Positions 1 to 34,685 of a DNA stretch of 34,685 nt are shown piece by piece. The position numbers were made by a program, and so were the translations under genes. The notes beneath the pieces are model-generated. The model saw only the letters and a program-made list of their open reading frames with translations, did not search any database and was not told where the DNA came from. Source of the stretch: Prevotella sp. (GTDB taxonomy: Bacteria; Bacteroidota; Bacteroidia; Bacteroidales; Bacteroidaceae). The first letter of the stretch is position 1; every line of letters begins with the position of its first letter. The stretch is from assembly GCA_017458125.1 (NCBI GenBank), contig JAFTGB010000001.1, forward strand, positions 1 to 34,685. Direction: 5' to 3'.

Positions 1-296
1 TAGGCATTGCGCACCATCTCTGCCGTGACGAATGCCTCACGGTCTGACAGGTGCTGGTAGTGCTTGATGATCTGTGCCTTGATGTTGTCAAGGTCTCGGT
101 TCAGATCAAGAGCCTCCCTCGTTCTGCCTTTGGCACAGTTGCCCTTAGCGTCCCATAACGATAGTGGGATGCTACGTTTGCAACTGAACTGACTTTGTGT
201 CCCGTTGATGGTGATTCTGCCCATCACTGGCACGATGCCGTTCTTAACCTTACTTTTGTTCACGTAGAACAATACCGAAAAAGTGCTTCTACTCAT
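1..296 (-). CDS. Tyrosine recombinase (integrase), N-terminal part, cut by window edge
   Basis: The 98 visible codons start at ATG 296-294 and run off the left edge. The opening residues STFSVLFYVNKSKVKNG, then VPVMGRITING and the F-S-x-K-x-x-I-P/W spacing, match the arm-DNA-binding domain that begins Bacteroidetes tyrosine recombinases of conjugative and mobilizable elements. The SAM-like and catalytic domains (R..H-x-x-R..Y) would lie outside the window. It is transcribed leftward, away from the core genes, so the element probably lies to the left and this is its end. A TAnnTTTG -7 element on the minus strand lies about 30 bp upstream. Short repeats at 359-529 look like binding sites for this protein. 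Family identification is firm; which element it belongs to cannot be seen. Confidence 0.85.
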   Translation of the reverse strand, partial: MSRSTFSVLFYVNKSKVKNGIVPVMGRITINGTQSQFSCKRSIPLSLWDAKGNCAKGRTREALDLNRDLDNIKAQIIKHYQHLSDREAFVTAEMVRNA

Positions 297-324
297 CTTC
301 TAATTCCTTTTAAAATTCGGGCTG

Positions 325-332
325 CAAAAGTA
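325..332 (-). promoter_or_regulatory. Putative -7 element for the integrase gene
   Basis: Read on the minus strand the sequence is TACTTTTG, matching the Bacteroidetes TAnnTTTG -7 consensus, and it is followed by C. No convincing TTTG -33 box was found 18-21 bp upstream, so this may be weak or regulated. Confidence 0.45.
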
Positions 333-358
333 ATACCTTTCTGGGAATAAATTGCTAC

Positions 359-529
359 GCAAATCACGGCAGATTTAGGAAAGAAAAACGCAAAGTGTGA
401 AAACGGTTCGAACAGCCGAGATATGCCTTGATTTGCGCAGGTCGTTAAGAAAGTTTAACTATCTGACATAGGGCTATCGGGGGTTACGAATTGGAAACCT
501 AATTCGTTCCGCAATCTGCCTTGATTTGC
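359..529. repeat. Repeats next to the integrase: probable arm-type sites and a core-like inverted repeat
   Basis: The 12-mer GCCTTGATTTGC occurs at 425-436 and 518-529 in direct orientation, and once inverted at 359-370 with one mismatch. The outer pair extends to a 17-bp inverted match (359-375 against 513-529). Between them ACGAATT (486-492) and AATTCGT (501-507) form an inverted pair around an 8-bp centre, the geometry of a tyrosine-recombinase crossover site. The position just upstream of an arm-domain recombinase gene supports an att region. That these are the functional sites is inference. The rest of 297-614 holds no gene that I can support. Confidence 0.5.
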
Positions 530-614
530 TTAGTGGCACCTTGCGGACTTTCCCCAAATTTCCTCGAATTGCCTTTATTTATGGGGCGAACTGCGTTAAT
601 CATCCAAAAATGCT

Positions 615-644
615 TTTGTATGTCAGCATTATTTTGTAATTTTG
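615..644 (+). promoter_or_regulatory. Promoter of the kinase-DUF5686-symporter operon
   Basis: TTTG at 615-618 and TAATTTTG at 637-644, separated by 18 bp, fit the Bacteroidetes -33/-7 promoter. The predicted start of transcription is about 648-650, which rules out the TTG at 642 as the start codon and leaves a leader of about 10 nt before ATG 660. Confidence 0.7.
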
Positions 645-659
645 CCCCTGTTTTTAACT

Positions 660-1931
660 ATGCATGACCTTATGACCGTAACCAGCTCTCTATTGTCTTT
701 CAGCGTCCAGTCACTGATGCGACTTGACATTCTGTTGTGGCTCATCGCCCTGATATTCATCATCGTGGCAGCTGTTGTGCTGTGGTTTCAGCTCCGTAAC
801 TACCGTGAGATACGGTCTGACCTGGACCTGCTGGCCAAGGTGAAGCCACACTCTGTGGAGTACGACCTGGTCATCCAGGCTATGAAATTAGCCATCTTGC
901 GCTACGACATCCCTACGCGTACGCTGACTATCGAGAGCGACTACCGCGATGTGAGCGGCTGCTTTGTGTGTTCTCCGGGCACCAGCATTGACACTGTTTT
1001 CTTGCAGATGGTTCCCGACTATGTGGAGACATTCCGCAAGGGTATGCACGACCTGGTAACCGGCCGTGTGGATGTCTGCCACACACAGTACCAGATGAAG
1101 ATGTTGCACAGCGACCGTACCTACTGGAGCGAGGCATACGCCACCGTCGACAAGCGCGACTTGCAGGGCAACCCGCAGACGCTGGTGTGTACGGTGATGT
1201 GCATCGACCAGCAGAAGGAGATAGAGAGCGCCCTCATGGACGCCGTCTACCATGCCGAGGAGAGCGACCGCCTGAAGTCGGCCTTCCTGGCCAACATCAG
1301 TCATGAAATCCGCACGCCGCTTAACGCCATCGTCGGCTTCAGCGACGTGCTGACCATGGTGGACGACGAAGAGGAGCGGCAGAAGCTGAACAAACTCATC
1401 AAGCAGAACAACACCCACCTGTTGCGCCTTTTCGACGACATCGTCAGCATGTCGAAGCTCGAAGCCCGTGGCGGCAACGACATCGTCAAGTCGACGTTCC
1501 CGTTGGAGTCCGTATTCCAGGAACTGGCCATCAAGTATGCCGCCACGTCGCAGGACACGGGCGTAAGTTTGGAGATATCGCGCTCCTGTCTGCCCACGCT
1601 GACCACCGACCGCGACCGTCTGCGCGAGATACTGAACCAGTATTTGAACAACGCCATGAAGTTTACCACCCACGGCACCGTGACCATGGGTTGCGACCAG
1701 ATGGGCGGCAAGTGGCGCATCTATGTGCGCGACACGGGCAAGGGCATTCCCGCCGACAGGTGCAACGAGCAGCTCTTTGAGCGTTTCGTCAAGGTCGACG
1801 AGTTCGTGCCCGGCACGGGCTTGGGCTTGAGCATCTGCCGTTCGATGGCCATGCTCCTTGGGGGCACTGTCGGCGTGACGTCCACGCTGGGCGAAGGTTC
1901 CACATTTTGGGTTGAACTGGATAACGAGTAA
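660..1931 (+). CDS. Membrane sensor histidine kinase with a PAS-like sensor (orphan)
   Basis: The 423-residue protein begins with one membrane segment (about residues 22-45), followed by a PAS-like region (about 70-190, including the Y-W-x-E and V-x-C-T-V-x-x-I-D-x-Q-K end typical of PAS/PAC). The HisKA H-box LANISHEIRTPLNAIVGFSD has the phospho-accepting His at about 215. The HATPase domain shows the N-box (Y-L-N-N-A-M-K-F-T), the G1 box DTGKGIP and the G2 box GTGLGLSI, so all catalytic motifs are intact. There is no receiver domain and no response-regulator gene nearby, so its partner is encoded elsewhere. The start at 660 was chosen over an upstream TTG because the latter lies inside the promoter. 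The next gene starts 3 bp after its stop codon, so the two are surely co-transcribed. Confidence 0.9.
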   Translation: MHDLMTVTSSLLSFSVQSLMRLDILLWLIALIFIIVAAVVLWFQLRNYREIRSDLDLLAKVKPHSVEYDLVIQAMKLAILRYDIPTRTLTIESDYRDVSGCFVCSPGTSIDTVFLQMVPDYVETFRKGMHDLVTGRVDVCHTQYQMKMLHSDRTYWSEAYATVDKRDLQGNPQTLVCTVMCIDQQKEIESALMDAVYHAEESDRLKSAFLANISHEIRTPLNAIVGFSDVLTMVDDEEERQKLNKLIKQNNTHLLRLFDDIVSMSKLEARGGNDIVKSTFPLESVFQELAIKYAATSQDTGVSLEISRSCLPTLTTDRDRLREILNQYLNNAMKFTTHGTVTMGCDQMGGKWRIYVRDTGKGIPADRCNEQLFERFVKVDEFVPGTGLGLSICRSMAMLLGGTVGVTSTLGEGSTFWVELDNE

Positions 1932-1934
1932 ACG

Positions 1935-4499
1935 ATGAAACTACAGGCTCACCTTTTCCTCTTTCTGCTGTTGCTGTTCGCACTGTCCGCGCGGGGTCAG
2001 GAGCGCGTCACGGGCTATGCTATCGACGACCAGACAGGCGACAGCATAGGGTTCGTCAGTGTGCAGTACAAGGGGCAGAACGTCGCCACGATGTGCGACC
2101 ACCGGGGCTACTTTACCATTGCCAAGCATGCCGGGCATAAGCTGACGTTCAGCGCCGTGGGCTACAAGACGCGTACCGTCTCCATCGGCCAGAACACCCA
2201 CCGCCTGCTGGTGTCGCTGAAGCCTGACACGAAGTCGCTCAGCGAGGTCACCGTGCGTTCCAAGCGCAGCCGTTACAGTCGCAAGAACAACCCCGCTGTC
2301 GAGCTTATGCGCAAGGTCATTGCCAACAAGCGTAAGACCGACCTGTCGAACCGCGACTACTACCAGTACACCAAGTACCAGAAGCTGACGCTGGCCTTGA
2401 ACGACATGAGTCCCAACATGGTGTTCAATCCCCGCTTCAACAAGTACCCGTGGCTGGTCAACCAGATAGAGAAGTGCGCCATGACCGGCAAGCTCATCCT
2501 GCCAGTCAGCGTCGACGAGACCGTGACGCAGAAAGTCTACCGCCGCTCGCCGCACGACGAGAAGGAAATCATACAGGGACAGCGGAAGAGCGGCTTCAAC
2601 GACTTCTTCCAGACCGGCGACATCATTAATGTCGTCTCCAAGGACGTCTTCTGCGATGTCAACATCTACGACAACCAGGTGCGCATCCTCCAGCACCCCT
2701 TCACCTCGCCCATCGGCGACGGAGCCATCAGTTTCTACCGCTACTACATCGAGGACACCCTCATGGTCGACAGCTACCCCTGCATCCACCTGCACTTCCT
2801 GCCCAACAACCAGCAGGACTTCGGCTTCCGTGGCGACCTTTACGTGCTGGCCGACTCCACCCACCAGGTGAAGCGCTGCGACATCATACTGCCCAACCAG
2901 ACCGACGTCAACTTCGTCGAGTCGCTGCGCATCACCCAGGAGTTCAAGCAGCAACCCTCGGGCGAGTGGGTGCTCAGTGTCGACGACATGGTGGTCGAAC
3001 TGGTACTCTTCGACTTCCTGCAGAAAGGCGTGGCCATACGTTCCACGCGACTTTCCGACTACAGCTTCGACCCCATACCCAAGAAGCTCTTTAAGGGTAA
3101 GGAGAAGACGACCATCCTGCCCGACGCGCCCATGCAGGACGATGCCTTCTGGCAGCAGAACCGCAAGGTAGACCTCACGCGCAGCGAGGCCGGCATGGAC
3201 GGCTTTCTCAAGGGCATGAGGCAGACCAAGGGCTTCGGCCTGCTGCTGACCGGTCTGAAGGTGCTCACCGAGAACTTCATTGAGACGGGAGAGAAGAGCA
3301 AGTTCGACGTCGGCCCCATCATCTCCATGTTCAGCACCAACTTCATCGACGGCCTGCGCACCCGCATCGGCGGCCAGACCACCGCCAACCTGACGCCTCA
3401 CTTCTTCTGGAAAGGGTTTGTGGCATACGGCTGGAAGAGCCACAAAACCTACTACAACTCTGCGCTGACGTGGTCGCTCAACAAGAAGAAGTACCTGCCC
3501 GACGAGTTTCCCAAGCGCAACCTGACGTTCACCACCACCTACGACGTCATGTCGCCCTCCGATAAGTTCCTGACCACCGACAAGGACAACGTCTTCACGT
3601 CGCTGCGCTGGACCAAGGTCGACCAGATGCTGTTCTACAACCGCCAGCAGCTCACCTTTGAGTACGAGCAGTTGTGGGGACTGCGCACCCTGCTGAGCAT
3701 CAAGGCCGAAGAGAACGAGGCCGCAGGCAACATGCGCTTCACCCCGCTCTCAGCCCTCAACCCTCAACCTTCAACCCTCAACCCTCAATCCTTGAAGCTC
3801 CGCACCACCGAACTCAGGGCCGAGATAGAATACAGCCCCGGCGCACTCTATGCCAACTCCAAGCTGCGCCGCATGAAGGTCAACCGCGAGGCACCCATCT
3901 TCACCCTCAGCCACTCGTTGGGAGTCATAGGCTTCTTAGGCGGCGACTACCACTACAACTACACCGAGGCCAGCATTTTCAAGCGCTTCTGGCTTAGCAG
4001 CTGGGGCCGCATCGACTTCTACACCCGCGCCGGCGTGCAGTGGAACCAGGTGCCTTTCATCCTCTTGCCCATGCCTGCCGCCAACCTCTCCATCATCAGC
4101 CACAAGCAGATGTTCAACCTCATCTCCAACATGGAGTTTATGAACGACCGCTTCTGGAGCGTCGACGTCAACTGGGACATGCAGGGCAAGATACTCAACC
4201 GCATCCCGCTGATTAAAAAGGCACGCCTGCGCGAGTACATTGGTGTCAAGATGCTGTGGGGAGCGTTGTCCGACAAGAATAATCCCTATCTGGAGCGCAA
4301 TGCCGGCAGCAACGTGCTCTTGCTCTTCCCCGACGACGCACAGGTCATGAACCCCCGCGTGCCCTACTGGGAAATCTCCGCCGGTGTGCGCGGCATCCTG
4401 CGTTTCTTCCAGATAGAGTACGTGCGCCGCATGAACTACAACCCGCCCACGCACGGCAGCAAGAACAGCATCCGTCTGGGCTTCACCATGATGTTCTGA
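1935..4499 (+). CDS. DUF5686 outer-membrane protein with N-terminal carboxypeptidase-regulatory-like domain
   Basis: This 854-residue exported protein has a signal peptide (LFLFLLLLFALSARG, cleaved near residue 21). A carboxypeptidase-D-regulatory-like beta-sandwich follows at about 22-105 (V-T-G-Y-A-I-D-D..G-Y-F-T-I). The long DUF5686 region, rich in aromatic strands and ending in LGFTMMF, fits an outer-membrane barrel. A C-terminal F after alternating hydrophobics is typical of barrel proteins. The family is common in Bacteroidetes but its function is not established. A run of five heptamers (3754-3788) is read through in frame and gives the low-complexity stretch LNPQPSTLNPQS, which looks like an insertion relative to its surroundings. 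It lies between the kinase and the symporter with gaps of 3 and 6 bp. Confidence 0.85.
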   Translation: MKLQAHLFLFLLLLFALSARGQERVTGYAIDDQTGDSIGFVSVQYKGQNVATMCDHRGYFTIAKHAGHKLTFSAVGYKTRTVSIGQNTHRLLVSLKPDTKSLSEVTVRSKRSRYSRKNNPAVELMRKVIANKRKTDLSNRDYYQYTKYQKLTLALNDMSPNMVFNPRFNKYPWLVNQIEKCAMTGKLILPVSVDETVTQKVYRRSPHDEKEIIQGQRKSGFNDFFQTGDIINVVSKDVFCDVNIYDNQVRILQHPFTSPIGDGAISFYRYYIEDTLMVDSYPCIHLHFLPNNQQDFGFRGDLYVLADSTHQVKRCDIILPNQTDVNFVESLRITQEFKQQPSGEWVLSVDDMVVELVLFDFLQKGVAIRSTRLSDYSFDPIPKKLFKGKEKTTILPDAPMQDDAFWQQNRKVDLTRSEAGMDGFLKGMRQTKGFGLLLTGLKVLTENFIETGEKSKFDVGPIISMFSTNFIDGLRTRIGGQTTANLTPHFFWKGFVAYGWKSHKTYYNSALTWSLNKKKYLPDEFPKRNLTFTTTYDVMSPSDKFLTTDKDNVFTSLRWTKVDQMLFYNRQQLTFEYEQLWGLRTLLSIKAEENEAAGNMRFTPLSALNPQPSTLNPQSLKLRTTELRAEIEYSPGALYANSKLRRMKVNREAPIFTLSHSLGVIGFLGGDYHYNYTEASIFKRFWLSSWGRIDFYTRAGVQWNQVPFILLPMPAANLSIISHKQMFNLISNMEFMNDRFWSVDVNWDMQGKILNRIPLIKKARLREYIGVKMLWGALSDKNNPYLERNAGSNVLLLFPDDAQVMNPRVPYWEISAGVRGILRFFQIEYVRRMNYNPPTHGSKNSIRLGFTMMF
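3754..3788 (+). repeat. Heptanucleotide tandem array (CCCTCAA x5) inside a coding region
   Basis: There are five consecutive units, CCCTCAA, CCCTCAA, CCTTCAA, CCCTCAA and CCCTCAA. Because 7 is not a multiple of 3, gain or loss of one unit would shift the reading frame of the DUF5686 gene. The present copy number is in frame. Confidence 0.9.
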
Positions 4500-4505
4500 A
4501 CGACT

Positions 4506-5906
4506 ATGAACACGCTCCTTCACTCCGTCAACGACATTTTGTGGGGCTACCTGCTGGTGGGTGCCCTCATCGCCTGCGGCTTATGGTTCACATGGCGCCT
4601 GCGTGGCGTGCAGTTCCGCAGACTGGGCGAGATGGTGCGCCTGCTCACCGATGCCGTCCAGCCGGACCCCACCCACAGCGCACGCCACATCTCTTCCTTT
4701 CAGGCCTTCGCCGTCTCCGTGGCCACGCGTGTGGGCACGGGCAATCTGGCGGGTGTCGCCACGGCCATAGCCATCGGCGGGCCGGGTGCCGTCTTCTGGA
4801 TGTGGGTCATCGCCCTGTTCGGCGCTGCCACGGCCTTCGTCGAAAGCACGCTGGCCCAGCTCTTCAAGGAGCGCGACAAGTCGGTATTCATCGGCGGTCC
4901 TGCCTACTACATCCAGCACGGCATGCACTGCCACTGGATGGCCTGCCTCTTTGCCGTCCTCATCACGGTCAACTTCGGACTGTCCAACAACTCCATACAG
5001 AGCAACACCATCAGCGGGGCCATGCACGAGGCTTTCGGCTGGAGTCCCTTGCTGGTAGGCATTGGGCTGGCTGCCATGACGCTGGTCGTCGTCTTCGGCG
5101 GCATTCGCCGCATTGCGCGTGTCAGCGCTGTCCTTGTGCCCCTTATGGCCATAGGCTACGCTCTTGTCGCACTCTATGTTGTCATCACCAACATTGAGCA
5201 CTTTCCCCATGTCATGCGGGTCATCATCACGAATGCCTTCGGACTCGAACAGGGGGTGGGCGGCTCCGTGGGTGCCGCCATCATGAACGGCGTCAAGCGC
5301 GGCCTCTTCAGCAACGAGGCCGGCGAGGGCAGTGCGCCTAACGCCGCCGCCACCGCTGCCGTGTCGCACCCCGTCAAGCAGGGCTTCATCCAGGCGCTCG
5401 GCGTCTTCACCGACACGCTGCTCGTCTGTTCCTGCACCGCCTTCATCATCCTCATCAGCGGACTCTACAGCGACCCCGCGCTCAACGGCATTGCGCTGAC
5501 TCAGGCCGCTCTGTCTGCCGAGGTGGGCTCCTTCGGCACCACCTTCGTGGCCATTGCCATCTTCCTCTTCGCCTTTTCCAGCATCATCGGCAACTACTAC
5601 TACGGCGAAGCCAACATCCGCTTCATGACTTCCAGTCCGCGTGTGCTATTAAGCTACCGTCTGCTCTCCGGCGGCGTGCTCGTCATCTTTGGCGCACAGG
5701 CCAGCTTGGAGACCGTGTGGGCCATCGGCGACCTGAGCATGGGGCTGCAGACCGCCTGCAATCTGGTAGCCATTGCTGTCTTGGGCAAGTACGTCTTCCG
5801 CCTGCTGGACGACTACCTCTCTCAGAAGCGCCAAGGCATCAGCAGTCCCACCTTCCACCGCAACCAGATGCCCGACATCGCAGACGACATCGGGTGTTGG
5901 GAGTAA
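4506..5906 (+). CDS. Sodium:alanine/amino-acid symporter (AGCS family)
   Basis: The 466-residue inner-membrane protein has about 10-11 hydrophobic segments. AGCS signatures are clear: GTGNLAGVATAIAIGGPGAV with W-M-W after it (residues about 78-100), the F-V-E-S-T-L-A-Q-L-F motif, N-N-S-I-Q-S-N, and the conserved FSNEAGEGSAPNAAATA segment. The family imports alanine or glycine with Na+; the exact substrate cannot be read here. Length is normal for the family (about 450-480). The ATG at 4506 follows the DUF5686 stop by 6 bp, so this is the third gene of the operon. No clear intrinsic terminator is seen between 5907 and the next promoter. Confidence 0.93.
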   Translation: MNTLLHSVNDILWGYLLVGALIACGLWFTWRLRGVQFRRLGEMVRLLTDAVQPDPTHSARHISSFQAFAVSVATRVGTGNLAGVATAIAIGGPGAVFWMWVIALFGAATAFVESTLAQLFKERDKSVFIGGPAYYIQHGMHCHWMACLFAVLITVNFGLSNNSIQSNTISGAMHEAFGWSPLLVGIGLAAMTLVVVFGGIRRIARVSAVLVPLMAIGYALVALYVVITNIEHFPHVMRVIITNAFGLEQGVGGSVGAAIMNGVKRGLFSNEAGEGSAPNAAATAAVSHPVKQGFIQALGVFTDTLLVCSCTAFIILISGLYSDPALNGIALTQAALSAEVGSFGTTFVAIAIFLFAFSSIIGNYYYGEANIRFMTSSPRVLLSYRLLSGGVLVIFGAQASLETVWAIGDLSMGLQTACNLVAIAVLGKYVFRLLDDYLSQKRQGISSPTFHRNQMPDIADDIGCWE

Positions 5907-5954
5907 GAAACGCTCAAATTAAAGATTTTGGGAAAATAATGGGCTTTTATTTCT

Positions 5955-5982
5955 TTTGTTCCGATTATATTTCTTACCTTTG
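5955..5982 (+). promoter_or_regulatory. Promoter of the cobalamin-riboswitch operon
   Basis: TACCTTTG at 5975-5982 is a good -7 element, followed by CA. A TTTG at 5955-5958 could be the -33 box with a somewhat short spacer of 16 bp. The predicted transcript start near 5987 lies just before the riboswitch. Confidence 0.6.
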
Positions 5983-5991
5983 CACGCTGAA

Positions 5992-6180
5992 TCGTGGTTC
6001 GACTACCGATTAAAATGGGAACGCAAAAGGTGCACGTGATGTGCGCCGGGTGAAAATCCCCGACTGTCCCGCAGCTGTAAGTTGTCCTTACGACGGTACA
6101 AGCATAAACGTCACTGATATTTTCGGGAAGACGCTTGTGCCGGGCAACGAAGTCAGAAGACCTGCCACGAGGAAAGAGTA
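5992..6180 (+). promoter_or_regulatory. Cobalamin (vitamin B12) riboswitch
   Basis: The element contains, in order, the conserved pieces of the AdoCbl-type riboswitch: GGGAACGC, the GGGTGAAAATCCCCGACTG segment, TGTCCCGCAGCTGTAAG, a B12-box-like CGTCACTG, GGGAAGACG, and the closing AAGTCAGAAGACCTGCC. Downstream, AGAGT (6174-6178) can pair with ACTCT (about 6191-6195), which may belong to the expression platform. There is no U-run terminator before the start codon at 6246, so control of translation is more likely than attenuation. The riboswitch implies that the two genes after it are made when B12 is scarce. Confidence 0.92.
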
Positions 6181-6245
6181 AGTTCCGCGCCACTCTGGGG
6201 TTAGGGCGAGGGATGATATGTATTATTATAATAAGGTATAGAAGC

Positions 6246-7295
6246 ATGATGAAAAGCTGTGTAAAGGCTTTGTCGTGTGCTGTCGCTGGTTATGGCCTTG
6301 CGTGTCTTAATGCCTTCGGGCAGCAGACGCAGCCTGTGGGTACGGCAGCGCAGTCGAAATTCATCCAGGCCGTCGACGAATATGTGCCGGCGCCCGGGCA
6401 GTTTGTGAACACACTACCGGAGGCTACCGCCGCCGACACGCCAGCGACGATGGCGCAGAAGTGTACCGAGGCCATTGCCAACGGCAACGGCGGCATGATA
6501 ACCCTCGGTGCGTGGGGTGGCTACGTCACTTTCCACTTCGACCATCCGGTGGTCAACGTCGAGGGGCAGCGCGACTTCGCCGTTTGGGGCAACGCCTTCA
6601 CCAACAATGCCGAACCCGCCGTCGTCATGGTGTCGGTAGATGCCAACGGCAACGGGCGTCCCGACGACACTTGGTACGAGCTGCGCGGCTCGGAGTACGC
6701 CAACAGCAAGACGGTGCACGGCTACCGCCTCACCTACACCTACAGCGCGATGCAGGACGTGGCGTGGACCGACAACAAGGGCGGTTCCGGCGTGGTGGCG
6801 CGCAACCGCTATCATGCGCAAGAGTATTTCCCGCTGTGGCTGGCTTCGGAGGGCACGCTGACCTTCGAGGGCTGCCGACTTCCCGACAATGCTTACTACG
6901 ACGAGGCGACACGGCAGTTCCTGTTGCCCGCCTACGCCTACGGCTATGCCGACAACCAGCCTAACACCGACGTGGAAGGCTGCTCGATGGACATCGGCTG
7001 GGCCGTGGACGACGCCGGACAGCCTGTGACGCTGGACCATGTCGACTTCATCCGCTGCTACAACGCCATGAACCAGGTGTGTGGCAACATTGGCGAGACC
7101 TCGACGGAGATTACGGGTGCCGAGGACCTGCACCCTGACGCTTCGACGGGCATCAGCGGCATCGGGCTGTCGCCGTCGGCGGTGACGCGCTGCTACTCCA
7201 TTGACGGCCGGCAGTCCGCGACGCTGCGCCCCGGCCTGAACATCGTCCGCATGGAAGACGGAACGATAAAGAAAGTCTTCAGAAAAAACAATTAA
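6246..7295 (+). CDS. Exported cell-surface protein under B12 riboswitch control
   Basis: The 349-residue protein starts at ATG 6246 (6249 also possible); in-frame codons upstream lie in the riboswitch. It has a signal peptide (about 1-26, ending LNAFG|QQ). The central region contains GMITLGAWGGYVTFHFDH, V-x-V-x-W-G-N-A-F, VSVDANGNGRPDDTWYELRG and W-T-D-N-x-G-G-S-G. I recall this pattern from 'cell surface protein' genes placed in Bacteroidetes B12-uptake loci; the biochemical role is not established to my knowledge. The last 35 residues (YSIDGRQ..GLNIVRMEDGTIKKV) resemble the C-terminal tail of many Prevotella secreted proteins and of the next gene, suggesting a shared export or anchoring signal. 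The next gene follows after 19 bp. Confidence 0.8.
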   Translation: MMKSCVKALSCAVAGYGLACLNAFGQQTQPVGTAAQSKFIQAVDEYVPAPGQFVNTLPEATAADTPATMAQKCTEAIANGNGGMITLGAWGGYVTFHFDHPVVNVEGQRDFAVWGNAFTNNAEPAVVMVSVDANGNGRPDDTWYELRGSEYANSKTVHGYRLTYTYSAMQDVAWTDNKGGSGVVARNRYHAQEYFPLWLASEGTLTFEGCRLPDNAYYDEATRQFLLPAYAYGYADNQPNTDVEGCSMDIGWAVDDAGQPVTLDHVDFIRCYNAMNQVCGNIGETSTEITGAEDLHPDASTGISGIGLSPSAVTRCYSIDGRQSATLRPGLNIVRMEDGTIKKVFRKNN

Positions 7296-7314
7296 CCTAT
7301 TATAGATAGATGTT

Positions 7315-10300
7315 ATGAAACAAAACGCATTCAAACAGCACCTGTGGCTGTTGCTACTGCTCATGCTCATGCCCTTGGGGGCCTGGGCCGACCGGGAAGT
7401 CAACCAGCCGCAGTTTGGCAAACAGGAGATTACAGTTGCTACCGACGAGGTCATCACCTTCTACGACCCCTGGGGTACGGCGGACATTGTGGACAACAAT
7501 TCCTACAACGCCCAGTCGCTGACCGTCTTCAAGCCCGCCGTGGCAGGCCAGTCGGTGCAGGTCACGTTCGAGACGTTAGACCTGGAACAGTTCAACAACA
7601 GCTACTACCTCTACCTGAACGTGTACGACGGTGTGGCTGACGCCGACGACAGCTTCACATGGGCCGCATCCACCAACGATGTGACGTCGACGGCCAGCCT
7701 TTCGGCACTCAGCGGCACCCTGCTGGCCGAAAAAATCAACAACGACAGCAAGCTCGCACTCCCCGCCGTCTATACGTCGTCGACTGCCGACGGAGCCCTT
7801 TCGGTGGGCTTCATGCACCGCAACTCCAACCAGTGTGCGGGGTGGGTGGCTAAGGTGAAGTGTGTCACCCTGGCAGATATGACCATCACCGGGGCTGGCA
7901 GCAGCTACGACGCCGTGGCAGCGTCGCCCTCGACCAGGCAGAACGTGGCATTGGCTCAGGCCTACGTGACCGCCGAGGGCGTGATGAACCCCGACAACGT
8001 GACGGGCATAGGTTTCAAGCTGACCCAGAACGAGGGCATGGTGGACCCCACGGCCCTGAAGCTCTACAAAGGCGACGTACTGCTGTCGGCCACCGTGTCG
8101 GCTGACGGCGACGACTATCTGTTTACACTCAACGAGGCTCCTGCCGACGGCACCACCACGTTCACCGTCAGGGGCGACATCTTAGGCACAGCCGCTGTGG
8201 GTGCCAAGGTGCAGGTGGACATCACCAAGGTGACCACCGCGGGACAGCCCGCCGGCATCGCGCCCTTTACGGCAGCCGCCAGTGTGACGGTGCAGAACCC
8301 CGCCATCGTGCTGATGACGGCCACACCGCAGACCGTCACCGTCGGCGAGACACCGCTGCAGTTCTATGACGAGGGCGGCAAGAATGGCGGCATCCTGTCG
8401 AAGACCAACGGTCAGGTGACGTTCCTCTCGGGCGATGCCGACAAGAAGGTGATGGTTGACTTCACCAAGAACGAAATCTGGCACGGCACGCTAAACAACC
8501 AAGAGTTGCGCATCTACAACGGCACGGAAGTAAACGAGGCCAACCGCATCAAGACCCTGCAGCAAGGCGAGACGGGCATTGTTCGTTCCACTGCCGAAGA
8601 CGGTTCGCTGACCGTAGTGCTCTTCAGCGATGCCGGTAACGATGTGGCAGCCAATGGCTTCGAGGCCACCGTCAGCCTCTTCACCCCACAGGCTATGGAC
8701 TTCAACGGTGCGCCAGCCGTAGCGGTGGTTGAAGCGACACAGACTGTGGCCGGTGGCGACACTGACCAGGAGTTGCTTACCGTCAACGTCAAGGCGCAGA
8801 ATACGGAGCCTGCCATGCAGGTGACGAAGATGACCTTCTCTACTGGCGAGAAATACCAGCTCGTCACTAAGGCAAGCCTCTACTTCGGCACAACGAAGGT
8901 TGGCGAGGCCACTCCTGCTGCTTCAGAGTTCGCCATCACGCTTGATCATCCTCAGCCATTGACAGAGGGTGACAACATCTTTACCCTGAAGTACGACATC
9001 AGCGACGAGGCTGTCAACGATGAGGAAATCATTGCTGCTGCTGTCAGCGTCACCGCACTGGTCAACGACAGCGAAAAGACTCAGGCTGTTGAAGAGAATG
9101 CCCCCGAGGCTACGCCAACGGTGAAGAACCTCGTACTCAGCCACGCCGACCAGGGTTCGGTCACCAAGACGGTGAACGGTTCCATGGCTTTCGAGACGAA
9201 AACCACCAGCGAATACTCTACCCGCTACGAATATGGTACCGATACCCGTACCAACATCTTCATCCCGAAGCACGAGGGCATGATCTGCCAGATTGACTTC
9301 TCTGCCTTCGATGTCTATTATTCCAGCAGCAGCTATGGCTCAAAGGCCAAGTTTGCCATCTATGCCGGACAGGGGACTACTGGCGAACTGCTTTGGGAGC
9401 TCAACGACGCTTCACTGCAGAAGACAGGTCCCGGCAAGACCATCCGCTCTACCGCTGCTGACGGAGCCCTGACCATTGTCTTCTCTCCCAACACCTCCTC
9501 ATCTTATTATACTGGTGACGGCTGGAAGGCTACCGTCAGCGAATACCAGTCGAAGCCCATGACGGTCAATGCCGTTGAGGTGGCTCAGGCCAGCACGGCC
9601 GATGCCTCTATCGGTGCTACCGGTCAGGACCTGCTCACCGTCAACGTGAAGACCGAGGGCGACCAGAACGCCTTACTGTTGTCGGCCATGACGCTCAACC
9701 TGAAGGGTACTGAGGCCAACATCAGCAAGGTCAGCGTATGGCAGGGCGACACCCAGTTGGGCGAGGCCGCTGCTGCTGCAGAAGTCACCATCAGCATCAG
9801 CGAACCCGTCACATTAGCTGAGGGCGATAACCTCTTCACCGTGAAGGCCGACGTCAAGAGCAACGCTACAGAGAACAGCACCATCGACGCGAAGGTAGTT
9901 TCCATTACGGCAGGGACAGCCATTGAGGCTACTGCCGGCGACCCCGACGGCCAGCGCACGCTGAAGAATCAGGTGCTGATGACCACAGGCAGCCACGGCA
10001 CGCTGAACTTAGAACTGGGCCAGACCATCAGAATCTTCGACGACGGTGGTCCTGAAGGTGACGGAGCCGACGGCGTGGAAGCTACCATCACCATTGCTCC
10101 TACCGGCGATGCTGAGAGCATCAAGCTGATATGTCAGGACATCAAACTTTCTTATACTGCCTACCTTTATATCTATGAGGGGACGGAAGTCAGCGACGAG
10201 AAACTCATCATTGACAACAGGGGAGCCTCCAAGCCCTTCGCCCCGATCATCGTTGACGGTCCCGTCACCATCAAGTATGTCGGCAAGGGCAGCTATACGA

Positions 10301-13300
10301 AGCCCAACTTCGCCATCCAGGCAGAGGGCTACAAGAAGAGCGACGTGACCATTACCAGCGTCACCACCGAGGACATCAGCGTCAACGAGGTGCTCAAGGG
10401 ACAGACCGACGTGAAGATGCTGAAAATCAAGGTGGAGGCTAAGGGTGAACTGACACCTGCCGAGATAACGGCCTTCAACATCACAGGTACCGACGGCGAG
10501 GCCGTTGACAACTACCACATCTATCAGACAGGTACTGCTACCACGTTCTCTCCCGTGAATGTGTTTAACGGTTCATACAGCATTACCGAAAGCGGTACTT
10601 ACTACTTCTGGCTCACCTACGATGTAAAGGCAGAAGCAAAAGTCGGTCAGACGGCTTCAGTTGCCGTTACGGGCGTAGTGGTAAACGGAAATACCATCAA
10701 CGTCACCGAGCCTGCCACCGCCACCTTCACCGTGGCCAGCGGCAAGAGCGGCACCTACACCATCGGCCAGGGCGGCTACTACGCCACCATCCAGGGAGCC
10801 ATTGACGACATCGGTGATCTCGGTATGGACGGCCCTGTCACGCTGAAAATCAAGGCTGGCGAGTACAACGAGAAGGTGCGCATACCCAACATCAAGGGAT
10901 TGGGCGCTACGAACACGCTGACCCTTGAGAGTGAGAGCGGACAGCGCGATGTCAAGATATTCCACAACAACTACACCACCGGAGGCTACAGCGACGACCA
11001 GCACAAGAAGGACTACGGCGTGGTGACGCTCTACGAAGCCAGCTACGTGACGCTGCGCTCGCTCGACATCAGCACCACCGACAAGGCCTACAAGGCTGTC
11101 GTCATGGTCAAGGACCAGAGCCGCCACGTCACCATTGACGACTGCTACCTGCACGCTCCCGTGTGCACGGCTACCGGCGAGGACGTCTGCTTAGTAGGCC
11201 ACACCATCATCGACGAGGAGAACAAGAACAACGACTACCTCACCGTCCGCAACTGTCTGTTGGAGGGTGGCAAGATGGGTGTCTCCATGGGTGGCACCAG
11301 CTTTGTGGCCCTGCCCAAGGAAGTGGGTGGCGTCATCGAGGGCAACACCTTCCGCAACAACGGCCAGAAGGCCATCTACGTCATGGACGAGTTAGGCGTG
11401 AAGATACGCAATAACACCATCACCGTCGAGTCCAGTGTGGTCACCAAGACGTCGGTGGGCATCCTCGACATGCAGTTGCGCGACGAATACGCCGTGGCCA
11501 CTGAGATTACGGGCAACGTCTTCAATGTGGCTCCTACGGCTTACTGCGCCGTCATGAACCTGCGCCAGATGGAAGGCTCGGCGTCGGCTCCCGTAGTCGT
11601 GGCCAACAACGTCATCAACCTGACGTCGTTCAGTGCCAGCTACAGTGCACTGAAGTTCAACAGCAACAAGGTGAAGAACGTGCGGGTGGCCAACAACACC
11701 ATCCGCATGACGGGCACCAGCGGCGGCGCGGCCTTCTGGCTCTCGTCGACGCTGGCCGACGGCTACGGCAACATTGACGTGGTGAACAACATCATTCAGA
11801 ACGAAACCGACGGCTATGCCGTCAACCTCTATAACGACGGCAACCTCGGAACGGACAAGGTCAACTTCCGCAACAACCTGATGTGGACCGAGGGCACCGC
11901 CTTCTTCCGTGCCGCAGCGGCTACCACGGGCGGCTTCGACACCTTCGTCCAGAAGACAGGCGCCACCGACTGCGTCAACAAGAAGGTGGCCTTTGTCAGC
12001 GACGACATTCTGGAGCCGGAGAACACGCTGGACGGCGACCTGCTGAAGGCTGTCAGCCTGAGCTACGTGACGACCGACGTCAACGGTACGCCGCGCCCGC
12101 AGGAGAACAGCTCCATAGGTGCCTACGAGTACGACGCTGACCGCACGCGCGTTCCCGTCGTCGCCGACGGCTATCCCAAGGCTGTGGCCACGGCCTACGA
12201 CGAGGCCATGGTGACCGTCAAGGCCGACATGAACGGCAAGGCTTACATCATGGTGCTGCCTGCCGCTGAGACGGCTCCCACTGCCGAAACGCTGAAGGCC
12301 GACGGCAGCGTGCTTACGCTGACCAAGGACGCCGAGGCGGCATGGACGGCCACGGGACTGTCCGAGGACACGGAGTATGTGGTCTATGTGCTGGTGGAGA
12401 GCACGCGCGGCAACAGCACCGAGGTGCTGACAGCCCCCGCCTTCACCACGCCGCGAGAGCCCGTGGAACTGCTCGTTGAGTGCACCGAGGCCGTCACCAC
12501 CGTCGCCGAGGGCGACCCCGCCGACCTGAAGGTCACCGTGAGCAGTGGTGTGGCTCCCTTCACCGTCAGCTGGATGGACAGCGGCCACCGTCAGGTGGGC
12601 AAGACCGTCACCACCGACCTGATGAACGAGGACATCGTCCTTACTGTGACACCGGAGGCGTCGGGCGACTACTACGTCATCGTCACCGACGCCCAGGATT
12701 TCGAGGCTCGCGACACCTGCCGCGTCATCGTGACGGGAGAGGCTATGGTGGCCGACTTCGAGAACCTCTACATCGATGCCAACTCCTACTGGCGCGGACC
12801 TGACACCAAGGGCAACATTGAGGAGGGCGTCTACGGCGACCAGCAGTACCAAGGCTCGTTCGTCAGCGGCTCCTACGCCTTCTCCAACAACTACAGCATC
12901 GACTGGAACTCATGGTCGGGCTTTGCCTACTCGAACCGCACCTCCACGGCAGGCTCCAACATCATGGCTGACCAGTGGAACTCGTGTGTAGGACGAGGCG
13001 TAAACCGCTCAAGAAACTACGGCGTCTTCTTCGAGGACGCTCATGCGCCCATGACCGTTACCGTGCTCAACCGTGAGGACGGCGACGACATCAAGGGCTT
13101 CTACATCACCAATGCGGCCGTAACCGTTAATGCCATACTTAACGGCGACGGCATGACGGGTGAGAAGGATGCCGACGGCAATAGCGTAGGCGGCGACGTC
13201 GGCTTCAGGAAAGGCGACTACCTGCGACTCATCATCACCGGCGACAACGGCAACAGCGTGCGCTACTATCTGGCCGACTACCGCAGCGTACGCAAGGCCG

Positions 13301-13866
13301 ACCGCTACTACGTGGACAAATGGGAGTGGGTAGACCTGACCAGCCTCGGCACCGTCTCGGAACTCACCTTCCATCTGGAGGCGTCGCGCAAAAACGCGTG
13401 GGGATACACCACGCCGCTCTACTTCTGCATGGACGACCTGAACGGCGAACGTCCTGAGACGCAGGCCGACGAGACGCTTGTCGTCACCGACGGCGAGTTG
13501 ACGCAGAGCCTCGACGACCTGCTGGCGTCGGTCACCTCGGGCAAGGCCACCGTCAGCTACGAGCTGGCTGACGTGCCTGAAGACATCAGTGCCGAGGTGA
13601 GCATCGACGACGACGACAACCTCGTCATCAGCGGCAACGAGTCGGAGACGTTCAACATCGTCATCAAGGTGACGCAGGCCGGACATACCGAGTATGTCGT
13701 CGTGCCCGTCGAGATTGTCGTCACCGACGGCATCGGCACCCTGACCAACGGAAAGCTGACAGGCGAACGCTACGACCTGAACGGCCGTAGGGTGGAGGCT
13801 CCGCACAAGGGTGTCACCATCGTCCGCATGACTGACGGAACAGTCCGCAAAGTAGTCGTGAAGTAA
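7315..13866 (+). CDS. Giant exported mosaic protein (CUB-like repeats, beta-helix, FN3/Ig-like, DUF4465-like)
   Basis: The 2183-residue protein has a signal peptide (1-25, ending GAWA). From about 30 to 1140 a roughly 270-residue unit occurs four times: a CUB-like sandwich opening with a 'F-Y/D-D-x-G-G' turn (about 30-185, 332-457, 603-748, 884-1010), then a second sandwich ('QELLTVNVKA..LTEGDNIFTLKYDI'). At about 1147-1600 there is a right-handed beta-helix (GGYYATIQGAIDDI, many N-N-x-I rungs), then an FN3-like (1615-1715) and an Ig-like domain (1718-1808). A DUF4465-like domain covers 1812-2045 (VADFENLYIDANSYWRG..YFCMDDLNG). The tail ends YDLNGRRVEAPHKGVTIVRM plus a basic end. It is co-transcribed with the riboswitch-linked gene. 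B12 capture or surface adhesion is inference. No catalytic residues are evident. Confidence 0.85.
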   Translation: MKQNAFKQHLWLLLLLMLMPLGAWADREVNQPQFGKQEITVATDEVITFYDPWGTADIVDNNSYNAQSLTVFKPAVAGQSVQVTFETLDLEQFNNSYYLYLNVYDGVADADDSFTWAASTNDVTSTASLSALSGTLLAEKINNDSKLALPAVYTSSTADGALSVGFMHRNSNQCAGWVAKVKCVTLADMTITGAGSSYDAVAASPSTRQNVALAQAYVTAEGVMNPDNVTGIGFKLTQNEGMVDPTALKLYKGDVLLSATVSADGDDYLFTLNEAPADGTTTFTVRGDILGTAAVGAKVQVDITKVTTAGQPAGIAPFTAAASVTVQNPAIVLMTATPQTVTVGETPLQFYDEGGKNGGILSKTNGQVTFLSGDADKKVMVDFTKNEIWHGTLNNQELRIYNGTEVNEANRIKTLQQGETGIVRSTAEDGSLTVVLFSDAGNDVAANGFEATVSLFTPQAMDFNGAPAVAVVEATQTVAGGDTDQELLTVNVKAQNTEPAMQVTKMTFSTGEKYQLVTKASLYFGTTKVGEATPAASEFAITLDHPQPLTEGDNIFTLKYDISDEAVNDEEIIAAAVSVTALVNDSEKTQAVEENAPEATPTVKNLVLSHADQGSVTKTVNGSMAFETKTTSEYSTRYEYGTDTRTNIFIPKHEGMICQIDFSAFDVYYSSSSYGSKAKFAIYAGQGTTGELLWELNDASLQKTGPGKTIRSTAADGALTIVFSPNTSSSYYTGDGWKATVSEYQSKPMTVNAVEVAQASTADASIGATGQDLLTVNVKTEGDQNALLLSAMTLNLKGTEANISKVSVWQGDTQLGEAAAAAEVTISISEPVTLAEGDNLFTVKADVKSNATENSTIDAKVVSITAGTAIEATAGDPDGQRTLKNQVLMTTGSHGTLNLELGQTIRIFDDGGPEGDGADGVEATITIAPTGDAESIKLICQDIKLSYTAYLYIYEGTEVSDEKLIIDNRGASKPFAPIIVDGPVTIKYVGKGSYTKPNFAIQAEGYKKSDVTITSVTTEDISVNEVLKGQTDVKMLKIKVEAKGELTPAEITAFNITGTDGEAVDNYHIYQTGTATTFSPVNVFNGSYSITESGTYYFWLTYDVKAEAKVGQTASVAVTGVVVNGNTINVTEPATATFTVASGKSGTYTIGQGGYYATIQGAIDDIGDLGMDGPVTLKIKAGEYNEKVRIPNIKGLGATNTLTLESESGQRDVKIFHNNYTTGGYSDDQHKKDYGVVTLYEASYVTLRSLDISTTDKAYKAVVMVKDQSRHVTIDDCYLHAPVCTATGEDVCLVGHTIIDEENKNNDYLTVRNCLLEGGKMGVSMGGTSFVALPKEVGGVIEGNTFRNNGQKAIYVMDELGVKIRNNTITVESSVVTKTSVGILDMQLRDEYAVATEITGNVFNVAPTAYCAVMNLRQMEGSASAPVVVANNVINLTSFSASYSALKFNSNKVKNVRVANNTIRMTGTSGGAAFWLSSTLADGYGNIDVVNNIIQNETDGYAVNLYNDGNLGTDKVNFRNNLMWTEGTAFFRAAAATTGGFDTFVQKTGATDCVNKKVAFVSDDILEPENTLDGDLLKAVSLSYVTTDVNGTPRPQENSSIGAYEYDADRTRVPVVADGYPKAVATAYDEAMVTVKADMNGKAYIMVLPAAETAPTAETLKADGSVLTLTKDAEAAWTATGLSEDTEYVVYVLVESTRGNSTEVLTAPAFTTPREPVELLVECTEAVTTVAEGDPADLKVTVSSGVAPFTVSWMDSGHRQVGKTVTTDLMNEDIVLTVTPEASGDYYVIVTDAQDFEARDTCRVIVTGEAMVADFENLYIDANSYWRGPDTKGNIEEGVYGDQQYQGSFVSGSYAFSNNYSIDWNSWSGFAYSNRTSTAGSNIMADQWNSCVGRGVNRSRNYGVFFEDAHAPMTVTVLNREDGDDIKGFYITNAAVTVNAILNGDGMTGEKDADGNSVGGDVGFRKGDYLRLIITGDNGNSVRYYLADYRSVRKADRYYVDKWEWVDLTSLGTVSELTFHLEASRKNAWGYTTPLYFCMDDLNGERPETQADETLVVTDGELTQSLDDLLASVTSGKATVSYELADVPEDISAEVSIDDDDNLVISGNESETFNIVIKVTQAGHTEYVVVPVEIVVTDGIGTLTNGKLTGERYDLNGRRVEAPHKGVTIVRMTDGTVRKVVVK

Positions 13867-13885
13867 CCGTCACCGCTTCTCACCC

Positions 13886-13936
13886 AAGGGGGATTTGTAA
13901 TGCGCTCAGGCATTACAAATCCCCTTGTTTTTCTTT
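13886..13936 (+). terminator. Strong intrinsic terminator after the riboswitch operon
   Basis: A perfect 15-bp stem (13889-13903 with 13910-13924, GGGGATTTGTAATGC and its complement) with a 6-nt loop is followed by TTGTTTTTCTTT. It lies 20 bp after the stop of the giant protein and marks the end of the operon. Confidence 0.9.
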
Positions 13937-13967
13937 ATTTCCTTGCCGCGGCTGCAACGCCGCTAAT

Positions 13968-14033
13968 TTTCCGCGCCGTGCGGAAAACGTTTCCGCGCCG
14001 TACGGAAAATGTTTCCGCGCCGTACGGAAAATT
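13968..14033. repeat. Three tandem 22-bp palindromic repeats
   Basis: Units at 13968-13989, 13990-14011 and 14012-14033 share TTTCCGCGCCGTACGGAAAA (the first has GTG for GTA). Each unit folds on itself through TTTTCCG and CGGAAAA. The array lies between the terminator and the promoter of the Rpn-family gene. An open frame crosses it but shows no coding character. Confidence 0.9.
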
Positions 14034-14140
14034 TGACCCCACGATTGACGAAACACTAATAACCGCTACAACGAACACTGTCATTCTTTCGTGGAGTGGC
14101 AGGGATTGTTTTTGCAGTGCGGAAGAATTTCATGCAAAAG

Positions 14141-14172
14141 TTTGGAGGAATGAAAAGTTATCCATATCTTTG
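14141..14172 (+). promoter_or_regulatory. Promoter of the Rpn-family gene
   Basis: TTTG at 14141-14144 and TATCTTTG at 14165-14172, with 20 bp between, give a textbook Bacteroidetes promoter. Transcription should start near 14176, which excludes the upstream in-frame start at 14175. Confidence 0.75.
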
Positions 14173-14201
14173 CAGTGAGTTCACAAATAGGAGTAGCAAT
14201 T

Positions 14202-15071
14202 ATGGGAGTGGAGATACGCGAGCGATACATAGCCCCGTACACCTATTTCGGTTTCAAGAAGCTATTCGGCACGGAGCTGAACAAAGACCTGCTGATTAGT
14301 TTCCTGAACGCGCTGTTCAACGACAGTACGATGGAAATCAAGGACGTGAAGTACCTGAACGGTGAGCACCTTGGCGACGACTATGGTGACCGTCGTGCCG
14401 TCTTCGACGTGTATTGCACGACAGAGGACGGCGGACGCTTTATCGTGGAGATGCAGAAGGCCGAGCAGGCCTACTTCAAGGACCGCAGCATCTACTATGC
14501 GACGTATCCCATCCGCGAGCAGGCTCCCAAGGGCGCATGGGACTACCGTCTGGAAAATGTCTATACCGTGGGTCTGCTGAACTTTACGTTCCCTGAGGAC
14601 GAGTATCCCGCCGACAGCTTTGTGCACGAGATAAAGTTGAAGGACGTGGAGGATAACCATGTATTCTACGACAAGCTGACATTCTTCTATTTGGAGATGC
14701 CCAAGTTTAACAAGCGCGAGGACGAGCTGGTGACGATGTTCGACAAATGGATGTTTGCGCTTCGCAACCTGTCTCGTCTGATGGATCGCCCTCAGGCATT
14801 GCAGGAGCGCGTGTTCAAGCGCCTGTTTGACCAGGCAGAGATAGCCAGCTTCACCCCCAAGGAGCGCCGTGAGTATCAGGAGAGCGTGAAAGACTACTGG
14901 GACTATTACAGCACAATGACCACCGCCCACCAGAAAGGCCGTGAAGAAGGCCGTGCTGAAGAGCGTCTTGCCAATGCCCGCAGCTTGCTGGACAATGGAG
15001 TCCCGGTGGACGTCATTGTCAAGAGCCTCTGCCTGACACCCGATGAAGTTGAGCTGCTGTCAAAAAACTGA
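14202..15071 (+). CDS. Rpn family recombination-promoting nuclease / PD-(D/E)XK nuclease-family transposase
   Basis: The 289-residue protein opens with Y-x-x-P-x-T-Y-F-G-F-K-K-L-F-G, typical of the PD-(D/E)XK nuclease-family 'transposase' group found in many copies in Bacteroidetes. The catalytic core is visible: Asp69 (A-V-F-D-V-Y-C) and the E-x-Q motif IVEMQ (Glu83, Gln85). The C-terminal part (about 239-289) is a charged helical tail (HQKGREEGRAEERLANAR) ending in VKSLCLTPDEVELL. Start 14202 was chosen for the promoter position and the AGGAG 9 bp upstream. Related Rpn proteins cut DNA, promote RecA-independent recombination and have been linked to phage defence. It appears complete and monocistronic. 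Confidence 0.88.
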   Translation: MGVEIRERYIAPYTYFGFKKLFGTELNKDLLISFLNALFNDSTMEIKDVKYLNGEHLGDDYGDRRAVFDVYCTTEDGGRFIVEMQKAEQAYFKDRSIYYATYPIREQAPKGAWDYRLENVYTVGLLNFTFPEDEYPADSFVHEIKLKDVEDNHVFYDKLTFFYLEMPKFNKREDELVTMFDKWMFALRNLSRLMDRPQALQERVFKRLFDQAEIASFTPKERREYQESVKDYWDYYSTMTTAHQKGREEGRAEERLANARSLLDNGVPVDVIVKSLCLTPDEVELLSKN

Positions 15072-15113
15072 CGCAGAAGTGATGGCATGCAAATAGATTT
15101 TACTTAAAAAACT

Positions 15114-15143
15114 TGTTCTTTTCAAAAATAATAACTATCTTTG
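15114..15143 (+). promoter_or_regulatory. Promoter upstream of the structured RNA and the exported-protein operon
   Basis: TATCTTTG at 15136-15143 is preceded by a TTG at 15114-15116, about 20 bp away. The predicted transcript starts near 15148, leaving a leader of about 300 nt before the first ORF at 15447. Confidence 0.6.
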
Positions 15144-15235
15144 TGCTCGAAAGTCACCGTAATGGTGTCTATAATAATAGTATAAACCCTTAAAACGTGT
15201 TGAAATGACATAATTCATAAACGTTACAGAAGATA

Positions 15236-15412
15236 TTAGCGTTGGCTTTGACCCTTGCTTTTGAAAATCGCCAAATTTGAATAAAGCACCAAGAGTAAAA
15301 GTTGATGCTCACGTCGGTTCTCGGCGTGGGCTTTTACTCGGATATGGTGCAATGGTGTTTGGCGATACCTCAAAAGCGTAGACGAAGTAACGAGTCCACG
15401 TTTCTTTTTTTT
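15236..15412 (+). ncRNA. Nested long-hairpin RNA element (leader RNA or independent small RNA)
   Basis: Seven helices stack one inside another. CGTT (15240-15243) pairs with AACG (15389-15392), CTTTG (15246-15250) with CGAAG (15383-15387), and GCTTTTGA (15257-15264) with TCAAAAGC (15370-15377). ATCGCCAAA (15267-15275) pairs with TTTGGCGAT (15358-15366), GCACCA (15286-15291) with TGGTGC (15345-15350), and GAGTAAAA (15293-15300) with TTTTACTC (15332-15339). The tip, 15307-15316 with 15322-15331, has a GTTCT loop. A T-run (15401-15412) follows. The 5' end could be the promoter at 15136 or a processing site. A 6S-type RNA, a cis-regulatory leader or a MITE are all possible; I do not recognise the family. 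Confidence 0.5.
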
Positions 15413-15446
15413 CTGTCGAGAACAAACCAAACCAATACTAACGATT

Positions 15447-16322
15447 ATGAGAAGAACAGTTTTTTATGTGATGATTGCCGCACTTGCTGCGATGACTCCC
15501 ATGCAAGTGTCGGCGCAGTTTTTCAAGAAAATCCTCAAGGGGGCAGAGAGTGTGTTGAACAATGCCGTATCGACAACACGTAGCAACTATGGTGAAATTC
15601 TGGGCGTTACGGTAGAGTGGGGTGAGTGTGTCAAGTGGGGTGACGACGTAAACGTAAAGTTTACCTTATGCAACCATAACAGTGGCGACTTCACCATGCA
15701 CTTTTTCAACACATGGCCTTCGGGCGAGAAGCACAGCTATGCCATAGCCAGCAACGGTGAACGCTATGGCATTACTTTCATCTATCTGGGTGGAGCGGTC
15801 AACGACAACTGCTCAGTATTGCTCCCCTCAGGAGTGAAGGTGCAGGGCATTGCCCGTGTCAGCAAAGCAGGAGGAAAAGTCGACAAGTTCCGATATGTGG
15901 CCCTTGGTGGCTATAACCCCGGACAGAAGACACCTAACTTCTGCTACACCTCGCGGAGTATGGAAGTCAAGGAGGTCTCGAATACCAATCGGGACAACCT
16001 GAAATGTACGCTGCCCAGTATCACAGTCAATGAGCAAGAAATCAAACGTTATGGTAACTCTGTAGTTTTGGTTTTTACTCTTCAGCAGTCTACTGGCAAG
16101 GATATGATGCTACCTGTGGGTGACATCAAAGTTTACGATAATGGCGGCAATGCGTATGCTGCAGAGCTTCTGCCAGGCGGCAGCGTCAACATGATCAGTG
16201 ACGTTCCTGTCAAGCGGTCGCTTGCTATCAAGAACATTCCGACAGCAACCTGTCTGAGCATTATCCGTATGACAATAGTCGACAAGTATCAGATAGAGTG
16301 GCGCAATGTGACAATTCCTTAG
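15447..16322 (+). CDS. Exported protein of unknown function
   Basis: The 291-residue protein has a signal peptide (MRRTVFYVMIAALAAMTPMQ, cleaved after VSA at about 23). The body is predicted beta-rich: residues about 47-180 (GVTVEWGECVKWGDDVNVKF, L-C-N-H-N-S-G-D) look like an immunoglobulin-type sandwich, and a second similar segment starts near 190 (LPSITVNEQEIKRYG..V-V-L-V-F-T-L). I do not recognise a named family. It is the first gene of a three-gene operon (gaps of 34 and 30 bp) whose members are all exported. The whole operon, by eye, is less GC-rich than 660-13866. The long structured leader directly upstream could regulate it. Confidence 0.75.
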   Translation: MRRTVFYVMIAALAAMTPMQVSAQFFKKILKGAESVLNNAVSTTRSNYGEILGVTVEWGECVKWGDDVNVKFTLCNHNSGDFTMHFFNTWPSGEKHSYAIASNGERYGITFIYLGGAVNDNCSVLLPSGVKVQGIARVSKAGGKVDKFRYVALGGYNPGQKTPNFCYTSRSMEVKEVSNTNRDNLKCTLPSITVNEQEIKRYGNSVVLVFTLQQSTGKDMMLPVGDIKVYDNGGNAYAAELLPGGSVNMISDVPVKRSLAIKNIPTATCLSIIRMTIVDKYQIEWRNVTIP

Positions 16323-16356
16323 ACAGACGTATGAATCATTAAATAATTAAGAACCT

Positions 16357-18228
16357 ATGAAGAAGTTTAAGTTTAGTTCACTGTGTGGACAGGAAATGAA
16401 GCCGAAAGCTGTGCTCGTCAGGGCAATGGTGATGCTGGGACTCATGCCGTTGCTGACAGCATGCAGCGGTGAGGCGGCAGAGCGTGAAGTGGAGTTCCTG
16501 CCCTTCCAAGAGAGTAAAGGCGGCAAATGGGGACTGATAGGCACCGACGGTACAGTGCTTTTCTCGGAGGAGTTTACAGACGAGCCCACGCCGGCTGTCA
16601 ACGGGCGGTTCATGGTGCAGAACAGCAATGGTATGTGGGAAATCTACACGACGGACAAAAAGCCGCAGAAGATTGGAGGCGAATACGTTCAGGCAGGCCT
16701 GTTCTATAGCGACGTGGCACCGGTCGTGGAACCCGGACAGCCAGTCAAATTGATAGACCGTGATGGAAATGTAAAGGCTACACTGGACAAGATAGACGGC
16801 AAGGCCGTCAGCAGATGTTCCAACTTTGTCAACGGACAGGCGATAGTAGAGGCAGACGGCTGCTGGGGAGCTATCGATACCTCTGGTGATGTGGTTATCG
16901 AGCCTCAATACTCGAAACTGTCAGAAAACAGCCAAGGTTACTACATTGCTTTGGATAAAAAATATGAAGGTGAGACCGATAGTGAAAAACTGGTCTACAC
17001 CATCCTCGACATGAAAGGCAAGGAGGTGACAACTGTCAAAGGTTCAAAAATAAAGGATTTCAGGCCAGTCAACACGTCTAACCACACCATGGGGTGTATA
17101 GTGCAGGATGCCATGATAGTTGAGGTGAATGAAGGTGGCAAGCGTGCTCACGGCCTGATGACCTTTGATGGTGAGTGGAAAATGAAACCGACGACCAAAC
17201 TCAGCAGAATGATACAGAACCGCGGTCAGTATTTCGTCTATCACAGCGGTGAGGCATTCGGACTGATAGACATGAGCGGCGAGGAGAAGATACGTGCAAA
17301 ATACGTCATGATGGGTTTCCTTGACAGTGACATTCTGGCGGTCAGGAGGTCGGGCGACAAAGGTCTTGTGCTGCTTGGCTTGGACGATGAACAAGTCGGC
17401 AAGGAAGAGTATATGGACATTAAGCCGTTCTATGACGGGAAACACGCCTTTGCGCAGGCAGGACAGCACGACTATGTGCTACTCGACAAGAAAGGAGAAG
17501 AGCATAAACCCGAGGTTGACATCTACCATTTGGGCAAAGGTCCGCTGTTGCCTGACTTCATGGAAAGTGACTGTGTGGATGTGGACGACCTCATTGGCAT
17601 GCTGCAATTAAAGAAGGAAGGCTTTTTAGGGTTTACCTCGGCAATGAACGGAGCAGACGCCATTGACCAGGGTAACAAGATGTTTGCCAATATACCGAAA
17701 AGTGCCCAGAAGTATCATGGCTCTCCGTTCATAGAGGGTAACATCATACTGGGTAAGGTGTTGACAGAGCTCACCATAAGTACCGCAGGACTGACGGAAC
17801 AGCGCAGGGTTGGTGACCGCTATCTCTCCTACACCAGCGTGCAGTGGACATTAAATCCTGTGCTTAGCTACGGACTGAACTTTGACGTGGATAAGAACTC
17901 AAAGCTGAAAGGCAAGATGCAAGTGCTTTATAATAAGCTGTTGGACGAGCTGAAGAAAATGGGAAAAGTATTGATGCAGGGTAAGAATGCGGCTGTCATT
18001 GACACCGGTGCGCCTTACAGCTATTACATTGGATGGGCAGGCAAGCAGGTCTTCCTTTTCTATGGTAACTATAACCTCAGCACCTGTATGGTGGACAGCT
18101 ATGACAATGCGTCGGAGAACGAACTGGAGTTCATTCAGATGCCTGAGCTGATGGGAATAGCCGGACAGGATGATGCCAGCGATGAGGACTATGGTGAATT
18201 GGAGTCGCCCCCTGCAGATGATTTATAA
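16357..18228 (+). CDS. WG-repeat lipoprotein
   Basis: The 623-residue protein has a lipoprotein signal with lipobox L-L-T-A-C (Cys near 36) after a hydrophobic stretch. Residues about 45-390 contain repeats of the WG type, for example K-W-G-L-I-G-T-D-G, C-W-G-A-I-D-T-S-G-D-V-V-I-E-P-Q-Y and F-G-L-I-D-M-S-G, spaced roughly 50-60 residues and likely forming beta-hairpin units. The C-terminal third (about 400-600) is different, with no recognised domain, and the protein ends in an acidic tail. WG-repeat proteins are found in envelopes of many bacteria; their ligand is generally unknown. It is co-transcribed with its neighbours. Confidence 0.82.
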   Translation: MKKFKFSSLCGQEMKPKAVLVRAMVMLGLMPLLTACSGEAAEREVEFLPFQESKGGKWGLIGTDGTVLFSEEFTDEPTPAVNGRFMVQNSNGMWEIYTTDKKPQKIGGEYVQAGLFYSDVAPVVEPGQPVKLIDRDGNVKATLDKIDGKAVSRCSNFVNGQAIVEADGCWGAIDTSGDVVIEPQYSKLSENSQGYYIALDKKYEGETDSEKLVYTILDMKGKEVTTVKGSKIKDFRPVNTSNHTMGCIVQDAMIVEVNEGGKRAHGLMTFDGEWKMKPTTKLSRMIQNRGQYFVYHSGEAFGLIDMSGEEKIRAKYVMMGFLDSDILAVRRSGDKGLVLLGLDDEQVGKEEYMDIKPFYDGKHAFAQAGQHDYVLLDKKGEEHKPEVDIYHLGKGPLLPDFMESDCVDVDDLIGMLQLKKEGFLGFTSAMNGADAIDQGNKMFANIPKSAQKYHGSPFIEGNIILGKVLTELTISTAGLTEQRRVGDRYLSYTSVQWTLNPVLSYGLNFDVDKNSKLKGKMQVLYNKLLDELKKMGKVLMQGKNAAVIDTGAPYSYYIGWAGKQVFLFYGNYNLSTCMVDSYDNASENELEFIQMPELMGIAGQDDASDEDYGELESPPADDL

Positions 18229-18258
18229 GAGCAACACACAGACAACAACAACGAAAAA

Positions 18259-19527
18259 ATGGTAATGAAAATGAAAACATGTTTCAACTATAGACAAGTG
18301 ATGGCAGCTTTGGCAGGTTTGTTCGCCACAGTGACAGCGTCTGCCTATGACTTTCAGGAGGGAGGTGTTTATTATAACATCGTTTATGACAATGTGACAG
18401 TGACCCATGGTGACGTGAAATATACGGGAAACGTCATGATTCCTGCAACAGTTTACCATGATGGCAAGACGTACGGTGTAAACAGAATCGACAATTCCGC
18501 TTTTCTGGATTGCAACGAACTGACATCGATGACAATCAATGCGGTAATAGAAAAGATAGGAGACCGCGCCTTTGCCGGTTGCAAGCAGTTGGCAACTGTC
18601 AACCTGCCCGTAGGACTGAAGGAAATATGGACTTATGCTTTCTCCTCGTGTGAAAGCTTGAAGCGTATAGCAATACCCGGCAGCGTACAGAAAATTGAGA
18701 GCTATGTCTTCCAGGATTGTATGGCATTGGAGTCGGTGACGTTTGGAGATGCCGACACTGACGGCGATATGCGGATAGGTGATTATATCTTCGGTGGTAC
18801 TAAGGGCTGTCCGTCCTTGCAGTCAGTGGTATATGGTAAGGCAGTAAGTGCTATTGGCCTTAACAACTTCTTCCAGATAGGTTCGTTAGAGTCCATTGTG
18901 TCATATAGTAACGAACCGCCTGCGGTTGATGAGCGGACGTTCAAGGACTACCTGCGTTTTGCTTATAATGACTCTATCTATGAACATACGACGCTGTATG
19001 TGCCCGCTAAGGCGATGGTTGCTTATCAGACGCATCCAGTGTGGAAGAAGTTCTTCCATATCAAGGCTTTGGATGATATATCGATAAGCATCAGCTATGC
19101 GGATAACGGCTTGGTGAAGCTGAAGGCAGAAAAAGGCCGCAGCTACGAGCTTGTCATTGAACCTGCTGAAGGCTGGAACATCCACTCGGTAACTTATGAC
19201 GGTGAGGATGTGACGTCGCTGTTGTCAGCAGACTATGTGTTCAAAACACCAGCAGTTACGAAGAGCAGTCTCCTGAATGTGGCTTTTGAGCAGACAAGTG
19301 CAGGTGTTTCTTCGCTGAAAGACGGAAATCGTGTCAAGGTGACAGTAATGGACGGCCAACTGCAGGTTGACGGTGTGGAAAGTGGTGAATTGATAGAAGT
19401 CTATACCGTTGACGGAAAGCACAGTGCCTCATTCATTGCAGCAGGAAATACAGCTCGGTACTCGCTGAAGTCAAATCAGTTCTATGTCGTTAGGGTTGCC
19501 GGGAAGGTAGTGAAGATAGCTTTATAG
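18259..19527 (+). CDS. BspA-type leucine-rich-repeat exported protein
   Basis: The 422-residue protein has a signal peptide ending T-A-S-A near residue 30. ATGs at 18265 and 18271 are alternative starts. LRR_5/BspA-type repeats occupy about 75-230: NRIDNSAFLDCNELTSMTI, K-I-G-D-R-A-F-A-G-C-K-Q-L, EIWTYAFSSCESLKRIAIPG, K-I-E-S-Y-V-F-Q-D-C-M-A-L. A segment near 260-275 carries Y-V-P-A-K-A-M-V-A-Y-Q, typical of the end of such repeats. The C-terminus (VYTVDGKHSASFIAAGN..YVVRVAGKVVKIAL) resembles type IX secretion/anchoring C-terminal domains. BspA relatives bind fibronectin or host cells in oral Bacteroidetes; binding here is inference. Confidence 0.83.
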   Translation: MVMKMKTCFNYRQVMAALAGLFATVTASAYDFQEGGVYYNIVYDNVTVTHGDVKYTGNVMIPATVYHDGKTYGVNRIDNSAFLDCNELTSMTINAVIEKIGDRAFAGCKQLATVNLPVGLKEIWTYAFSSCESLKRIAIPGSVQKIESYVFQDCMALESVTFGDADTDGDMRIGDYIFGGTKGCPSLQSVVYGKAVSAIGLNNFFQIGSLESIVSYSNEPPAVDERTFKDYLRFAYNDSIYEHTTLYVPAKAMVAYQTHPVWKKFFHIKALDDISISISYADNGLVKLKAEKGRSYELVIEPAEGWNIHSVTYDGEDVTSLLSADYVFKTPAVTKSSLLNVAFEQTSAGVSSLKDGNRVKVTVMDGQLQVDGVESGELIEVYTVDGKHSASFIAAGNTARYSLKSNQFYVVRVAGKVVKIAL

Positions 19528-19540
19528 ACGTTAGCATAAA

Positions 19541-19566
19541 AACAGGAGGATCCTGTTGTCTCTTTG
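19541..19566 (+). terminator. Possible terminator of the exported-protein operon
   Basis: AACAGGA (19541-19547) pairs with TCCTGTT (19551-19557) around a 3-nt loop, followed by the weakly T-rich GTCTCTTTG. It lies just after the LRR gene and overlaps the next promoter region, so the assignment is moderate. Confidence 0.45.
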
Positions 19567-19586
19567 CCGAATATTGATTACCTTTG
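19556..19586 (+). promoter_or_regulatory. Promoter of the YhiN-like flavoprotein gene
   Basis: TACCTTTG at 19579-19586 with a TTG at 19556-19558 about 20 bp upstream. The expected transcript start (about 4-5 nt after the -7 box) coincides with the ATG at 19591. Confidence 0.6.
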
Positions 19587-19590
19587 CAGC

Positions 19591-20769
19591 ATGCAAACAG
19601 CAATAATAGGTGGTGGGGCGGCAGGGTTTTTCTTAGCTGTCAATTTGAAAGAGATGAGGCCGGAGATGGGTGTCACCGTCTTCGAGCGTAGCCATAGGGT
19701 GCTGGCCAAAGTGAAGGTGTCGGGCGGCGGGCGCTGCAATTGTACGAATACGTTTCAGGATGTGCGCGACCTGTCGGCGGTTTACCCGCGTGGCCACCGG
19801 CTGATGAAGCGGCTATTCAACGTCTTTGACTACGGCGACGCCTACCGGTGGTTTGAAAGCCACGGCGTGAAGCTGACGGTGCAGGACGACGGCTGTGTGT
19901 TTCCGGCGGCGCAGGACTCGCAGGTGGTCGTCGACTGCCTGACGCAGACGGCACGGCGTCTGGGCGTCAGCGTCGTGACGGGACGGAAGGTGGAGGGGCT
20001 GGACGCGTTGAGGGACTACGACTTCGTAGCCGTGACTACGGGCGGTTCGCCGACGGGTCAGGGTCTGCGCTGGCTGCAGGCGCTGGGCCACGAGGTGGAA
20101 CGCCCCGTGCCGTCGCTCTTCTCGCTGGCTGTCAGCGACAGCCGTCTGCACCACCTGATGGGACTGGTGACCGACTTCTCCGTGGGCATTGCGGGCACAA
20201 AGGTGCGCGGCGAGGGACCGCTGCTTATCACCCACTGGGGACTGAGCGGCCCAGCGGTGCTCAAACTGTCGAGCCACGGCGCACGGCTGTTGGCTGACAG
20301 GAATTACCGTGTGCCGCTGACGGTCAGCTGGCTGCGCATGCGGGAGGACGACGTACTGGTGGCGTTGCACGCCATGGCGGCGCGTCATGCGCAGAAGCTG
20401 CTGCCGACGGCGAACCCCTTCGGGCTGCCCCAGCGCCTGTGGAGCTACCTCTTAGACAGGGCACTCGGGGAGCGTGCACAGCTGCGGTGGGGCGAGACAG
20501 GAAAAAAGGACACCAACCGGATGGTCAATGTCCTTTGTAGCGACAGTTATGAGACAGCGGGGCGCGCACCTTTCAAGGACGAGTTCGTCACCTGTGGCGG
20601 TGTGTCGCTGAAGGCTGTCAGCAGCCAGACGTTAGAGAGCCGTCACGTGCCTCGCTTGTATTTTGCCGGCGAGGTGCTTGACGTGGACGGCATCACGGGC
20701 GGCTTCAACTTCCAGGCGGCATGGACTACGGCTTACGTCGTGGCATGCAGCATAGCAGCGGCACAGTAA
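19591..20769 (+). CDS. NAD(P)/FAD-dependent oxidoreductase, HI0933/YhiN (BaiN-like) family
   Basis: The 392-residue protein begins with a dinucleotide-binding motif straight after the start (MQTAIIGGGAAGFFLAVNL). The family signatures K-V-K-V-S-G-G-G-R-C-N-C-T-N and TGGSPTGQG are present, and the C-terminal ITGGFNFQAAWTTAY places the flavin near the end, as in HI0933-type proteins. Length is typical (about 390-410). The physiological substrate of these flavoproteins is mostly unknown; BaiN acts in bile-acid dehydroxylation in other bacteria, which should not be assumed here. ATG 19591 was chosen over an upstream TTG (19564) because the latter is inside the promoter. The downstream gene is convergent. 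Confidence 0.9.
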   Translation: MQTAIIGGGAAGFFLAVNLKEMRPEMGVTVFERSHRVLAKVKVSGGGRCNCTNTFQDVRDLSAVYPRGHRLMKRLFNVFDYGDAYRWFESHGVKLTVQDDGCVFPAAQDSQVVVDCLTQTARRLGVSVVTGRKVEGLDALRDYDFVAVTTGGSPTGQGLRWLQALGHEVERPVPSLFSLAVSDSRLHHLMGLVTDFSVGIAGTKVRGEGPLLITHWGLSGPAVLKLSSHGARLLADRNYRVPLTVSWLRMREDDVLVALHAMAARHAQKLLPTANPFGLPQRLWSYLLDRALGERAQLRWGETGKKDTNRMVNVLCSDSYETAGRAPFKDEFVTCGGVSLKAVSSQTLESRHVPRLYFAGEVLDVDGITGGFNFQAAWTTAYVVACSIAAAQ

Positions 20770-20778
20770 GAGTATTCT

Positions 20779-20806
20779 CTTGCTTCTTGCCTCTTGCCTC
20801 TTGCTT
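20779..20806. repeat. Degenerate heptamer array (CTTGCYT x4) between convergent genes
   Basis: Four units, CTTGCTT, CTTGCCT, CTTGCCT and CTTGCTT, fill most of the 43-bp gap between the flavoprotein stop and the aldo/keto reductase stop. Confidence 0.85.
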
Positions 20807-20812
20807 CTTCTC

Positions 20813-22216
20813 CTAATCTTTAGATCGCGTAAGCGTGTCCTGCTTGAGCGCTTCGACATACTGGCTGATGCTGTTGAGCTCGCGGGGTATGCGGATGCTC
20901 TGCGGACAGTGGGGCTCGCATTGTCCGCACTGTATGCAGTGGTCGGCTTGGCGCATGCGCGGCACGGCACGGTCGAGACCGATGAGGTATTGTCGGCGCA
21001 GTTTGCGGTAGTTGGCGTCGCCACGGTCGGTAGGCAGCATGCCCTCGTTCTTGCACTTGTTGTAGTGGATGAAGATGGCGGGGATGTCGATGCCGTAGGG
21101 GCAGGGCATGCAGTATTTGCAGTCGTTGCACGGGATGTTCTTCAGACCGACGATGCGCTCGGCTACGTCCTTGTCCAGGAAATGCTGCTCGCCCTTGGTC
21201 AGTGGCACCAACGGGCTGTAGCTGAGCAGGTTGTCCTTCAGATGTTCCATGTAAGTCATGCCAGACAGCACGGTGAGCACGCCCTCGGGAGTGCCCGCAT
21301 AGCGGAAAGCCCACGAGGCTACGCTGCGCTCCGGGGCACGCCGCTTCAGGTCGGTGGCCAGAAACTGCGGCAGGTTGGCCAGTCGTCCGCCGAGCAAAGG
21401 CTCCATGATGACGGAGGGAATGCCCCGCTTCTGCAGTTCGGCATACAGGTAGCTGGCGTCGACGTTATTCTTGCTGATTTCGTTGGCAAAGTTCCAGTCC
21501 AGGTAGTTGAGCTCTATCTGGCAGAAGTCCCAGTGGTACTTGTCGTGCATGGCAAGGATTTCGTCGAAGACCGTCTTCAGACCGTGGAACGAGAAGCCCA
21601 GGTTGCGTATGCGCCCGGCCTTACGCTCCGCCATGAGGAAGTCCATGATGCCGTTGTCTACGTAGCGGCGGTTGAACTCGTCGATGCTGCCGCCCACGGA
21701 GTGCAGCAGGTAGTAGTCGATGTAGTCGACCTGCAGCTGCTTCAGCGAGTTGTGGTACATGCCGATGCTGGCTTCGCGCGTTTGCAGCGTAGGGTTGAAG
21801 TTGGACAGCTTAGTGGCCACGAAGTATTCGGAGCGCTTGTGGCGACTGAGGGCGATGCCCGTGCAGGCTTCCGACTTGCCCTGGCAGTAGACGGGGCTGG
21901 TGTCGAAGTAGTTGACGCCGTGGGCTATGGCATAGTCTACCTGTTGGTTGATCATGTCCTGGTCGTAGTCGTCCTGGTTCTCTGTCTTCGACGGTAGGCG
22001 CATCATGCCGTAGCCTAAGAGCGACACCTTGTCGCCATTAAAGGGGTTGGTGCGGAAGGTCATCTTGTCGGTGGGAGGTTCCACCTGCTTGGCGTACTCG
22101 CTGACGGCCTTCGTCTCGGTCTTCGACTTGCAGCCGGTCATGACGGCAGCGGTGCCAAGTGCGCCGCCGCCCAACAGTTTCAGGAACGAACGGCGGGAAA
22201 TATCGTGCTTGCTCAT
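20813..22216 (-). CDS. Tat-exported aldo/keto reductase with two [4Fe-4S] motifs
   Basis: The 467-residue protein begins with a twin-arginine signal matching S-R-R-S-F-L-K (Arg8-Arg9) and a lipobox-like V-M-T-G-C (Cys29), so it is probably a Tat-exported lipoprotein. The aldo/keto reductase domain (about 52-345) keeps the tetrad Asp105 (N-Y-F-D-T-S), Tyr110, Lys136 and His172 (Y-L-L-H). Two ferredoxin-like motifs follow: Cys363/366/369/372 (CNDCKYCMPCPYG) and Cys427/430/433/437 (CIQCGQCEPHCP). Substrate is unknown. It is the last gene of the operon tatA-tatC-Fe/S protein-reductase. The Fe/S protein upstream could supply its electrons, which is inference from context. Confidence 0.9.
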   Translation of the reverse strand: MSKHDISRRSFLKLLGGGALGTAAVMTGCKSKTETKAVSEYAKQVEPPTDKMTFRTNPFNGDKVSLLGYGMMRLPSKTENQDDYDQDMINQQVDYAIAHGVNYFDTSPVYCQGKSEACTGIALSRHKRSEYFVATKLSNFNPTLQTREASIGMYHNSLKQLQVDYIDYYLLHSVGGSIDEFNRRYVDNGIMDFLMAERKAGRIRNLGFSFHGLKTVFDEILAMHDKYHWDFCQIELNYLDWNFANEISKNNVDASYLYAELQKRGIPSVIMEPLLGGRLANLPQFLATDLKRRAPERSVASWAFRYAGTPEGVLTVLSGMTYMEHLKDNLLSYSPLVPLTKGEQHFLDKDVAERIVGLKNIPCNDCKYCMPCPYGIDIPAIFIHYNKCKNEGMLPTDRGDANYRKLRRQYLIGLDRAVPRMRQADHCIQCGQCEPHCPQSIRIPRELNSISQYVEALKQDTLTRSKD

Positions 22217-22250
22217 AATGCTTAATTCTTTAATGTATAATGCATGATGC
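22216..22250 (-). repeat. Degenerate heptamer array (GCATTAT-like x5) filling an intergenic gap
   Basis: On the minus strand the units are GCATCAT, GCATTAT, ACATTAA, AGAATTA and AGCATTA. They run from the stop codon of the Fe/S protein to the first base of the reductase start codon. Confidence 0.7.
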
Positions 22251-23737
22251 TAAATTTCTTTGTGTACTTCGTGTCCTTCGACGTAGATGGCCGAGAAAGG
22301 ACGGGCAGGACACAGGTTCTCACAAGCACCGCAGCCAATGCAACGGGCTTCGTTGACGGCAGGAACGTAGGCGCCCTCCTCGTCGTTGGGGTCGGCAGGC
22401 ACCATCTCGATGGCTCCCGTCGGACAGTGGCGGGCACAGTTGCCGCACTCCACACCGTCGGTCAGCGGTACGCAGTTCTTGCGAATCCAGACGGCATGTC
22501 CTATCTGCGTGGAAGCCTTGACCTCGCGCTGGATAGGCTGGATGGCACCGGCAGGGCACACCTCGGAGCAGCGTGTGCACTCCGGGCGGCAGTAGCCGCG
22601 CTCGTACGATATGACGGGCTGCATCAGGTGCATCAGGTCGTCAGAGGGGCGCAGCACCTGGTTGGGGCATTCCGAGATGCACAGCTGGCACCCCGTGCAG
22701 CGCGTCTGCATGTTCTTGGCCGACAGCGAACCGGGAGGTGTCAGCGGCGTCTGCCGCTCGGGGGCTACCTTGTCAGCTATCTCTGCCAGTCCGCCGTCCA
22801 TGATTTTTTCTTTCTGCTGAGCCAGCGCAGCGGTAGTCAGCAGGGCTGACGAAAGCAGGAAGGAGCGGCGCGAGGCGTCGGTGCTTTCTATAGATTCTAT
22901 AGTCTCTATAGATTTTTTAGATTTTCCAGAATAGGTCAGCGCACCAAACTTGCATGCTTCGATGCAGTCGCCGCAAACCACGCAGCGCGTGGCGTCGACG
23001 CTGTGCGTCTTGAAGTCGATGCACGAAGCCTTGCAGTTCTTCGTGCACAGCGAGCAGTTGCGGCACTTGTCCTCGTTGAAGCGTATCTTCAGCCAGGAAA
23101 AACGGGCGAAGAACGAGAGCAGCGTGCCCACGGGACAGACGGTATTACAGTAGGTACGCCCGTTGCGCCATGCTAACACGGCCAGCACGGCCAGCGTCGC
23201 GGCACTGATGGCCAGCGACACGGCTGAACGCAGCCACACGTCGCTGTGATAGAAGGCATAGCTGTCGTAGTGCTCGGCGATGGCTGCCAGCACATTGTTG
23301 CATGCCAGATAGACGGGTTGCAGCACATTGGTGGCGATGCGCCCGAAAGCGGAGTAGGGGGCCAGCAGCTGGACGAGCGAGGCAAAGCCCAGCACGATGC
23401 TGACGACGAAGACGGCCAGCACGCCTAAGCGCAGCAGGGTCATAGCCTTGGAGTAGGTGTAGCGGTTCTTCTTCGCCCGCTTGCCCAACCATCCGAAGAC
23501 ATCCTGCATGATGCCTAACGGGCAGATGACGGAGCAATAGATGCGCCCGAAGACGAGTGTCAGCACGAGGAGTCCTACGATGACCACCACATTGACGGCC
23601 AGCACGGCCTCCAGCAGCTGCACTTTGGCCATCCATGCGAGGAAAGTGTGGGCCGTCCCCGTGAAGTCTAAGAACAGCCACGTGATGCCCAGGAACATCA
23701 CGGTGGCAAGGATGATTCTGATTTTCCTTAATGTCAT
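22250..23737 (-). CDS. Polyferredoxin: NapH-like membrane part fused to NapG-like Fe/S part
   Basis: The 495-residue protein has an N-terminal membrane part (hydrophobic segments near 8-28, 42-64, 101-125, 172-190) with CxxxCP motifs at Cys68/72 and Cys197/201, as in NapH/MauN proteins. Two [4Fe-4S] motifs follow: Cys225-239 (CRNCSLCTKNCKASC) and Cys252-262 (CVVCGDCIEAC). At 289-306 a twin-arginine motif and hydrophobic run appear mid-protein (S-R-R-S-F-L-L-S-S-A). Four more motifs come after it (Cys347-357, 383-394, 431-438, 466-476), resembling NapG. A role in passing electrons from the membrane to exported reductases is inferred from this layout and from the neighbouring tat genes. A nonamer repeat sits just before the twin arginines. 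Confidence 0.88.
   Translation of the reverse strand: MTLRKIRIILATVMFLGITWLFLDFTGTAHTFLAWMAKVQLLEAVLAVNVVVIVGLLVLTLVFGRIYCSVICPLGIMQDVFGWLGKRAKKNRYTYSKAMTLLRLGVLAVFVVSIVLGFASLVQLLAPYSAFGRIATNVLQPVYLACNNVLAAIAEHYDSYAFYHSDVWLRSAVSLAISAATLAVLAVLAWRNGRTYCNTVCPVGTLLSFFARFSWLKIRFNEDKCRNCSLCTKNCKASCIDFKTHSVDATRCVVCGDCIEACKFGALTYSGKSKKSIETIESIESTDASRRSFLLSSALLTTAALAQQKEKIMDGGLAEIADKVAPERQTPLTPPGSLSAKNMQTRCTGCQLCISECPNQVLRPSDDLMHLMQPVISYERGYCRPECTRCSEVCPAGAIQPIQREVKASTQIGHAVWIRKNCVPLTDGVECGNCARHCPTGAIEMVPADPNDEEGAYVPAVNEARCIGCGACENLCPARPFSAIYVEGHEVHKEI
22887..22931 (-). repeat. In-frame nonamer array (TCTATAGAT-like) inside the Fe/S protein gene
   Basis: Units TCTATAGAT, TCTATAGTC, TCTATAGAT and the decayed TTTTTAGAT and TTTCCAGAA lie at 22887-22931 (plus-strand reading). 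The period of 9 keeps the frame and encodes the S-I-E-T-I-E-S-I-E-S linker between the cytoplasmic ferredoxin part and the internal twin-arginine motif. Confidence 0.85.
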
Positions 23738-23749
23738 AAAGTTATCTTG

Positions 23750-24496
23750 TTAGTGTCGTTTAGTAATTCTTACAATACCGATGCTCACCTCGTAGAGCAG
23801 ATAGATAGGCAGCGCTACGACGAAAAGCGTGAAAACGTCGGTGGTGGGCGTGATGATAGCGGCTACGATGAGGATGGCAACCAGGGCGTGGCGGCGATAG
23901 GTGCTCATCAGGCCGTCGGTAAGCAGTCCCATGCGTCCCAAGAGCGCGCAGACGACGGGCAGTTCGAAGACGACACCCATGACCAAGCTCATGCTCAGCA
24001 GCGTGTCGACGTAGGACTGCAGGGTCAGCATGTTGGCCACGTCGGGACTGACCTGATAGGTGCCTAAGAACCTGACCGTCAAGGGAAACACCACGAAGTA
24101 GTTGGCCAGTGTGCCGACAAGGAACATGATGTAGGCCGCTCCTACAATCCAGACGGCGTAGCGCTGCTCGTTAGCATAAAGTGCTGGTGAGACGAAGCGG
24201 AACAGCTCATATAATATATAAGGTGACGCCAGGAGCAGACCGGCGTAAAGGGCTGTCCGAACATGAATCATAAACTGCTCCGTCAGCCCGGTGTTCATCA
24301 GGTGCAGTTGGAAGGCGTCCGCGCCAAGCAACCGGTAGGTGATGAAGTCGCTGCTGCGCGGTGCCAGCACAATGCTGAACAGCTGCTCCTTCAGCGCGAA
24401 GGCTGCAATGCCGAACAGCACCACCGCCACGGCCATGCGGATGAGCGTGGCGCGCAGCACGTCCAGATGGTCCCAGAACGTCTGTGCCTCACTCAT
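23750..24496 (-). CDS. tatC: Twin-arginine translocase subunit TatC
   Basis: The 248-residue membrane protein has the expected TatC features: an N-terminal cytoplasmic stretch F-W-D-H-L-D-V-L-R (the conserved HLxELR-like motif with E replaced by D and V), about six hydrophobic segments, the loop motif [17 protein letters not shown], and F-E-L-P-V-V in the fourth-to-fifth segment region. It recognises twin-arginine signal peptides and forms the translocase with TatA. Its start overlaps the end of tatA by 4 bp and its stop is 12 bp before the Fe/S protein gene, so all are co-transcribed. Confidence 0.95.
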
Positions 24497-24681
24497 TCTT
24501 TAGCGTTGTCTGACTTGTCTTCAGTCTTTGTGTCATTGGCATCCATGTCCTTCATGCCGTCCTTGAAACTCTTCACTCCCTTGCCTAAGCCGTTCATCAG
24601 CTCGGGAATCTTCTTGCCGCCGAACAGCAGCAGCACAATGAGTGCAATGACGAGGATCTCCTGCATTCCTAATCCAAACAT
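24493..24681 (-). CDS. tatA: Twin-arginine translocase subunit TatA/E
   Basis: This 62-residue protein has one membrane helix ([13 protein letters not shown]), the F-G-x-K-K-I-P-E-L hinge and an amphipathic helix ([16 protein letters not shown]) followed by a charged tail, exactly the TatA/E plan. It has an N-terminal M-F-G-L-G-M-Q-E-I. No TatB gene is near, as is usual in Bacteroidetes, where TatA works with TatC alone. It is the first gene of the operon and its promoter faces that of the MgtC-like gene. Confidence 0.95.
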
Positions 24682-24706
24682 AATGTTTTCGATTTGTTTT
24701 TAGTGA

Positions 24707-24743
24707 TAACGTTTGCAAAGATACGAAAAAAACGTTACCTTTG
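24707..24743. promoter_or_regulatory. Divergent tatA / mgtC-like promoter region with an inverted repeat
   Basis: The plus-strand promoter has TTTG at 24712-24715 and TACCTTTG at 24736-24743 (20-bp spacer). The minus-strand -7 box TATCTTTG lies at 24723-24716, inside that spacer. TAACGTT (24707-24713) and AACGTTA (24731-24737) form an inverted repeat overlapping both promoters and could be an operator. The -33 box for tatA is not clear. Confidence 0.65.
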
Positions 24744-24767
24744 CAGCCAAATAAACAACATTTAACT

Positions 24768-25220
24768 ATGGAGAACGAATTGATACTACGGATATTTGTC
24801 TCAGCCCTGTTAGGCGGACTGATAGGTCTGGAGCGTGAGTACCGTTCGAAGGAGGCTGGCTTCCGCACTCATTTCCTTGTAGCCCTGGGGTCGGCACTGT
24901 TTATGATTGTCTCGGCCTACGGCTTCGGCGACTCGCTGAACAACGACCTGCAGCGCTGGGACGTGTCGCGTGTGGCGGCGCAGGTGGTCAGCGGCATCGG
25001 TTTCATAGGTGCCGGCACCATCATCTTCCGCAAGACGGAGAACATGGTCAGCGGTCTGACGACGGCTGCCGGCTTGTGGGTCGTCGCCGCCATTGGTCTG
25101 GCATGCGGCGGTGGTATGTTCAAGGTAGCGATAGCCAGTACGCTGTTAGTATTGGTTGGTCTGGAAGCCTTCAACTACTTTCTGCATAAGTTTGACAAAA
25201 AAGTGAGGAGTGAAAAGTGA
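24768..25220 (+). CDS. MgtC/SapB family membrane protein, short form
   Basis: The 150-residue protein shows the MgtC signature L-G-G-L-I-G-L-E-R-E-Y-R, G-F-R-T-H-F-L-V-A-L-G, then VSGIGFIGAGTII and G-L-T-T-A-A-G-L-W, with four hydrophobic segments. It lacks the C-terminal ACT-like domain found in longer MgtC proteins. Members affect Mg2+ or acid tolerance and membrane potential in other bacteria; the role here is not known. ATG 24768 was chosen because the upstream in-frame start (24741) overlaps the -7 box. The stop codon lies in a heptamer repeat one base before the ATG of the pantothenate kinase. Confidence 0.9.
   Translation: MENELILRIFVSALLGGLIGLEREYRSKEAGFRTHFLVALGSALFMIVSAYGFGDSLNNDLQRWDVSRVAAQVVSGIGFIGAGTIIFRKTENMVSGLTTAAGLWVVAAIGLACGGGMFKVAIASTLLVLVGLEAFNYFLHKFDKKVRSEK
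25202..25220 (+). repeat. Short heptamer array AGTGAGG/AGTGAAA/AGTGA at a gene junction
   Basis: Two and a half units with period 7 contain the stop codon of the MgtC-like gene and the purine-rich stretch before the next start codon. Confidence 0.65.
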
Positions 25221-25221
25221 T

Positions 25222-26049
25222 ATGGGTATCATTATTGGCATAGACGTCGGCATCTCGACCACGAAGATTGTAGGACTGCGCGAGGGTAGGGTGGTATCGC
25301 CCATTCGCATCACAGCAGCCGACCAGATAACATCGCTCTACGGAGCCTTTGGCAAATACTTGCACGACAACCAGATAGAACTGAAGGATGTCGAACAGGT
25401 CATGCTGACGGGTGTTGGTTCGGCTTACATCGAAGAACCCATCTATGGTATTCCCACACAGCAGGTCGACGAGTTCATTGCCGACGGCTTGGGAGCCCGC
25501 TTTGAGTCGGGGCTTGACAAAGCTATCGTGGTGTCTATGGGTACGGGCACCAGTTTCGTGCAGTGTGACGGCGATGAAATCCGTCACATTGGCGGCATCG
25601 GCATCGGGGGCGGCACGCTGCAGGGACTGAGCCGCGTGATGCTGAACACCCGCGACCACAAGCAGATACAGAGCCTCGCCATGCAGGGCGACATTCGGCG
25701 TGTGAACCTGCTTATCGGCGACATCACAAAACACCCGCTGCCCGGACTGCCTATGGAGGCAACGGCGTCGCTCTTCTCGAAGGTACAGTACGACGCTCCG
25801 AAAGAGGATATTGCCCTGGGTATCATCGTACTGGTGTTGCAGACCATAGGTTCGGCAGCCATCCTGTCGGCTCTGAATACCGGCATCAAGGACTTTGTGC
25901 TCATCGGTAATCTGACGCTGCTGCCTCAGTGCAAGGAGATTTATCCAATGTTGGAGAAATTCTACCATGTTCACTTCCATATTCCGAAATACTCAGAGTT
26001 TTGTACCGCTATCGGAGCGGCACTGTACTACAGACAAACCAATATTTAA
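25222..26049 (+). CDS. coaW: Type II pantothenate kinase
   Basis: The 275-residue protein begins GIIIGIDVGISTTKIVGL, the phosphate-1 motif of the ASKHA fold used by eukaryotic-type (type II) pantothenate kinases. It contains V-S-M-G-T-G-T-S-F-V and IGGIGIGGGTLQGLS, both typical of that family, and ends with S-E-F-C-T-A-I-G-A-A-L. The enzyme phosphorylates pantothenate, the first step of coenzyme A synthesis, in the cytoplasm. ATG 25222 was preferred over GTG 25210, which lies inside the repeat and the preceding gene. It follows the MgtC-like gene by 1 bp and is surely co-transcribed with it. Confidence 0.88.
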   Translation: MGIIIGIDVGISTTKIVGLREGRVVSPIRITAADQITSLYGAFGKYLHDNQIELKDVEQVMLTGVGSAYIEEPIYGIPTQQVDEFIADGLGARFESGLDKAIVVSMGTGTSFVQCDGDEIRHIGGIGIGGGTLQGLSRVMLNTRDHKQIQSLAMQGDIRRVNLLIGDITKHPLPGLPMEATASLFSKVQYDAPKEDIALGIIVLVLQTIGSAAILSALNTGIKDFVLIGNLTLLPQCKEIYPMLEKFYHVHFHIPKYSEFCTAIGAALYYRQTNI

Positions 26050-26066
26050 CTAAACAATTAAAAAAG

Positions 26067-26360
26067 ATGAAAAAGATGATTTTGAGTGCCATGCTGGTCA
26101 TGGCCATGATGTGTGTCACCACGACGGTGAGCGCACAGGACACGAAGACTGAGAAGGCCAAGAAGGAGTGTTGTGACAAGAAGGCTCAGAAAGCGTGCTG
26201 CGAAAAAAAGGACAGCGAAGCTAAGCCATGCTGCAAGGCCAAGAAGGAGAAGGCTGGCAAAGACTGTTCGAACTGTGGCGAGTGTAAGCCAGAGTGCGGC
26301 AAGAGCCAGTGTAAGGACTGCCCCAACAACCACAAGTGCCAGAAGGGCTGCAAGAAGTAA
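26067..26360 (+). CDS. Small Cys/Lys-rich exported protein
   Basis: The 97-residue protein has a signal peptide (MKKMILSAMLVMAMMCVTTT, cleaved after VSA at about 24). The mature 73 residues are mostly Lys, Glu and Asp with 14 Cys: three C-C pairs (E-C-C-D, A-C-C-E, P-C-C-K) and then C-S-N-C-G-E-C, P-E-C, S-Q-C-K-D-C, K-C and G-C. This suggests metal binding or multiple disulfides in the periplasm; no named family is recognised. The in-frame extension upstream overlaps coaW and was rejected. It begins 17 bp after the coaW stop and ends before a terminator. Confidence 0.78.
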   Translation: MKKMILSAMLVMAMMCVTTTVSAQDTKTEKAKKECCDKKAQKACCEKKDSEAKPCCKAKKEKAGKDCSNCGECKPECGKSQCKDCPNNHKCQKGCKK

Positions 26361-26412
26361 TCCCCCAGTGCCTGTACGTGGCACGAAGAGATTGAAATGT
26401 GCAGTAACGTAA

Positions 26413-26467
26413 AGCGGGAAGCCATGCATCGACATCCGTCGGTCTCGGCATCCCGCTATATTTTTTT
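26413..26467 (+). terminator. Terminator after the Cys-rich protein gene
   Basis: AGCGGGA (26413-26419) pairs with TCCCGCT (26451-26457), with inner GCC/GGC pairing, followed by ATA and a run of T to 26467. Confidence 0.8.
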
Positions 26468-26489
26468 GTCAGTGATGGCCGCAGCGGTT

Positions 26490-26536
26490 TGGCATAAAAG
26501 GAAAACCCCTGCTAGAGAAATCTCTAAACAGGGGTT
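26490..26536 (-). terminator. Terminator downstream of tRNA-Phe
   Basis: On the minus strand AACCCCTG (26536-26529) pairs with CAGGGGTT (26511-26504), with TAGAGA/TCTCTA pairing inside, followed by TTTTCCTTTT. It lies 22 bp after the tRNA. Confidence 0.8.
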
Positions 26537-26557
26537 CTAATGAAAGGAGGAAAAATG

Positions 26558-26630
26558 TGGTACCTCCAGGAATCGAACCGGGGACACACGGATTTTCAGT
26601 CCGATGCTCTACCAACTGAGCTAAGGCACC
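26558..26630 (-). tRNA. tRNA-Phe (GAA)
   Basis: The 73-nt cloverleaf has the acceptor GGTGCCT/AGGTACC, the D-arm GCTCAGTTGGTAGAGC, the anticodon loop CTGAAAA with anticodon GAA at 26597-26595, and the T-loop TTCGATT. CCA is not encoded. The stems contain a U-U at 27:43 and a C-U at 51:63, so it is slightly irregular but recognisable. It stands alone with its own promoter and terminator. Confidence 0.95.
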
Positions 26631-26671
26631 ATTTAAGTGTAAGAACACTGCATCTTTCTTGATTGCGGGTG

Positions 26672-26703
26672 CAAAGGTAAGAAGAAAAAACGAAACGGCC
26701 AAA
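26672..26703 (-). promoter_or_regulatory. Promoter of tRNA-Phe
   Basis: On the minus strand TTTG (26703-26700) and TACCTTTG (26679-26672) are separated by 20 bp. A small perfect hairpin, CGGCCAAA/TTTGGCCG (26696-26713), overlaps the -33 box. Confidence 0.75.
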
Positions 26704-26775
26704 CTTTTGGCCGATTATTTTTAAAAAAAGTAAATTCCGTGATCTTCAGTATGGCATTCAGTGTGATGTTTGATA

Positions 26776-26823
26776 ACACCCACAGCACTGAAGTCCAGTG
26801 TTGTGGGTGTAGGTTGTTTTTTT
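26776..26823. terminator. Long hairpin after thiL, probably a bidirectional terminator
   Basis: A 15-bp stem (26776-26790 with 26796-26810, one G-T wobble) has a 5-nt loop. The T-run (26817-26823) is on the plus-strand side. The thiL operon enters from the other side, where no T-run follows, so its use as the thiL terminator is less sure. Confidence 0.6.
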
Positions 26824-26835
26824 GTTTCAATATCA

Positions 26836-27891
26836 TCACTTGCTGTTAAGGGGGTTCCAGCCCTGGGCTTTCAGGTCAAACTCCTGGTCGTCGCGGCTTA
26901 CGAGGACATAGCCGAGACTCTCTTTCGTGATGTGGCCGATAAAGCGGATGTCTTCGATGTTCTGCACTTTCTCGTAGTCGCCTATGGGTACGGTGAACAG
27001 CAGTTCGTAGTCTTCGCCGCCGTTCAGGGCGCAGGTTGTCACGTTCATGTTCAGCTCTTCGGCCATGACGGCTGTCTGGTAGTCGATGGGCAGCTGCTTC
27101 TCGAAGATGCGGCAGCCGACATGCGACTGGCGGCAGATGTGGTGCAGTTCGCTGCTGAGTCCGTCGGAGATGTCCATCATGGCCGTGGGACGGATGCCTG
27201 CTTCGCGCAGCTTCTGGACGATGTCGCCGCGTGCCTCGGTCTTCAGCTGGCGTTGCAGCAGGTATTCCTTGCCGGCGAAGTCGGGCTGAAAGTCAGGAAC
27301 GGCCGTACCTTTCTTCTTTGCTTCGTCCACCATCTGGTAGTAGACGGCTTTCTCGCGTTCCAGCAGCTGCAGTCCCATGTAGGCGGCACCGAGGTCGCCG
27401 GAGACGCAGACGAGGTCGGTTTCATGGGCACCGTTGCGGTAGACGATGTCTTCCTTGCGGGCTTCGCCTATGCATGTGATGCTGATGGCCAGCCCGGTGT
27501 AGCTGCTGGTCGTGTCGCCTCCGACGATGTCGACACCCCATTTGTCGCAGGCCATGCGCAGGCCGGAATAGAACTGCTGCATGTCCTCGACGGTGAAGCG
27601 CTTGCTGAGGGCCAGCGATACCGTCAGCTGCCGGGGCGTGCCGTTCATGGCGAAGATGTCGCTGATGTTGACCATGGCCGACTTCCATCCCAGGTATTGC
27701 AGGTCAATGTAGGTCAGGTCGAAGTGTACTCCCTCCATCAGCATGTCGGTGGTTACCAGCACTTCGGTGTCAGGGTAGTGGAGTACGGCGCAGTCGTCGC
27801 CGACGCCGTACAGGGTTGAAGCGTTCGTGGGTTTTATATCCCGAGTCAGCCGGTCTATCAGTCCAAACTCGCCTAATGCTGCTATTTCCAT
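26836..27891 (-). CDS. thiL: Thiamine-monophosphate kinase
   Basis: The 351-residue protein carries ThiL motifs: LGEFGLIDRL at the start, Y-G-V-G-D-D-C-A-V (metal/ATP-binding Asp pair), TTDMLMEGVHFDL, N-I-S-D-I-F-A-M-N-G, VDIVGGDTT, and M-D-I-S-D-G-L-S near residue 220. It belongs to the AIR-synthase-like fold and phosphorylates thiamine monophosphate to the active diphosphate in the cytoplasm. Length is slightly above E. coli ThiL (325) and usual for Bacteroidetes. Its first codons overlap the end of the phosphorylase gene by 10 bp, so it is the last gene of the sppA operon. Confidence 0.95.
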   Translation of the reverse strand: MEIAALGEFGLIDRLTRDIKPTNASTLYGVGDDCAVLHYPDTEVLVTTDMLMEGVHFDLTYIDLQYLGWKSAMVNISDIFAMNGTPRQLTVSLALSKRFTVEDMQQFYSGLRMACDKWGVDIVGGDTTSSYTGLAISITCIGEARKEDIVYRNGAHETDLVCVSGDLGAAYMGLQLLEREKAVYYQMVDEAKKKGTAVPDFQPDFAGKEYLLQRQLKTEARGDIVQKLREAGIRPTAMMDISDGLSSELHHICRQSHVGCRIFEKQLPIDYQTAVMAEELNMNVTTCALNGGEDYELLFTVPIGDYEKVQNIEDIRFIGHITKESLGYVLVSRDDQEFDLKAQGWNPLNSK

Positions 27892-28754
27892 TTTTGTGTG
27901 GGATGCTCAGTGTTGTACTTCTCTATTTGCTCTGAGACAATGTGCTCTGAGCGGACAATCATCTCGCGCATCAGGGCGGTCATCAGCGGCTGTGCCTTGT
28001 TGGCAGCCTCCTGCACTTCCTCGTGGCTGACCTCGACGGGCACGTCGAAGCCTCCAAGGTCGGTGATGACGCTGACGCCAAAAGTGCGTATGCCACAGTG
28101 GTGAGCCACGATGACCTCCGGAACGGTGCTCATGCCTACGGCATCGCCTCCCAGCGTGCGGTACATCTTGTATTCGGCAGGCGTCTCGAAGGTGGGACCT
28201 TGCACGCCGACGTACACGCCGTAGGTAATGCGGATGCTCTTCTCACGGGCTATGGCTGTAGCTTCCTTAATCAGTTCCATGTCGTAGGTCTCGTGCATGT
28301 CAGGGAAGCGTGGACCGGTAGGGAAGTTCTTGCCGCGCAACGGGTGCTCGGGGAAAAAATTGATGTGGTCGGTGATAATCATCAGGTCGCCAATCTTGAA
28401 CGCCGGGTTCATGCCGCCGGCAGCATTGGAGACGTAAAGGGTGTTGATGCCCAGTTCGTACATGACACGGACAGGGAATGTCACCTCCTTCATGGAGTAG
28501 CCTTCATAGTAGTGGAAACGTCCCTGCATGGCCAGGATGTCGACACCGCCCAGTTTGCCGAAGATGATTTTTCCGGAATGTCCTTCTACGGTAGACACCG
28601 GGAAGTTAGGGATGTCGCTGTAGGGTATTTCTGTCTTCTCAGTTATTTCGGAAGCTAATTGTCCGAGTCCGGTTCCCAGGATGATGGCTGTCTTGGGGCT
28701 TGTTGTCATCCTTGTCTTTAGCCAGGATGCTGTTTCTTGAATTTTTGCGTACAT
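27882..28754 (-). CDS. Purine nucleoside phosphorylase (trimeric, PunA type)
   Basis: The 290-residue protein has the trimeric PNP hallmarks: A-I-I-L-G-T-G-L-G (phosphate-binding), VEGHSGKIIFGKLGG, MQGRFHYYEGYSM, V-S-N-A-A-G-G-M, G-P-T-F-E-T-P-A-E and G-M-S-T-V-P-E, and V-I-T-D-L near the purine-binding site. It cleaves inosine and guanosine with phosphate for salvage. The start MYAKIQETASWL at 28754 matches the usual beginning of the family (M-Y-x-K-I-Q-E-T); upstream in-frame codons were rejected. The start lies 116 bp inside the end of lpxK, in another frame. The stop overlaps thiL. Confidence 0.93.
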   Translation of the reverse strand: MYAKIQETASWLKTRMTTSPKTAIILGTGLGQLASEITEKTEIPYSDIPNFPVSTVEGHSGKIIFGKLGGVDILAMQGRFHYYEGYSMKEVTFPVRVMYELGINTLYVSNAAGGMNPAFKIGDLMIITDHINFFPEHPLRGKNFPTGPRFPDMHETYDMELIKEATAIAREKSIRITYGVYVGVQGPTFETPAEYKMYRTLGGDAVGMSTVPEVIVAHHCGIRTFGVSVITDLGGFDVPVEVSHEEVQEAANKAQPLMTALMREMIVRSEHIVSEQIEKYNTEHPTQKWK

Positions 28755-29808
28755 AGCCTGTAATTTGATTGTTGAAGTTTTCTTCCTGTCCTTGCATGAA
28801 GCTGATGCGGACAGGCAATACATAGATGTTCGCCTTCACTTCGTCGCTCAGTCCGTCGGCATGCTCCAGACGGGTGGCGTCCTTCTCTGTAGTGATGATG
28901 GCTTTGGGAGAGGGCAGGGCGCTGAAGGTGTCGTTGATGAGCTGTATGTCCTTCTTGCGGAACTGGTGATGGTCGCTGAAGTTCAGGGGCGTAAGGTGAG
29001 AGGTCAGTGGCGACAAGTCGTGTTCCAGTTGTTTGGGCGAGGCAATGCCTGTCAGCAGCAGGACATGGGTGTCGTTGAGGGTGTCGAGTTCTATAGAACG
29101 TGTGCTGTCCTTGAACACCGGGCGTGGCTTGTCGTACTCCAGTGTGGTGAAATAGAGTTGCTGGTAGGGATAGAGGTCCATGGCTCTTGTGATGACACGG
29201 TATTCCATGGGTTTCAGTCCGGGGGGACACTTGGTCACGATGACGATGTCGGCACGGTCCTTTCCGCTGAGCGGCTCGCGAAGTCTGCCGGCCGGCAGCA
29301 GCTTGTCGTAGATGATGAGCCGGTGGTAGTCGACCAGCAGGATGTTGATGCCGGGTTTGACGTAACGGTGCTGGAAAGCGTCGTCTAAAAGAACCACGTC
29401 TAACAGCTTGTCGTTTTCTGTCAGCAGGTCGATGCCGTGGCAGCGGTTTTTGTCGACGGCCACGGTCACGCTCGGGAATTTCTGCTTCATCTGGTATGGC
29501 TCGTCGCCAATGTCCGGCATCGGTGTCTCGGGCGTAGCCGTCAGAAACCCCTTGCTCTTGCGCTTGTATCCGCGGCTGAGGACGGCAACGTGGAAGTGGT
29601 CTTTCAGAAGGTTGGCCAGATATTCCACATGGGGCGTCTTGCCCGTCCCGCCGACAGTGATGTTACCTACTGAGATAACAGGAACTTTAAAGGAACGACT
29701 TTTGAGCACGCCGATGTCAAACAGCGTGTTTCGCAGTTTTACCCCCAAGCCGTAAAACCAGCTAAAGGGCAACAGCCACGTATTGATTTTGATGAAGTCG
29801 CCTTCCAA
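28639..29808 (-). CDS. lpxK: Tetraacyldisaccharide 4'-kinase
   Basis: The 389-residue protein shows the LpxK plan: N-terminal membrane-associated segment (LLPFSWFYGLGVKLRN), the Walker A P-loop VGNITVGGTGKTP, L-S-R-G-Y-K-R-K, G-D-E-P, V-D-K-N-R, and the D-D-A-F-Q-H motif (ILLVDY follows). It adds the 4'-phosphate in lipid A synthesis at the inner membrane. It is longer than E. coli LpxK (328); the last 38 codons overlap the phosphorylase gene and encode a charged tail. That tail starts as in other Bacteroidetes LpxK (Y-V-R-K-N-S-R-N-S) and is therefore probably real. It follows sppA by 18 bp. Confidence 0.94.
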   Translation of the reverse strand: MEGDFIKINTWLLPFSWFYGLGVKLRNTLFDIGVLKSRSFKVPVISVGNITVGGTGKTPHVEYLANLLKDHFHVAVLSRGYKRKSKGFLTATPETPMPDIGDEPYQMKQKFPSVTVAVDKNRCHGIDLLTENDKLLDVVLLDDAFQHRYVKPGINILLVDYHRLIIYDKLLPAGRLREPLSGKDRADIVIVTKCPPGLKPMEYRVITRAMDLYPYQQLYFTTLEYDKPRPVFKDSTRSIELDTLNDTHVLLLTGIASPKQLEHDLSPLTSHLTPLNFSDHHQFRKKDIQLINDTFSALPSPKAIITTEKDATRLEHADGLSDEVKANIYVLPVRISFMQGQEENFNNQITGYVRKNSRNSILAKDKDDNKPQDSHHPGNRTRTISFRNN

Positions 29809-29826
29809 CCTGATGGGTGTTAATGG

Positions 29827-31599
29827 TTATCTCAGCACAAGGAAGTAGGGCAGGCGGGCCTGGATAGCATTGCGCTTGTTGATGCTCTTCAGGTAGGTGA
29901 AGGGCTCGTAGTATTCACCCAGTGTGGCACGCAGCTGCTCGTCCAGGTAGTTGCCCTTGGACTCGGAGTCAAGCAACATGCTCATCCAGTCGCTCTCCTC
30001 TGGGTAGCTGTTGACATGATACTCGCTCAGCTTGGCCAGTTGGGCGGCCTTCTCGACGGCTTTGTCCAGTCCGCCAATCTCGTCTACCAGCTTGATTTTC
30101 AGTGCGTCGTTGGCTAACCACACGCGTCCCTGCGCCACTTCTTCAATGGCTTCGACGGACTGCTTGCGTCCGTCGGCGACACGCTTGCGGAACAGCTCGT
30201 AGCCGCGGCCGACGTATTGGTCGAGCATGGCCAGCTCTTCAGCATTGAACGGGCGGGCCGCAGTGCCGAAGGCTGAGTGCTTGTTGGTCTTCACCTCATC
30301 GAACTTGACCCCTAACTTGTCTGTCAGCAGACCGCTGAAGTCGGGGAACATGCCGAAGATGCCGATGCTGCCCGTTATCGTGGTAGGCTCGGCTATGATG
30401 TGGTTGGCGTTGCAGCTGATGTAGTAACCGCCCGAGGCTGCATAGCCGCCCATGGACACGACGACGGGCTTCTTGGCCTTCAGGTTGGTTACGGCGCGCC
30501 ATATCTGCTCAGAGGCGTAGGCGGAGCCGCCGGGCGAGTTGACGCGCAGCACCACGGCTTTCACGTCGTCGTCCTTGGCCAGCTTCTCTAAGTCTTTGCA
30601 CACGGTGGTGGCTACGATGCTGTGCTCGTCGTTGATGGAGCCGACGGTCTCTGAGTCAACAATGTCGCCGTAGGCGTAGTAGACGGCCACTTGCTCGCCC
30701 TCCTTCTTCTTTCCTTTCACGTTGGACATGTCGGCAAGTGTCAGCTGCGCGATGTCGTCGTCAGCATCCAGCTTGAGCATCTTCTTGATTTCGCCTTTCA
30801 CCTCGTCGGTGTATAGCAGCTTGTCCACCAGTTTCATCTTCACATAGTCCGTCTGATTGGCCAGTGCGGCAAAGCGGTCGGCGTATGCGTTGAGCGAGTC
30901 GGCGGGTATCTTGCGGCTTTGCGAGACTTCTTTCAGCATGACATTCCAGATGCCGTTGATATAGGCTGTCACCTGCTCGCGGTTGGGCTCGCTCATGCCG
31001 TCGGCCGTCATCATCTCGGGTGCACTCTTGTACTTGCCTACCTTGCAGAGCTGGTACTTGACGCCGAACTTGGCCAGCAAATCTTTCAGGAAGTAGGGAG
31101 TAGCTGCCATGCCATGCCAGTCCACCATACCCTGGGGGTTGAGAAACAGTTTGTCAGCCACGCTACATATATAATAGGTGGATTGCGTGTAAGAGTCGGC
31201 GTATGCCACAATCCATTTGCCGCTTTTGCGGAAGTCGGCCAAAGCCTCGCGGATGGCGTGGGCGGAAGCCGGTGAATCAGAACTGAACAGTCCAGCCTCA
31301 ATGTAGATGCCTTTGATGTCTTCGTTCTCCTTAGCCTTGCTGATGGCTTTCAGAATTTCGTCCAGCCCTACCTTCTCGCTCACCTGACCGGTCAGCATGG
31401 ATAGAGGATTCGACATAGCGCGTTCCTCTAACTGTCCTGACAACGTCAGCGTTAACACGGAGTTTTCTTCTACTGTTTTGCTGCCGGCATTTGACGCTGC
31501 CAGACCTACCAGGGAAATGACGGTAAGAATGCCCATGATGACGGAAACCAAGATAATGCCTGTCACCGTAGCTAAGACGTACTTGAGGAACTGTTTCAT
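29827..31599 (-). CDS. sppA: Signal peptide peptidase SppA, 67K type
   Basis: The 590-residue protein has one N-terminal membrane segment (about 8-36) and two tandem SppA/S49 domains, as in E. coli protease IV. The catalytic lysine lies in G-K-Y-K-S-A-P-E of the first domain and the catalytic serine in GGYAASGGYYIS of the second; both are intact. VNSPGGSAYASE and G-S-I-G-I-F-G are also typical. It degrades cleaved signal peptides in the inner membrane with its active site on the periplasmic side. It heads the operon sppA-lpxK-PNP-thiL. Confidence 0.95.
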   Translation of the reverse strand: MKQFLKYVLATVTGIILVSVIMGILTVISLVGLAASNAGSKTVEENSVLTLTLSGQLEERAMSNPLSMLTGQVSEKVGLDEILKAISKAKENEDIKGIYIEAGLFSSDSPASAHAIREALADFRKSGKWIVAYADSYTQSTYYICSVADKLFLNPQGMVDWHGMAATPYFLKDLLAKFGVKYQLCKVGKYKSAPEMMTADGMSEPNREQVTAYINGIWNVMLKEVSQSRKIPADSLNAYADRFAALANQTDYVKMKLVDKLLYTDEVKGEIKKMLKLDADDDIAQLTLADMSNVKGKKKEGEQVAVYYAYGDIVDSETVGSINDEHSIVATTVCKDLEKLAKDDDVKAVVLRVNSPGGSAYASEQIWRAVTNLKAKKPVVVSMGGYAASGGYYISCNANHIIAEPTTITGSIGIFGMFPDFSGLLTDKLGVKFDEVKTNKHSAFGTAARPFNAEELAMLDQYVGRGYELFRKRVADGRKQSVEAIEEVAQGRVWLANDALKIKLVDEIGGLDKAVEKAAQLAKLSEYHVNSYPEESDWMSMLLDSESKGNYLDEQLRATLGEYYEPFTYLKSINKRNAIQARLPYFLVLR

Positions 31600-31626
31600 A
31601 CTGTTTATAATTAGTCAATATTTTTG

Positions 31627-31657
31627 CAAAGGTACGAAAAAGAATGCAAAGACCAAA
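31627..31657 (-). promoter_or_regulatory. Promoter of the sppA-lpxK-PNP-thiL operon
   Basis: On the minus strand TTTG (31657-31654) and TACCTTTG (31634-31627) are separated by 19 bp, with the sppA start 28 bp downstream. Confidence 0.75.
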
Positions 31658-31688
31658 AGAAAAGTCAAAAAAATGCTTTTATGGTGTC

Positions 31689-31729
31689 TGCCAATGTGTC
31701 AGTTGTGACGGATTGGCACGGTTTTCGCA
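31689..31729 (+). promoter_or_regulatory. Sigma-54-like groES promoter overlapping a 30-bp interrupted palindrome
   Basis: TGGCACG (31714-31720), four bases and TCGCA (31725-31729) match the -24/-12 sigma-54 consensus (TGGCACG-N4-TTGCA) at all but one fixed base. TGCCAAT (31689-31695) and ATTGGCA (31712-31718) are perfect inverted arms, with GTCA and TGAC as a second inverted pair inside. The palindrome overlaps the -24 element. No TAnnTTTG promoter was found between 31658 and 31775. The predicted transcript start is about 31740. Confidence 0.6.
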
Positions 31730-31775
31730 TAGTCTGTGACAGAAAGTTTAAAGTCTAATTTAAAATATTATTGTT

Positions 31776-32045
31776 ATGAACATTAAACCATTAGGAGACC
31801 GCGTGTTGGTAGTTCCCGCACCGGCAGAAGAGAAAATCGGCGGCATCATCATTCCTGACACCGCCAAGGAGAAACCCTTACATGGCACTATCAAGGCCGT
31901 TGGTCAGGGAACCAAGGACGAAGAGATGGTCCTGAAGGCTGGCGACCAGGTGCTTTATGGCAAGTACAGCGGCACCGAGCTGGAGTTTGAGGGAGAGAAG
32001 TATCTGATGATGCGTCAGAGCGATGTTTTGGCGATTATCGGATAA
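31776..32045 (+). CDS. groES: Co-chaperonin GroES
   Basis: The 89-residue protein is typical of Gro[12 protein letters not shown] at the start, the mobile loop [17 protein letters not shown], and Y-G-K-Y-S-G-T-E. It caps GroEL during ATP-dependent folding in the cytoplasm. groEL follows 84 bp downstream. Confidence 0.97.
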
Positions 32046-32091
32046 TAATCACATTTGACAATTGGACCATTTCACAATTGCACAAATAAAT

Positions 32092-33761
<1,670 letters not shown>

Positions 33762-33820
33762 TCGGAAAGTACCGATAAGAACAGCCTTGGTTTGCGTTAT
33801 TTGCAAACTCAAGTTGTCAA

Positions 33821-33858
33821 AAAGCAGATGTCTGATGAAAATGTCAGACATCTGCTTT
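33821..33858 (+). terminator. Hairpin after groEL, probable terminator
   Basis: A perfect 15-bp stem (33821-33835 with 33844-33858, AAAGCAGATGTCTGA and its complement) has an 8-nt loop. It is followed by GATATAAAT rather than a T-run, so termination may be weak or the hairpin may stabilise the 3' end. Confidence 0.6.
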
Positions 33859-33897
33859 GATATAAATCAATTTCGTTTCCGATTTTGCTCAAAAAAC

Positions 33898-33928
33898 TTG
33901 CAATGTATTTAAAAAGTTCATATCTTTG
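33898..33928 (+). promoter_or_regulatory. Promoter of the intergenic small RNA
   Basis: TTG at 33898-33900 and TATCTTTG at 33921-33928, 20 bp apart, match the Bacteroidetes promoter. No gene of normal size follows on this strand before a strong terminator. Confidence 0.65.
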
Positions 33929-33931
33929 CAA

Positions 33932-34069
33932 CGTCAAAAGGTTAAAGCCATTGGCAACATGATATTGAAATTTAGCAAAAAGAGATATTTTTTTGATTTG
34001 TTTTAGTAGATTAGTTTTTAAGTAGTTTGTTTGAAAAATCGGATGTCGTGACGACATTCGATTTTTTTT
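33932..34069 (+). ncRNA. Candidate small RNA of about 135 nt (may encode a 15-residue peptide)
   Basis: The interval runs from the predicted start after the -7 box at 33928 to the T-run of a strong terminator. It contains a small GCCATTGGC hairpin and a mini-ORF at 33959-34006 (ATG to TAG, M-I-L-K-F-S-K-K-R-Y-F-F-D-L-F) without a clear ribosome binding site. Either a regulatory RNA or a short-peptide mRNA would fit. I do not recognise the family. Confidence 0.5.
34034..34069 (+). terminator. Strong intrinsic terminator of the small RNA
   Basis: A 15-bp stem (34034-34048 with 34052-34066, one G-T pair) with a TGA loop ends in eight T. The opposite strand also ends in five T, so it can act in both directions. 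Confidence 0.88.
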
Positions 34070-34102
34070 GTTGTGTCTTCACGCCGTTTTCTGCTTGCAA
34101 AC

Positions 34103-34287
34103 ATCATGTTTTCAGTGTCTTAGTATCATGTTTAGAGGGTCTAAACATCATACTTTGCCTGCTTGTCCGACTCAGCCTGTGAAGGATGTGAAGGATAATA
34201 TAAAACTTTATATATAGGAAAACATTTAGGTCGGGGGTAAATAATTTCTATAGTAAAAGTTTAAAAAACTACCTTCACATCCTTCAC
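34103..34287. repeat. Iteron-like 22-bp repeats followed by an inverted-repeat AT-rich element
   Basis: ATCATGTTT begins at 34103 and 34125, and ATCATACTT at 34147, exactly 22 bp apart; 34124-34136 and 34140-34152 also form a hairpin. GTGAAGGAT is doubled at 34179-34196, and the inverse ATCCTTCAC with its neighbour TACCTTCAC lies at 34270-34287, enclosing about 73 bp of AT-rich sequence. I have the impression that similar sequences recur in Bacteroidales genomes, but cannot confirm it. The stretch 34070-34595 holds no convincing gene. Confidence 0.75.
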
Positions 34288-34316
34288 ATCCATCACACAG
34301 TGCCATTCTCTCACTG

Positions 34317-34348
34317 CAAAATTACAAAATTCCCCGCACACATCCAAA
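34317..34348 (-). promoter_or_regulatory. Minus-strand promoter reading into the inverted-repeat element
   Basis: On the minus strand TTTG (34348-34345) and TAATTTTG (34324-34317) are exactly 20 bp apart. The transcript would start near 34312 and read leftward through both repeat types to the bidirectional terminator at 34034-34066. Only tiny ORFs lie on it. Confidence 0.55.
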
Positions 34349-34546
34349 CATTTAAGTGTCATTTTTCAGAACATAGAGCGATGGCGCTTGTATGTAAGTT
34401 GGAGAAATACATGATGCAGTTAGTGCAGATTATGCATAAAGTCGTAGAACTAACAATTAGGTATGAAAATCATCGAATTGGCAAGGATAATTGAATTTAA
34501 ACACATTTTTTCAACTTAAAATTACCTCTTTTTTGCTTAATATACA

Positions 34547-34575
34547 TTGAGTATGGAAATTTTTGTGTAAATTTG
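34547..34575 (+). promoter_or_regulatory. Promoter of the XRE-type regulator gene
   Basis: TAAATTTG at 34568-34575 with a TTG at 34547-34549 (18 bp apart). The start codon at 34596 lies about 17 nt after the predicted transcript start. Confidence 0.55.
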
Positions 34576-34595
34576 TAGCCAAATATAGTTATGGA

Positions 34596-34685
34596 ATGGA
34601 ACGTAAACGAATTAACCGCCTGAAGGTGGTACTTGCAGAGAAGGGAATGACCAACAAACAATTGTCGGAAATCCTTGATAAAGAT
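34596..34685 (+). CDS. XRE/HTH-type transcriptional regulator, N-terminal part, cut by window edge
   Basis: Thirty codons are visible from ATG 34596. The sequence MERKRINRLKVVLAEKGMTN, then KQLSEILDKD, is the first two helices of a Cro/C1-type helix-turn-helix as found in Bacteroidetes XRE regulators (R-L-K-x-V-L-A-E-x-G-x-T-N-x-x-L). The ATG five bases earlier (34591) gives only ten codons. Regulators of this type are frequent in mobile elements and toxin-antitoxin pairs, but the partner lies outside the window. Confidence 0.7.
   Translation, partial: MERKRINRLKVVLAEKGMTNKQLSEILDKD

Follow-up and report, generated by a model that had tools for sequence, protein, structure and literature searches.

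A cobalamin riboswitch operon of Prevotella sp. encoding a BtuH-domain protein and a giant DUF4465 protein, probably for accessory B12 capture

We analyzed a 34,685-nt stretch of DNA from Prevotella sp. (contig JAFTGB010000001.1 of assembly GCA_017458125.1, positions 1 to 34,685; here called the window) and found a two-gene operon made up of a cobalamin riboswitch, a gene for a BtuH-domain protein, a gene for a very large secreted mosaic protein (here called the giant), and a terminator (Table 1). We consider it likely that this is an accessory B12-capture operon. This reading is well supported because BtuH and DUF4465, the domains carried by the two products, are both published B12-binding families. 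An earlier sequence-only reading had proposed an accessory B12-capture module without a transporter of its own, and the sequence evidence supports that proposal: the products belong to families of B12 binders and have homologues in B12 loci. The giant's family is the new part of the system. It is widespread and tied to B12 control, and no description of giant DUF4465 proteins or of the riboswitch-BtuH-giant operon type was found in the open-access literature that we searched.

The operon and its regulation

Table 1. Features of the operon in the window (gene starts are those from our own ORF script)
Feature	Positions	Strand	Basis
Promoter-like element, TTTG-N16-TACCTTTG	5955..5982	+	Pattern search
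Cobalamin riboswitch aptamer (RF00174)	5978..6183	+	cmscan
BtuH-domain protein gene, 349 aa	6246..7295	+	ATG at 6246, stop ending at 7295; phmmer
BtuH domain, aa 30-296	6333..7133	+	phmmer to 8blw_B and 7biz_A
48-aa tail of BtuH-domain protein, resembling short T9SS C-terminal signals of Prevotella	7149..7292	+	Sequence matches; length
Giant secreted mosaic protein gene, 2183 aa	7315..13866	+	ORF, domain scan, 47 mapped relatives
Giant, N-terminal series of CUB-like and BNR_assoc_N domains, aa 27-1128	7393..10698	+	PF14873; weak CUB
Giant, right-handed beta-helix region, aa 1129-1602	10699..12120	+	PF13229
Giant, DUF4465 (BtuJ-type) domain, aa 1863-2042	12901..13440	+	PF14717
Giant, C-terminal 45-aa tail, short T9SS-signal type	13729..13863	+	Sequence; length as given in part of PMC11969387
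Intrinsic terminator at operon end	13887..13926	+	Hairpin search and shuffle test

The riboswitch match spans the full-length model (1 to 189) and reached 68.4 bits (E = 4.9e-15; gathering score, 31.5). A chance match is ruled out by this score and by the linkage of a riboswitch to every giant that we mapped. The promoter-like element runs into the start of the aptamer match; its pattern, TTTG-N-TAnnTTTG, which we take to be the Bacteroidetes-type promoter consensus, occurred 8 times in the window against 0.45 expected. A sigma-70 promoter scan gave no match in the 78 bases ahead of the riboswitch. No expression platform of the terminator type, and no hairpin of that type, was found from the aptamer to the start codon, and the fold of positions 6115 to 6260 was not better than those of shuffled sequences (z = 1.64). 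The giant gene starts 19 nt past the stop of the BtuH-domain gene, and the terminator that follows consists of 17 pairs and then GTTTTTCTTT, with a fold of -28.6 kcal/mol (shuffle mean, -10.5; z = -7.05; none of 200 shuffles equaled it). The riboswitch, the tight gene pair, and the terminator all argue for the accessory-capture reading. Together with the open reading frames, they also confirm what had been read from the letters: a B12 riboswitch operon with two surface-type proteins and a strong terminator.

With the genome's own proteins as tblastn queries (E = 1e-6), no BtuB, BtuG, BtuF, or BtuC relative was found in the whole 34.7-kb window, which upholds the earlier statement that BtuB is absent. 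The operon thus lacks the btuB and btuG genes that a complete btu uptake locus has. Only one further cobalamin riboswitch was found in this genome. It lies on another contig (C40) ahead of a separate btuB-btuG-btuJ-btuF-btuC operon, which favors an accessory role for the module in the window and whose BtuB matches Bacteroides thetaiotaomicron BtuB1 (E = 1.5e-124) and whose BtuG matches the partner chain of BtuB1 (E = 3.5e-27). The host is a gut-type bacterium.

The BtuH-domain protein and the giant

The first gene encodes a protein with a hydrophobic N terminus, judged by eye to be a signal peptide, and a globular BtuH domain homologous to the BtuG1 H-domain (8blw_B; E = 1.6e-58) and to BtuH2 (7biz_A; E = 4.6e-41). 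It is the only BtuH copy found in its genome. On a residue map, BtuH2 Gln333, Asn399, Phe401, and His476 are conserved, while Tyr510, Trp511, Trp577, and Leu578 are replaced by Gln, Phe, Asn, and Ile. Among the aligned BtuH proteins, the Gln and Asn (Gln333 and Asn399) are present in 33 of 33 and the His (His476) in 31 of 33; positions 510, 511, 577, and 578 vary across the family, with Trp577 kept as Trp in 19 of the 33. The homology to two solved B12-locus proteins, with contact residues partly kept, argues for accessory capture, and the four replaced positions argue against it. The BtuH family has been shown to bind B12 (part of PMC8941943).

In the giant, DUF4465 (PF14717) scored 155.1 bits (cut-off, 25; E = 3.1e-45), and 162 bits in a second scan; its relatives with known structures are 9hmu, 4e9k, 4jqr, and 9i2l. 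The HI-loop motif Thr-Pro-x-Tyr is kept (TTPLY), and the hallmark Tyr and its Thr are retained in all 18 aligned DUF4465-bearing giants, the one in the window included. This score and this conservation favor accessory capture. Against it, the positions of BtuJ1 Tyr146 (DE loop) and Asn241, which we placed by alignment to BtuJ2 because BtuJ1 itself was not among the matches, are Val and Thr. Across the 18 giants, the Tyr146 position holds Tyr in 6, Trp in 7, Val in 4, and Asn in 1, and the Asn241 position holds Asn in 5 and Thr in 13. Both residues belong to the four conserved hydrogen-bonding residues described in part of PMC12751083, where the contacts are reported for BtuJ1 and BtuJ2 without being required of every family member. 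DUF4465 is the BtuJ family, for which B12 binding has been shown (parts of PMC12751083 and PMC13398666), including for eight divergent members (PMC13398666). By analogy with these tested relatives, the BtuH and DUF4465 domains in the window probably bind B12.

A 2,183-residue mosaic with a DUF4465-like domain and a signal-peptide protein of a B12-locus type had both been recognized beforehand, correctly. The suggestion that DUF4465 is BtuH-like was wrong: the smaller protein is the BtuH, and DUF4465 is the BtuJ family.

The rest of the giant resembles solved structures only weakly in profile searches. BNR_assoc_N (PF14873) scored 60.3 bits, and part of this region gave faint matches to sialidase structures (best E = 7e-4). 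The beta-helix (PF13229) was found at E = 9.9e-09, and its start gave weak matches to a cell-wall-binding-repeat protein (5.5e-5) and to pectinesterases.

Both proteins end in tails (48 and 45 aa, counted by eye) that fit the 43- to 55-aa length of short C-terminal T9SS signals given in part of PMC11969387. The 48-aa tail matches the C termini of the giant and of six further long ORFs in this genome (E = 1.6e-7 to 0.04). Neither tail in the window matched Por_Secre_tail at E = 0.01; this domain was found in 5 of 20 giants scanned and in 2 of 33 aligned BtuH proteins. The PorU sortase (NF033707) was detected above its cut-off in the genome, which indicates that the host has a T9SS. SprA (TIGR04189) was dropped as a marker, being blank in this genome and also in every control. 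A regular expression for the tails matched 41 of 48 giants and is unspecific because 192 of 799 control ORFs, real and spurious, also matched.

The giant's family in other genomes

The 48 giants mapped comprise the one in the window, 12 from a family sample, chosen among 40 stretches in which a long ORF had a listed DUF4465 match, so that giants lacking DUF4465 would have been missed there, and 35 from a genus sample, namely all other genomes with a beta-helix match at E = 1e-30 that were not already mapped. By domain content, the family has a core of CUB-like, BNR_assoc_N, and beta-helix domains. A riboswitch (RF00174) lay upstream on the same strand in all 48, in genomes that were surveyed at one per species and include many close kin. 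Behind it, the giants stand in btuB operons, behind BtuH, or alone. A BtuH match lay between riboswitch and giant in 22 of the 48 (one of them, in L083, a fragment), and a DUF4465 or BtuJ match was found by tblastn in 44 (the exceptions are L176, L177, L181, and L182). Besides the family to which the window belongs, 11 others of the same order were found to have capture domains on very large proteins.

A check for homologues in other B12 loci, which the sequence-only reading had called for, came out positive for both genes, in btuB operons and behind cobalamin riboswitches of relatives. Gene orders include riboswitch-B-G-H-giant-J-F-C (L075) and riboswitch-B-G-H-giant-F-C (L082), and BtuH and DUF4465 are fused in a single protein in L094, L095, and L096. 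Accessory capture is supported by the relatives that hold giant and BtuH inside complete btu operons, as well as by the fusions, the invariant riboswitch linkage, and the T9SS sortase gene. The module had also been called unusual for standing alone. It does lack a transporter in the window, but the arrangement recurs: riboswitch-BtuH-giant units with no btuB match in the fetched stretch were seen in L076, in L173, and, from a different family, in L201 and L202 (one genus).

That any such beta-helix protein would be linked to a riboswitch was rejected. In an order sample, with linkage defined as a same-strand riboswitch no more than 10 kb away, 8 of the 9 places that scored above 290 bits were linked, against 7 of 61 below, the 54 unlinked lower places being counted regardless of contig ends. 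At the ninth place above 290 bits (G1094), the contig ends about 2.1 kb beyond the match.

Proposed role and alternatives

Judging from the riboswitch class, the operon would be expressed when cellular cobamide is scarce and repressed when it is plentiful. Signal peptides, the short C-terminal tails, and the PorU gene suggest that both products would be exported in two steps, by Sec followed by the type IX secretion system, and become attached to the surface. There, if they act like tested relatives, BtuH and the giant's DUF4465 would bind external cobamides and might pass them to the BtuG and BtuB encoded in the separate riboswitch operon. The giant's core would most likely be a stalk or tether, long and possibly able to bind glycans, on which the B12-binding domain stands clear of the membrane.

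DUF4465 is missing from five of the giant's riboswitch-linked relatives. The core itself therefore belongs to the B12 regulon, and B12 binding by DUF4465 is not the whole role of the family; these relatives, and the lack of a Por_Secre_tail match in the window's tails, speak against the accessory-capture reading. The five relatives also favor a giant that is mainly a B12-repressed adhesin or glycan-binding protein, with DUF4465 optional or weak and B12 serving as a niche signal, as do the BNR_assoc_N domain found in 20 of 20 giants scanned, its faint sialidase likeness, and the two altered contact residues. We think this unlikely, however, given the frequency of DUF4465 or BtuJ matches among the giants, the BtuH gene lying ahead of nearly half of them, and the two or three DUF4465 copies in some (e.g., L075 and L149). 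Still less probable is a drifting relict of a full btu operon that has lost its transporter genes. Other btu genes do precede the giant in its nearest group on the beta-helix tree (L084, L149, and L151; SH-aLRT of 80, not strong), and in L083 only fragments of btuB and btuH remain ahead of an open giant frame, but in the window both frames are fully open, the promoter match, riboswitch, and terminator are kept, and the unit without btuB recurs elsewhere.

The human receptor cubilin offers a parallel for the capture of B12 carriers by CUB domains. A core that took up B12-carrying proteins, such as host B12-binding glycoproteins, in place of free B12 would explain why a protein so firmly tied to the B12 regulon has CUB-like and sialidase-associated domains. 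Such domains, however, occur in many bacterial secreted proteins, and the CUB matches are weak: E = 0.023 and below the cut-off in the window, 2.4e-4 at best in relatives, present in 4 of 20 giants scanned at E = 0.01, and absent from 3 of 4 segments of the window's giant scanned singly. We regard carrier capture as highly improbable. A broader proposal, which we put forward only tentatively, is that the giants form a new class of B12-regulon surface proteins with a constant core and an exchangeable DUF4465, in which the core aids cobamide acquisition by binding cobamide, a carrier, or a surface glycan and could work without BtuH, BtuJ, or a linked transporter.

The preferred reading, accessory capture, would place B12-capture domains on proteins of very large size that are probably exported by the T9SS and whose genes often form riboswitch units apart from the transporter. 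With such a system one could test directly at what distance from the transporter B12 can still be captured, whether type IX secretion plays a part in vitamin uptake, and what a constant riboswitch-linked core does. In the excerpts of the literature available, the described Bacteroidetes capture proteins are mainly small lipoproteins encoded with BtuBG, and C-terminal export signals have been reported on 38% of 824 DUF4465 proteins (part of PMC12751083). In the same source, B. thetaiotaomicron BtuK2 and BtuL are examples of B12-locus surface proteins that do not bind B12, which counts against capture here. The giant is without a counterpart among the B. thetaiotaomicron genes named in these excerpts (btuB, C, D, F, G, H, J, K, L, and X).

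Compared with BtuH1, BtuH2, and the H-domain of BtuG1 (BtuGH) of B. thetaiotaomicron, the BtuH in the window shares the domain over its full length, lies likewise behind a cobalamin riboswitch, and adjoins other B12-locus genes in relatives. BtuH2, however, is a lipoprotein with PKD domains, and an operon shared with btuB is predicted for over 80% of the published btuH homologues (part of PMC8941943), whereas the protein here has no other domain, ends in the short T9SS-like tail, and is encoded outside such an operon. The giant shares DUF4465 and its HI-loop motif with BtuJ1, BtuJ2, and other DUF4465 proteins; BtuJ1 and BtuJ2 are small lipoproteins (the 9i2l chain has 305 residues), while the giant carries the domain, with two conserved contact positions changed, near the C terminus of a far longer mosaic. 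B12 loci 1 to 3 of B. thetaiotaomicron likewise contain riboswitch-controlled accessory surface proteins beside or near BtuBG, but they include the transporter, from which the operon in the window is separate.

The window operon and its two proteins

The cobalamin riboswitch and the strong terminator that the sequence-only reading had described were both recovered by our searches. The absence of BtuB that it had remarked on also held, and tblastn at an E value of 1e-6 found no relatives of btuB, btuG, btuF, or btuC in the 34,685-base window. A sodium:alanine symporter gene (Pfam) precedes the riboswitch, and the two genes of the unit are separated by 19 nt. A pattern search for the promoter-like pattern gave 8 matches in the window versus 0.45 expected; the element at the start of the aptamer resembles the Bacteroidetes-type promoter consensus. 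Just past the terminator, a 22-bp unit with a palindromic core (TTTCCGCGCCGTACGGAAAATG) is present in three tandem copies (13968-14032). Downstream of the operon lies a gene for an Rpn-family PD-(D/E)XK nuclease/transposase (14175-15068), and a WG-repeat protein gene (16357-18225) adjoins one for a BspA-type leucine-rich repeat protein (18259-19524).

Features of the two-gene unit in the window
Feature	Position	Strand	Details
Promoter-like element, Bacteroidetes type (presumed)	5955-5982		Overlaps first bases of aptamer
Cobalamin riboswitch aptamer	5978-6183	+	RF00174, full-length match, 68.4 bits
First gene (BtuH)	6246-7295	+	349 aa
Second gene (giant)	7315-13866	+	2183 aa
Strong intrinsic terminator, end of unit	13887-13926		z -7.05

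Pfam and NCBIfam gave no match for the first-gene protein. In a sequence search of solved structures, it matched proteins of B12 loci, namely, 8blw_B (E, 1.6e-58) and BtuH2 (7biz_A; E, 4.6e-41). Because 8blw_B is the partner chain of BtuB1 in its entry, we identify it as BtuG1 with an H-domain (PMC10404256). BtuH2 numbering was assigned with the offset that brings the eight named residues into full agreement with their published identities; on this basis the window BtuH keeps Gln333, Asn399, Phe401, and His476 and is changed at Tyr510, Trp511, Trp577, and Leu578. Among 33 aligned proteins (from 43 ORFs found in loci fetched from genomes, here given L-numbers), Gln333 and Asn399 are each present in 33, His476 in 31, Phe401 and Trp577 in 19 each, and Tyr510 in 7. 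Thus, the nucleotide-loop contacts are kept and the corrin-ring contacts partly lost, in the window protein and in other members alike. No second BtuH copy was found in the genome. More than 80% of btuH homologues, not all, are predicted to share an operon with btuB (PMC8941943), so that btuH outside btuB operons, as in the window, is already implied in print.

At least 40 residues follow the domain in 38 of the 43 BtuH ORFs, and fewer do so in 5. The 38 include three in which a single protein joins BtuH and DUF4465 (L094, 9962-11824; L095, 8905-10644; L096, 9832-11637), which are likely two-site B12 binders. They also include two (L075, 5932-7041; L113, 7043-8143) in which the usual tail is replaced by a C-terminal motif, YDLDGDG...TIDDI, presumably dockerin-like or EF-hand-like.

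Pfam matched DUF4465 (155.1 bits), BNR_assoc_N (60.3 bits), and a right-handed beta-helix (35.4 bits) in the second protein, with CUB and fn3 below cut-off. We refer to this protein and its relatives as giants and to their CUB-like/BNR_assoc_N/beta-helix part as the core. DUF4465 had been likened to BtuH; it is instead the BtuJ family, and BtuH is the first gene. The proposed link of DUF4465 to cobalamin binding stands at the family level, with eight divergent members binding B12 (PMC13398666) and BtuJ1/J2 binding it tightly (PMC12751083). The window DUF4465 keeps the hallmark HI-loop Tyr and its Thr-Pro; at the presumed Tyr146 and Asn241 positions it has Val and Thr. Across 18 aligned DUF4465-bearing giants, the former position holds Trp (7), Tyr (6), Val (4), or Asn (1) and the latter Thr (13) or Asn (5), so the window giant does not stand out from the others. 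L089 encodes, between btuG and btuF, a protein of 1408 aa (7830-12056) in which DUF4465 is matched three times.

Probable export signals and the transporter operon on another contig

Both window proteins have an N-terminal signal peptide, judged by eye, and their C-terminal tails (BtuH, 48 aa; giant, 45 aa) are alike; matches to the BtuH tail lie at the C-terminal ends of the giant and of six further long ORFs in the genome. T9SS cargo of Prevotella intermedia carries short C-terminal signals of 43 to 55 aa (PMC11969387), and a PorU sortase gene was found in the window's own genome. Judging from sequence, T9SS export of both proteins is likely. The PorU gene occurs twice on contig C44 (6054-9173, minus strand; 19407-22526, plus strand), the two copies being inverted and scoring identically, as an assembly palindrome would. 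In a profile scan of 20 giants and 33 BtuH proteins, Por_Secre_tail was recognised in 5 and 2, respectively, and in neither window protein. C-terminal export signals on DUF4465 proteins are already in print, for 38% of 824 (PMC12751083).

RF00174 matches the genome (3.37 Mb in 86 contigs; completeness, 88.5%) at two sites, and the second lies at the head of an operon on contig C40 (L013). This operon encodes a 684-aa protein matching Bacteroides thetaiotaomicron BtuB1 (8blw_A; E, 1.5e-124), a 395-aa BtuG (8blw_B; E, 3.5e-27), a 261-aa DUF4465 protein (138.3 bits), and a periplasmic binding protein and FecCD permease, assigned as BtuF and BtuC from their position and family. The window operon is thus accessory to a transporter encoded elsewhere.

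Giants in related genomes

In the family sample (399 genomes, own included), BtuH was matched at an E value of 1e-5 in 166 genomes and DUF4465 in 150, and of 40 stretches fetched from it, 12 contain a protein related to the window giant along most of its length. In the genus sample, the beta-helix was matched at 1e-30 in 40 of 398 genomes, own included; 35 of the 40 were new, and all 35 were fetched. The mapped set comprised 48 giants (the window's and 47 relatives), with riboswitch sites taken from a genome-wide search in the relatives' genomes. Each of the 48 is preceded on its own strand by a cobalamin riboswitch, at a distance of 77 to 8,591 bases from the giant start. Between riboswitch and giant, no other recognised btu-type gene is present in 23 (direct units), BtuH alone in 7 (window included), and other btu genes in 18, of which 15 have btuB or part of it (gene order at L084 was judged with its extension stretch, L183). 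Complete operons include L075 (btuB-btuG-btuH-giant-btuJ-btuF-btuC) and L082 (btuB-btuG-btuH-giant-btuF-btuC). At L083, an operon remnant (2929-4150), part of btuB and directly then part of btuH, precedes an open giant frame.

Some units without btuB between riboswitch and giant are still close to transporter genes: among the 30 direct or BtuH-only units, btuB and btuG are nearby in L152, L153, L155, and L158, and btuF and btuC in L150, L157, and L162. For the window, L076, L160 (whose contig begins just before the riboswitch), and L173, as well as for 17 of the 23 direct units, the fetched stretch gave no other btu match. A quick beta-helix tree places the window in a group with L084, L149, and L151 (SH-aLRT, 80), each of which has other btu genes preceding the giant. 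The presence or lack of these genes is more clustered on this tree than in shuffles, with 9 changes over the 48 rows against a shuffle mean of 14.6, and well-supported branches alone force 5. The separated state thus arose or was lost several times.

Order-wide, the beta-helix profile matched 46 of 344 genomes, own included, and each of the other 45 has at least one cobalamin riboswitch. We counted a place as linked if a riboswitch lay on the same strand no more than 10 kb upstream. Besides the window, 70 places were listed, and 8 of the 9 scoring above 290 bits were linked versus 7 of the 61 scoring lower; the contig of the ninth (genome G1094) ends ∼2.1 kb beyond it. The riboswitch link marks a subset rather than beta-helix proteins of this kind in general. 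The 15 linked places represent 11 families other than the window's. Two loci, L201 and L202 (one genus of another family), have riboswitch, BtuH, and giant as in the window, and 19 kb of sequence gave no BtuB match. The smallest linked forms (L203 to L206) are 1060 to 1083 aa, with beta-helix and DUF4465.

The capture reading and the giant core

The best-supported reading of the window operon is as an accessory capture unit, repressed by B12 and displayed at the cell surface. Observed are the riboswitch (by model match), the families and order of the genes, a transporter operon elsewhere in the genome, the recurrence of the arrangement among relatives, and the sortase gene. The riboswitch would repress the operon with B12, and BtuH and the giant would be exported and displayed at the surface. 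The window BtuH and DUF4465 copies would bind B12, the giant's core would act as a stalk, and captured B12 would be handed over to BtuBG. We found no description of the riboswitch-linked giant family in the open-access literature searched.

The newest point of the analysis is that these giants have a constant core. DUF4465 was matched in 44 of the 48 mapped giants. By tblastn and Pfam scan, it was absent from five riboswitch-linked giants: L176, L177, L181, and L182, which belong to the 48 and form one clade in the beta-helix tree, and L199, from the order sample. All five have BNR_assoc_N over cut-off and a beta-helix that falls below the curated cut-off yet aligns along the family; CUB and Por_Secre_tail were each matched in three, below cut-off. 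It is the core that stays constant across the family. Among 20 giants scanned at an E value of 0.01, all 20 had BNR_assoc_N and 18 had DUF4465; Beta_helix was matched in 8, Por_Secre_tail in 5, and CUB in 4.
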